A DNA stretch of 64,000 nucleotides from NCBI RefSeq assembly GCF_020520425.1, contig NC_079492.1, positions 113,061,157 to 113,125,156 of the forward strand, given 5' to 3'. Under the pieces are notes generated by a model. That model worked only from the letters and a program-made list of their open reading frames with translations, was not told the DNA's origin and made no database searches. Origin of the DNA: Spinacia oleracea (lineage: Eukaryota > Streptophyta > Magnoliopsida > Caryophyllales > Amaranthaceae). Below, in pieces: positions 1 to 64,000 of the stretch. The translations under genes and the position numbers were made by a program. Position 1 is the stretch's first letter, and each line of letters opens with the position of its first letter.

Positions 1-819
1 TAATTTAAGAGTAGCATTTTTAGTCGAGGAACATCAAAAAAGACGTACGTTTATAGAGGTAATATTATCATTCAATTTTTACATACTTTCAATCACAATG
101 CCATATTTATTAATAAACTTTGACGTAACATGAATTTATTAATGAAAATAATAAAAATAAAATATAATCGTCATATCTAAACTTGTAAGATAATAAGGAG
201 CAATATCGTATTGTAAGCGAAAACAAGATAATTATACAACTTTTTCAAAATACCTTTGGGTTATAAATAAGATTCCAATGCATATTTTAATTGTGTACAA
301 TTACAAACACTTGGATCAGTTTCTAAAAAACTACTCTCTTCCTAGTATGTACGAAGTTTTTTTTTTTGACTTGGTTTATTTGAGTCACTGTATAACAATT
401 TTTCTAATCCAAATTTGTATTTTTTGTTGTTTTTTTTGTCTTTCTAAACGTGGTTGGTATGGTTGTGAATGGTTCACTTTAACTCTTTTTTTTCTTTTTA
501 ACAAAGAGTATCTTGTACTGTTCAGTTGTTCATAATTTATATTTAATTTGTGCTTAGTGTTGGATATTTACAACTTTGTTGAATATTTCACTTACCCACT
601 TCAATTTCTTATTTTGTGATGTTATGTTAATTGATTGATTTAGGTAATGGGGTTAGCATAAAAAAATAAAACAAAACTAATGCATACATGAAAAAAATAT
701 AATTACTTGTGCATTACTCGAAACGCAACCTAATAACATAAGTACAAAATAATTGATAAAATAAAAAATGAAATAAAACTCGTGCATCGCACATGCTTCA
801 GAACTAGTATAGTAATAGT
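1..819. other. AT-rich intergenic DNA
   Basis: No gene, RNA or terminal-repeat element is recognisable. The stretch is strongly AT-rich with long T runs near 358-500. Short open frames here have no recognisable motif and their composition looks like chance. Confidence 0.6.
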
Positions 820-821
820 TA

Positions 822-1080
822 CTACCTCCGTTTCAGAAAGTTCTTTACGCTTTGAAAAATGTGTTCAAAGTATGAAAACTTTGGCCGGCCGTAAATTCCC
901 ACTATTATATATATCAAAATGTTACATGTAAGATCTTGTTAGATTGGTCTCGTTATTCATTTTCAGAATATCAACTTTTTATAATTTTTTCACATATGAA
1001 ATTAGATATATTAGTAGTTAAATATTGCATTGGAGTTCGTGCAAATAGTAACTGTAAAGATCTTTATGAAACGGAGGTAG
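822..1080. mobile_element. Stowaway-like MITE (family with CTACCTCCGTTTC ends)
   Basis: The left end reads CTACCTCCGTTTCAGAAAG and the right end is its imperfect reverse complement ending GAAACGGAGGTAG. Both ends are flanked by TA (820-821 and 1081-1082), the target duplication of Tc1/mariner-type Stowaway MITEs. The element is about 259 bp, AT-rich and non-coding. A related copy lies at 58184-58508. Confidence 0.85.
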
Positions 1081-1082
1081 TA

Positions 1083-1860
1083 CAACATATTAAATGAGAA
1101 AATTAAATTTGTAAATAGTTTATACGAAGTATTATATTTTATAAAGGAAGAAGACCGGAAAATGATACTTCTCGACCCAAAGACCAGATTGATTGTCTTC
1201 GGTTGGTCCGTTCAATTTTTTCAGTCGAACCAATTTTTGCGCACCCATAATTATCGCAATTTTTTGCTACACTCGAGTACAGACAGTGTTAATTGGTTTT
1301 GCTACACTCGAGTACAAACAGTGTTAATTGGTTGTACCCCCTCCAAAACCACGTCGTTTTGTGTTAATCAACATGAAAATTTATATACAAATTTAAAAAA
1401 GAACAATTATTGATATGAAAATGATCTACAATCTGGCGACTTCGCTGGGGATGTCTTGTATGAGATGAAGAACACATCGATGACTGCTCTCGGAGATCCT
1501 GTTGGTATGATTGCTCTGTGGAGAGTGTTGGAGGTATTTGCGACTCCTATTGAACTGTTGTATTTTTAATTGTACTTGACCCACATGGTTTACTTGTTCC
1601 CTATTTTCTGACATATTTGGGCGTATGAGCATTTCCCTAGCTTTGCACTTGCTCGCCCTTATGTTGCATCTTATCCGTTTTCTGCTTCATGGATTGAAGG
1701 CGCGCAACTAACACAACCTTGCACCTGGTCCGCAAAGCTTTGCGGACTACCCCTATTGAGGAGGTATGATTGTATTTACTTAATTATTGATTTAGAAATA
1801 AACATTTACTATTTGAAAATGAACATAGTTAGTGTATGAGTATGTATTACTTTGAAACAT
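1083..1860. other. Intergenic DNA, no gene recognised
   Basis: An open frame of 83 codons (1162-1413) and one of 68 codons on the other strand (1426-1632) have no family signature. A 30-bp segment containing a TGCTACACTCGAGTACA string occurs twice around 1266-1320. Between 1440 and 1760 the base composition is less AT-rich and could be a decayed exon, but I cannot identify it. Confidence 0.4.
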
Positions 1861-1861
1861 A

Positions 1862-2146
1862 CTCCCTCCGTCTCAAATTACTCGTTACACTTTTCTTTGC
1901 ACAAAGTTTTAGGTGATAAGTGGCTATTTGGTTATCAATTGTTATTTTATTGAAAAAGTAGATGTGATAGGTGTTAGTGGGGTATTTTTTAATTGGGTGA
2001 GAGAGGGTGTGGGGACAAAAAAAATTTAGTGGAAAGAGAGAGACAATATAATAATTGTGGAGTCATTCATAATTTAGAAGTATAACAACTAATCTGGGAC
2101 GGAAGAAAAAGAAAATTGTAACAAGTAATCTTGGATGGAGGGAGTG
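1862..2146. mobile_element. Stowaway-like MITE (CTCCCTCCGTCTC ends)
   Basis: The left terminal repeat begins CTCCCTCCGTCTCAAATTAC, preceded by TA. The right end is the imperfect inverse, ending GGATGGAGGGAG. Length is about 285 bp and there is no coding potential. The right-hand TA is two bases off the expected position, so the right border is approximate. Confidence 0.75.
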
Positions 2147-2917
2147 TATGTATGTACATATTGTGCAATTAAAAATTCCAAATAGATTGTTACTGATAAT
2201 TTGAACATGTTAAACATTGCCTTTGTAAAATTGTACTCCGTACGTAAATTACAAAACATTGATAGAAATCACCATCTCATTGTTCCATATCTTCAATCCT
2301 GAGTATTGCTTTTGATGTACTTTCGAATGTGTGATTCTTTTGGAGAAATGCGATCTAAATACAATATTTGACTTTCAGGTACTTTCCTGTTTTTTATAAG
2401 CTGAAAATAGTAAATAATTTTATATGAATACTACCGAGGAACGTGTAAGGAGTATTATTTTCAAAAATGATGAACAAAATGTTTAAATGATATTGAATAT
2501 ACAATGGAAAGAACAATATATTAAACCTGAACAGTTAACCTTTTACAAATGTACATATTCAAAATGGATCTAGCGCGCTTTTGAACTACTATAATACAAT
2601 ACAAGCAGGTCAAGCACTATAAACATGAACAATAAATCGTTTTATAAATGACCATAATACTAATTTATTATATACATACTAACTTTGATAATATAAAAAG
2701 TTATGTTTAATGATAAACATAAAACTTATACAAAAATAAACGTATTAGATATGCATTCAGATTATGAATATCATACCTTTTGATTTTGAAAAAGTTAGAA
2801 TGAACAAGATCTTTAGTTCAAGTAGTTAATAACATGTTTCTTTTTATAATGAACATATAATTATTTGAAAATGATCATATCTTTACATTAAAGAATATAA
2901 TATTGAGTTAAAACATA

Positions 2918-3182
2918 CTTCCTCCATATTTTATATTTTATTATTGCACCGTTTTCCTTTTTCAAATTGCACCGTTTCCTTTTTAGTAAGATTACCCACA
3001 TGAAATGACATTTCTATCCTTATATGGGTGGTGGGGCCAAACCCCACTTGTTCTTTACATCAAAACTTGTACTTAAACACATGAGTATTTTTGTCATTCT
3101 CTCACCTTTTACGGTTTTACCTCCTTTCTTAATTCTTGTGCCCAATGTAGATGGTGCAATAATTAAAAAATGGATGAAGTAT
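2918..3182. mobile_element. Stowaway-like MITE, degenerate
   Basis: The left end (CTTCCTCCATATTTTATA, then TTATTGCACCGTTTTCC) and the right end (GATGGTGCAATAATTAAAAA, then ATGGATGAAG) are inverted copies of each other. Both borders lie at TA. The repeats have several mismatches, suggesting an older insertion. Confidence 0.65.
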
Positions 3183-4849
3183 ATGGAGTAATTACGTACG
3201 TCTACTAATTGTACGACAATTGTAACTTTGTCATTGAAAAAAACTCATATAACCACATGTATTTAATAGAATGCATACTCATACATGCTTAAATAAACAT
3301 TTTCAAACATATATATATTCCAAATCTAATATATATAGGATCAGTAGTCATAATTAAATCCAAGCTGTTTTGTTTATGAACATATTATTTTCTTATTGTG
3401 ATCAGAAAAAAAAAAAAAAATTATAATAAGATGGGCACTATTTTTACCTTTTCATAATATGTACATACAACTTTACACAAATGAACATGGTGTTCTAACA
3501 AAATTAATATGATCAATAATAATTTAATTGATAGTATAACATATGGAATTATTGTGTATGTTTTTCACTTGAGTTTTCTTTTTGTTATTTCTTGTGTAAT
3601 AACTTGAATGTTAAAATTAAATAATTGATAATAAACCATAACTAAAATAAAATAAGAACATCATAATATCCCAAAACGAAAATAATTTTTACTTTGATTT
3701 TTAACATTTTGACAAATCTCTAAGTTTTATAATGTTGTAACTATGAATATCATATACATAAAATTATTTGTATGGAAAATAACAATATTATACATAATAT
3801 GCACAGCAAAATGAACATTTTATTGTCTAAAAATGAACATTTTATTCTTTGAAAATGAATATTTTTTAAATTACAAAACTTAATCAACGAGCATATATTT
3901 AATATTCGTTGTAAATAGATATATGAACTTCATAATCTCAAAATAAACTTCAGAACTTTTCAAAATTACCATAATGATATATTAATACGAGCCTTTAAAG
4001 AAACCTAGATTAAAAAAAATATCTAGATATGAAATTTTTGAGAAATTTGTTAAGAAAATGGAGATACCATGAACCAGATTTTAAAAAAATATCTTATGTA
4101 TTAGCAATATGAATTTTATGACGAATGACAATATTACACACAACAAAATGAGCATTTTATTCTTAGAAAATGAATGTTTTATTTTCAAAAAGTGCACATT
4201 ATTACATTTCAGCATTTAATCAACAAGTATATATATTCAATATTCATAATAAACAGATATGAACATTAGAATCTCACGAAATGAACATTAGTATGTATTA
4301 ATATAATCTTTGAAAAAACTCTAGATCTAAACAAAAATTAAAATTCCAAATCTGAATTTTCCTAAACTTAACAAGAAAAATGGAGGTGTAAAGCAGGAAT
4401 TTTTTAATCCACTTAAAAATTAACAAAATATGAGTAAAAAATGTTTCCCTCACCCTTTATTTTTGCATTTTTTTTCATCCATAATCTTGCTCCAATTGAT
4501 TTTCTCTCAAACATCAATTGTTTTCTTCCTTAATTTTGCTTGGAATCTCAAAACGTTGGTGACTTATATTCGTTTTCTCCAATTTTGATGAATATTTCGA
4601 CGAATGTTACTGTTTTGTGAGTGGTTGTGGCGAGGAATTGATGAAAAAAATCTTGTTGGAAGTTTAATCGAGATTTTTGGAGAGAGAACATTTATGGTTT
4701 TTAAAGAGGAATTTTCTGGAGACAACAAGTGGGGTTTTGAAATTAATTTTGTATTTAACTTTATTTTATAACTCAATATATAAGCTTTTTTTTAATACAT
4801 GTGCCAAACACACGTGGGTACACCAATAAGTCAATAACCATTAGGAATA
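3183..4849. other. AT-rich intergenic DNA with dispersed ATGAACAT motif
   Basis: No gene seen. The stretch, and also 1800-2900, carries many loosely spaced variants of AAAATGAACATTTTATT, for example near 3812, 3831, 4147 and 4281. This could be an old decayed transposon, but no ends are visible. A 70-codon minus-strand open frame (4564-4776) has no recognisable feature. Confidence 0.4.
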
Positions 4850-4900
4850 TACTCCATCCGTTCCTAAATAAGTGTCCACTTTGGACATTTACGTGGGATT

Positions 4901-6295
4901 TGAAGGAAATAATGCCCTTGGTCCAAACATGCATTTAATATTAAGTCTAATAAATGCGGTTCAGTATTAATTAACAAGTTAATAATTCAGTGAGATCAAG
5001 TGAGCTGAATGCCTAGCTAGAGAACGCTTCAGTTCAAGTGGAATTAATGATATTAATCCACAGCTTACTCTTGACTAAACCCGTAGGGTCACACAAATAG
5101 TACGTAAACGGATCAAGTATTTAATGGAATTAAATACTCCATCTATGGATATTCGGAATCGACGGATCTTGGTTTCAGTGGAAACTGAGATCGTCACAAG
5201 CAAGAAATGAATACTCCGGAAAACGATGATATTGCCGGAAACGGAAATATGGATCGTATCGGAAATATAAATATTATCCAAGTCGTAGATGTTGCCGGAA
5301 ACGGAAACATGGTACGTATCGGAAAATATTATCGGAAATGGAAATACTGCCGGAATCGGAAATATTGCCGGAAACGGAAATATTGTCAGAATCGGAAATA
5401 TTATCGGAATTGGAAAATAATTCCGGAAACGGAAATATTAAATATTTGTTCGAAACGGAAATTAATTCCGGAATCGGAAATATTAAATATTGTTCGTATC
5501 GGAAATAAATTCCGGAATCGGGAATTTAATCGGAAGCGTATTGTACGAATAAGCATCGGACGAGGCCTGCCAGACGAAGGCCCAGCACGAAGCCGGGCCA
5601 TCGCCCAGCAAGCCAGCGCACCACAAACTCCCCAAGCCTAGGCAGCGCCCAGGCCCACCGTAAGGCAGGCCCAGCGCGCGCCAAGGCCACGGCAGCGTGT
5701 GGGCCTCGTGGCATGGGCTGCGAGCTCACAGGCCGCGCGCGCATAGGCGCCCCTCGTGGGCTGCCGTGCGTGTGTGTGTTTGTGTTCGTACACGAATCCT
5801 AAAGGTATTAGGATTTGATATATGATTAAATTCCTAATCCTAAAAGGATAAATTAATTAAGTCAGAGTCCTACTAGGATTCTAGTTTAATTAATTAGTAT
5901 CCTACTAGGATTCCATTTCCTTTTCCATACCTCTATAAATAAGTGCCTAGGGTCATTATTTACAGAGACAATCGAAGTATTCTAAAGGTAAGTTTTTGAA
6001 AGAAAAATTCAGCCATACACTTGCACTAACCTAGCTGAAAATCCTAGTACCTTAAGGGCGATTCTAGTTGGTCAAGCTTAAGGCGGATCCGGACGTGCTG
6101 TGGACTATCTACGGAGGGACGACACTTGGAGTCCTAAAGACTTGTTCTTGTTCGGTTCGGGCGCAGCTAGGGAGGGCACGCAACAAAGTGTATGCACCTA
6201 AACTATGCTAAATGATTATGTGTAAATAATATGCTTTCCCGGCTTTATGGTTTTCCGCATGATTTATGTTTTGTCATATGTATCATAACCTAACA
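4901..6295 (+). repeat. 5' LTR of Copia element 1
   Basis: This is a 1,395-bp LTR with TG...CA ends. It holds an array of CGGAAA-containing repeats (about 5213-5530), a GC-rich block (about 5555-5780) and then a TATA box at 5934. The 3' LTR is about 16 bp shorter, mainly from one gap in the GC-rich block, with several scattered substitutions. It therefore looks older than elements 2 and 3. Confidence 0.9.
5934..5941 (+). promoter_or_regulatory. TATA box of element 1 LTR
   Basis: TATAAATA lies in the context CCTCTATAAATAAGTGCC, about 360 bp before the LTR end. This is the usual place for the U3/R boundary promoter, with the start of transcription expected about 30 bp downstream. The same position is conserved in elements 2 and 3. 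Confidence 0.65.
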
Positions 6296-6296
6296 G

Positions 6297-6310
6297 TGGT
6301 ATCACGAGCC
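6297..6310 (+). other. Primer-binding site, element 1 (initiator tRNA-Met type)
   Basis: TGGTATCACGAGCC lies two bases after the LTR. It resembles the common plant LTR primer site TGGTATCAGAGCC, complementary to the 3' end of initiator tRNA-Met, with one extra C. The same variant is present in all three Copia elements, so it is a family trait and not a random mutation. Confidence 0.75.
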
Positions 6311-7029
6311 TCTTATTATTTTCATAATCTAAATTGCATAAACATGGTTAAATATTATAAATTTGCAAGGAATTAAAAGGGGTGATTAATTTTCGTAATT
6401 GTTAATTAATTGCAAATTGCGTTTATTTAATTATATGTACGCAGTTTTTCGGCATTTTCTTCGTTACTCATCAAATTGAGTGATTTTTGTGTCAATTCCG
6501 CATGTAAAAGGCATTCTAAAATTTTGACAAAACTAGTATTTTTCGCCGAAACCCAGAATTCCCAAATTCGAAGCCTAACTATGACTTTTCGGAGGTTTTA
6601 GTTTTTCGAACGCAAAAGTTTGTAAATTTAAGATGTTAAATTAAATATTTGCGATTCTTGTTGATAAATCTTGAATTTTTGATTGACCTACAATATATGT
6701 TTAACAAGTTTGAATGCCTATCCTTGTTAATTATGCAATCTAATTTGTAATTATGATTAATTTGTTGAAATTCGAATAATTTAGAATTGATTTGATTTTC
6801 ATAATTAATTAATAATTTAATTAGATACCTATGATTAAAAACCACCATAAAAATTGTTAATTTGTGTTAAATTTTAAATTTTTATGACCTAGATTTGAAT
6901 TCATGATTAATTGGAAATTAATTGATTAATAAATTTTCGATTTTTCGCCCTAAAATTATGAAATTAATATGTTTTATTAATTTGTCATTAATTTTCAATT
7001 AAAAATTTTAAATTTTTATGCAATTCGCT

Positions 7030-7510
7030 CATAAAACTTGCACGCACAAAGCAATGAACGCTACGTGTTACCCTTAAGGGGTGTTGTATAGTGTGTGCAT
7101 GAGACGACGAGCAAGGGAGCTCGTCGCCCATGCGGTACGAATGCAGCGAGCAAGGCGAGTGGCGCGCGAGCACAAGGCAGCAGCCCTGCCTTGTGTCGAG
7201 TGCTGCGCGCATGTGGGCGATGGGCGAGCAGCGATGGCATGGCACGAGCAGAGGCGCGCGCGCGCGAGGGCGAGAGTTGGTCGCCCAGCGATCGCTGCTC
7301 CGCGCACCAACACGCGTGGCCTCGAGCGCTTGCTTGCGCGAGCGAGCGAGCACCATCGTAGCTGCTGCGATGCTATGGGCAGGCAGGCTGCGCGCAAGCG
7401 TGGCTTGGCTTGCTGCGTTTGCGCGTGGCTGCTGCTACGATGTGCCATGGGCCAGCAAAAGGCCGAGCAATCGACGGGGCTTGGGCGCAAGCCCAAGTGC
7501 TCGTCATGTT
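7030..7510 (+). other. GC-rich island in the leader of element 1
   Basis: A sharply bounded block of GC-rich sequence sits in very AT-rich leader DNA. It opens frames of more than 100 codons in several frames on both strands, rich in Ala and Arg, which is an effect of composition. It lies at the same position as the blocks in element 2 (23700-24400) and element 3 (36640-37320) but lacks their 21-bp tandem array. Confidence 0.6.
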
Positions 7511-10500
7511 ACGATTGTCGAGTTTTAAATTTTAATTTGAGATTTTCAGTTCAAGAAATTTTAATTAATTTTAAAATTAATAATTTAAATTGTTTTCTTG
7601 GATTTTAATTTTGAACATTATAATTATTATAAATTTTATTTATTCTAATTATTTTACTAAAATTAAAAACCTTGAATTAATTTAAATTCGTCTGAAAATA
7701 AATTAAATAAGTGGATTCAATTATAAATTTATATGAGCTTTGAATTTTAATTAAATTTGTATGTTTCCGGTTAGACTAGAAATACATTTTTATGTTTAAA
7801 ATTAGTAAAGCATATGAATTTGTTGGTTTAAGTGGGAGCCCTTTTTAGTCTTAAACTCCAGATTAGGTCTACAAATCCTTTAAGGTTAAACAACTTGATT
7901 AGAATTAATAAGGACTGAATAATTGGTAGATTATTGGTGCCCTTGATTAATTGCTGCAAATGTTTATATGATGCATACAATGTGTTTTTACTAACCAATT
8001 ATGTGGGCCATTCAGGATAATGAATGGATGAATGGTATATATTGTATATGTACTGTTTTGCAGGTTATGAAGTGACTAGTATGGCCCAAATAGGATAGAA
8101 AATATGGTCTGCGTACCATTAATTTGAACGTAATTGGTCTAAAGTACCAAATTTGTTTTTCAATTCAAATATGGTATGCGTACCATCAAATAGTTGTAAT
8201 TAGTTTAATTATAGCTTATCCTATTTGGAGAAAATGGCGCCTCCCACGGTGAAATTCAAGACGAAGTTTCCATTTTCGAGACGGACTTTGAAGTTGAAGC
8301 TTCAAGATGAAGTCGGGCCATACTAGATCACATTTATCTTTTGCATGCTTTAAGTTATTTATTGCTATTAAATAAGTCTTAAATATGCATGAGATCAAAG
8401 CTTGATTATGTTGCATGATTAAGGATTTTAGTTCACTTAAAATCTAACCAACATAGTAAGAGCCTTAAGTTCCAAACTTAAAAATTGAGTTAAAAGGTGC
8501 CATGCCAAAATAACACTTACTTGGATATCCTTTACATCGATCTTAGTAATAGTTTTCCGCCATAGCGAGGTGTTACTTATCGATACTAAAGGGGTAAGGT
8601 ACACAAATAATTGTGAGTACATGTTAGTTTTGGTGAAACTCGACGATATAAGCAAGGAGTCCTTTTATGTCGTGGCAAAATCGATAGGTTTACCTAATAA
8701 GTTCTTAGACGTACCTATCAACAAAGAGTAGTTTCTAGACTATTAGCAAAAGGCTTTTGCTTACCTAAAAGATTTTAGAATTGAGTCTAAATACATAATG
8801 TGCTTAATTTTTCAATGGTTTTTAGGATCTTGGAATCATTTTATTCACACCTGCCGGAACAATAAAATCGAATAAAATGCTAATGACTTGTTTAAATTGC
8901 ATGATTGCTTTAATTTTCAAGTTATTACTCATGATAAATGTTTAGACTTTGCATGCTTCAATGTATGTTTTAATTATTGTTCATAATTAAATATCTTGCA
9001 CTGCAATAAATCCTTTAGAAGGTAACAGTAAATTTCCTCGATTGGTAGTGAATCCAAGAACGATTCACGGAAATGAGAGAAAATGAGCAATTTAAATGTA
9101 TTTTCTTTTAGTGACTTTTATGGTTGTTTTCGAGTATCCAAATCGAATGGCGAACCGATTGGTGCTTGTGGATTCAAAATACAATGTAGTTTTGAGATCA
9201 TAAAGCATTGAGTTTAAACGCTCAGCTTTACCAATGGTTAACAACCTAAAATTTTTTTCCATTTAATTCTCGAATGAGTCTAGTCCCTAGACATTCGAAT
9301 AGATAGATTCTTAGAGAACTTTAGAAGCTTCTGGTAAGATCATCTAGTTGAAAAGAATATTCAACATAAATAAAATGGTAAGAACTTTGTTGGAGTGACA
9401 TTGGACATGTCTAACAAAGTATAAAAGTCAACACTAGAGAATTCAATTCTTAAAACTTTAAGAAAGGGTACAAGAAATAGGAAAACAAGGAACAAATGAA
9501 AGGAATTTACGATTCCGTTTCTACCTATAAGTTTATGTTTAAAGAGAGTGACCTAGAAATCACACTTCCTTGGTATCATATACCGCTTGAGGTTCTTACT
9601 TCGGTAATAACTCAAACAATGGAAGCTAGGATACACTAATGACCTACAAATGGGAAATGAAGCATGGCAATGCTACATTATTTGTAGGGTCATCTAGTTT
9701 GTTTTAAGACATTCAAAGGCTGGAACTTAATGGCTATTTTGTTCCATAATCAGCATACCTAAATTTCTGTTTTCAAACACAGAAAGACTCACATTCAAGA
9801 AAAACAAAAACAATGTTTGTTTGTTTATTTGAATGAAATGGTCATTTACGGGTTGAGTCAATATGCTTGATTAAAACAAACAACTCTTTAACAATAAAAC
9901 TTAACTAGGTTCAAATCAATCTCTTGATTTGAGTTCCACTAATCTTTGGCATTGTTGCTTAGACCGTGTCAACAAGTTAACATTCATAAGCTCTATTTTT
10001 ATGGACATTTGAAAGTTGATTGATTTCTAGATCAATTTAAGACAACTAGTCTTACTTGTTGAAAGTAACAAACGATATGAACTATTGTTAGAACGCCTAG
10101 ACAATAGAGTTCAAAGCTAAAGAAAGATTTTATGACTTTATTATTTCACATGGATTTGAGTGAATATAGGTTTATTTACTCAAAGTGATATAAATTTGAA
10201 TCTGTTTGGCTAGTTCAAAGATTCAGAAGTATAAAATCCACTTGGCAAGAAATCATAAAGATCTAGGTTAGATCATGTTGTTGATTACTTATACCAAGAA
10301 TGATCATCAATGATTGTGTGTAGTAAAATTCACAATCTAGCTCCATAGGATATGGCATATCTAAGTTGGAATGATCGAATTCGATTAGTACTTGATTCGA
10401 TCAATGATGGATCATAAAGACTTTTCCTATAATTTCTAAAACAAAATGCTCAACTACCACCAAACTAAACCAAATTCGTCAAAGCTATAGAAAAGTAATT

Positions 10501-10689
10501 TCAGAATATCTTTTCGATAATATATATCTAGAGAGTTGCTAAACTCAGTGGGAGCTAAGTGTTTGTTATTCAACAAACTAAGTCCCAAGTATAGATATAT
10601 GTTTCATTGTGGTTTATTCAAATGAGACACAAGGGTATTGTTTCTACCACGAATTTTTGAGAACATAATGTTTGTTTGCTCGAAATAAT

Positions 10690-12930
10690 GTCCTTTTGGA
10701 GATTCGTTTCCAAAATGACAAGTGGGAGAAAATAGACCTCGAAAGGTCTTCGAGGCGAACAACAAACATAAACGGACATTCCGGAGGCCTTTCGAAGTTC
10801 TTCAGGAAATCCGAACACGTATTCTTTAAGGACTTTAGAAGTGGCTTTTAAGAATAGACATCTCTTAGAAGACTTTACAAGTGCTTCAAGGAGAACGGAA
10901 TATTCAAAGGACTTTCAAGTGGCTATTGATATTCTATTGTTTGATGTTCTATACCCATGTAGGCATAGAGTTCAAGTCACTGAAACTATGAGATTCTTCT
11001 ATTAGATAGTGAAGAAACATGGAGTTTATGTCACTGAAGCTATGCGATTCTTCTATTAGATAATGAAGAAACCTACAACTTGCAGTCAAACTATTATCAT
11101 GTAGATTAATAAGTTTGTGACTTGTAAGAAAGCTATGACGAAACCTAGATTCCCTAAAATGGTTAGAGGCCATATATAGACTCAAATGTTTTAAATGGTT
11201 AGAGGCCATAAAACATACTCAACGTTTTGATGACAAAATTAACATTTTGTTGATTTGCAAGAATAGTTTCACACCGATTGGTTGCAAGTTTGTTTTAAAG
11301 GATAAAAACCATCAAACATGAAATTGTATTCACACACAAAGCTAGATTAGTTGCGAAAGGTTACAAGCAAATTCACGGTGTGGATTGTGTTGAAACCTCA
11401 TGCATAATCGTAATGCTCAAGTCTATATTCAAGCAATGATTGCATATTGGTACATATAGCAATTGGATGACAAAACGTATTCCTCAATCAAATGTTAGAA
11501 GAAACTATGTACATGGTATGTCATAGGATTTGTGGATCCAAATAAATGCTTGAAAAGGAAAGCTAGCTTATGAAATCTAAGTACAGATTTAAGCAAGCAA
11601 TTGGGAATTGGAAATGTATCTTAGTGAAGCTAATAAGTATTTTAGTTTCATAAAATGTACATAGTTCTTATAGATATATAAGAAGTTTAGTGAGAGTACG
11701 TAAAACTTAATTGGTCCTATGTGTATCACACACATATCTCTCTATTGTGAAATAACATTCAAATGCTAATAACTTAGGTTTGAAATTATTCATCAATGAT
11801 GGACCAAGGCGAAACTTAGTGCATACTGGGTATTAAGATCTATTTACAAAGATCTTATATTATTGTTTTAGATTAAGTAATGGCATTTACTAAATAAAAC
11901 ACGAAAGACTCCATTGGAGATATTCGATCCATATGAATAAATCTAAGTAATGAATGTTTGAACTATGTATAAGCATTTACTAAGTTAAACATCAAAGGAT
12001 CTAAGTGAGATTCTTAACCTATATTATATGTCAAAGAATTTAGCTGGATTCAGTATCTACTGAAATTGAATGAGCTAAAGTTACATGAATAGAATTTAAT
12101 TGAGAATTATTCTGCAAAAGAATTTATCATGTATGATATAATATGAGGATCGCCAAAAATGTATCGTATGGCTTTAGGCATAACGAACATATACCAATCT
12201 CTATTGATCTAAGTGAAGATCAACTAGATTGAGATCAAGAAAAACTTATGGTACTTGAAAAGGTACATAGGAATAGTTCTTGATTCAAGGAAATAAAGAT
12301 ATGCTAAATATTGATGCTACACGCATAAACACTGGCAAAGGATTAAGCAAGATTCCCTTGGAGTTAACCATTGGCAAGGACGAGCTATAGAGCATCGTGT
12401 TTTGAAAATGGCAACATGGATTGGAGACCATGAGTTGTTGCGTGGGAAATTAAATATTAATTTCTATGTTCTAAGATACAGCTGGAAAGTCTTCCACATA
12501 TCTGTGAACTGCTTGGATAAGTAAATCCAACCAAAGCATCACTAGCAACCTAAACAGTTGAAGTAGAAGTACTTATTGCCTAAGCAGCAATAAACCAGAG
12601 TTGTTTATGTTAATGAGTTCTTCATTGAACTTGGGTAGATCACATGTCTGCTGACTTGATAGTTCATCATTGCAAAATGCGTAGAACCACTATTGTAGCA
12701 AGAAAGACTAGATCATAAAATAAACATACTCAAAAGATCTTATCATCCTATCTCGAAAGACATTCGATGAAAAGGATATTAAGATTGGCAAAGCATGATA
12801 ACTAAACCTATGCAACAAGTGAGAAGCAACACTCACATTGTAGCACTGGAAATCAAGCATAGCTTTGAATTCCATGAACTGTTTTAAAGATGGGTTTGAG
12901 GCCCATGGTTGTAAAACAATGGGGTTGAAC
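10690..12930 (+). pseudogene. Decayed Copia pol remnant in element 1
   Basis: Short blocks align in order with the pol frame of element 2. Near 10715, ATGACAAGTGGGAGAAAA...GACCTCGAA matches the segment encoding MTSGRKVDLEE. At 11255-11400 there are codons for NG(F/S)TPIGCKFVL and then KARLVAKGYKQIHGVDCVET, which is the start of the reverse transcriptase. Near 12535-12650 a block resembles the RNase H STTEAEYIAA region. Stops and frameshifts are many, and the YVDD catalytic block is not recognisable. Large stretches between the blocks do not match. No functional product is expected. Confidence 0.75.
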
Positions 12931-13718
12931 ATTTATCATATATGAAATGTATTTTCATATTCCATTTAATCTTGGTTTAGTATTAAATGATGAGTCCCTT
13001 CAATTTGACGATATATTCAAGATAGACTGTCAGGACCAGTCCTGTGACTAAGAAATGTCTATCAAGTGAACTTGAATGTCAAAAGTTGAAAATGGTCCCT
13101 GGTCGGAGTTTTCTATAAAATTGGACGCATAGAAAACGTTGGACGACTAGAATGCAAGATGACTAGTAGTTCTGTTTCTTGAACTATGTGGACATGTCAA
13201 TGTCATAATCATTTGCATAGATACTTACTTCGGGAAGACTAGTATCGGACAGACCTATGAAACTTTACTGTAAGAGATGAAAATCTGTCATTAGTAAATT
13301 TCATTAAAATTATTAGACACTAAATCCTCAATACCTGAGTGATTTGAGATTGCTTGTTTGAAAACTGGTTACTTTGACGTTGACCAACCGTCGCGCCGTA
13401 AAAGGAGGCTATAAAGGCAACGCTCAGGTAATCACCTATCAAACGAAGTCTAATCTCAAGATCGCGAGATTGGGATTGTCCTCCCATAAATCGGGATGAG
13501 ATGCTGAAAGTTGTACAAGGCCACTCGGAGAGCTAGAAACTGTAAAATGCATGGCCGTGCTCGGATGAATCATAGGCTATGATTATCTGTTTATTTGATC
13601 AGTTGAACTCTGAAACCGAGAAACACCTCTGGACATAATAAGGATGACAACTCTTACCTTATGTTCAAGAGCTAGCATCGAGCGACAAAGGAATTAGGAA
13701 ATGCACACTTGTCCCTAA

Positions 13719-13733
13719 GGACAAGTGGGAGAC
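13719..13733 (+). other. Polypurine tract, element 1
   Basis: GGACAAGTGGGAGAC is immediately upstream of the 3' LTR. The purine-rich AAGTGGGAGA core is the plus-strand primer and is the same in all three copies. Confidence 0.75.
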
Positions 13734-15112
13734 TGAAGGAAATAATGCCCTTGGTCCAAGTATGCATTTAATATTAAGTTTAATAAATGCGGTTCAGTAT
13801 TAATTAACAAGTTAATAATACAGTGAGATCAAGTGAGCTGAATGCCTAGCTAGAGAACGCTTCAGTTCAAGTGGAGTTAATGATATTAATCCACATCTTA
13901 CTCTTGACTGAACCCGTAGGGTCACACAAATAATACGTAAACGGATCAAGTATTTAATGGCATTAAATACTCCATCTATGGATATTCGGAATCGACGGAT
14001 CTTGGTTTCAGTGGGAACTGAGATCGTCACAAGCAATAAATGAATACTCCGGAAAACGATGATATTGCCGGAAACGGAAATATGGATCGTATTGGAAATA
14101 TAAATATTATCCAAGTCGTAGATGTTGCCGGAAACGGAAACATGGTACGTATCGGAAAATATTATCGGAAATGGAAATACTGCCGGAATCGGAAATATTG
14201 CCGGAAGCGGAAATATTGTCAGAATCGGAAATATTATCGGAATCGGAAAATAATTCCGGAAACGGAAATATTAAATATTTGTTCGAAACGGAAATTAATT
14301 CCGGAATCGGAAATATTAAATATTGTTCGTATCGGAAATAAATTCCGGAATCGGGAATTTAATCGGAAGCGTATCGTACGAATAAGCATCGGACGAGGCC
14401 TGCCAGACGAAGGCCCAGCACGAAGTCGGGCCATCGCCCAGCAAGCCAGCGCGCCACAAACGCCCCAAGCCAAGGCAGCGCCCAGGCCCACCGCAAGGCC
14501 AAGGCCACGGCAGCGTGTGGGCCTCGTGGCATGGGCTGCGAGCTCACAGGCCGCGCGCGCATAGGCGCCCCTCGTGGGCTGCCGTGCGTGTGTGTTTGTG
14601 TTCGTACACGAATCCTAAAGCTATTAGGATTTGATATATGATTAAATTCCTAATCCTAAAAGGATAAATTAATTAAGTCAGAGTCCTACTAGGATTCTAG
14701 TTTAATTAATTAGTATCCTAATAGGATTCCAGTTCCTTTTCCATACCTCTATAAATAAGTGCCTAGGGTCATTATTTACAGAGACAATCGAAGTATTCTA
14801 AAGGTAAGTTTTTGAAAGAAAAATTCAGCCATACACTTGCACTAACCTAGCCGAAAATCCTAGTACCTTAAGGGCGATTCTAGTTGGTCAAGCTTAAGGC
14901 GGATCCGGACGTGCTGTGGACTATCTACGGAGGGACGACACTTGGAGTCCTAAAGACTTGTTCTTGTTCGGTTCGGGCGCAGCTAGGGAGGGCACGCAAC
15001 AAAGTGTATGCACCTAAACTATGCTAAATGATTATGTGTAAATAATATGCTTTCCTGGCTTTATGGTTTTTCCGCATGATTTATGTTTTGTCATATGTAT
15101 CATAACCTAACA
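13734..15112 (+). repeat. 3' LTR of Copia element 1
   Basis: This is a 1,379-bp copy of the 5' LTR with the same TGAAGG...CCTAACA ends, followed by the GGATT target duplicate. It differs from the 5' copy by scattered substitutions and a gap in the GC-rich block. Confidence 0.9.
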
Positions 15113-15474
15113 GGATTTAATAAAACTGAATTGTGTGTAAGATGTAATGATTGAGAATGTTTTATTTGGGAAAAGGAAAAAATATATATAATTATTTAAT
15201 GTTAAAAGTACAATAAAAAGGATGTGGGAATTGAAAAGTGGGGATTGTGTAGAATGTGTAAGGAAAAGTAATAATAATTTATAGAAAAATGAGAAAAGTT
15301 TATAGAAAAGTGTGAAAGGTGTATGTCCAAAAATGAAAACTTGACACTTATAAGAGACCGCTATTTATGGGAACTGGACACTTATTTAGGAACGGAGAGA
15401 GTACTAATTATAACCGACCTTATATCTGATTTGACATGACTTACAAATTTACGAGGCAAAATTGAGGAAGTCTT

Positions 15475-15791
15475 AATCTATACTGGGTATATCATTGAAA
15501 TGGTATACTAATATTCTGCATTTTTATTTAGTACCAAACCACATAGTTTGATACAAGAAAAGTAGTTGTATTTTCTCATGCGATACCAAACAACATAGTT
15601 TGGTAACGTGGTTTCAGTTTTATTTGGTTCCAAACAACATAGTTTGGTACTCACAAGTCAAAGATAAATGTTATTTTTCGTGGGCCAGACTCAATTTTTC
15701 ACTTGAACTTACCATTTAGCCCTTAATATACCGACTGAAGTTACTATTTTGACCTTAGTATACCATTTTAATGGTATACCCAGTATAGATT
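15475..15791. mobile_element. MITE-like inverted-repeat element with internal small palindromes
   Basis: The ends are inverted repeats of about 35 bp: AATCTATACTGGGTAT at the left and ATACCCAGTATAGATT at the right, followed inward by GGTATAC-type sequence. Inside are three spaced copies of a small palindrome of the form ACCAAACAACATAGTTTGGT (near 15533, 15585 and 15630). It has no coding capacity. I cannot define a clear target duplication, so the superfamily is unknown. Confidence 0.6.
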
Positions 15792-16021
15792 CAGAAAACC
15801 TCGACAAAATTATTGGACACGGTACTGGTATTCCTTTTGAATTGACAACACAGTCATCCAATAGCTAATACTCCGTACTCCGTACTCCGTATAGAATAGA
15901 CAGGGAAACATAAACGATATAATGAAGAAAGTAGAATCATCGAAAAGTGATAAAATAAGCAAAGATAATCAAGAACAAGATAACACCGGTTTTAGTTGCT
16001 TATAATCAAGAACAAGATGGA
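15792..16021. other. Host flank with ACTCCGT microrepeat
   Basis: No gene is seen. ACTCCGT is repeated in tandem around 15871-15892. The stretch runs up to the GATAC target site of Copia element 2 and would have been contiguous with 26571 onward before the insertion. Confidence 0.5.
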
Positions 16022-16026
16022 GATAC

Positions 16027-17441
16027 TGTTAGGTTATGATACATATGACAATTCATAAATCATGCGGAAAAACCATAAACCCAGGAAAACATATTATTTA
16101 CACATAATCATTTAGCATAGATTAGATGCATACTCTTTGTTGCGTGCCTTCCCTAGCTGCGCCCGAACCGAACAAGAACAAGTCTTTAGGACTCCAAGTG
16201 TCGTCCCTCCGTAGATAGTCCACAGCACGTCCGGATCCGCCTTAAGATTGACCAACTAGAATCGCCCTTAAGGTACTATTATTTTCGGCACTTTATAGGC
16301 AAATGTGTGACTGAATTTTTCTCTCAAAAACTCACTTTGAATACTTTGAAACTTGTGTTATAAATTGTGAGCCCTAGCCTCATATTTATAGCGGTATGGA
16401 AAGGGAATCGAAATCCTATTCAGATACAAATTAATCAAACCTAGAATCCTACAAGAACTCTAATTTAATTAATTTATCAAATAGAATTTAGGAATTTAAT
16501 CATTAACCGAACTCTGCATGTTTTAGGAAACGTGCACGAACACAAACACTTGCACACACACACGCACGGCAGCCACGATGGGCCCCATGCGTGCGCGCGA
16601 GCAGCAACCCACTCAGCGCCCGCGCGCGCTGCGCGTGCTGTGCGCGCTGTGCGCGCTGCGCGCTGCGCGCAGCCTGCTGGGCCTGGCCTTGCGCTGGGCC
16701 TGGCGTGGCTGTTTGTGCGGCGCGCTTGGCTTGCTGGGCGATGGCCTGGCTTCGTGCTGGGCCTCGTCCGGCAGGCCTCGTCCGATGCTTATTCGTACGA
16801 TGCGCTTCCGATTAAATTTTCCGATTCCGGAATTCATTTCCGATACGAACAATATTTAATATTTCCGATTCCGGAATTAATTTCCGTTTCGAACAAATAT
16901 TTAATATTTCCGTTTCCGGAATTATTTTCCGATTCCGGTAATATTTCCGATTCTGACAATATTTCCGTTTCCGGCAATATTTCCGATTCTGGCAATATTT
17001 CCATTTCCGATAATATTTTCCGACACGTACCATGTTTCCGTTTCCGGCAACATCTACGACTTGGATAATATTTATATTTCCGATACGATCCATATTTCCG
17101 TTTCCGGCAATATCATCGTTTCCGGAGTATTCATTCCTTGCCTGTGACGATCTTAGCTCCCACTGAAACCAAGATCCGTCGGTTCCGAATATTCATAGAT
17201 GGAGTATTTAATGCTATTAAATACTTGATCCGTTTACGTACTATTTGTGTGACCCTACGGGTTCAGTCAAGAGTAAGCTGTGGATTAATATCATTAATTC
17301 CACTTGAACTGAAGCGGCCTCTAGCTAGGCATTCAGCTCACTTGATCTCACTGAATTTATTAACTTGTTAATTAATACTGAACCGCATTTATTAGACTTA
17401 ACATAGAATGCATACTTGGACCAAGGGCATTATTTCCTTCA
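16027..17441 (-). repeat. 3' LTR of Copia element 2 (minus strand)
   Basis: This is a 1,415-bp LTR, on the plus strand starting TGTTAGG and ending CCTTCA. It matches the other LTR of the element in length and, as far as I can read, in sequence. It carries the TATA box (plus strand TATTTATA at 16383-16390), the GC-rich block and the CGGAAA-type array seen in the family. Confidence 0.92.
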
Positions 17442-17456
17442 GTCTCCCACTTGTCC
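17442..17456 (-). other. Polypurine tract, element 2
   Basis: On the minus strand this reads GGACAAGTGGGAGAC directly before the 3' LTR, identical to the tracts of elements 1 and 3. Confidence 0.75.
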
Positions 17457-18305
17457 TTAGGGACAAGTGTGCATTTCCTAATTCCTTTGTCGCTCGATGC
17501 TTGCTCTTGAACATAAGGTAAGAGTTGTCATCCTTATTATGTCCAGAGGTGTTCCTCGGTTTCAGAGTTCAACTGATCAAATAAACAGATAATCATATCC
17601 TATGATTCATCCGAGCACGGCCATGCATTTCACAGTTTCTAGCTCTCCGAGTGGCCTTGTACAACTTTTAAGCATCTCATCCCGATTTATGGGAGGACAA
17701 TCCCAATCTTGCGATCTTGAGATTAGACTTCGTTTGATAGGTGATTACCTGAGCGTTGCCTTTATAGCCTCCTTTTACGGTGCGACGGTTGGTCAACGTC
17801 AAAGCAACCAGTTCTCAAACAAGTAATCTCAAATCACTCAGGTATTGAGGATTTAGTGTCTAATAATTTAATGAAATTTACTTATGACAGACTTTCATCT
17901 CTTACAGTAAAGTTTCATAGGTCTCGTCCGATACTAGTCTTCCCAAAGTAAGTATCTATGCAAATGATTATGACATTGCCATGTCCACATAGTTCAAGAA
18001 ACAGAACTACTAGTCATCTTGCATTCTAATCGTCTAACGTTTTCTATGCGTCCAATTTTATAGAAAACTCCGATTAGGGACCATTTTCAACCTTTGACAT
18101 TCAAGTTCACTTGATAGACATTTCTTAGTCACAGGACTGGTCCTGACAGTCTATCTTGAATATATCGTCAAATTGAAGGGACTCATCATTTAATAAACCA
18201 CAAATTAAATGGAAAAATGAATTCTTTTCATTTATTGTGAATGATTAACCAATAATGTTTTACAAAGATTTAAACTCTAAAACTTTAAAACATTAAACAG
18301 AGACA

Positions 18306-19031
18306 TCAAAGCCATTCTCCAATATGCTTGATTCCCATAGCTGCAGTGTGCGAGTTGTGCTTCGCCTGCGGCAGAGGTTTAGTTAATGGATCTGATATGT
18401 TGTCATCAGTTCCAATTTTGCTTATCTCGACTTCTTTTCTTTCAACGAACTCTCGTAGAAGGTGAAATCTACGAAGTACATGCTTGACTCTCTGGTGGTG
18501 TCTAGGCTCTTTTGCCTGTGCAATAGCTCCGTTATTATCACAATACAGGGCTATTGGTCCTTTAATGGAGGGGACTACACCAAGTTCTCCTATGAACTTC
18601 CTTAGCCATATAGCTTCCTTTGCTGCTTCATGTGCAGCAATGTACTCCGCTTCAGTTGTAGAATCCGCAATGGTGCTTTGCTTAGCACTTTTCCAGCTTA
18701 CTGCTCCTCCGTTGAGGCAGAAGACAAACCCAGACTGTGATCTGAAATCATCTTTGTCGGTTTGGAAACTTGCGTCCGTATAGCCTTTAACAATTAATTC
18801 ATCATCTCCACCATAGACCAGGAAGTCATCTTTGTGCCTTTTCAGGTACTTCAGAATATTCTTGGCAGCAGTCCAATGCGCCTCTCCTGGGTCTGACTGG
18901 TATCTGCTCGTAGCACTGAGTGCGTACGCAACATCCGGGCGTGTACATATCATAGCATACATTATTGAACCAATCAATGATGCATATGGAATCCCATTCA
19001 TTCGTCTACGCTCATCAAGTGTTTTTGGGCA
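18306..19031 (-). pseudogene. Copia pol, distal part: RNase H domain after the TAG stop
   Basis: The frame continues without shift from the upstream gag-pol for 10 codons and then 231 codons to a stop at 18306. It contains the reverse transcriptase tail (MNGIPYASLIGSIMYAM, then RPDVAYAL) and a full Copia RNase H: YTDASFQ, the AVSWKSAKQST segment, STTEAEYIAA, CDNNGAIAQAK, a VKHVLRRFHLLRE segment and the terminal DPLTKPLPQAKH. The acidic catalytic positions are present. As it lies after a stop codon and its first Met is internal to a domain, it would be made only by readthrough. Otherwise this copy lacks RNase H and is non-functional alone. Confidence 0.88.
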
Positions 19032-22000
19032 CTAAGTCTTGCTTAGAGTCATTCCATGAGACATGGGTAGGTAGCCTCGCTTGGAGTCCGCCATCTTGAA
19101 CCTATCAAGCACCTTATTGATATAAGTGCTTTGACTAAGTCCAATCATCCTTTTAGATCTATCTCTGTAAATCTTGATGCCCAATATGTACTGTGCTTCT
19201 CCTAGATCCTTCATCGAAAAACATTTCCCAAGCCAAATCTTGACAGAGTTCAACATAGGAATGTCATTTCCGATAAGCAATATGTCGTCGACATATAATA
19301 CTAGGAAAGCAATTTTGCTCCCACTGACCTTCTTGTATACACAAGATTCGTCCGCGTTCTTGATGAAACCAAAGTCACTGACTGCTTCATCAAAACGTAT
19401 ATTCCAGCTCCTGGATGCCTGCTTCAATCCGTAGATTGACTTCTTTAGCTTGCATACCCTTTTAGCATTCTTTGGATCCTCAAAACCTTCAGGCTGTGTC
19501 ATAAACACAGTTTCTGTTAAAACGCCGTTTAAGAAAGCAGTTTTGACATCCATCTGCCATATTTCGTAATCGTAATATGCAGCGATTGCTAACATTATTC
19601 GAATAGACTTTAGCATTGCAACTGGTGAAAAGGTTTCATCGTAATCCACACCGTGGACTTGCCTGTAACCTTTTGCAACCAATCTAGCTTTGAAAACTTC
19701 AAGTTTCCCATCCTTGTCCTTTTTCAGTTTGAAAACCCATTTGCTTCCAATGGCTTGGTAGCCATCTGGCAAATCGACCAAATCCCATACTTGGTTTTCA
19801 GACATGGAGTCTAATTCAGATTGCATGGCTTCTTGCCATTGCTTGGAGCTAGGGCTCGTCATAGCTTGCTTGTAAGTCGCAGGTTCATCACTTTCAAGTA
19901 ATAGAACGTCATAGCTCTCGTTCGTCAAAATACCTAAGTACCTTTCCGGTTGAGATCTATATCTTTGCGATCTACGCGGGGTAACATTTCTAGATTGATC
20001 ATGATTCTCACCAGATTCTTCTAAAGATCTCTGAGTTTCATCCTGAATGTCATCTTGAGCATTCTCTAGAGTTTGTTGTTTGGCTCGAATTTCTTCGAGG
20101 TCTACTTTTCTCCCACTTGTCATTTTGGAAATGTGATCCTTCTCCAAAAAGACACCATCTCGAGCAACAAACACTTTGTTCTCAGATGTATTGTAGAAGT
20201 AATACCCCTTTGTTTCCTTTGGATAGCCCACAAGGATACATTTGTCAGATTTTGGATGAAGTTTGTCTAAAATTAATCGTTTGACGTATACTTCACATCC
20301 CCAAATCTTAAGAAAAGACACATTTGGAGGCTTTCCAAACCATAATTCGTATGGAGTCTTTTCGACAGCTTTAGACGGAGCTCTATTTATAGTGAGTGCA
20401 GCTGTATTTAGTGCATGTCCCCAAATTTCTAATGGAAGTTCGGCCTGACCCATCATTGACCTGACCATGTCTAGCAAGGTTCTGTTCCTCCGTTCTGACA
20501 CACCGTTCCATTGTGGTGTTCCAGGAGGAGTCAATTCTGATAGAATTCCACATTCTTTCAGATGGTCATCAAATTCATAGCTCAGATATTCACCGCCTCT
20601 ATCAGACCGCAGTGCCTTAATCTTCTTGCCTAATTGATTCTCTACTTCACTCTGAAATTCCTTGAATTTGTCAAAGGATTCAGACTTATGCTTCATTAGG
20701 TAGACATAACCATACCTACTGAAGTCATCAGTGAAAGTGATAAAGTAGCTGAAACCACCTCTAGCATTTGTACTCATTGGTCCACATACATCTGTATGGA
20801 TTAAACCCAATAGTTCATTTGCTCTTTCTCCAACTTTAGAGAAAGGTTGCTTTGTCATTTTGCCAAGTAAACATGATTCGCATTTACCATAATCCTCTAA
20901 GTCAAATGGTTCTAGAATTCCTTCTCTTTGAAGTCTTTCTAAGCGTTTCAAGTTTATATGGCCTAATCGACAATGCCACAGATAGGTGAGATCTGAATCA
21001 TCCTTTTTGGCCTTTTTGGTATTTATGTTATATACTTGTTTGTCGTGATCTAATAAATAAAGTCCATTGACTAATCTAGCAGATCCATAAAACATCTCTT
21101 TAAAATAAAACGAACAACTATTGTCTTTTATTATAAAGGAAAATCCCTTAGCATCTAAGCAAGAAACTGAAATGATGTTTTTAGTAAGACTTGGAACATG
21201 GAAACATTCTTCCAGTTCCAAAACTAGCCCGGAGGGCAACGACAAATAGTAAGTTCCTACAGCTAATGCAGCAATCCGTGCTCCATTTCCCACTCGTAGG
21301 TCGACTTCACCCTTGCTTAACTTTCTACTTCTTCTTAGTCCCTGTGGATTGGAACATAAGTGTGAGCCACAACCTGTATCTAATACCCAAGAAGTTGAAT
21401 TAGCAAGTATACAGTCTATAACGAAAATACCTGAAGATGGAACGACTGTTCCGTTCTTCTGATCTTCCTTTAGCTTCAAGCAATCTCTCTTCCAATGCCC
21501 CTTCTTCTTGCAGTAGAAGCATTCGGATTCAGAAGTGGGTTGACTGACCTTTCTCTTTGCAGATTTGGCGCCAGTTTGCTTAGTTGGGCTGGCTTTGTTG
21601 CCACCTTTCTTAGCATTCCTCTTCTTTCCAGATTTCTTGAACTTGCCCCCACGCACCATAAGCACATCCTGCTTATCACTTTTGAGCGTCTTTTCAGCGG
21701 TCTTCAGCATACCGTGAAGCTCAGTGAGCGTTTTGTCCAGACTATTCATACTGTAGTTCAGTTTGAACTGATCATACCCGCTATGAAGAGAATGGAGGAT
21801 GGTGTCTATAGCCATTTCCTGAGAAAATTGCTGATCCAGCCGACTCATATTCTCAATGAGTCCAATCATTTTGAGAACATGTGGACTTACGGGCTCGCCT
21901 TTCTTAAGCTTGGTCTCAAGAATTTGCCTATGAGTCTCGAATCTTTCGACTCGAGCCAGATCTTGGAACATGTTCTTCAACTCACTGATGATTGTGAAAG

Positions 22001-22271
22001 CATCTGAGTTGATGAACGTTTTCTGCAGATCCGCACTCATGGTGGCGAGCATTAGACATTTCACATCCTTGTTGGCATCAATCCAACGATTGAGGGCTGC
22101 CTGAGTGACCCCGTCGCCTGCAGCTTCGGGCATCGCCTCATCTAGGACATACTCCTTTTCTTCCTGCATAAGAACTATTTGCAAGTTCCTTTGCCAGTCA
22201 AGGAAGTTTTTCCCGTTCAACTTCTCCTTTTCGAGAATTGATCGAATGTTGAATGAATTGTTGTTTGCCAT
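19032..22271 (-). CDS. Copia gag-pol polyprotein (Gag, protease, integrase, RT) ending at premature TAG
   Basis: The polyprotein would be processed into Gag, protease, integrase and reverse transcriptase for retrotransposition in virus-like particles. I chose the Met at 22271 (start MANNNSFNIRSIL) because the open frame extends 31 codons further up only through a hydrophobic stretch unlike Gag. Numbering from the longer frame's first codon at 22364, visible motifs are: zinc knuckle CX2CX4HX4C (282-295); protease LDTG (328-331); integrase HHCC (H464, H469, C495, C498) and the DD35E triad D525, D588, E624 with exact 62 and 35 spacing; RT YVDD (1024-1027). The frame stops at TAG (19034-19032) after LSKT, where family members usually have Gln before the CPKT segment. 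Everything else looks intact. Confidence 0.92.
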   Translation of the reverse strand: MANNNSFNIRSILEKEKLNGKNFLDWQRNLQIVLMQEEKEYVLDEAMPEAAGDGVTQAALNRWIDANKDVKCLMLATMSADLQKTFINSDAFTIISELKNMFQDLARVERFETHRQILETKLKKGEPVSPHVLKMIGLIENMSRLDQQFSQEMAIDTILHSLHSGYDQFKLNYSMNSLDKTLTELHGMLKTAEKTLKSDKQDVLMVRGGKFKKSGKKRNAKKGGNKASPTKQTGAKSAKRKVSQPTSESECFYCKKKGHWKRDCLKLKEDQKNGTVVPSSGIFVIDCILANSTSWVLDTGCGSHLCSNPQGLRRSRKLSKGEVDLRVGNGARIAALAVGTYYLSLPSGLVLELEECFHVPSLTKNIISVSCLDAKGFSFIIKDNSCSFYFKEMFYGSARLVNGLYLLDHDKQVYNINTKKAKKDDSDLTYLWHCRLGHINLKRLERLQREGILEPFDLEDYGKCESCLLGKMTKQPFSKVGERANELLGLIHTDVCGPMSTNARGGFSYFITFTDDFSRYGYVYLMKHKSESFDKFKEFQSEVENQLGKKIKALRSDRGGEYLSYEFDDHLKECGILSELTPPGTPQWNGVSERRNRTLLDMVRSMMGQAELPLEIWGHALNTAALTINRAPSKAVEKTPYELWFGKPPNVSFLKIWGCEVYVKRLILDKLHPKSDKCILVGYPKETKGYYFYNTSENKVFVARDGVFLEKDHISKMTSGRKVDLEEIRAKQQTLENAQDDIQDETQRSLEESGENHDQSRNVTPRRSQRYRSQPERYLGILTNESYDVLLLESDEPATYKQAMTSPSSKQWQEAMQSELDSMSENQVWDLVDLPDGYQAIGSKWVFKLKKDKDGKLEVFKARLVAKGYRQVHGVDYDETFSPVAMLKSIRIMLAIAAYYDYEIWQMDVKTAFLNGVLTETVFMTQPEGFEDPKNAKRVCKLKKSIYGLKQASRSWNIRFDEAVSDFGFIKNADESCVYKKVSGSKIAFLVLYVDDILLIGNDIPMLNSVKIWLGKCFSMKDLGEAQYILGIKIYRDRSKRMIGLSQSTYINKVLDRFKMADSKRGYLPMSHGMTLSKT

Positions 22272-22394
22272 ATTAAAAACTACAATTGAAAAGAATAAAC
22301 AAATAAATAACCATTCACAGTTTCTCTTAATAAACTTAAATTCTGGCATACATGCATAATTCAATGTTTATTAAGCATTTTATTCAAATTATGT

Positions 22395-25140
22395 GTTCCG
22401 GCAGGTGTGAATAAAATGATTCCAAGATCCTAAAATCATTGAAGAACTAAGCACAGTTTGTCGACTTAATCCTAGAACATCTTAGGTAAGCAAAAGCCTT
22501 TTGCTAATAGTCTAGAAACCATTCTTGGTTGATAGGTACGTCTAAGAACTTATTAGGTAAACCTATCGAATTTGCCACGACATAAAAGGACTCCTTACTT
22601 ATATCGTTGAGTTTCACCAAAACTAACATGTACTCACAATTATTTGTGTACCTTGCCCCTTTAGGACCAATAAGTAACACCTCGCTGAGCGAAAACTATT
22701 ACTAGATTGATGTAAAGGATATCCAAGCAAGTGTATATTTTGGCATGGCACCTTTTAACTCAATTTTTAAGTTTGGAACTTAAGGCTCTTACTATGTTGG
22801 TTAGATTTTAAGTGAACTAAAATCCTTAATCATGCAACATAATCAAGCTTTTGATCTCATGCATTTTAAGACATATTTAAAACAATAAATAACTTAAAAC
22901 ATGCATAAGATATTTGTGATCTAGTATGGCCCGACTTCATCTTGAAGCTTTGACTTCAAAGTCCGTCTTGAAAATCTCCGTGGGAGGCACCATTTTCTTC
23001 AAATAGGATAAGCTATAACTAATTACAACTATTTGATGGTTCGCAGACCATATTTGAATTGAAAAATAACTTTGGTACTTTAGACCAATTACATTCAAAT
23101 TAATGGTACGCAGACCATATTTTCTATCCTATTTGGGCCATACTAGTCACTTCATAACCTGCAAAACAGTACATATACAATATATACCATTCACCCATTC
23201 ATTATCATGAATGGCCCACATAGCTGGTTAGTAAAACACATTATGCATCACGTAAACATTTGCAGCAATTAATCAAGGGCACCAATAATCTACCAATTAT
23301 TCAGTCCTTATTAATTCTAATCAAGTTGTTTTAACCTTAAGGATTTGTAGACCTAATCAAGAGTTTATAACTAAAAAGCGCTCCCACTTAAACCAATAAA
23401 TTCATATGCTTTACCAATTTTAAACATAAAAATGTATTTCTAGTCTAACCGGAAACATACAAATTTAATTAAAATTTAAAGCTCATATAAATTTATAATT
23501 GAATCCAAAAAGTTTAATTTAATTTCAGTCGCATTTAAATTAATTCATGATTTTAATTTTAGTAAAATAATTAGAATAAATAACATTTATTATAATTATA
23601 ATATTCAAAATTAAAATCCAAGAAAATAATTTAAATTATTAATTTTAAAATTAATTAAAATTACGTGAACTGAAATTTTCAAATTAAACATTCAAAACGA
23701 TCTAATCGTAACGCAAACACCCTACGCGTTGCACGCCCATGGGCCGCACGCACACAGCCATCGCTGGCCATGCGCGCGCAGCCCATGCGCTCGTCGCATA
23801 GCTGCTGCATCCCTATCGCAAGCCTCCGCACGCATTGGTGCTCGCTGCGCGCGCCAGCGCTCATCGCACGCGGGCTATCGCTCGCAGTGCGCGCGCGACA
23901 TCGCTCGCTGGGCGCGCGACATCGCTCGCTGGGCGCGCGACATCGCTCGCTGGGCGCGCGACATCGCTCGCTGGGCGCGCGACATCGCTCGCTGGGCGCG
24001 CGAGCCATCGCTCGCCGGGTGCGCGACATCGCTCGCTGGGCGCGCGACATCGCTCGCTGGGCGGGCGACATCGCTCGCTGTGCGCGCGAGCAATGCTAGG
24101 CGCAGCGCTCGTGGCACGCGAGCTTGCGCTCGCTGCGCGAGAGGCTGCGCGCTCTTGTGCGAGGCAGTGCGCGTTGTGGCGCAGCTCGCTTGCTGCCCAC
24201 ACGCGATTGCCTTGGCTCGCCCTTCGCCCATGCCCATTCGTCCATTGCTCGTGGCCCACGACACAAGGCAGGGCTGCTGCCTTGTGCTCGTGCACTACGC
24301 CCTTGCTCATTGCATTCGTGCCGCACGGGCGACGAGCTCCCTTGCTCGTCGTCGCATGCCCGCACTATACAACACCCCTTAAGGGTAACACGAAGCGTCC
24401 ATTGCTTTGTGCGTGCAAGTTATATGAACGAATCGCATAAAAAATTTAAAATTTATAAAATTAATGACAAATTAATAAATATTATTAATTTCATAATTTT
24501 AGGGCGAAAAATCGAAAATTTATTATTCAATTGATTTCCGATTTACATGGATTCAAGTCTAGGTCATAAAAATTTAAAATTTATCATATATTTACAATTT
24601 TTATGGTGGTTTTTAATCATAGGTTTCTAATTAAATTACAATTAATTATGAAAATCAAATTAATTCTAAATTATTCTAATTTTCAACAAATTAATCATAA
24701 TTAATAATTAGATTGCATAATTAACAAGACTAGGCATTCAAACTTGTTAAACATATGCAGTAGGTCAATAAAAAATTCAAGATTTATCAACAAGAATCGC
24801 AAATATTTAATTTAACATCTTAAATTTACGAAATTTTGCATTCGAAAAACTAAAACCTTCGAAAAGTCATAGTTAGGCTTCGAATTTGAGAATTCTGGGT
24901 TCGGCAGAAAAATACTATTTTTGTCAAAATTTTAGAATGCCTTTTACATGCGGAATTGACACAAAAATCACTCAATTCGGATGAGTAACGAAGAAACTGC
25001 CGAAAAACTGCGTACGTATAATTAAATAAACGCAATTTGCAATTAATTAACAATTACGAAAATTAATCACCCCTTTTAATTCTTGCAAATTTGTAATATT
25101 TAACCATGTTCATGCAATTTAGATTATGAAAATAATAAGG
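22395..25140 (-). other. Long leader of Copia element 2
   Basis: This is nearly 2.8 kb between the primer site and gag, without a convincing gene. It matches the leaders of elements 1 and 3 almost throughout, up to the sequence TTCACACCTGCCGGAACA just before gag. It includes the GC-rich array. Conservation across coding and non-coding copies suggests cis functions such as packaging or translation control, which is an inference. Confidence 0.6.
23885..24090 (-). repeat. GC-rich 21-bp tandem array in element 2 leader
   Basis: The plus strand has about nine tandem units of CGCGCGACATCGCTCGCTGGG (21 bp) with small variants. As 21 is a multiple of three, all six frames stay open, giving spurious frames of 100-217 codons encoding repeats such as RARDIARWA. 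Element 3 has the same unit with fewer copies (36985-37140), so the array expands and contracts. Confidence 0.8.
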
Positions 25141-25154
25141 GGCTCGTGATACCA
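25141..25154 (-). other. Primer-binding site, element 2
   Basis: Minus-strand TGGTATCACGAGCC lies just inside the 5' LTR. It is the same one-base variant of the initiator tRNA-Met primer site as in elements 1 and 3. Confidence 0.75.
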
Positions 25155-25155
25155 C

Positions 25156-26570
25156 TGTTAGGTTATGATACATATGACAATTCATAAATCATGCGGAAAA
25201 ACCATAAACCCAGGAAAACATATTATTTACACATAATCATTTAGCATAGATTAGATGCATACTCTTTGTTGCGTGCCTTCCCTAGCTGCGCCCGAACCGA
25301 ACAAGAACAAGTCTTTAGGACTCCAAGTGTCGTCCCTCCGTAGATAGTCCACAGCACGTCCGGATCCGCCTTAAGATTGACCAACTAGAATCGCCCTTAA
25401 GGTACTATTATTTTCGGCACTTTATAGGCAAATGTGTGACTGAATTTTTCTCTCAAAAACTCACTTTGAATACTTTGAAACTTGTGTTATAAATTGTGAG
25501 CCCTAGCCTCATATTTATAGCGGTATGGAAAGGGAATCGAAATCCTATTCAGATACAAATTAATCAAACCTAGAATCCTACAAGAACTCTAATTTAATTA
25601 ATTTATCAAATAGAATTTAGGAATTTAATCATTAACCGAACTCTGCATGTTTTAGGAAACGTGCACGAACACAAACACTTGCACACACACACGCACGGCA
25701 GCCACGATGGGCCCCATGCGTGCGCGCGAGCAGCAACCCACTCAGCGCCCGCGCGCGCTGCGCGTGCTGTGCGCGCTGTGCGCGCTGCGCGCTGCGCGCA
25801 GCCTGCTGGGCCTGGCCTTGCGCTGGGCCTGGCGTGGCTGTTTGTGCGGCGCGCTTGGCTTGCTGGGCGATGGCCTGGCTTCGTGCTGGGCCTCGTCCGG
25901 CAGGCCTCGTCCGATGCTTATTCGTACGATGCGCTTCCGATTAAATTTTCCGATTCCGGAATTCATTTCCGATACGAACAATATTTAATATTTCCGATTC
26001 CGGAATTAATTTCCGTTTCGAACAAATATTTAATATTTCCGTTTCCGGAATTATTTTCCGATTCCGGTAATATTTCCGATTCTGACAATATTTCCGTTTC
26101 CGGCAATATTTCCGATTCTGGCAATATTTCCATTTCCGATAATATTTTCCGACACGTACCATGTTTCCGTTTCCGGCAACATCTACGACTTGGATAATAT
26201 TTATATTTCCGATACGATCCATATTTCCGTTTCCGGCAATATCATCGTTTCCGGAGTATTCATTCCTTGCCTGTGACGATCTTAGCTCCCACTGAAACCA
26301 AGATCCGTCGGTTCCGAATATTCATAGATGGAGTATTTAATGCTATTAAATACTTGATCCGTTTACGTACTATTTGTGTGACCCTACGGGTTCAGTCAAG
26401 AGTAAGCTGTGGATTAATATCATTAATTCCACTTGAACTGAAGCGGCCTCTAGCTAGGCATTCAGCTCACTTGATCTCACTGAATTTATTAACTTGTTAA
26501 TTAATACTGAACCGCATTTATTAGACTTAACATAGAATGCATACTTGGACCAAGGGCATTATTTCCTTCA
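25156..26570 (-). repeat. 5' LTR of Copia element 2 (minus strand)
   Basis: This is a 1,415-bp LTR identical on reading to the partner at 16027-17441. It holds the family TATA box (plus TATTTATA at 25512-25519), GC-rich block and CGGAAA array, and is followed by the target duplicate GATAC. Confidence 0.92.
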
Positions 26571-26600
26571 GATACTCGATTACTCAGTATATGATTAAAA

Positions 26601-27059
26601 TCAAAAAAGTTCATGATGGACTTGGCCAAGGTCAGCGATAATCTGCGCAACCAAAGCTTGATCCAATGCTTGAGGTATACGAGCGCGGCCATTCCAGCCG
26701 TAGGTCTCACGCATTTCCCTAGCTTTTAAAGCTGCCGCCACAGAATCGACGACCAAGCTACGGCTACAAACAGTGTGGTTCATGAGAAGAGCATCTATCT
26801 CACGTCGGTCACAAATACTGTTGTCTAACTCGGCAATCTGTTGAGTAAGGAGAATCGAGGCATCCAATCTCTCAACGATTAATTGCGGATTAACATCGGT
26901 AGAGGTAGCATTAGCTTTAATTGCCTCCCACTGTTGATTGCGCTCAATTATTAGACCATTCTTTTCTGTTTCGTGGTTTTTCAGGTGTTCTAGGGATCGG
27001 ATTAAACTACAGAGTAGCAGTTGTTGTGGAGGCAATCCTGGGTAATCACTAGCCGACAT
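26601..27059 (-). CDS. Hypothetical protein, 152 aa, with disrupted promoter
   Basis: This is an open frame of 152 codons from ATG 27059 to a stop at 26601, starting MSASDYPGLPPQQ and ending DLGQVHHELF. I do not recognise the family. It reads as a soluble, mostly helical protein without signal peptide or membrane segment. Support that it is a host gene: balanced composition unlike the flanking transposons, and a TATA box (27176-27167) about 110 bp upstream on the same strand. The Gypsy element is inserted exactly in that TATA box, and Copia element 2 sits just past the stop codon, in what would be the 3' untranslated region. The first 23 bp of the coding region are duplicated at 27468-27490. 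It could also be an exon of a longer gene, or a gene fragment. Confidence 0.45.
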   Translation of the reverse strand: MSASDYPGLPPQQLLLCSLIRSLEHLKNHETEKNGLIIERNQQWEAIKANATSTDVNPQLIVERLDASILLTQQIAELDNSICDRREIDALLMNHTVCSRSLVVDSVAAALKAREMRETYGWNGRARIPQALDQALVAQIIADLGQVHHELF

Positions 27060-27166
27060 TACAAATAACTCGCCAATACCCTAGATCCAAAGCGGACTAG
27101 TTGTTAACTCAGGAACTCAGGACTCAGGACTCGGGAGTATTTGTATTCCAATTGAACATCGAAGTA

Positions 27167-27176
27167 GTATATATAG
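27167..27176 (-). promoter_or_regulatory. TATA box of the 152-aa gene, interrupted by the Gypsy insertion
   Basis: The minus strand reads CTATATATAC. The 5-bp target duplication of the Gypsy element, TATAG (plus strand 27172-27176 and 55617-55621), overlaps this box, so upstream promoter DNA now lies about 28 kb away at 55622 onward. Confidence 0.55.
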
Positions 27177-27607
27177 TGTACGGGTATGCTACCAGCTGGC
27201 TGGTAGCATCACCAAACTGTTAAGGAGGCACGTGACCAGTTATTATTAATCCTTAACGGCAGTTATTATTCCCTACCAGCATCTCTTACAAGCCGGTAGG
27301 GGGGAGGCACGTGACCGGCCAAACCAAGAGGTCAACGGGTCGCTATCAATCGGGTAGGATCAATTTGTCCGTACGCCCGACCCACGCCTATATATATGGG
27401 CTTCATTTATGACAAAAGGTACGCAAACACAATCATTTCCACTAAAACCAAAATACTTATCACTCATCCTGGGTAATCACTAGCCGACATTACAAATAAC
27501 TCGCCAATACCCTAGATCCAAAGCGGACTAGTTGTTAACTCAGGAACTCAGGACTCAGGACTCGGGAGTATTTGTATTCCAATTGAACATCGAAGTAGTA
27601 TATATAG

Positions 27608-28044
27608 TGTACGGGTATGCTACCAGCTGGCTGGTAGCATCGCCAAACTGTTAAGGAGGCACGTGACCAGTTATTATTAATCCTTAACGGCAGTTATTAT
27701 TCTCTACCAGCATCTCTTACAAGCCGGTAGGGGGGAGGCACGTGACCGGCCAAACCAAGAGGTCAACGGGTCGCTATCAATCGGGTAGGATCAATTTGTC
27801 CGTACGCCCGACCCACGCCTATATATATGGGCTTCATTTATGACAAAAGGTACGCAAACACAATCATTTCCACTAAAACCAAAATACTTATCACTCATCA
27901 TACCTGACTTTAGCATCGGAGGGGGGATCCTCGAATCACCCTCGAGGCTAGTTCATCTTTGTTATCTGCGCAGGATATCATCAGGATAACAGCAGCACCC
28001 AACCAGCAAGACATCTCCAACCGTTCCCAAATTCTACCGGAACA
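27608..28044 (+). repeat. 5' LTR of Gypsy element
   Basis: This is a 437-bp LTR starting TGTACGGGTATGCTACC and ending CCGGAACA. A TATA box lies at 27820. A partial second copy of its first 291 bp is at 27177-27467 as part of the tandem duplication. Confidence 0.9.
27820..27828 (+). promoter_or_regulatory. TATA box of Gypsy LTR
   Basis: TATATATAT in the context CACGCCTATATATATGGGC is followed within 40 bp by an A-rich likely start region. The same box is in the 3' LTR near 55392. Confidence 0.65.
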
Positions 28045-28045
28045 A

Positions 28046-28060
28046 TTGGCGCTAGAAGGA
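28046..28060 (+). other. Primer-binding site of Gypsy element
   Basis: TTGGCGCTAGAAGGA starts one base after the LTR. The TGGCGC start is typical of Tat/Athila-type plant Gypsy elements. I did not identify the exact tRNA. Confidence 0.6.
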
Positions 28061-28327
28061 GGGGATCTCCCAACCTTGTCAAGTAAATCAGCCATCATAG
28101 ATACCAACAACAAAAAACCTAGAAAAAACAACAATCTCCCACAATCAGCAGTTATCACACCAACATCAGTAGCACAACCCGCAGTCAAACCTTCTCTCTT
28201 ACCTGTCTCAACCAGCCAAGTCACACCACTTACCGATCCTCCCCCAAAAACACTCAAGTCACAGATAAGCATTGCCCCCCCAGGTTTTGAAGACCCGAAC
28301 GACGTTATCATAGAGGACGAAACGTCC

Positions 28328-31300
28328 ATGGAAGAAAGGGCACAGGATTCCCCATCACCCCCACAGATTCAGAGCAACCTCTCGGCGTTGTCCCAAAGGT
28401 TCACACCACAACAGCTGCTGACGGCGTCGGCCGTCATGAAAGTAATGGCTGAACTGTCCTCAAGGAGGACAGAGGGAAATCAGATCGTGGTTACCGGCAA
28501 TCGCCCGGGTGTGATGCCGGTTAGAAATCTCTACGAAACCCTAGAGCATGAAGTGGTACTGCCAGCACAACCTGAACCAATACTTGTACAGAGTGAAAAT
28601 CCGGGTAGAAGAAAAAGGCATAGCTCTCGGCGCAGAGAAAGGTCCACTAGACGCCGGGAGTCGGTGTCAGAGCAAGAAGGGTCGTTTCCTGCTGGTAGGG
28701 AATCGACACCGTATCACGAAGAGTACATCGTACAGTCTCCACAACCAGGTTGGAATAGATATGAAGGATATCTACCTCATCAGGAGCCGATGAGGCGAAC
28801 CATACACCCCAAAGACTCCCCACTCTGCAGGGGTATACTGGAGCAACCTATGGAGAAAGTAAAGATGCCGACGTGCAAATACAACGGAACCACAGACCCC
28901 GAAAATCACTCCACCGCTTTCGAACAACACATGATGCTGTATTCTGACTCAGATGTCATGTGGTGCAAAGTGTTCCAAACCACATTATCAGGGGTGGAAG
29001 CCGATTGGTATAAGAAGTTGCCGGCCGGATCGATATTCAGTTTTCGGCAGATCCAAGAGGACTTTGTGAGGCGGTTCATTAGCAAGGTTGAACGAAAGAA
29101 AACATCTGGAGAGCTGATGTCAATCTCACAAAGGCCGAAGGAGCCGCTGAGAGAATACCTTACTCGTTTTAACAACGAATCCATCACAATACCAGATTTA
29201 CAGCAAGAAATAGCCGTCTTGGCTCTGTTGAGAGGGATGCAGGAATGCGAGTTCAAAAGGTACCTGGGAAGAAAGTCATTTACCTCGCTGGGGGAGGCCT
29301 TGAGAAAAGCAAATGAGTATATCAGGAGTGATGAGCTGATGCTAATATCACCCATGGGGGGAAATCAGGCAGTACAATCGGCCAAGAAGGATCATGTTCC
29401 CATACAGCAACACAATTACCGGAAAGATAACGGTAGAAAGGAGGGCCATCAGCAGAGAGGAGGATATCCGAACAGACAACAGCCGGTAGGGGCTTACCAG
29501 GTGTACACTCCCCTGAACACCGCCAGGGCCACGATCTACGCAGTAAATAAATCGGCAGCGTGGAGAAAACCGTTACCAATGGATGCCCCAGGTAACAATA
29601 AGAACTTTTGTGCTTTTCATAATGATCATGGTCATTACACGGAGCATTGCAAAGAGCTCAAGGATAACATCGAAGAGCTGGTAAGAAGGGGATACCTATC
29701 CCAGTACAGGGTTCGACAGGAAGGCCAGGGAGGAAATAACAGGCAGGGCAGTTCACATAGTCATGCCCCATATACACCTACTCAGCCAGGGTATGCACAG
29801 CCCACTGGTAGGATTGAACAGGCACCACCATCCCGGCAAGAAATCCGGTCATTACCGGAAACAGGCAAAGATGGGGCCGACAGGGGAAAGAGACCCACGG
29901 TTTGGGTGATCTCTGGAGGGCCCGTGCATGGAGGTACAGTCAGCGGGGCAATAAGAAATCTAGAGGAGCACATGCATTTGGTGAGTTACCATAGCGCAAG
30001 GAAATGGCCGGAACCAATCCCCCTACCGGTCATCACGTTCACCTCGGACGATTGTCGCGGCATTATATATCCCCATGATGACCCGCTGGTATTGGAACTC
30101 GAGATAGCAAACTTCCCCGTCAAGAGATGCCTGATTGATGGAGGCAGCTCTGCGAACATCATATTCTGGGAAGCTTTTACCCAGCTGAACATAGATCACG
30201 GAGAGTTAACAAGGGTGAGCTATCCCGTTATCGGATTCTCTGGAGCCAGCGTCTATCCAGAAGGCAGTATCCGTCTACCGGTTCAAGTAGGTAGAGGATC
30301 ATCAGCCAGGGACTTAATGGTCGACTTTTTGGTGATAAAAGTACCAGCAGCGTATAACGTAATAATTGGTCGACCATTCATTCATGACGCACAGGCGGTG
30401 GTGTCCACATATCATTTGACCATGATATATCTCTCAAATCTGGAAAGAACAGAAAGGGTACATGGCAGTCAGGAGACTGCCAGATCGTGTTATCTGACAG
30501 CGAAAAAGGCACCAGGAAGGATGGTGCCGAAAACCAACCTTGCCCGAGAAGCAAACATGCCAACCAAAAGAAAGAGAGGGGATTTGAGCATGGAAAATTT
30601 TGATGAAAGGCCGGTTTGCATCCCAAGGCCAGCTGCAGATGGAGAAACTCGGGAAATTGAATTAGTAGAAGGAGTTCCAGAAAGAACGGTACGAATAGGT
30701 GCCGATATGGAGGCAGATCAGCAGGTCAATCTCATCGGTCTGTTACGAGAAAATGCAGATGTCTTTGCCTTCTCTGCAGATGAAATGCCCGGTATCAGCC
30801 CAGACATCATAGTGCATCGTCTGAATGTAGACAAGTCAGTCAGGCCGGTAAAGCAAAAGAAGAGAAATTTCTCCAGTGAAAAAAATGCTGCAATAAAAGA
30901 AGAAGTGGAAAAGCTGCTGGAAGCAGGGTTCATAGAAGTTTGTGATTACCCCGAATGGTTGGCCAACGTAGTCATGGTAAAAAAGTCAAATGGCAGTTGG
31001 CGAATGTGCGTAGATTTTACCAATCTGAATGGGGCGTGCCCCAAGGACTGCTATCCATTGCCACGAATCGATAGGCTGGTAGATTCAACAAGTGGCCACG
31101 CTCTTTTGAGTTTCCTGGATGCCTTCTCAGGGTATCACCAAGTCAGCTTGTGTAAAGCCGATAGAAAGAAGGCCGCCTTCATCACAGATTCAGGGGTATA
31201 CAGCTATAAGGCTATGCCATTTGGGCTGAAGAATGCGGGAGCAACCTACCAGAAGTTGGTGGATAGGGTATTTGCTTCCCAGAAAGGGAGGAACATAGAG

Positions 31301-33838
31301 GTATATGTGGATGACTCAATAGTTAAAAGCCGATTGGCCAGTGACCACATCGACGACTTGAGAGAAACTTTCGAAACTCTGAGGAGGTTCAGGATGAAGT
31401 TAAACCCCAAGAAATGTGTATTCGGGGTCCGATCAGGAAAGTTCCTGGGTTTCCTAGTAAGCGAAAGGGGAATCGATGCCAATCCAGATAAGGTAGATGC
31501 AATTATGAATCTACCAGAACCCGGTTGCATAAAAGACGTGCAAAAGTTAACAGGAAGAATGGCCGCATTGACCCGGTTCATTAGCAAATCAGCAGATAGG
31601 GCGTTGCCCTTTTTCAACGTGTTAAAACAAAACAAGAAATTCAAGTGGGGAGAAACAGAAAGAGCAGCCTTTGAGGCAGTAAAACGGCACCTGCAAGTCC
31701 TACCCACAATAGCTCGACCAGAGGAAGGGGACACGCTGCAGCTATACATATCTGCTTCTCAACACACAGTAGCAGCAGTTCTGATCATAGAGAAAGATAA
31801 AACACAGATACCGGTGTACTTTGTCAGCCACATCCTGCAAGAAGCAGAAACGAGGTACTCCTTGATAGAAAAATTGGGGTTGGCAGTATTGATTGCAGCC
31901 AGAAAGCTGAGACCTTACTTTGATGCACACGGGATCCAAGTCTTCACAAACTACCCACTGGAAAAAGCAATGCAAAAAATGGACACATCAGGTAGACTCC
32001 TAAAATGGGCGATTGAACTATCAGAGTTTCACATGGAATATCGGCCCAGAATGGCTATAAAGGCCCAAGCACTGTCTGACTTCATAGTCGAAGCATCATA
32101 CCAGGAGGAGGAAATAAAGGAAGGAATATGGGAAGTAGCAGTAGACGGCTCGGTCACCAAATCAGGGTCAGGAGCAGGGGTAATAGTTACCTCACCAGAA
32201 GGAGACCAGTTCGAGTATGCTATTAAGTTCTCTTTCCAGGCATCAAACAACGAGGCAGAATACGAGGCCGCAATCGCTGGCATACAGATCTGCACGGCAG
32301 CTGGTGCTCGTAGGCTCAGGCTTACAACCGACTCACAGCTGGTAGCAAACCAGTTCTCAGGAGAATATGAAACGAAGGAAGAATCCATGAAACGATACGC
32401 CGAAAAGCTTAAACAGTCAGTGACACAGTTGGAAAGCTTCGAAATAAAATTAGTACCCCGATCAGAGAACATGTTGGCAGACTCCCTATCAAAACTGGCC
32501 AGCTCAAGTGCTCTGGTAAAATCAGTAATGATGGAAGTCATGCATCGAAGGAGCACTGAAGTATTGGGAAATCAGGTCATGGTAATCACGAGCCAACCTG
32601 AATGGTATGACACCTTGTGGGCATACAAGAGAGATGGAACCCTGCCTACAGAAAAAACGGAAGCAAGAAGGTTGATTAGAAACTCATGCTGGTTTGTAAT
32701 CATCAGAGGCCAACTCTACAAACGGGGTTTTAGCTTGCCTCTGTTACGATGCATATCAGCATACGAATCGGCACGACTGATAGAAGAAATACATGAAGGA
32801 GTGTGTGGAAATCATCAGGGAGGAAAAACCCTTGCACTGAAATGCCAAAGGCAAGGATACTACTGGCCGACAATGCTAACAGACGCACAGGAGTACGTCA
32901 AGAAATGTGAAAAATGTCAAGTTTTTTCAGCAGTCATCAATCGTCCTGCAAACGATCTCATGCCAATCCTAAATCCAATACCGTTCGCCCAATGGGGAAT
33001 GGACATTCTGGGACCATTCACAACGGCATCCGGTGGAAGAAAATTTCTGATAGTGGCAGTCGATTATTTCACCAAATGGATAGAAGCAGAACCGGTGTCA
33101 AAGATAACTGCAAATCAGGTCAAAAAGTTCATATGGAAAGATATAATCACCTGGTTCGGACTACCGATGGCAATCGTGATGGACCATGGGGTACAGTTTG
33201 ATTGCTCGCCAGTTCAAAGTTTTTTGAGTACGTACAAAGTCAAGTTTGCCTACTCTTCTGTTTGTCACCCCCAAAGCAATGGACAGGCAGAAGCTGCCAA
33301 CAAGCAGATACTGGCAGCAATGAGAAAGAAGCTAGACGACTATAAGGCTGGTTGGGCCGATATTGTTCCAGAGATACTTTGGGGAAATAGAACCACCGTT
33401 AAAGAAGCAACGGGAGAGAGCCCATTCCGTCTATGTTTCGGATCAGAAGCAGTGATACCCGCAGAAGTAGGGTTACCTACATTCAGGATCCAGCATTATG
33501 AAGAAAACAAGAACGATCAACTGTTAAAGCAGGAGCTGGATCTTCTACCAGAAATCACACTCAGAGCAGAAATCAGGTCGGCGGCTTACAAGCAGCGCAT
33601 AAGTAATGCCTACAACAAAAGAGTAAAACACAGACAGCTTGAAGTAGGAGACCTGGTGCTCCGCAGAACTGCAGCTACAGGCAAGGCAAAGGTCCAAGGG
33701 AAGTTAACCCCAAACTGGGAGGGGCCTTATCAGATATGGGAAGAAATCGTACCAGGAGCTTTTAGGCTGATGGATATGGGCGGAACAGCACTAAAAAATT
33801 CATGGAACGCCAGCGTCCTTAGAAAGTTTTATGTGTAG
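28328..33838 (+). CDS. Tat-type Gypsy gag-pol polyprotein, intact
   Basis: The frame is open from 27959 to 33838, but the first ATG is at 28328, giving 1,836 aa. Numbering from codon 27959, motifs are: Gag core (about 335-455); zinc knuckle CX2HX4HX4C (C551-C564); protease IDGGSS with D727; RT with YVDD (1116-1119); first RNase H (about 1260-1330) whose usual first Asp is replaced in YISAS, so probably inactive; second RNase H with D1396, E1434, D1458, D1508, the extra domain of Tat elements; integrase HHCC (H1612, H1619, C1650, C1653) and D1682, D1742, E1778 with 35-residue spacing. The motif around D1742 is MDHGVQF where most relatives have SDNGTQF. No stop or frameshift is visible, so this copy may still supply proteins. 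Confidence 0.93.
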   Translation: MEERAQDSPSPPQIQSNLSALSQRFTPQQLLTASAVMKVMAELSSRRTEGNQIVVTGNRPGVMPVRNLYETLEHEVVLPAQPEPILVQSENPGRRKRHSSRRRERSTRRRESVSEQEGSFPAGRESTPYHEEYIVQSPQPGWNRYEGYLPHQEPMRRTIHPKDSPLCRGILEQPMEKVKMPTCKYNGTTDPENHSTAFEQHMMLYSDSDVMWCKVFQTTLSGVEADWYKKLPAGSIFSFRQIQEDFVRRFISKVERKKTSGELMSISQRPKEPLREYLTRFNNESITIPDLQQEIAVLALLRGMQECEFKRYLGRKSFTSLGEALRKANEYIRSDELMLISPMGGNQAVQSAKKDHVPIQQHNYRKDNGRKEGHQQRGGYPNRQQPVGAYQVYTPLNTARATIYAVNKSAAWRKPLPMDAPGNNKNFCAFHNDHGHYTEHCKELKDNIEELVRRGYLSQYRVRQEGQGGNNRQGSSHSHAPYTPTQPGYAQPTGRIEQAPPSRQEIRSLPETGKDGADRGKRPTVWVISGGPVHGGTVSGAIRNLEEHMHLVSYHSARKWPEPIPLPVITFTSDDCRGIIYPHDDPLVLELEIANFPVKRCLIDGGSSANIIFWEAFTQLNIDHGELTRVSYPVIGFSGASVYPEGSIRLPVQVGRGSSARDLMVDFLVIKVPAAYNVIIGRPFIHDAQAVVSTYHLTMIYLSNLERTERVHGSQETARSCYLTAKKAPGRMVPKTNLAREANMPTKRKRGDLSMENFDERPVCIPRPAADGETREIELVEGVPERTVRIGADMEADQQVNLIGLLRENADVFAFSADEMPGISPDIIVHRLNVDKSVRPVKQKKRNFSSEKNAAIKEEVEKLLEAGFIEVCDYPEWLANVVMVKKSNGSWRMCVDFTNLNGACPKDCYPLPRIDRLVDSTSGHALLSFLDAFSGYHQVSLCKADRKKAAFITDSGVYSYKAMPFGLKNAGATYQKLVDRVFASQKGRNIEVYVDDSIVKSRLASDHIDDLRETFETLRRFRMKLNPKKCVFGVRSGKFLGFLVSERGIDANPDKVDAIMNLPEPGCIKDVQKLTGRMAALTRFISKSADRALPFFNVLKQNKKFKWGETERAAFEAVKRHLQVLPTIARPEEGDTLQLYISASQHTVAAVLIIEKDKTQIPVYFVSHILQEAETRYSLIEKLGLAVLIAARKLRPYFDAHGIQVFTNYPLEKAMQKMDTSGRLLKWAIELSEFHMEYRPRMAIKAQALSDFIVEASYQEEEIKEGIWEVAVDGSVTKSGSGAGVIVTSPEGDQFEYAIKFSFQASNNEAEYEAAIAGIQICTAAGARRLRLTTDSQLVANQFSGEYETKEESMKRYAEKLKQSVTQLESFEIKLVPRSENMLADSLSKLASSSALVKSVMMEVMHRRSTEVLGNQVMVITSQPEWYDTLWAYKRDGTLPTEKTEARRLIRNSCWFVIIRGQLYKRGFSLPLLRCISAYESARLIEEIHEGVCGNHQGGKTLALKCQRQGYYWPTMLTDAQEYVKKCEKCQVFSAVINRPANDLMPILNPIPFAQWGMDILGPFTTASGGRKFLIVAVDYFTKWIEAEPVSKITANQVKKFIWKDIITWFGLPMAIVMDHGVQFDCSPVQSFLSTYKVKFAYSSVCHPQSNGQAEAANKQILAAMRKKLDDYKAGWADIVPEILWGNRTTVKEATGESPFRLCFGSEAVIPAEVGLPTFRIQHYEENKNDQLLKQELDLLPEITLRAEIRSAAYKQRISNAYNKRVKHRQLEVGDLVLRRTAATGKAKVQGKLTPNWEGPYQIWEEIVPGAFRLMDMGGTALKNSWNASVLRKFYV

Positions 33839-33919
33839 TCACTAACCCAAAAAGGCCGATTGAGCCAGGCCTGTTATGGTCCATGAAATGAAAGAAAGTC
33901 GAGGAATTCAAAGCAGAAG

Positions 33920-34504
33920 AATCAAACCCTTAAAGTAGGTCAGCAAGGCTACTATCAGCTTGCTGACTCGGGGTAATGTATAATCAAAAATCGTGATTCA
34001 AACCCTTAAAGTAGGTCAGCAAGGCTACTATCAGCTTGCTGACTCGGGGTGATACGAATCAAACCCTTAAAGTAGGTCAGCAAGGCTACTATCAGCTTGC
34101 TGACTCGGGGTAATGTATAATCAAAAATCGTGATTCAAACCCTTAAAGTAGGTCAGCAAGGCTACTATCAGCTTGCTGACTCGGGGTGATACGAATCAAA
34201 CCCTTAAAGTAGGTCAGCAAGGCTACTATCAGCTTGCTGACTCGGGGTAATGCATAATCAAAAATCGTGATTCAAACCCTTAAAGTAGGTCAGCAAGGCT
34301 ACTATCAGCTTGCTGACTCGGGGTGATACGAATCAAACCCTTAAAGTAGGTCAGCAAGGCTACTATCAGCTTGCTGACTCGGGGTAATGCATAATCAAAA
34401 ATCGTGATTCAAACCCTTAAAGTAGGTCAGCAAGGCTACTATCAGCTTGCTGACTCGGGGTGATACGAATCAAACCCTTAAAGTAGGTCAGCAAGGCTAC
34501 TATC
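33920..34504 (+). repeat. Hairpin-bearing tandem repeats in Gypsy 3' region (left part)
   Basis: Units of about 61 and 76 bp alternate, giving a higher-order unit near 137 bp. They share a core from CAAACCCTTAAAGTAGG to CTGACTCGGGGT and differ in a spacer (GATACGAAT or AATGTATAATC...). Each unit has a perfect 9-bp inverted repeat, GTCAGCAAG...CTTGCTGAC, with an 11-bp loop. About nine units precede the Copia insertion, which cuts the ninth within its loop. Confidence 0.9.
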
Positions 34505-35909
34505 TGAAGGAAATAATGCCCTTGGTCCAAGTATGCATTCTATGTTAAGTCTAATAAATGCGGTTCAGTATTAATTAACAAGTTAATAATTCAGTGAGAT
34601 CAAGTGAGCTGAATGCCTAGCTAGAGGCCGCTTCAGTTCAAGTGGAATTAATGATATTAATCCACAGCTTACTCTTGACTGAACCCGTAGGGTCACACAA
34701 ATAGTACGTAAACGGATCAAGTATTTAATAGCATTAAATACTCCATCTATGAATATTCGGAACCGACGGATCTTGGTTTCAGTGGGAGCTAAGATCGTCA
34801 CAGGCAAGGAATGAATACTCCGAAACGATGATATTGCCGGAAACGGAAATATGGATCGTATCGGAAATATAAATATTATCCAAGTCGTAGATGTTGCCGG
34901 AAACGGAAACATGGTACGTGTCGGAAAATATTATCGGAAATGGAAATATTGCCAGAATCGGAAATATTGCCGGAAACGGAAATATTGTCAGAATCGGAAA
35001 TATTACCGGAATCGGAAAATAATTCCGGAAACGGAAATATTAAATATTTGTTCGAAACGGAAATTAATTCCGGAATCGGAAATATTAAATATTGTTCGTA
35101 TCGGAAATGAATTCCGGAATCGGAAAATTTAATCGGAAGCGCGTCGTACGAATAAGCATCGGACGAGGCCTGCCGGACGAGGCCCAGCACGAAGCCAGGC
35201 CATCGCCCAGCAAGCCAAGCGCGCCGCACAAACAGCCACGCCAGGCCCAGCGCAAGGCCAGGCCCAGCAGGCTGCGCGCAGCGCGCAGCGCGCACAGCGC
35301 GCACAGCACGCGCAGCGCGCGCGGGCGCTGAGTGGGCTGCTGCTCGCGCGCACGCATGGGGCCCATCGTGGCTGCCGTGCGTGTGTGTGCAAGTGTTTGT
35401 GTTCGTGCACGTTTCCTAAAACATGCAGAGTTCGGTTAATGATTAAATTCCTAATTCTATAAATTAATTAAATTAGAGTTCTTGTAGGATTCTAGGTTTA
35501 ATTAATTTGTATCTGAATAGGATTTCGATTCCCTTTCCATACCGCTATAAATATGAGGCTAGGGCTCACAATTTATAACACAAGTTTCAAAGTATTCAAA
35601 GTGAGTTTTTGAGAGAAAAATTCAGTCACACATTTGCCTATAAAGTGCCGAAAATAATAGTACCTTAAGGGCGATTCTAGTTGGTCAATCTTAAGGCGGA
35701 TCCGGACGTGCTGTGGACTATCTACGGAGGGACGACACTTGGAGTCCTAAAGACTTGTTCTTGTTCGGTTCGGGCGCAGCTAGGGAAGGCACGCAACAAA
35801 GAGTATGCATCTAATCTATGCTAAATGATTATGTGTAAATAATATGTTTTCCTGGGTTTATGGTTTTTCCGCATGATTTATGAATTGTCATATGTATCAT
35901 AACCTAACA
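34505..35909 (+). repeat. 5' LTR of Copia element 3
   Basis: This is a 1,405-bp LTR with TGAAGG...CCTAACA ends, nearly the same sequence as the element 2 LTRs. A TATA box (TATAAATA) is at 35546-35553. The CGGAAA array is about 34836-35130 and the GC-rich block about 35160-35400. Confidence 0.92.
35546..35553 (+). promoter_or_regulatory. TATA box of element 3 LTR
   Basis: TATAAATA in the context ACCGCTATAAATATGAGG, at the same position as in the LTRs of elements 1 and 2. Confidence 0.65.
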
Positions 35910-35910
35910 G

Positions 35911-35924
35911 TGGTATCACGAGCC
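35911..35924 (+). other. Primer-binding site, element 3
   Basis: TGGTATCACGAGCC, the family variant of the initiator tRNA-Met site, lies one base after the LTR. Confidence 0.75.
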
Positions 35925-36984
35925 CCTTATTATTTTCATAATCTAAATTGCATGAACATGGTTAAATATTACAAATTTGCAAGAATTAAAAGGGGTGATT
36001 AATTTTCGTAATTGTTAATTAATTGCAAATTGCGTTTATTTAATTATACGTACGCAGTTTTTCGGCAGTTTCTTCGTTACTCATCCGAATTGAGTGATTT
36101 TTGTGTCAATTCCGCATGTAAAAGGCATTCTAAAATTTTGACAAAAATAGGTTTTTTCTGCCGAACCCAGAATTCTCAAATTCGAAGCCTAACTATGACT
36201 TTTCGAAGGTTTTAGTTTTTCGAATGCAAAATTTCGTAAATTTAAGATGTTAAATTAAATATTTGCGATTCTTGTTGATAAATCTTGAATTTTTGATTGA
36301 CCTACTGCATATGTTTAACAAGTTTGAATGCCTAGTCTTGTTAATTATGCAATCTAATTTGTAATTATGATTAATTTGTTGAAAATTAGAATAATTTAGA
36401 ATTAATTTGATTTTCATAATTAATTGTAATTTAATTAGAAACCTATGATTAAAAACCACCATAAAAATTGTAAATTTATGATAAATTTTAAATTTTTATG
36501 ACCTAGACTTGAATCCATAACAATCGGAAATCAATTGGATAATAAATTTTCGATTTTTCGCCCTAAAATTATGAAATTAATAATATTTATTAATTTGTCA
36601 TTAATTTTATAAATTTCAAATTTTTATGCGATTCGTTCATAAAACTTGCACGCACGAAGCAATGGACGCTTCGTGTTACCCTAAAGAGGTGTTGCATAAT
36701 GCGGGCATGCGACGACGAGCAAGGGAGCTCGTCGCCCATGCGGCACGAATGCAATGAGCAAGGGCGTAGTGCACGAGCACAAGGCAGCAGCCCTGCCTTG
36801 TGTCGTGTGCCACGACCAATGGACGAATGGGCGTGGGCGTAGGGCGAGCCAAGGCAGTCGCGTGTGGGCAGCAAGCGAGCTGCGCCACAACGCGCGCTGC
36901 CTCGCACAAGAGCGCGCAGCCTCGCGCGCAGCGAGCGCAAGCTCGCGTGCCACGAGCGCTGCGCCTAGCATTGCTCGCGCGCAC

Positions 36985-37140
36985 AGCGAGCGATGTCGCC
37001 CGCCCAGCGAGCGATGTCGCGCGCCCAGCGAGCGATGTCGCGCGCCCAGCGAGCGATGGCTCGCGCGCCCAGCGAGCGATGTCGCGCGCCCAGCGAGCGA
37101 TGTCGCGCGCCCAGCGAGCGATGTCGCGCGCGCACTGCGA
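36985..37140 (+). repeat. GC-rich 21-bp tandem array in element 3 leader
   Basis: About seven units of GCGAGCGATGTCGCGCGCCCA, the reverse complement of the element 2 unit, lie in the same relative position. There are fewer copies than in element 2. The long open frames on both strands here come from the 21-bp periodicity. Confidence 0.8.
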
Positions 37141-38038
37141 GCGATAGCCCGCGTGCGATGAGCGCTGGCGCGCGCAGCGAGCACCAATGCGTGCGGAGGC
37201 TTGCGATAGGGATGCAGCAGCTATGCGACGAGCGCATGGGCTGCGCGCACATGGCCAGCAATGGCTGTGTGCGTGCGGCCCATGGGCATGCAACGCGTAG
37301 GGTGTTTGCGTTACGATTAGATCGTTCTGAATGTTTAATTTGAAAATTTCAGTTCACGTAATTTTAATTAATTTTAAAATTAATAATTTAAATTATTTTC
37401 TTGGATTTTAATTTTGAATATTATAATTATAATAAATGTTATTTATTCTAATTATTTTACTAAAATTAAAATCATGAATTAATTTAAATGCGACTGAAAT
37501 TAAATTAAACTTTTTGGATTCAATTATAAATTTATATGAGCTTTAAATTTTAATTAAATTTGTATGTTTCCGGTTAGACTAGAAATACATTTTTATGTTT
37601 AAAATTGGTAAAGCATATGAATTTATTGGTTTAAGTGGGAGCGCTTTTTAGTCATAAACTCTTGATTAGGTCTACAAATCCTTAAGGTTAAAACAACTTG
37701 ATTAGAATTAATAAGGACTGAATAATTGGTAGATTATTGGTGCCCTTGATTAATTGCTGCAAATGTTTACGTGATGCATAATGTGTTTTACTAACCAGCT
37801 ATGTGGGCCATTCATGATAATGAATGGGTGAATGGTATATATTGTCACTAGTAGAAAAACATTAATTTGCTGCCATGACTTAGCTGCGTTAATCAATTAA
37901 CGCCTCTAACTAAATGAGAAATTCGAGGAATTAGTTAAAAAAATAACACTTTGCGGCGTTATCTTCGATTATGACGCAGCGAATTATTAAAAAAAAAAAT
38001 CTGGCGGCGTCTATCCTTTAACGCCGCAAATTTGGAGC

Positions 38039-38039
38039 T

Positions 38040-38075
<36 letters not shown>

Positions 38076-38076
38076 T
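38039..38076. repeat. (TTTC)n microsatellite
   Basis: About nine tandem TTTC units lie just inside the left subterminal region of the CACTA element. Confidence 0.9.
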
Positions 38077-38240
38077 TGGCTTGTCTTCACTTCACAAAAA
38101 CACCAGCACCTTCTTCTTCCTTCGTACGATTGACTGACTCTGACCTACTTTCTTCACCATCGAATTTCGCCGGGAAACTTAAGCTCCGCCACCGCCGTGG
38201 TCATTCGAACTCATCTCTGCCGCCGCCGTTCTCACTTGGG
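38076..38240 (+). pseudogene. Possible captured first exon, transit-peptide-like
   Basis: The open stretch reads LACLHFTKTPAPSSSFVR and continues rich in Ser, Pro and Arg, followed by a possible splice donor (GG then GTACATT) near 38240. The composition resembles a chloroplast transit peptide. It has no in-frame ATG at the start. It may belong to the iminopeptidase fragment downstream or to a third gene; I cannot decide. Confidence 0.3.
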
Positions 38241-38627
38241 GTACATTATGCTTCCACTGGCTCCTCCTCATCCTTGCCTTTTTTTTGTTCAATTGCTCTA
38301 TTCCCCCTCATTTCAGTCTCTCAATTTACATGAATTGTGTTTGAATTATCTAATTATTGCTCTCTTGCTCTGTCCTCTCCTCTCTTCTCTCCCGCTGAAA
38401 CTGTAAATTAATTAACCCTAATTTTCAATGTCGAATTTTGGCTTAAAAGAACCTTAAAAATGCTTTAAATTTATCTCTGATTGTATCCTACAAATTTGGT
38501 GTTGGTTCAGGCTCGAGACTAAGAAACCTGAAATTTTTGTTCATGGGTTTTGCTTAGGTTTTAAACTAAATTTAAGATTTCACTGTAATTCGTTCCTTGG
38601 TGTAACACGTTGTATTTGGGTTTGTAG

Positions 38628-40738
38628 ATTCAAGATTTGCTTGTCAACTTTTTGAACATTGTGGTGAGTTTTGACACTGATTTTGGTGGAATTCGGGTTG
38701 TTTATCGCTCTGGCGTTGGTGAGGCTCGTGGTGTCGAGCTTCGTAATGTTATGGAAGCCATGGATGTAAGTTTCTGTTTGTTCAATGCAGTGAGATGTTG
38801 TTATGTGCTATTTAATTCTTTATTCTTAACTAACTGAGTGTATGAATGTATGATGATATTCATTAGCAAACTCGCTAAATTTAGTGTATGATTTGAGTAT
38901 TCCATGGCTAACTTGAGGATTCATTTAGCTGCCATTTCCTAGAATTTATAGTTTTCAATTGTCATTTTCCCAGGTGCTAGGAATACTTGATTATGGGCTT
39001 GCAAGGACCGCTGACTTATTCATCAAGCATGTCATTGCTCCTGCAGTGAAATTTAACTCCCCTGTTTCGTTTCTGGAAGAATCTAGTGGTAGCTTGGTCG
39101 AGAGCAGTGACAAAATCTTGAAGATAGTCTCAAGTCTAGAGCCGAAGGTAACATCAATGATATAAATACTCGTATAATAAATTTGGTCCCTTTTCACTCA
39201 AGAAATTGTATGTATATTGAGTGCCAAAGCAGACAAGCAAGATATAAGAAATCAGGAAGAGCATTAAAGAATTTGGTGATTGGTAAATTTTAATTAGTCA
39301 GTAACACACTAAAACATTAGACTACGTTATTCAAGGAAAAGAACGCAGCATGCTATAGCCTGTTAGATTAACCCCTTTTTTGATGTAGACAGATGACATT
39401 GATAGCGATGCTCTATTCTCAAGAATGACGATAGTTGTTAAGTTTATCCACCAGTATATATGTCTTGAAAATGGTCCTTGGATGCGTTGTTTCGGAAGGT
39501 TGCGTGGCCAAGAATGTCTGAGCTTATTATTTCTAACTTCCTCTCAAAGGTAAACACTTCAGCTTTGTCATCCATGTTTCGTTTATGCTCAACTTCACTG
39601 CATGCATCATGTAAATATTTTTTTCCATGTATGTTGATAGCTGGTTGGTGTGGGACGTGGGGGGGGGGGGGGGGGCTGATGTTCACCTGATACCCTATCT
39701 CTAGGTTTGATTGCTTAAGATCTTCAACGCGAATTCATAGTTTTCGTTGGTCTTTTGTTTTTATTTCTTTAAGTGTAGTCTGACCTCTCTTTGCAGTGTT
39801 GAATCTTTTGTATTCTGTATTCTCAGGTTGTCCCTGATGATGCTTCAAAGTTAGTTGATTTTCAGAAGATCATGAACTCTTCTTCTGAATTTGAGATTGT
39901 TTTACAGGAGATTATGTTCATTTCCAAATCTGATAAGAATGATGAAAGATTAAGCAACTTTGCTGATAACGTGGAGGTACACTTTGCTGTGAGGAAAAAG
40001 AGAGAAATGCTGGCAAATGCTAGACAGTTGATTCTACGATGTGACTTTACTATTCCAGAAGTCAACTCTCATTCAACCTGTCTTATATCTTTGTGCTCAT
40101 CTGCTGGAATTACGTACTAACAATTAGCTCTCAGGAGTTTAGCAGCAAAGGACCTAAGTTCGGAAATAACAGATACACTGATTGTGCTGTCAATTTGCTA
40201 TTTTCGTCAGAGAAGTGTATAGTGTCCCTTGCTGCTTGTCAGTTGATGAAGTTGGTGCATCAAACACTTCAAGTAAGATAGTTATTTCTGGCTATTATTC
40301 TGACTTGTTCACTTGTTTACATTAATCATTATTTATAATCACACTAAGCTTTCATTTTGACAAATTATGGTGGAATTGTACCTAACAGTGGTTTTTGTGA
40401 TGTTAAGGTATCACAACTAGTATGTTTTCTCAATGTGATACATGGATCATTCTGATTAGCGGATAAACCCCATGAAATTTTAAACTTGACATGTTTAAGA
40501 GTTACTTCACATGAACATTTTGCTTCACCATTTTATCACAGTTATACCTACTATCCTGAGTCCCTGACTCTGGGCAGGATTGATATCTTGCTGATTGCAT
40601 GTTATAAGACGGCATATATGACTTCTTGATAATTCTTGTGTGTAGGATGTTTGTTTGTCATCCCCAAGAGTGGCGTTGGAATTCTATCATGCTGCAAGGG
40701 ATGTTCTGTTGCTGTATGAAGCTACCATTCCAATCAAG
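38628..40738 (+). pseudogene. ZW10: Captured fragment of ZW10 kinetochore/vesicle-tethering gene (six exons)
   Basis: ZW10 acts in the kinetochore RZZ complex and in Golgi-ER vesicle tethering. Six exons with consensus borders are readable: 38628-38765 (ends GVELRNVMEAMD), 38974-39147 (VLGILDYGLARTADLFIKHV), 39389-39549 (ends WPRMSELIISNFLSK), 39827-40060 (VVPDDASKLVDFQKIM), 40135-40272 (ends LMKLVHQTLQ) and 40646-40738 (DVCLSSPRVALEFYHAARD). They fit the middle of plant ZW10 as I know it; both ends of the gene are missing. In exon 3 a single base is missing in the segment for FGRLAWPRM, shifting the frame near 39500. Introns are kept, so capture was from genomic DNA and not from mRNA. No intact protein can result. 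Confidence 0.85.
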
Positions 40739-40812
40739 GTATTCATGTCGTGGAGTTTTTAAATCATTGATGTGAGAACTTCTGCATCACTAATGACCAT
40801 TACATGCCTACA

Positions 40813-40901
40813 AGTATGCTCACTTTTAGGAAGCAATGCTTTTTTCTTGAAGTATGCTCACTTTTAGGAAGCAATGCTTTTTTCTTGAAGTATGCTCACA
40901 A
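40813..40901 (+). repeat. Short tandem duplication at the fragment junction
   Basis: Two tandem copies of a roughly 40-bp unit (AGTATGCTCACTTTTAGGAA, then GCAATGCTTTTTTCTTGA) and part of a third lie between the ZW10 and iminopeptidase fragments, where the two captured pieces were joined. Confidence 0.7.
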
Positions 40902-40932
40902 GTATGACCCTTTCTTTCCCTTTTGTTTACAG

Positions 40933-41100
40933 AGCTATGGGGGGTTTTTGTGCTGTTACATATCTAAGTTTTGCCCACAAGGGTTAAAGCAAGTCCTTGT
41001 AACAGGCGGAATTCCATCAATTAAGGATGGATGTAATGCAGATGCCGTATATCATGCATGCTTTGAAAAGATTGTGCGACAAAATGAGAAATATTATGCG
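40933..41100 (+). pseudogene. Captured exon of a prolyl iminopeptidase-like alpha/beta hydrolase
   Basis: After a good splice acceptor (TTTGTTTACAG) the exon begins with codons for SYGGF, part of the nucleophile elbow GxSYGG of proline iminopeptidases. It continues GLKQVLVTGGIPSI and later FEKIVRQNEKYY, typical of this family. One extra T after SYGGF and one missing C before PQGLK shift the frame and then restore it. In between, the other frame reads CAVTYLSFA, which is the expected family sequence. So it is a decaying fragment of one exon, not a gene. It has no catalytic Asp or His part. Confidence 0.75.
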
Positions 41101-41565
41101 ACAAAATTATATACCGTAATTCTTTAGTCTTCCCAATTTCTTCTTTTCTTTGTTCGTTCCCTTAATTCCTCTGTTTTACACAGGCTTGAGAGAGCCTGGG
41201 ATCTGTAGTGCAGCAGCTACCCCCAACTAAGCCCCCTGTGAGAATGACATATGTCAGACGTAAGAGGAAGGATAAATCAGGAATTACAACTTAATGGTGT
41301 CAGCATTCTGTTAGAAAATACCGTGAGCAGCAAGTTGGTGATTGTCACGCATGAGAGAGGAGTTGTCAGAGCTAGCACTATAAATAAGGCAGGAGCCGTA
41401 AAAGAATGTTATGTGATATATTCTGTCTTTTTCTTGTCCTTCTACCTCAGTTGTATGCACCATTGGTGATTTAATAGCTTCAAATACAACTATTTCTATC
41501 CTAGCCTTAATATTATTACCTTTGTTTCTGGGTACAGATTTGCATCCACTAATTCCATAACAAAC

Positions 41566-41742
41566 TTGGAGTTGGTGGAAAAACCTGACTCCTTGGTAGG
41601 AGTTCGACCTGCTGTTTCTGGAGATGGAACTGCGTTAGAAGTACTCATTAAGTGGGATAACCTGCCAGATTATGAGGCAACTTGGGAAGATTTCCTTGCC
41701 GTCCAGACCAGATTTCCGGCTTTTCACCTTGAGGACAAGGTG
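41566..41742 (+). pseudogene. Ty3/Gypsy chromodomain fragment inside the CACTA element
   Basis: Codons for EVLIKWDNLPDYEATWEDF and then FPAFHLEDKV match the C-terminal chromodomain that follows integrase in chromovirus-type Gypsy elements. Only this end is recognisable. It is either a retroelement piece picked up by the CACTA or a remnant of an insertion in it. Confidence 0.65.
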
Positions 41743-43369
41743 ACTCTATTATTTACTTGGTATGACAATTATTTGCTTGAAACTTTGATGGATGGCAGTT
41801 TGATAATTGGGGGGGTTTCAACACGAACCCACTATATGCGATACTTTGGTATCTTTGGCAATTAAATAATATCCTTGTTTTGTTTACCTTAATATTGATC
41901 TATGATCATGTCCTATTTCCCTATATGATATTTAATATTCTAGACCAATCAAATAAGCTTTAAATTTATTTTGTTGACAGTGGACAAGGGAGACAAAGTT
42001 CCCACATGCTGTATGGAAGGCTGGTCATGGTCTAATTGCTCTTCTTTTGTGAAACTTTGATGTTGTTAATAATATATGGCTTGAGCCCTTTCCTGGGAGG
42101 TTAGTTATTTTGTAACCTTATTTTCTTTTGCTGATATATTTTCCACTTTTTACGGGAAAGCTTGCGAAGTTGCAATTTTTAAAGAATATGATTTAACAAT
42201 GACGATAGTTAGAACTCAGACACAGTTGTCTCTTTGAATGAAAACTCATCTATAGCTTGTGAGTTGCTATCGGTCTAAGTAACCTAATATTAAGTATATT
42301 AAACATTTAAAGAGTTTAGAATACCAATCTAAGTTCATGGGTTAGAGTTAGGGAGCAAAAACGACTATAACAGTCAAAATATGACCTATAATGATCATTA
42401 AAGTCTTAAACGCGCATAACTTGACCAAAGTAGATGAGAATAATTCTAAGTAACCTAATAAGAAGAATATTAAACATTTAAAGGGTTTAAAATAGGAAAT
42501 TTTGTGAAACACTACCTTTAAGTTTGGTGGTTTTGTGAATTGCTACCTTATATAAACTTTTTTTAATTTAACTACCTTATAAGTTTGGTTTGTTTGACTA
42601 ACACTACCATTTGACGTTTTTCGTTAATGTTTTCCGTCGTGTATTTCTTCTATTCTTTTAAATTAACCCTAATTTTATGATATATATATATTATTTTGTT
42701 AGGTTTGCATTTCAATGAGTGGAGATCCTTTCACCGATGAGCAAATTGATGAAATACGAGACAAATGGGCATCATACTTCACCGAACATTGTGTGTAATT
42801 AACGCTTCATTGATCTCTTCTTGTGGATGTTTCGTGCTACTAAAATCATATATAATTGCCTTATTATATTTTTGGTGCAATTTTGTAACGTACGAAGTGT
42901 AAAAGATATAGTTATTATAGATTTGAAACTATTTAGGTGGTTTATTTTTTTAAACATATATATGATGGTTAACTTATATGTAAAAATCAATGTTTCGGAA
43001 AGTTATTGGTGGTTGATGACACTTTTGAACGTTGTATAAATGTGGCGTGAGTACAGGTCTACATTTTTGGGATTGTTGAGTATACGAAATATATATTATT
43101 TATTAAAAAAATATATTATTTATTCGCGGCGTATAAACTTCTGCCATTTTACCAAAGTTTGAGGCGTTCAGGTAGAAACGCCGCAATTCAATTCAAATAT
43201 TTTGAGGCGTTTTTCCCTAATTACGCCGCAAATGAATGATTGATTTGAGGCGTTTTTTAACGCCGCAAATCAATACAATTCATTTGCTGCCACTCTATTT
43301 GCTGCTACGCCTAAAACGCCGCAAATCAATATAAAAGTGACGCCTCAAATCAATATTTTTCTACTAGTG

Positions 43370-46300
43370 TGTATATGTACTGTTTTGCAGGTTATGAAGT
43401 GACTAGTATGGCCCAAATAGGATAGAAAATATGGTCTGCGTACCATTAATTTGAATGTAATTGGTCTAAAGTACCAAAGTTATTTTTCAATTCAAATATG
43501 GTCTGCGAACCATCAAATAGTTGTAATTAGTTATAGCTTATCCTATTTGAAGAAAATGGTGCCTCCCACGGAGATTTTCAAGACGGACTTTGAAGTCAAA
43601 GCTTCAAGATGAAGTCGGGCCATACTAGATCACAAATATCTTATGCATGTTTTAAGTTATTTATTGTTTTAAATATGTCTTAAAATGCATGAGATCAAAA
43701 GCTTGATTATGTTGCATGATTAAGGATTTTAGTTCACTTAAAATCTAACCAACATAGTAAGAGCCTTAAGTTCCAAACTTAAAAATTGAGTTAAAAGGTG
43801 CCATGCCAAAATATACACTTGCTTGGATATCCTTTACATCAATCTAGTAATAGTTTTCGCTCAGCGAGGTGTTACTTATTGGTCCTAAAGGGGCAAGGTA
43901 CACAAATAATTGTGAGTACATGTTAGTTTTGGTGAAACTCAACGATATAAGTAAGGAGTCCTTTTATGTCGTGGCAAAATCGATAGGTTTACCTAACAAG
44001 TTCTTAGACGTACCTATCAACCAAGAGTAGTTTCTAGACTATTAGCAAAAGGATTTTGCTTACCTAAGATGTTTTAGGATTAAGTCGACAAACTGTGCTT
44101 AGTTCTTCAATGATTTTAGGATCTTGGAATCATTTTATTCACACCTGCCGGAACAATAAAATCGAATAAAATGCTAATAACTTGTTTGAATTGCATGGTT
44201 GCTTTAATTTCAAGTTATTATTCATGATAAATGTTTAGACTTTGCATGCTTCAATGTATGTTTTAATTATTGTTTATAATTAAATATCTTGCACTGCAAT
44301 AAATCCTTTTAGAAAGGTAACAGTAAATTTCCTCGATTGGTAGTGAATCCAAGAACGATTCACGGAAAAGAGAGAAAGTGAGCAATTTAAAATGTACGTT
44401 TCTTATAGCGACTTTTATGGTTGTTTTCGAATATCAAAATCGAATGGCAAACCAATTGGTGCTTGTGAATTCAAAATACACTGTAGTTTTGAGATCATGA
44501 AGCATTGAGTTTAACACGCTCAGCTTTACCAATGGTTAACAACCTAATATCTTTTTCCATTTAATTCTCGAATGAGTCTAGTCCCTAGACATTCGAATAG
44601 ATCGATGCTTAGAGAACTTTAGAAGCTTCTGGTAAGATCATCTAGTTGAAACAAAATATTCAACATAAATGGTAAAGAACCTTGTTGGGGTGACATTGGA
44701 CATGTCTAACAAAGTATAAAAGTCAACACTAAAGAATTCAATTCTTAAGACTATAAGAAAGGGTACAAGAAATAGGAAAACAAAGGAACAAATGAAAGGA
44801 ATTTACGATTCCGTTTCTACCTATAAGTTTATGTTTAAAGAGAAGTGACCTAGCAATCAAACTTCCTTGGTATCATATACCGCTTGAGGTTCTTACTTCG
44901 GTAATAACTCAAACAATGGAAGCTAGGATACACTAATGACCTACAAGTGGGAAACGAAGCATGGCAATGCTACATTAGTTGTAGGGTCATCTAGTTTGTT
45001 TTAAGTCCTTTCAAGGCTGGAACTTAATGGCTATTTTGTTCCATAATCAGCATACCTAAATTTCTGCTTCAAACACAGAAAGACTCACATTCAAGAAAAA
45101 CAAAAACAATGTTTGTTTGTTTATTTGAATGAAATGGTCAATTACAGGTTGAGTCAATATGCTTGATTAAAACAAACAACTCTTTAAAGAACTTTACTAG
45201 GTTCAAATCAACCCCTTGATTTGAGTTCCACTAAATCTTTGGCATTGTTGCTTAGACCATATCAACAAGTTAACATTCAAAAGCTCTATTTTAATGGACT
45301 TTTGAAAGTTGATTGATTTCTAGATCATTTTAAGACAACCAGTCTTACTTGTTGAAAGTAACAAAAGATATGAACTATTGTTAGAACGCCTAGACAATAG
45401 AGTTCAAAGCTAAAGAAAAATTTTATGACTTTATTATTTCACATGGATTTGAGTGAATATAGGTTTATTTACTCAAAAGTGATATAAGTTGAATCTGTTT
45501 GGCTAGTTCAAAGATTCAGAAGTATAAAATCCACTTGGTAAGAAATCATAAAGATCTAGGTTAGATCATGTTAATGATTACTTGAGACCAAATATGATCA
45601 TCAATGATTGTGTGTTGTAATTTCACAATCTAGCTCCATAAGATATGGCATATCTTAGTTGGAATAATCGAAGTCAATTAGTACTTGATTCGATCAATGA
45701 TGGATCATAAAACTTTTCCTATAATTTCTAAAACAAAATGCTCAACTACCACCAAACTAAACCAAATTCGTCAAAACTATTGAAAAGTAATTTCAGAATA
45801 ACTTTTCATAAAATATATCTAGAGAGTTGCAAAACTCAGTGGGAGCTTAGTTTTTGTCATTTCGACAAACTAAGGCCCAAGTATAGATATATGTTTCATT
45901 GTGATTTATTCAAATGAGGCACAAGGGTATTGTTTCTACCACGAATTTTTGAGAACATAATGTTTGTTTGCTCGAAATAATGTCCTTTTGGAGATTCGTT
46001 TCCAAAATGACAAGTGGGAGAAAATAGACCTCGAAAGTCTTCGAGACGAACAACAAACATAAACGGACATTCCGGAGGCTTTTCGAAGTGCTTCAGAAAA
46101 TCCGAACTTATTCTTTAAGGACTTTAGAAGTGGCTTTAAAGAATAGACATCTCTTAGAAGACTTTACAAGTGCTTCAAGGAGAACAGAATATTCAAAGGA
46201 CTTTCAAGTGGCTATTGATATTCTATTGTTTGATGTTCTATACCCTAGTAGGCATAAAGTTCAAGTCACTGGAACTATGAGATTCTTCTATTAGATAGTG

Positions 46301-49081
46301 AAGAATCATGGAGTTCAGGTCACTGAAACTATGCAATTCTTCTATTAGATAGTGAAGAAACCTACAACTTGCAGTCAAACTATTATCATGTAGATTAATG
46401 AGTTTGTGACTTGTGAGAAAGCTATGACGAAACCTAGATTCCCTAAAATGGTTAGAGGCCATATATAGACTCAAATGTTTTAAATGGTTAGAGGCCATAA
46501 AACATACTCAATGTTTTGATGACAAAATTGAAATTTTGTTGATTTGCAAGAATGGGTTCACACCTATTGGTTGCAAGTTTGTTTTAAGGATAAAAACCAT
46601 CAAACATGGAATTGTGTTCACACACAAAGCTAGATTAGTTGCTAAAGGTTACAAGCAAATTCATGGTGTAAATTGTGTTGAAACCTCATGCATAATCGTA
46701 ATGCTCAAGTCTATAATTCAAGCAATGATTGCATATTGGTACATATAGCAATTGGATGACAAAACGTATTCCTCAATCAAATGTTGGAATAAACTATGTA
46801 CATGGTATGTCATAGGATTTGTGGATCCAAATAAATGCTTGAAAGAGAAAGCTAGCTTATAAAATCTAAGTACAGATTTAAGCAAGCAATTGGGAATTGG
46901 AACTGTATTTTAAGTGAAGCTAATAAGCATTTTAGTTTCATAAAATATACATGATTCTTATACATATATAAGAAGTTTAGTGGGAGTACATAAAAACTTA
47001 ATTGGTCCTATGTGTATCACACACATATCTCTCTATTGTAAAATAACATTCAAATGCTAATGACTTAGATTTGAGATTATTCATCAATGATGGACCATGG
47101 CGAAACTTAGTACATACTGGGTATTAAGATCTATTTACAAAGATCTTATGATATTGTTTTGGATTAAGTAATGGCATTTACTAAATCAAACACGAAAGTC
47201 TCCATTGGAGATATTCGACCCATGTGAATAAATCTAAGTAAAGGATGTTTTAACTATGTATAAGCATTTACTAAGTTAAACATCAAAGAGTCTAAATGAG
47301 ATTCTTAACCTATATTATATGTCAAAGAATTTAGCTGAATTTAGTATCTACTGAAACTAGATAAGCTAAAGTTACATGAATAGAATTCAATTGGGAAATA
47401 TTCTGCAAAAGAATTTATCATGTATGATATAATATGAGGATCGCCAAAAACGTATCGTATGACTTTAGGCATGACGAACATATACCAATCTCTATTGATC
47501 TAAGTGAAGATCAACTAGATTGAGATCAAGAATACTTATGGTACTTGAAATGATACATAGGAATAGTTCTTGATTCAAGGAAATAAAGATATGCTAAATA
47601 TTGATGCTACACGCATAAACACTGGCAAAGGATCAAGCAAGACCCTTTGGAGTTAACCATTGATAAGGACGAGCTATAGAGCATCGGGTTTTGAAATGAC
47701 AACATGGATTGGAGATCATGAGTTGTTGCGTGGGAAATTAAAATAATAATTTCTATGTTCTAAGATATAGTTGGAGAGTCTTCCACATATCTATGAACTG
47801 CTTGGATAGGTAAATCCAAACAAAGCATCACTAGCAACCTATACAGTTGAAGTAAAAGTAATTATTGCCTAAGAAGCAATAAAACAGGGTTGTTTAAAGT
47901 TCTTCACTGAACTTGGGTAGATCACCTATCTGCTGGCTTGATGGTTCTTCATTGAAAAATGCGTGGAACCACTCTTGAAGCAAGAAAAACGTCTGCTAAC
48001 TTGATGGTTCTTCATTGCAAAATGAGTAAAACCACCATCAAAGTAAGAAAGACTAGATCACATAATAAACAAACTCGAAAAGATCTTATCATCATATCTC
48101 GAAGAACATTCGATGAAAATGATATTAAGATTGGCAAAGCATGATAACTAAACCTATGCAACAAATGAGAAGCAACACTCACGTTGTAGCACTGGAAATC
48201 AAGCATAGCTTTGAATTCCATGAACTGTTTTAAAGATGGGTTTGAGGCCCATGGTTATAAAACATTGGGGTTGAACATTTATCATATATGAAATATATTT
48301 TCATATTCCATTTAATCTTGGTTTAGTATTAAATGATGAGTCCCTTCAAATTTGACGATATATTCAAGATAGACTGTCAGGACCAGTCCTGTGACTAAGA
48401 AATGTCTATCAAGTGAACTTGAATGTCAAAGGTTGAAAATGGTCCCTAATCGGAGTTTTCTATAAAATTGGACGCATAGAAAACGTTAGACGATTAGAAT
48501 GCAAGATGACTAGTAGTTCTGTTTCTTGAACTATGTGGACATGGCAATGTCATAATCATTTGCATAGATACTTACTTCGGGAAGACTAGTATCGGACAAG
48601 ACCTATAAAACTTTACTGTAAGAGATGAAAATCTGTCATGAGTAAATTTCATTAAATTATTAGACACTAAATCCTCAATACCTGAGTGATTTGAGATTAC
48701 TTGTTTGAGAACTGGTTGCTTTGACGTTGACCAACCGTCGCACCGTAAAAGGAGGCTATAAAGGCAACGCTCAGGTAATCACCTATCAAACGAAGTCTAA
48801 TCTCAAGATCGCAAGATTGGGATTGTCCTCCCATAAATCGGGATGAGATGCTTAAAAGTTGTACAAGGCCACTCGGAGAGCTAGAAACTGTGAAATGCAT
48901 GGCCGTGCTCGGATGAATCATAGGCTATGATTATCTGTCTATTTGATCAGTTGAACTCTGAAACCGAGGAACACCTCTGGACGTAATAAGGATGACAACT
49001 CTTACCTTATGTTCAAGAGCAAGCATCGAGCGACAAAGGAATTAGGAAATGCACACTTGTCCCTAAGGACAAGTGGGAGAC
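43370..49081 (+). other. Internal region of Copia element 3 after the CACTA
   Basis: This holds the rest of the leader (to about 44155, matching element 2), a decayed central part, and from about 48290 the shared 3' region and polypurine tract. In the central part, 46536-46690 still encodes NGFTPIGCKFVL and KARLVAKGYKQIHGV of the Copia reverse transcriptase, and 45990-46040 the segment before it. Otherwise it is full of stops. The decay pattern, including the same gaps, is shared with element 1. Confidence 0.75.
49066..49081 (+). other. Polypurine tract, element 3
   Basis: AGGACAAGTGGGAGAC lies directly before the 3' LTR, as in elements 1 and 2. Confidence 0.75.
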
Positions 49082-50493
49082 TGAAGGAAATAATGCCCTT
49101 GGTCCAAGTATGCATTCTATGTTAAGTCTAATAAATGCGGTTCAGTATTAATTAACAAGTTAATAATTCAGTGAGATCAAGTGAGCTGAATGCCTAGCTA
49201 GAGGCCGCTTCAGTTCAAGTGGAATTAATGATATTAATCCACAGCTTACTCTTGACTGAACCCGTAGGGTCACACAAATAGTACGTAAACGGATCAAGTA
49301 TTTAATAGCATTAAATACTCCATCTATGAATATTCGGAACCGACGGATCTTGGTTTCAGTGGGAGCTAAGATCGTCACAGGCAAGGAATGAATACTCCGA
49401 AACGATGATATTGCCGGAAACGGAAATATGGATCGTATCGGAAATATAAATATTATCCAAGTCGTAGATGTTGCCGGAAACGGAAACATGGTACGTGTCG
49501 GAAAATATTATCGGAAATGGAAATATTGCCAGAATCGGAAATATTGCCGGAAACGGAAATATTGTCAGAATCGGAAATATTACCGGAATCGGAAAATAAT
49601 TCCGGAAACGGAAATATTAAATATTTGTTCGAAACGGAAATTAATTCCGGAATCGGAAATATTAAATATTGTTCGTATCGGAAATGAATTCCGGAATCGG
49701 AAAATTTAATCGGAAGCGCGTCGTACGAATAAGCATCGGACGAGGCCTGCCGGACGAGGCCCAGCACGAAGCCAGGCCATCGCCCAGCAAGCCAAGCGCG
49801 CCGCACAAACAGCCACGCCAGGCCCAGCGCAAGGCCAGGCCCAGCAGGCTGCGCGCAGCGCGCAGCGCGCGCAGCGCGCACAGCGCGCGCAGCGCGCAGC
49901 GCGCGCGGGCGCTGAGTGGGCTGCTGCTCGCGCGCACGCATGGGGCCCATCGTGGCTGCCGTGCGTGTGTGTGCAAGTGTTTGTGTTCGTGCACGTTTCC
50001 TAAAACATGCAGAGTTCGGTTAATGATTAAATTCCTAATTCTATAAATTAATTAAATTAGAGTTCTTGTAGGATTCTAGGTTTAATTAATTTGTATCTGA
50101 ATAGGATTTCGATTCCCTTTCCATACCGCTATAAATATGAGGCTAGGGCTCACAATTTATAACACAAGTTTCAAAGTATTCAAAGTGAGTTTTTGAGAGA
50201 AAAATTCAGTCACACATTTGCCTATAAAGTGCCGAAAATAATAGTACCTTAAGGGCGATTCTAGTTGGTCAATCTTAAGGCGGATCCGGACGTGCTGTGG
50301 ACTATCTACGGAGGGACGACACTTGGAGTCCTAAAGACTTGTTCTTGTTCGGTTCGGGCGCAGCTAGGGAAGGCACGCAACAAAGAGTATGCATCTAATC
50401 TATGCTAAATGATTATGTGTAAATAATATGTTTTCCTGGGTTTATGGTTTTTCCGCATGATTTATGAATTGTCATATGTATCATAACCTAACA
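49082..50493 (+). repeat. 3' LTR of Copia element 3
   Basis: This is a 1,412-bp LTR, 7 bp longer than the 5' copy because of a different number of GCGCGCAGC-type units in the GC-rich block. The rest reads the same. A TATA box is at 50130-50137. Confidence 0.92.
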
Positions 50494-50806
50494 CTATCAG
50501 CTTGCTGACTCGGGGTGATGTATAATCAAAAATCGTGATTCAAACCCTTAAAGTAGGTCAGCAAGGCTACTATCAGCTTGCTGACTCGGGGTGATGTATA
50601 ATCAAAAATCGTGATTCAAACCCTTAAAGTAGGTCAGCAAGGCTACTATCAGCTTGCTGACTAGGGGTGATACGAATCAAACCCTTAAAGTAGCTCAGCA
50701 AGGCTACTATCAGCTTGCTGACTCGGGGTAGTGTATAGTCAAATATCATGATTCAAAACCCTTAAAGTAAGTCAGCAAGGCTACTATCAGCTTGCTGACT
50801 CGGGGT
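50494..50806 (+). repeat. Hairpin-bearing tandem repeats in Gypsy 3' region (right part)
   Basis: This is the continuation of the array at 33920-34504 after Copia element 3. The first bases complete the interrupted unit and four more units follow, with more substitutions (for example GACTAGGGG and GTAGCTCAGC) than on the left side. Confidence 0.9.
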
Positions 50807-51129
50807 AAAGTACCAGACTCAAACAGCACAATTGCATAAATGAAGGCAAGCATAAAATAGAAAAATAAAATAAACAACACAATATCATAAGCATAAGAGT
50901 AACACCATCTGAATAAAGCAAATTCGACAGCCAACACCAAAACTGACATTTGTTAGCTGATCAAAAATGGCACAAGGTAAAGTTTACAAAAACAAGCATA
51001 AAATATCCCAGGGCAAAAAGTGCCACAAACAGCTGATACCAAAAGTGCGTCTAAAAAAATAAACTAATCTTTAAAAGCAGCAACGCCAGATGAACCACAG
51101 GATGATACCGGTGATGACTGCCCGCACCT

Positions 51130-54100
51130 TCAAACTTGTTGATGATCCTTCTGGTTGGTACTGGAAGACAGCAGGGCAGGATCCAGGTAGTCTTCTTCCT
51201 TCAGCTCAATGGGAGGGAGAGTCAAAGGATCAGCATTCTGAATAATCTCCTCCGGAATGATCTGTGACTCCCAACCGGTTGGTACCCTGTGCTTTTCCTC
51301 CACCAGGAAAGCATACTCAATATCCTCACAGTCCTCCTTGGTAAGGCCAATACCATGAACGCCACAACGGTGGGCAGCAAACCAGCCACCGTTATGACTA
51401 TCCGTGATACGCTTACTATAGGTCTGGGACCGAGAAAATCGCAAGGCACCATCCCGAGCACCGGTCTTGTAAGCAGCTTTGGCCTTCTCATCCGCCTCCA
51501 GCAACTTCTCAGACAGCTCTTTGTTTTTGGTCTCCTCTGCCTCCAGTTTGTTCGCAACATTCTCCAACTCTTGGTTGCGTTGCTTCACCCTTTTCAGCTC
51601 AGAAGTCTTTTGGTCCAGATCTTGCTTGGCGTCATTCACCTGCTTCTCCAGCTCAGCCTGCCTTTTCTGAAGGTCTTCATTCTGCTCCTGGTAGCAGAGG
51701 TACAGCTTCACAAGCTCCACTGCAGAGTTGCAGGCCTACAAAAGACAAATCGTCAAAAAACAACACCGATTACATACCTTGAACAAATATATATATATAT
51801 ACAAAAAGCATACCATAAAAGTAGCACCGATTTCATACCTTGAGCAAGTCATTCATATGTTGGGCAGCCGGCGCGTCAATCTCAGCAGCAGGATTGTCGC
51901 GAGGAGTAGCCAGATCCTTCAAAGCCCTCCAACCCATGCAACCACCTCCTTTGCAGTCATCGGTGAGTATCGACTCACCACGAAGAAGATCAATTTTAGG
52001 GTTCCAGGATTCGTCAGGCTCACCAGGAGGAACCTCAAAGTACTTCATCTTCCTGGGAGTCAAGCAAATCGGAGTCTTCTCAATCCACTCTCCAGGACGG
52101 ACGAAGACACCCATGTTCAGACCAGAGCTGGTACCAGCGCTCTGGCTAGGGCGAACATACCCAGAAGAGGTATGAAGAGTAGGAGGCATGAGAGGAGGAG
52201 TCTTCTGGCCCATACCAGCAACATCAGTATCATTAACCTCTTGCTCCTGATTCTGGCGGGTTGGAGTCATAAGGTCCACAACCATCAAGTCTGGTTGGGC
52301 TATCGGCTCAACATTCTCAACAGCATCACCCCCTTGGCCTGCGACGTTCGCATCGGCAGCTGATTCAATACCCTTCTCAGGAGACTTCTGCTGAGACTTG
52401 TCAGGGGCAGGCTGTGTAGTACCGTCCACTCGAGACCGATTCACCCGAGTGAAGGGTTGGTTACGATCGCGAGGACGCCTGCCAGTAAGGGCAGCACCAC
52501 GACCGCAATCCAAACTTTTAAAACCACCAGCCATGTCAGGAGCAGTATGGACGGTCTTGAAGACAGGTCTTGGAGCAGGGTTGTCGGGAGCAGTATGAGT
52601 CGTTTTGAAAACAACTCCAGTAGGTGCACGGATGGAAAGTGGTTTGGGAGCTGGTATGGAGCTTAATCTTTTTGTCTTCTTAGCAGGAGACTCACTCACA
52701 ACCTCCTCCCGAGTCGAACCACGCTTTTTGTTGGCTTGGGTTGCGTAGGTCGACAGAGTAGAAAACACGCCTTTCGGATTGGGAGGGTTGTTGGTAGTAG
52801 GACGACCGTCTTCGCCCAAACCAAGAATAGCAAAGTTGAGAGTATGCAGACCTGGTAAGAAAAAACAAACAAAAGATTTAAACACAGACAAACAGAAAAT
52901 GCGTACAAAACAAGAAAAGCATACTTAAACAATATAAGAGGGGGATATAGCTATCAGCCCCACGACCATACCAAGAGTATGGGTGTGGCACAAGCCAACT
53001 GCAGACAGCGGCCCATTTCCCAAAATATACTTAGCAGGAGGCAACCAGTACTTAGGAACGGTCACAGACTTCTGCAAACCGGTGTCAACATGCAAACAGG
53101 ACACAAACTGGTGGGCCCTTTTCTCCCTGAAACCCAACTCCCGAATGGGGTAATGGTTCATATGAGGACGGGGGAGATGAAAGCGAGTCCGAATGGGGAA
53201 ATCAGAAGGCACTCTCAACCAATAGAACTTCTTTTCCCAATCTTTACAGCTAGACAGCTTGGGGTTGACTGTCATTTTGCTTGCCTTGGTGTAAAAAGAC
53301 CACCATCCAGACTTCTTCTTGTACTTTTTCAACCAAATCAGCCGCCTAAACAGGTTAATGGTTTGGGGCCATTGTTTAAAAGATAGCAGCCAGGTAAAAG
53401 CCACAACATTCCTCACTACCTGAGGCGTTACCTGCGCCAAACATACATTCCAAGCCCGGAATACCTTCTCTATAAAAGGATGAAGAGGAAATCGGAGGCC
53501 GAAATCTAGATGATGGGCATACACGCCGATATGATCAGGAGGACAATCCAAAATCACACTCCCCTCAGCAGGAATCACGAGACGGTACCCTTTGGGCAGT
53601 TTCAAATACTCTTTGGCCCAGCGCGGATGGTCGTCTTTGATAGCCCTATCACGAAAAGATTTGATTATTTTAGCTTTGTAAACGGCACTACCAGCAGGAG
53701 GAGGACTCTCAACCCTGTAGCTCATCTCCTCCGTATCGGAATCTGGTTCCACATCCAGATCCCCTTCTCTCAATACCTGCTCACACAGAGAGGCCACGTC
53801 TTCACCATCATCCCACAACCGGCCAATATCATCATCAGACTCCAAAATTGAATCCCCTACATCCTCATCATCTCCCCCACCACTACCGGCGGAGTTATCG
53901 GACCCCGCAACATCGTTAGCACGACTGCTAACCTCCCCTTCATCCATCTGACGGCTCCCACCAGCCACGTCCTCTAGATGGGCACCCCTGACGGCATCCT
54001 GGTTAAAAGACACAACAACATTGCCAAAATTAGTGCCATAGTCACCATATCCTTTACCGGCAGGGTCCATAAATTGCGTCCATGATCGAAGTTCGTACTC

Positions 54101-54364
54101 AAGGGAAATAGAGGGAGCATCCACTGCCGGGATTGTTTCGCAGTTATCTACTAAATTCAAATCATGACGAATGTCGGCTCGTACCTGTTTGCGCATATGA
54201 GCCTGTAATTCCTTTGCAGCATCCTCGTAAGACGGCTCAAAATAGTCAGAGGCAGACGGCTTATCATCATCCTCAAAATTGACATCCTCAGAGGTAGACG
54301 CAGGGTCAGCATCGTCATACCCAGCCCCACTCAACACATTATCACTATCTCGCTCACTCGACAT
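51130..54364 (-). CDS. Antisense three-exon gene in the Gypsy element (gypsy-type transposon domain protein, about 1,003 aa)
   Basis: On the strand opposite gag-pol, three exons join in frame: 54364-52972, 52851-51839 and 51735-51130. Intron borders are CTTG/GTATGG...TTACCAG/G (120 bp) and CTCAAG/GTATGA...TTTTGTAG/G (103 bp). The joined length is an exact multiple of three. The start ATG (54364, MSSERDSDNV) was chosen over one 54 codons upstream that adds an unrelated hydrophobic stretch. Residues about 1-240 are acidic. About 258-390 match the putative gypsy-type transposon domain (Pfam PF04195): IGVYAHHLDFGLRFPLHPFI and VTPQVVRNVVAFTWL. The C-terminal exon has a coiled coil (NEDLQKRQAELEKQ onward). 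Function is unknown; antisense ORFs are known from Tat elements such as Grande. Confidence 0.75.
51736..51838 (-). other. Intron 2 of the antisense gene
   Basis: Donor AAG/GTATGA and acceptor CTTTTGTAG/GCC define a 103-bp T-rich intron. Splicing joins MNDLLK to ACNSAVELVK in phase 0. Confidence 0.75.
52852..52971 (-). other. Intron 1 of the antisense gene
   Basis: Donor GTATGG and acceptor TTCTTACCAG with a T-rich tract define a 120-bp intron. Splicing joins phase-1 ends in frame (LG then LHTLNFAILGLGEDG). Confidence 0.65.
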
Positions 54365-54787
54365 TACACCCAAATATAAACCTATACGAAGGAAGAAACA
54401 AAAACAAAAAAGACTATACCTTCTCGCACAACGGAAATTTAGCAGCCCAGAACCGAGGTACAACACTTCCGCAAGCACCACAGTCAGCAACAGAAACAGC
54501 GCCGAAAAAATAACTCGCAGGAACAAAGGAGAAGATTTGAGAAAGAGAGAGAAAAGTTTGAAGAAAAGAGCGAAAGTGTTTTGACGTTTTAAGAAAAGAA
54601 AGTTAAATAGTCAAAAATCGAGGAAAACGGGCGATTTGACAGTTAAAGGCAGTTGAAAGGACAGAGCAAATCTCAGCCATTGAAATAAAATGATAAAGCG
54701 ACACGCGTCGCATAGCACGCAGATGCATCACACGTGGAATAAATTTAAGCGGTACAAATTCAAAATACTTCCTAAAAAATTCCAAAA

Positions 54788-54955
54788 TCTCAAGGGGGCT
54801 AGTCAGCATCCAAAACCTCAAGGGGGCTAGTCAGCATCCAAAATCTCAAGGGGGCTAGTCAGCATCCAAAATCTCAAGGGGGCTAGTCAGCATCCAAAAC
54901 CTCAAGGGGGCTAGTCAGCATCCAAAATCTCAAGGGGACTAGTCAGCGTCCAAGC
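54788..54955 (+). repeat. 28-bp tandem repeats resembling the polypurine tract
   Basis: Six tandem units of CTCAAGGGGGCTAGTCAGCATCCAAAAT, with T/C and A/G variants, lie between the antisense gene and the 3' LTR. The AGGGGGCTAGT core matches the polypurine tract at 55172 and another copy at 55101. Confidence 0.85.
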
Positions 54956-55170
54956 ATCCCCAAAGGAGCATATCGGTAAGAGGGAGCGGGACACCCTATC
55001 TGCTTAGTTTCAGCGAAATTACAGGTGGTATTCACTACGAGAAAGCTAATCAGCACTTAACACATAAACACACCAGCATTTCGCGGAAAGCGCGCAGTCT
55101 GAGGGGGCTAGTTGTAGGGAGAGCACTATTTTCAGAGCAAGCACATCAGTCAAGACAGATATGCTCACTC

Positions 55171-55183
55171 TGAGGGGGCTAGT
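55171..55183 (+). other. Polypurine tract of Gypsy element
   Basis: TGAGGGGGCTAGT lies directly before the 3' LTR. A near copy (CTGAGGGGGCTAGTTGTAGG) occurs about 70 bp upstream at 55098. Confidence 0.7.
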
Positions 55184-55616
55184 TGTACGGGTATGCTACC
55201 AGCTGGCTGGTAGCATCGCCAAACTGTTAAGGAGGCACGTGACCAGTTATTATTAATCCTTAACGGCAGTTATTATTCCCTACCAGCATCTCTTACAAGC
55301 CGGTAGGGGGGAGGCACGTGACCAAACCAAGAGGTCAACGGGTCGCTATCAATCGGGTAGGACCCATTTGTCCGTACGCCCGACCCACGCCTATATATAT
55401 GGGCTTAATTTATGACAAAAGGTACGCAAACACAATCATTTCCACTAAAACCAAAATACTTATCACTCATCATACCTGACTTTAGCATCGGAGGGGGGAT
55501 CCTCGAATCACCCTCGAGGCTAGTTCATCTTTGTTATCTGCGCAGGATATCATCAGCATAACAGCAGCACCCAACCAGCAAGACATCTCCAACCGTTCCC
55601 AAATCCTACCGGAACA
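55184..55616 (+). repeat. 3' LTR of Gypsy element
   Basis: This is a 433-bp LTR matching 27608-28044 except for about seven substitutions and a 4-bp gap (CCGGCCAAACC in the 5' copy, CCAAACC here). It is followed by the TATAG target duplicate. Confidence 0.9.
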
Positions 55617-55621
55617 TATAG

Positions 55622-56117
55622 TATTAGGATATTTATTTGAATTGATTCTAGAATACTCTTTTTTGCACAATCAAAACGAAATTTTAGGGAAATTTTCTAT
55701 TTACTATATGGCTGTGTTATGGAATTAACTCTACATTAAACTTTCCTTCACATATTACATTACTTTTGGAAGAAGAAGAGAGGAATTGATGGAGGTGGAT
55801 CACATAGCAAGAAAGGCGCGGAACCAGCTGAGTTTGTTGGATCAGTGCATTGACATCGCCCCCATGCCTTTTAGATGATATCTCAGAAAACAATCAAACT
55901 AATTTTTTGAAAGCGTGTTCGCTTCGTCACTTTTGGGCCATCTGTGGCTGTAGTCTTATCCCCACTGGGAGTAGTTAAACTATGTTTTAGTTTTGCTGTA
56001 CTGAATTATGCTGCTTTGCTCGTTAAGTTTTTTAATCTAAGTCAATCCTTATTACCAAAAAAAAAAAATTATTACATTACTTTTTCTTTTTAGCTCCCCG
56101 TCTACGCAAATTCTTAT
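55622..56117. other. Host flank, possible former upstream region of the 152-aa gene
   Basis: This continues the host DNA right of the Gypsy insertion. A short open stretch at 55790-55878 (MEVDHIARKARNQLSLLDQC) has no recognised family. No other feature is seen. Confidence 0.4.
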
Positions 56118-56396
56118 TTATTGTACATTGGAGTAAAAGTTAACTCAAAATGCTTAAAAGTTAAGCTTATATAGGTAAAAGTTATCTATTTTTTAGTGAT
56201 AATTTTTTTGATTTTAGTAAAACTTATTTCTTCAAAATCAATAATAATGTATAAAATTAATCATTTAACCCTTTAAAATATTTATCTATCAACTTTTTTT
56301 TATTAATATAAAAGTTAATCAAAACTAGGTTAAAGTTATAGAAAAATGGGTAAAAGTTATCTTGGTGTACAATAAATTTATTGTACACCTTGTGCG
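56118..56396. repeat. AT-rich dispersed repeat, copy A
   Basis: This starts and ends with GTACA/TGTACAC-type sequence (TGTACAATAAATTTATTGTACAC at the right) and has a TAAAAGTTA-rich body. A second copy (copy B) lies at 57972-58600. There is no coding capacity. It is probably a non-autonomous DNA element. Confidence 0.55.
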
Positions 56397-56414
56397 CACA
56401 AGACCTTTTGCCTC

Positions 56415-57372
56415 CACTACAAGGAAGTGGTTGATTACCAACTGAATTTACCAACCGCCAAAAAAATGGTCAGTAAAACAAAATTTACCAACCGCTGAAA
56501 AAACAGTCGTTAATTTACCAACTGGATTTTTAGCGGTCGCTATTTTATAAATTTACCGTCCGCTTGTACAGCAGTCGTTAATTTAGTGACCGCTTTTCCC
56601 TGTGTTCCGACTACGCAGCAGTCGCTAAATATACGACTAATTCCAAAAGACATTTAAAATTTTAGTAACCGCTTATTTATTATCTCCCACCAAATTTGCG
56701 GTCGGTATTTGGATTTTTTTTTAAAAAAAAATGAGCGGTCAAACAAATTAATGCCATACCAACCAGTACAACAAATCAATTCCTACTAGCAGTCGTTAAC
56801 ATTCCCAAAAAAAATTGCTATAAGGAGAAGGAGCGGCGATTTGGCCGGAAAATCACCCTCACCGCCCACCCGCGCCACCCCAACCGCACCGTCACCCACC
56901 CAGGCAGCCGCGGTACCTTCCCGCCAGCCGCGCGCTGTCCCGCTGTCCCGGCCACCCATCCAGCTACCTTGGCAGTCGCTAAATTAGTGACCGCCTAAGC
57001 AGTCGCTAAATTAGTGACCGCCTTGGCAGTCGCTAAATTAGTGACCGCCTAAGCAGTCGCTAAATTAGTGACCGCCATGGTAGTCGCTAAATTAGTGACC
57101 GCCAAGGCAGTCGCTAAATTAGTGACTGCTATGGCGGTCACTAATTTAGTGACTGCCATGGCGGTCACTAATTTAGCGATTACGAAGGTGGTCGCTAGTT
57201 CTATCAGTAAATTTTAGCGACCGCCTTCTAGTCGGAGTTTTCTTAATTACCGTCCAGGTGAATACTGACCGCCATTTTGCGACCGTTGGCGGTTGGTAAA
57301 ACTTTTACCAACCGTTTTTCGCGTTTTACCAACTACTTTTGGCGGTCGAAAATTAATCAATTTCTTGTAGTG
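56415..57372. mobile_element. Small non-autonomous CACTA element
   Basis: The ends CACTACAAGGAAGTGGTTGAT and the inverse AATCAATTTCTTGTAGTG are flanked by the 3-bp target duplication CTC (56412-56414 and 57373-57375). At 958 bp it has no transposase. The interior is almost all subterminal-type repeats built on GCGGTCGCTAAATT/AATTTAGTGACCGC. Confidence 0.92.
56973..57180. repeat. 27-bp palindromic tandem repeats in the small CACTA
   Basis: About eight units of GCAGTCGCTAAATTAGTGAC plus CGCCTAA/TTG occur in tandem. The core GTCGCTAAATTAGTGAC is a near-perfect palindrome. The last units switch to the inverted form GGCGGTCACTAATTTAG. Confidence 0.85.
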
Positions 57373-57375
57373 CTC

Positions 57376-57966
57376 ATCTATTCATCCAAGTTTTTTTTTT
57401 AATCAATACCTATATAAACTTAATTCCATAAACACATAAAATAACGAAAAATCTTAGCGTTGGTCCAGTATCACTATCAGTTCCTACCTTTTGGTTTTTT
57501 TGGTTTTGAAAGTTATACTTCCTCCATTCGTTTTTATTTACAACGTTGACCACTTTCACGTATGTCAACACAAAACTTCGATCATTAATATATTTATACT
57601 CTTTTTGCAAAATTTATAAAAAATTTATATTTTGAAAATACACATGACGAATATAAAAAGATCTCACGTTATTGTGTTTTATCTCACATATAATAAATCA
57701 CCGACAATAGTCAGAGTAGAATATGAGAATAGTTCGAACGTGGCGAGTATTACAAAACAATGAAGTATTATTTAGATTGAATCTTGAGCTAAAAAACAAT
57801 CACACATATCGTAATCATGTTTATTTAAAAAACTGAAAGCTACTTTATGTGATTTCATATTTTGGTTTTAGTTTTGTAAAAAAACTAAAAATGGTATTGA
57901 ACGACCCTTAGCAGTCAAGCCAGTTATCCAACTTATCATTGTGACCTTACCTGAGCTCACAAATTC
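57376..57966. other. Intergenic DNA, possible degenerate MITE
   Basis: TACTTCCTCCATTCGTTTTT at about 57508 looks like a Stowaway left end. A weak inverse (ACAATGAAGTATTA) lies near 57758. The match is too poor for a firm call. No gene is seen. Confidence 0.3.
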
Positions 57967-57971
57967 TTATT

Positions 57972-58600
57972 TACGAGTGGTGTACAATAAATATTGTACA
58001 CCGGGGTAAAAATTAACCTAAAGTTCTTAAAAGTTACCCTTATATATGTAAAAGTTATCTATTTTTGTAGTGATAAATATTTTTCATTTTAATAAAAAAA
58101 GTTTCTTCCAAATGACTAATATGGTATAAAATTTATCATTTTACTCTTTAAAATGTTTATCGATTAACTTTTTTTAATATATACTACATCCGTTCCTGAA
58201 AGTTCTTTACGCTTTCCGTTTAAGTCTGTTTCTGAAAATTCTTTACACTTATACTTTATTCTATTTTTAAAATACAATATTTACAATTATACCCTCTATT
58301 CTGATTCTTTTATTCATCCATTTGCAACATTTATTGACCCACATGCATAATTGTACCTTATATTCTAATTTTTATTCATCTACTATCACACTTAAATAAT
58401 ATGTCACTTTCACCCACTTTCAAATAACTACCTCACTCACTCACCACCACTTTTACCTTAATTCGCGTGAAAATAGTAACCGTAAAGAACATATAAAAAC
58501 GAAGGTAGTAAAAGTTAATAAAAACAAATTAAAATTCAAAAATACTTAAATGAACATGGTCCACGTTAATTTTATCGTGGACCAAGGGCATAGGCGTTAA
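57972..58600. repeat. AT-rich dispersed repeat, copy B, split by a Stowaway MITE
   Basis: The sequence follows copy A (56118-56396): GTACACCGGGGTAAAAATTAACC, AAAAGTTATCTATTTTTG, then TTTATCGATTAACTTTTTTT, then the MITE, then AAAAGTTAATAAAAAC. Copy A shows the uninterrupted TTAATATAAAAGTTAAT. Confidence 0.6.
58184..58508. mobile_element. Stowaway-like MITE inside repeat copy B
   Basis: The left end CTACATCCGTTCCTGAAAG and right end AAAACGAAGGTAG are inverted repeats flanked by TA (58182-58183 and 58509-58510). It is of the same family as 822-1080. Confidence 0.82.
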
Positions 58601-59579
58601 ATCATAGGGTTTGTCACGTGTGAGGTTTTTCTTAAATCTGGTATTCTACCTTCCTCCGCTCATCTTGTCATACCCGCTCTTCTGAAATTTGTTTCTCTCT
58701 CTTCAAACGCTTACGTTTTGCTGATTTTTCTTCTTTGATGCTTGATTTTTCGGCGTTCTTTTGCAATGGTGAACATAAAAAGTGGTGCGACATTCCGAAA
58801 GAGGCGAGGAATGCTTCGTAGTTCTGTTGGAGATGAAATTATGCCTTCTTAAGAAATCACCAAAGTCGAAATGCTGGTAAATTTTGTTTATTACACTGTT
58901 CATTTTTCAGAGATGAATTTGTTATTGATTTTGCACTTTAGATGTGCATTCGTTCAAAAAAATTAATTACTTCTTATTTTCATTTATCGGTGTTCGTTTT
59001 TTTTCAATTTGTGCTTTATTGATTTATTAGAGTCTTTATGTAATTTCTATTGTTGAAATTTTCAATGTCTTACGTTTTGACTTTATTCAGTTTAGGTTAA
59101 TTTTAAAATTAGGGTTTACTAATTTGTTCTTTTTTTTACTATAGTGATCGATGGGTTCATAACTTCTCAATTTGGTGTTGTAGCATGATTTCAATTTATG
59201 TTTTTAGAATTAGATGTCTCAATTTGTTATGGACTACAATTGTGTGATTGTAACTCAATTTGTTACTTTGATTAAAAATGGGTGTTAGTTTAATTTATTT
59301 AAGGGTCATTATGTGAGTAAGAGGGCCACTATATACAAAGTATGTAAAAAATGTCACTCTAAGAAGAATAGGTTACTTCGATTCAAAATGGATGCTTATC
59401 TTGTTTAAGGGTCACGATGCCCAAAAAAAAAAGAGTCATATATATGTAAAAGGGTCACTCTAGGAAGAATTGGGTTACTTTGATTCTAAAGAGTGTTTAT
59501 TTCTTAAGGGTCTTTAAGGGTTTTGAGAATTGGGGATTTGGGTGTAAAATATGCTGTGAAAATGAGTTTCAAATAATAA
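58601..59579. other. Intergenic DNA with GGTCACTATATG-type repeats
   Basis: No confident gene. An ATG at about 58766 opens only 28 codons (MVNIKSGATFRKRRGMLRS). From about 59280 there are dispersed copies of GGGTCAC(T)ATATGTAAAA-like motifs. The motif TTTTGAGAATTGGGGATTTG (about 59520) recurs at about 60633. Confidence 0.4.
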
Positions 59580-59649
59580 AGCCTATTAGCTCAATTGGTA
59601 GAGTTATGTGCTTTTGCACATGATGTAGGTTCGAATCCTACATAGGCCA
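59580..59649 (+). pseudogene. tRNA-like sequence (tRNA-Ile-related), degenerate
   Basis: Box A (TAGCTCAATTGG) and box B (GGTTCGAATCC) are both good, the D-arm and T-arm fold, and GCCTAT pairs with ATAGGC followed by CA. At 70 nt it is short. The anticodon stem ATGTG/CACAT encloses only six bases and the variable loop three. The A at the first position would not pair. The start resembles plant tRNA-Ile (GGCCCATTAGCTCAG). I take it as a tRNA-derived relic, not a working tRNA. Confidence 0.5.
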
Positions 59650-59730
59650 TTGATCGAGAGTCTGCATTTCACTTCAAGCCTGTCTTCTCTGGAGTTTACG
59701 CCTGTGCTACATTTTTATTTTTATTTTTTA

Positions 59731-60280
59731 TTAACGTGATTTCATCCCTTCACCAGAGTGTGGTCCATTATCTTCTTCCATCAGTGCCACCTCCTTGATT
59801 TCCTGCAACATTTTCAAAACTTTCCACATGTTAGACCTTTGCTCCGGGGATGCGACAACACTGCATGCTATGGCTACCTCAAGAAGCATCACAAGCCTAT
59901 TCTCGTCACTACCACCATCTGCAATATCTCTTGCAGATCTTACCCAGTGTACTATGTCGTTTGGAGTCAGATATGGATGCTCAAAAAGTGGTTTTCCTGT
60001 CAAGAGTTCAAGCAGCAACACTCAGACTTACGGATCTCTGGTGCTTTATATGACCACAAGCTAGGATCATCACCTGCTAATGACTTTTCAGTCAAAACAC
60101 TTGAGGAATAGTCTGTAATACATGCCTCAAAGTCAGAACCAAGGAGGACATTAGAGGATTTAAGGTTGCCGTGGAATAATCTCCAAGCTTGATGAATATA
60201 AGATAGGCCTTGTGCTATATCCTCTGCTATTTTCAAGCATGAAGTCTAATGTAAAGGCTTTTCCCTTGCTGGCTTGGAAC
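59731..60280 (-). pseudogene. LRR receptor-like kinase pseudogene (3' kinase exon)
   Basis: This is the last exon of a plant leucine-rich-repeat receptor-like kinase of the atypical group with [12 protein letters not shown] in the catalytic loop. After an acceptor (ACATGCAG, 60281-60286) it reads GSKPAREKPLH, then TAG where relatives have Trp (60249-60247 area), then [48 protein letters not shown]. About 15 residues around the usual SDVYSFG are then deleted with a frame change, followed by [17 protein letters not shown] and the C-terminal tail to 59731. A nonsense codon plus a deletion in the kinase core make it non-functional. The LRR and membrane part are not in the window. Confidence 0.8.
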
Positions 60281-60286
60281 CTGCAT

Positions 60287-60854
60287 GTAACCAAACAAAA
60301 ATCAACCTGCATTCAATAATAAGCAAATGCAACCTTTATTATGCACTCTTCTCCCACTGAAATAACATGGTATGTGATCACAATTTTTTAAACTGATATG
60401 TCCTGTTGAGTTTACTGATCAAATAGAGATTACTGCAAGCATCTTGAATATGGTTAGAACGCTATCATATTATCAAGCAACATTTCCTTTATGTTTATCA
60501 GCAGAGGAAACAATGTAGAACAGGGCTACTATGATTCAATAAGGATTACTATATCAGAAAATGGTGTTTAGTTCGTTTAAGGTCGCTATGCATAGAAAAT
60601 GATCACTATACATAAAAAAGGAGGGGGACATGGTTTTGAGAATTGGGGATTTGGGTGTAAAATGTTAAAAAAGTGATTAATTGATTATGGTTAAATAGAG
60701 TTACTATATTATGTAAAAGAAAGGTCACTATTTGTGAAAATGGGTCATTATATGTTAAAAAAGGTGATTAATTAACCTAAACTGAAAGGTCACATAAAAT
60801 TAGGGTCACTATGTAAAAGAAAGGTCCCTTTTGTTAAAAAGAGTCACTATATGT
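60287..60854. other. Intergenic/intronic DNA with GGTCACTAT repeats
   Basis: No gene is seen. From about 60540 there are many spaced variants of GGTCACTATATGTAAAA and the shared TTTTGAGAATTGGGGATTTG block, as at 59280-59580. Confidence 0.4.
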
Positions 60855-60922
60855 TAGCCTATGTAGGACTTGAACCTACATCTTCTGTGTACTTAGTGCT
60901 CGACCAATTGAGCTAATAGGCT
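60855..60922 (-). pseudogene. tRNA-like sequence on the minus strand, degenerate
   Basis: The acceptor stem AGCCTAT/ATAGGCT pairs fully, the D-arm GCTC...GAGC and T-arm GTAGG...CCTAC fold, and boxes A and B are present. The stretch between the D and T arms has only 18 nt and no anticodon stem, so it cannot be a normal tRNA. It is clearly related to 59580-59649 in inverted orientation. Confidence 0.5.
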
Positions 60923-62538
60923 TACAGAAAAAATGCCCGAACAAAAAAACTACCAATCACATATTGAGAAGACTTACATCTTAATAGATGAAGAGTATGA
61001 ACATCACATGTATTAATGCAAGCTCAAAAGTTAATACATAAATTCCAAACAAGAAGAAGAGAACTTAATATTCCAAATAAAGAGGCAACACAAACACCCC
61101 AAGAGCTATCAAATATATCCACAAGTACACCAAACTACTTATGTACCCCAATCTGTGTGAAATGATCTTGCAGCCCCAAAATAATGTGCATTGATACTAA
61201 CAAAAGTGGTTTTCCAACCAGATATCATAGTCTCTCGAATCTCAATCTGATATGTACTTGTGGAGTTAAAAATATTTCATCTTTCATGGAGAAGAGAATG
61301 GATACATCATAGGTCTAATGGGAAGATATATAATAACTTTGTCTCAAACACAAACTCCTGGGTACAAAGACTACAAACACTTTTGCACTCATCAATAGTT
61401 CAACTCCTTTTCTAACCTATACCAGAAAGTAAAACTAGGCTTTTAAAGCATGTTGGATGAGCATTAACTATTCTGGAGTGGTCTTCTACATTCTTAATAC
61501 AAAGCCTTCGAAGCTCTTGTTCTGGTGCTAAAAAGAACAACTTATAGCATCTTACTACCTTATAATTAACTCTATTAAGTCTCTGGTTCATCACATATTA
61601 CCCATAAACCAGAAAAAACAAACACTAAAATAAGCTGTAGAGACTACCATCAATCATAGTTCACATTACCTCCTTATAGCTTAGTCACCCTTATTAGTAA
61701 TACAGTGCATCATAAAACACAAAAAAATCCAACGTTTTAAACAAGCTATAAAGTTCATGTTTACCAGTTATAGCTACCTTTATCAGTTGTATAGTGCATC
61801 AAAATTATGTACTATCACAAATAAAATAATTGAACCAACAAAAATTAATCACGAAATTATGATATACTTGATTTGAACAAACTGAATCAAAATAACCACA
61901 AAATATAATTGAATCGAGGAAGCTTAAAGTTTCAATTACGAACAATGAATCTAATTAAAAGATTTAAAGGCCAATAAAGTTGTAGTAGTAGGATGTATAT
62001 TTGTGACGAATCAAATTAAAAAAGGAGATTGACGAGGACGAAGGCGCCGGTGACGCCACTTGACCGCGGAGTTTCTCAGCAAACTCCACTTTTCTGTAAA
62101 TTAAAGGAGGAAAGAAACCATACCCAGAGATCGAAGAATTTGGGATTAGGGTTTAGGACCCCGAGTCGAAGACGATTTTCTGGATGAATTTGCAATTACC
62201 TTCAGTTTCGTGTTTGCTAGATTCATCAATTGTTCGTCCGTTTCTTTGTTGAATTTTCTTCAACATTTTTCATCCACCAGGAGGAGAGAGAAGGAAAGCG
62301 TGAAAAGGCGTTGAGAGAGAAAAGGGCAGTAGAGAGTGAGGGGGGTTTTCCTTTGAACCAGCGTTTCCGCACGTGCGTTTGTTGGGTGCACACTAATATT
62401 AACGTATTTACGAGAAAAATAGGTAAAAATTATCTTAACGTAAGACTTTTGACTTAATCTCTACCATGTGTACCAAAAATATATTCGTATATAATGCAGT
62501 ACGAAAATAATATATACGGCGTAGTTTCAAGGATAATA
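60923..62538. other. Intergenic DNA, no gene recognised
   Basis: The stretch is AT-rich without coding signals. The part 62030-62350 is less AT-rich and has gene-like features on the minus strand (an acceptor TTTAATTTACAG near 62100, and ACCCTAATCCC-type sequence at 62142), perhaps the 5' part of a lost gene, but I see no family motif. Confidence 0.35.
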
Positions 62539-62862
62539 CTCCTCCGTCCCGGAATACTTGACCTGTTTTCCTTATCGGGTCGTCCCTTAATACTTGACCT
62601 GTTTCTAAAAATGGAAATATTCTAACAATATTATATTATTTCTCACTTCACCCCTATTAACCCACCTACCCCTTACTCCATACAAAAAATAATTAAAAAT
62701 GCAACCCCTCTCCCCCAACTCCACCCCTTTACACATTTCTCACTAACTACATTAAAATAATACCCCACCATCAACTACTACCTATTAAATAAAATAAGTC
62801 AATTCAAGTCCCTTAAACTCTGTGCCGGTCAAACCGGGTCGAGTATTCCGGGACGGAGGGAG
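62539..62862. mobile_element. Stowaway-like MITE (CTCCTCCGTCCCGG ends)
   Basis: The left end CTCCTCCGTCCCGGAATACT and right end AGTATTCCGGGACGGAGGGAG are long inverted repeats flanked by TA (62537-62538 and 62863-62864). Low divergence of the ends suggests a younger insertion than the others. Confidence 0.88.
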
Positions 62863-62864
62863 TA

Positions 62865-63298
62865 CTACTTACTGTATACGTATACTACGTATTGATAATG
62901 CCGAACAACACGTGAATTTTAGCATTGCTGAATTTATTCCAAATTAGGAAATGCACTAAAGTATTGCAATGGTAAAGGTTGCATTCCTAAATTTATTCCT
63001 AATTAGAAACTGCGCTAAATCATTCTTAGCCATAAACGGATGAAGTGTATTAATCTCGAAACTTGTACCTGAAGGGTAAGTTTGTTGTACAACCATAAAA
63101 GATCGAACAAAAAATTAAATTATTAATCTGAACAAACCAACAATTAAACATACATTTTTCATACTAAAAGCAAAAAACAGATGAACAAATCTCATTTTCC
63201 CCTTTCTCCTAAAGTAACAAATTATGATATTATTATCTATTTTCTAGAAGTAAATAGTGTATAAAATAATAACAAAGCTCTTTAAATGAAGCATCCCT
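62865..63298. other. Downstream flank of PHOT1
   Basis: AT-rich, probably including the 3' untranslated region and terminator of the minus-strand phototropin gene. No other feature is seen. Confidence 0.4.
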
Positions 63299-63788
63299 CT
63301 AGAAGACATTAGTTTGGAGATCTAGCATTTCAGGGTCCATGATTTTTGCTTCCTTTTCTGGGTCAGTGGAGAATGGAACTTCTAGCTCAGGAGCTTTCTG
63401 TAAAAAATCACCCAACATTTTAGTTATACATTTGTATAAACAACCATACTAACAAATCAAAAATCATATTCGCAAATCATCAATATTGTAAGAAAACAGA
63501 AAACTGGTTTTAATCATCACAAATTAGTACATCTTCCATCTGCTTAGTTCCCGTATTGTCCCAAACACACACACATACTCCGTAAATACGAACATGACAT
63601 GATTTTACAGAAAGGGAGAGAGTAAAAAAATGTCAGCATATCTTTACCATGCAACGAACAAGAGCCCAATTGACTCCACGGAAGAATGGATGACGCTTAA
63701 TTTCATTTGCACCTTCATATGCCCCCAATCTGCTCTTGGGGTCTTTCTGCAACAACTGATAAATCAGCTGTTTGGTAGGGAGACTCAC
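63299..63788 (-). CDS. PHOT1: Phototropin-1-like blue-light receptor kinase, last two exons (partial)
   Basis: Phototropin is a plasma-membrane AGC-type Ser/Thr kinase with two LOV domains that drives phototropism. Only the 3' end lies in the window. The penultimate exon is 63788-63648 (47 codons): [47 protein letters not shown]. The last exon is 63397-63299: [17 protein letters not shown], then [13 protein letters not shown] and stop. Borders are GCAG/GTGAGT, ATG/GTAAAG and TTTACAG/AAAG. The [13 protein letters not shown] motif is the end of an AGC-VIII kinase domain, and the DLQTNVF tail is that of PHOT1 rather than PHOT2 or other AGC kinases, from memory of the family. The rest of the gene continues past 64000. 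It appears intact here. Confidence 0.85.
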
Positions 63789-64000
63789 CTGCAACAAAAC
63801 TCATCAGTGCTAACAAAAACTGCAACTCAATTCGACTCTTCTTGGTTAAGAAAACTTCCGAATTCTTATAAGTATCAGAATACAGATTGTTGGTTAAAGT
63901 ATGTCAGCTCTCAACTTATAGTTCAGAGTTCCAAAATGGTACAAATATTTAAGTAATTAAAGAGTGACACACCATACACGCTATGCTTACTTGTTTACTT

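Follow-up and report, generated by a model that had tools for sequence, protein, structure and literature searches.

A probable Pack-CACTA transposon of spinach with passenger pieces of ZW10 and prolyl-iminopeptidase genes

The locus described here raises the question of how intron-containing pieces of unrelated plant genes came to lie together in one stretch of spinach DNA, and whether they serve any function there. It lies in a window of 64,000 nucleotides of Spinacia oleracea, to which all positions without a chromosome label refer; the genome searched comprised 894,210,420 bases in 242 contigs. Our answer, to which we assign a probability of about 93%, is that the locus is a non-autonomous Pack-CACTA transposon with passenger gene pieces. 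The analysis shows that a CACTA family has acquired genomic DNA, together with introns, from two genes, one for a prolyl iminopeptidase and one for ZW10. Deletions have reshuffled the captured block, which also carries a scrambled Gypsy piece. The finished chimera is present at 13 sites, all of them flanked by a target duplication, and the copy in the window has landed in a young Copia element. We infer that a transposase encoded by an autonomous relative acts on the common ends in trans, and that the host DNA was taken in during faulty repair or template switching where a break had occurred.

Ends, insertion site and age of the element

The element occupies positions 37846..43369 on the plus strand (5524 bp), as judged from its ends, its target-site duplication, an empty site and 12 other loci of the same chimera. 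These limits had been proposed from the sequence alone and proved to be exact: a 5' terminal inverted repeat of 24 nt (37846..37869, plus strand), which begins with CACTAGTAGAAAAA, pairs at 92% identity with the 3' repeat (43346..43369, minus strand), the whole reading CACTAGTAGAAAAA...TTTTTCTACTAGTG. A self-comparison of the ends gave arms of 35 nt at 83%, which take in flanking sequence. The trinucleotide TGT is found on both sides (37843..37845 and 43370..43372), whereas the empty site has a single TGT. The subterminal motif ACGCCGCAAA, with at most one mismatch, occurs six times on the plus and five times on the minus strand of the element, and all 11 occurrences lie inside its first 185 or last 250 bp. 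A 28-nt pattern taken from the 3' terminus occurs 160 times across the genome, its reversed control not once. The longest stop-to-stop frame of the element has 131 codons.

Between these ends, several parts belong to the family backbone. The 5' part (37846..38609, plus strand) contains subterminal motifs and is 70–72% identical to the relatives L032, L033 and L045; its first ~627 bp recur in these relatives, none of which yielded any ZW10, and captured DNA may lie inside this part, too. A further part at 41843..42274 (plus strand) is 96.8% identical to L045. It is followed by a 170-bp minisatellite unit (42273..42442, plus strand), which was counted once in the window copy and 1 to 12 times across the 13 copies of the whole chimera, and by the 3' backbone with its subterminal motifs (42669..43369, plus strand). 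At the junction between the ZW10 and the peptidase piece, two tandem 38-bp units with family backbone inside are found (40812..40887, plus strand); the window copy and L011 have two such units, the other 11 of the 13 copies have one.

The element interrupts a Copia-type LTR retrotransposon at 34504..50493 (LTRs 34504–35909 and 49081–50493, limits by self-alignment), the type of which was read from a sister copy whose polymerase is RVT_2. This sister copy contains the empty site (22777..23576, minus strand): it matches the joined flanks of the CACTA element at 99.875% across 800 bp and carries one TGT. A second Copia copy (7643–8471) matches the joined flanks at 91%. When 12 joined flank pairs (L018 left out) were compared with the retrieved sequence, seven gave a spanning match without the element and five gave none; identity was 99.9% for the window and 67–91% among the other matches listed. 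The CACTA insertion is younger than its Copia host. As the alignment of the host LTRs shows only 2 differences among 1406 sites, apart from 7 gap columns, the window copy has jumped very recently. If 1.3e-8 and 7e-9 substitutions per site and year are assumed, the host is about 0.05–0.1 million years old, an estimate from two differences only and thus with a wide error. A segmental duplication shared with L014, where the eight bases before the insertion are alike, was dismissed, as the 1-kb flanks gave no alignment.

The cargo and its donor genes

The largest captured piece (38610..40815, plus strand) consists of the end of intron 1, exons 2–7 with their introns, and the start of intron 7 of a ZW10 gene. 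It is 93.3% identical, introns included, to the gene at C2:96.13 Mb (L019), where exon-like frames go on at either side of the captured part. Aligned to this gene, the exons of the element are, all on the plus strand, exon 2 (38628..38765), exon 3 (38974..39147), exon 4 (39389..39549, with a 1-bp deletion that causes a frameshift), exon 5 (39827..40060), exon 6 (40135..40272) and exon 7 (40646..40738). The frame of exon 5 matches Pfam Zw10_middle with 1.9e-15. Its donor site is GTCAAC in the window element and GTAAGT in the gene; GTCAAC is present in all five displayed copies of the chimera that retain the site, L018 among them. A chance match is ruled out by E = 0 over 2.1 kb in the genome search and by the 160 versus 0 occurrences of the 3' end pattern. 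A Zw10_N profile search of the genome (E ≤ 0.001, two candidates scored) gave one match, again C2:96.13 Mb.

The sequence-only reading had stated beforehand that the lack of a parental ZW10 locus with the same introns would speak against capture, and it had suggested searching the genome for the parents; this search located both the ZW10 and the peptidase donor. Its view of ZW10 as an essential-type gene fared less well. We take the MAG2-complex subunit MIP1 to be the ZW10 orthologue. Essentiality is doubtful for plants, considering that storage-protein precursors build up in Arabidopsis mutants for the four subunits of the MAG2 tethering complex (PMC5968616, as far as excerpted).

The prolyl-iminopeptidase cargo, also named in that reading, stems from a gene at C2:104.33 Mb (94–96% identity). 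The captured pieces are At3g61540-like and lie on the plus strand: 40904..41203 lacks an internal stretch of the gene and is thereby divided into 40904–41098 (94.4%) and 41103–41203 (96.0%), and a third piece is found at 41741..41846 (96.2%). The exon start is exactly at 40933, as had been read. The window piece matched no Pfam and no NCBIfam family, and NCBIfam recognised none of five peptidase stretches; its identity is derived from the exon of the donor gene, for which the chain AT3g61540/F2A19_140 gave a match with 1.9e-35. Between these pieces lies a diverged, Gypsy-derived piece in permuted order (about 41204..41740, plus strand), which is present at high identity in copies of the whole chimera only (12 whole, one cut). 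The Gypsy chromodomain named in the sequence-only reading is less secure than the two genes: the match to Pfam Chromo (6.5e-5, 23.2 bits) stays below the cut-off of 25.1. It is supported at the DNA level by the closest matches found beyond the family itself, two parts at C4:78.198 Mb with 71–72% identity and in opposite order. The nesting in Copia, the amplification to 13 copies, the frameshift and the scrambled Gypsy order go beyond what had been read before.

Copies, relatives and order of capture

The ZW10 search of the genome gave at least 50 matching pieces, which were sorted by hand into the gene and loci of A-, B- and C-type. A-type loci contain the whole chimera; there are 13, i.e. the window copy and 12 others, one of which is split by an insert of ~10 kb. 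The peptidase search showed these 13 loci as well. Perfect 3-bp target duplications flank all 13. Two have internal deletions: the Gypsy piece of L012 is mostly missing, and L020 has lost about 0.5 kb of ZW10. In an alignment of 12 A-type copies (split copy left out), the mean difference among 11 copies was 0.28%, and L018 differed from other copies by 1.2–1.4% in the four comparisons listed. A tree of the 12 copies was set aside, its inner branches being close to zero in length.

Beside the A-type, 18 loci carry other subsets of ZW10. Three are of B-type with exons 2–3 (L023, L024, L025); the left family end was seen at L023 and the right one at L024, and neither end was seen in the fetched stretch of L025. 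The 15 C-type loci carry exons 5–6. For all ten C-type loci on C1–C4, a family 3' end lies 2.6–15.3 kb downstream on the same strand; this comparison covered 100 of the 160 ends, and the five loci on C5 lie outside those 100. Two C-type loci (L026, L027) were fetched, and L027 has GCA on both sides. An autonomous partner was sought among the 99 transposase matches on C1–C4 (of 150 matches scored and 1375 candidates) by comparison with 100 of the 160 family 3' ends, and none was found; one match lies within 60 kb of a family 3' end, on the wrong side.

Several relatives carry a different load. L045 has the family backbone and neither ZW10 nor peptidase; with a degenerate left end and no right end visible in the sequence retrieved, it is to be regarded as a relative and not as a proven pre-capture element. 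L032 and L033 contain a peptidase piece without ZW10. In addition, L032 carries exons of an isoleucyl-tRNA synthetase (zf-FPG_IleRS, 4.9e-10). This piece occurs at nine loci of the genome, of which C2:98.70 Mb reads on as an isoleucyl-tRNA-synthetase gene (94.5% over 903 bp); six of the other eight, compared by eye, have a family 3' end 2–5 kb downstream, and the remaining two lie outside the 100 of 160 3' ends listed. L023 contains an antisense cupin piece (2.6e-13), for which C3:23.29 Mb (91%) is a candidate donor, one among several similar matches.

The joints of these elements bear on the order of events. In A-type loci as in the three B-type loci, the ZW10 block starts from one and the same donor base; L009 (A-type), L026 (C-type) and L032 have an identical joint between backbone and peptidase. 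Therefore, the peptidase capture and the ZW10 capture of the A- and B-type each look like a single event that was followed by deletions. For the C-type, L026 is 97.6% identical to the ZW10 gene and 96.5% to the window copy; without an outgroup, these values would fit either one common or a separate capture. Some joints have 2–4 bases in common with both sources (for example AAGT at the 3' end of ZW10 and ACTT at the 3' end of the peptidase piece), and others are without clear overlap. Such overlaps are suggestive of repair or template switching. They give no means of telling repair synthesis from the tandem-insertion model outlined for Pack-TYPE elements in the excerpt of PMC8903248. Fusion of neighbouring elements as the route of capture is unsupported: a search of the window copy for internal TIRs of the family, with at most one mismatch allowed, gave none.

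Role of the cargo and comparison with known systems

Most likely, the gene pieces travel as passengers and have no role as proteins; any effects on the host would be incidental, for instance chimeric RNA from read-through, or small RNAs that match the ZW10 gene. Compared with the gene, ZW10 of the window copy has a dS of 0.065, a dN of 0.038 and a dN/dS of 0.59, at a non-coding difference of 0.057. For the 12 A-type copies, dN/dS is 0.47–0.64, about as expected from one neutral and one constrained branch, which argues for passenger status. The 1-bp deletion in exon 4 is common to 11 of 12 aligned copies and absent in L018; given this frameshift, amplification did not require an open frame. A spread of the block by a Helitron or by segmental duplication, with CACTA ends merely flanking it, has practically nothing in its favour: the 3-bp duplications are located at the CACTA ends in 13 of 13 loci, seven of the 12 tested flank pairs have an element-free match, and for the window copy the near-identical empty site refutes it.

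The exception L018, an older and the most diverged copy, leads to a different account, in which ZW10 exons 2–7, in phase with the peptidase exon, would have encoded a selected protein before the burst. In L018, this frame is open for 377 codons, whereas that of the window copy closes after 166 (three copies were examined). Moreover, L018 has no coding indel in 939 sites, compared with nine non-coding indel events over 1288 sites; from the non-coding density, which may be inflated by intron homopolymers, about three coding indels are predicted on the element branch. Drift thus makes the open frame somewhat unlikely, although 27 random substitutions would leave the frame free of stops with a probability of 0.45. 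The end of exon 7 and the start of the peptidase exon have the same phase, which is no proof of function, as a third of all random joins would be in phase. The frameshift in 11 of the 12 aligned copies speaks against a selected protein, as do the altered exon-5 donor, which L018 shares, and the peptidase exon, which leaves the reading of the gene over part of its length. We take the intact frame as a hint, not as evidence of a gene, and consider a selected protein of this kind very improbable. The same holds for a pre-burst family with an expressed, selected ZW10-peptidase fusion that stayed open in L018 and was frameshifted in the burst lineage; if this improbable case were true, a transposon-borne new gene would have been caught at birth and death inside one family.

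At the level of sequence, small-RNA crosstalk would be possible: 346 of 819 21-mers and 310 of 801 24-mers of the gene exons are identical in the window element, and the longest exact exon tract is 89 bp. That small RNAs of the family dampen the ZW10 gene in trans would also fit the numbers, with at least 31 ZW10-fragment loci beside the single Zw10_N gene locus (about 31 to 1), and an excerpt of a review (PMC13317346) describes captured sequences in maize transposable elements as siRNA reservoirs. However, the window element has no long inverted ZW10 hairpin, the longest ZW10-ZW10 inverted match being 21 bp, and we regard such dampening as unlikely, if less so than a selected protein.

Passenger-carrying CACTA elements are known from other plants; in the titles and abstract openings searched, no spinach CACTA with captured genes was named, which does not imply absence in print. 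Judged from excerpts of the respective papers, the Pack-CACTA or Pack-TYPE elements of plants (PMC8903248) are likewise non-autonomous, with internal gene pieces and nested sub-families. In comparison, the spinach element is 5.5 kb long, contains 2.2 kb and six exons of one gene, has identifiable donors and, in the window copy, shows no sign of fused neighbouring elements. Tgm-Express1 of soybean (PMC1947982, excerpt) is a CACTA of 5.7 kb that carries five unrelated host gene fragments with introns and splice sites kept. It lies inside a gene intron, and chimeric transcripts were shown, whereas the spinach copy lies in a Copia. The CACTAs of Chenopodium, plants related to spinach, contain captured gene fragments as well (PMC8978399, excerpt), and one C. 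quinoa element has a 171-bp tandem array in its 3' part, which recalls the 170-bp units of spinach by length; the Chenopodium elements contain captured pieces in common with the spinach element in kind, but differ from it in their genes (neprosin, AP2), in shorter pieces and in carrying coding domains, too. Multi-gene capture by CACTA elements is thus already established, and the spinach family is a new, well-resolved example. Within one genome it offers a datable series (backbone alone, peptidase only, peptidase with ZW10, other genes), and the donor genes of ZW10, peptidase and isoleucyl-tRNA synthetase are still present. Resequenced accessions of spinach number 305 according to an excerpt of PMC8668906. 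With this series and the surviving donors, the order of capture and effects on the donor genes are directly testable in spinach.

Retrotransposons, tRNA genes and a second CACTA in the window

One Copia-type family is present three times in the window. The two LTRs of the copy at 4901-15113 differ at 25 of 1379 sites, those of the inverted copy at 16025-26571 at 0 of 1418 sites, and those of the copy at 34504-50493, which hosts the main Pack-CACTA element, at 2 of 1406 sites. GC-rich tandem repeats of 21 bp are found within Copia copies (36975-37145 and 23877-24089). A second non-autonomous CACTA of 958 bp, which differs from the main element, occupies positions 56415-57372; its ends are CACTACAAGGAA...TTTCTTGTAGTG, it is flanked by the target duplication CTC, and it contains 27-bp tandem repeats. 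Two tRNA genes (Rfam) lie at 59580-59649 and 60855-60922, on opposite strands and 1.2 kb apart.

Further cargo and insertions in the main CACTA family

Exons of isoleucyl-tRNA synthetase occur in the same CACTA family as the main element at about eight loci, for example in L032 (5927-6529), a relative carrying the peptidase piece without ZW10. Their source is likely the locus at C2:98.70 Mb. The B-type relative L023 contains an antisense Cupin_3 fragment (3038-3295, minus strand). Some copies are themselves interrupted: the A-type copy L021/L022 (C5:67.25 Mb) is broken within its ZW10 part by an insertion of about 10 kb, and the ZW10 fragment of the B-type locus L025 is interrupted at 2078-6056, where the intervening stretch terminates in CACTACTACAAAAA and TTTTTGTAGTAGTG and is flanked on both sides by TGA. 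This stretch apparently represents a further, different CACTA family.

The 170-bp unit

Among near-identical A-type elements, the number of 170-bp units varies from 1 to 12 (42273-42494 in the window copy). A satellite of similar unit length, 171 bp, lies inside a C. quinoa CACTA (PMC8978399).
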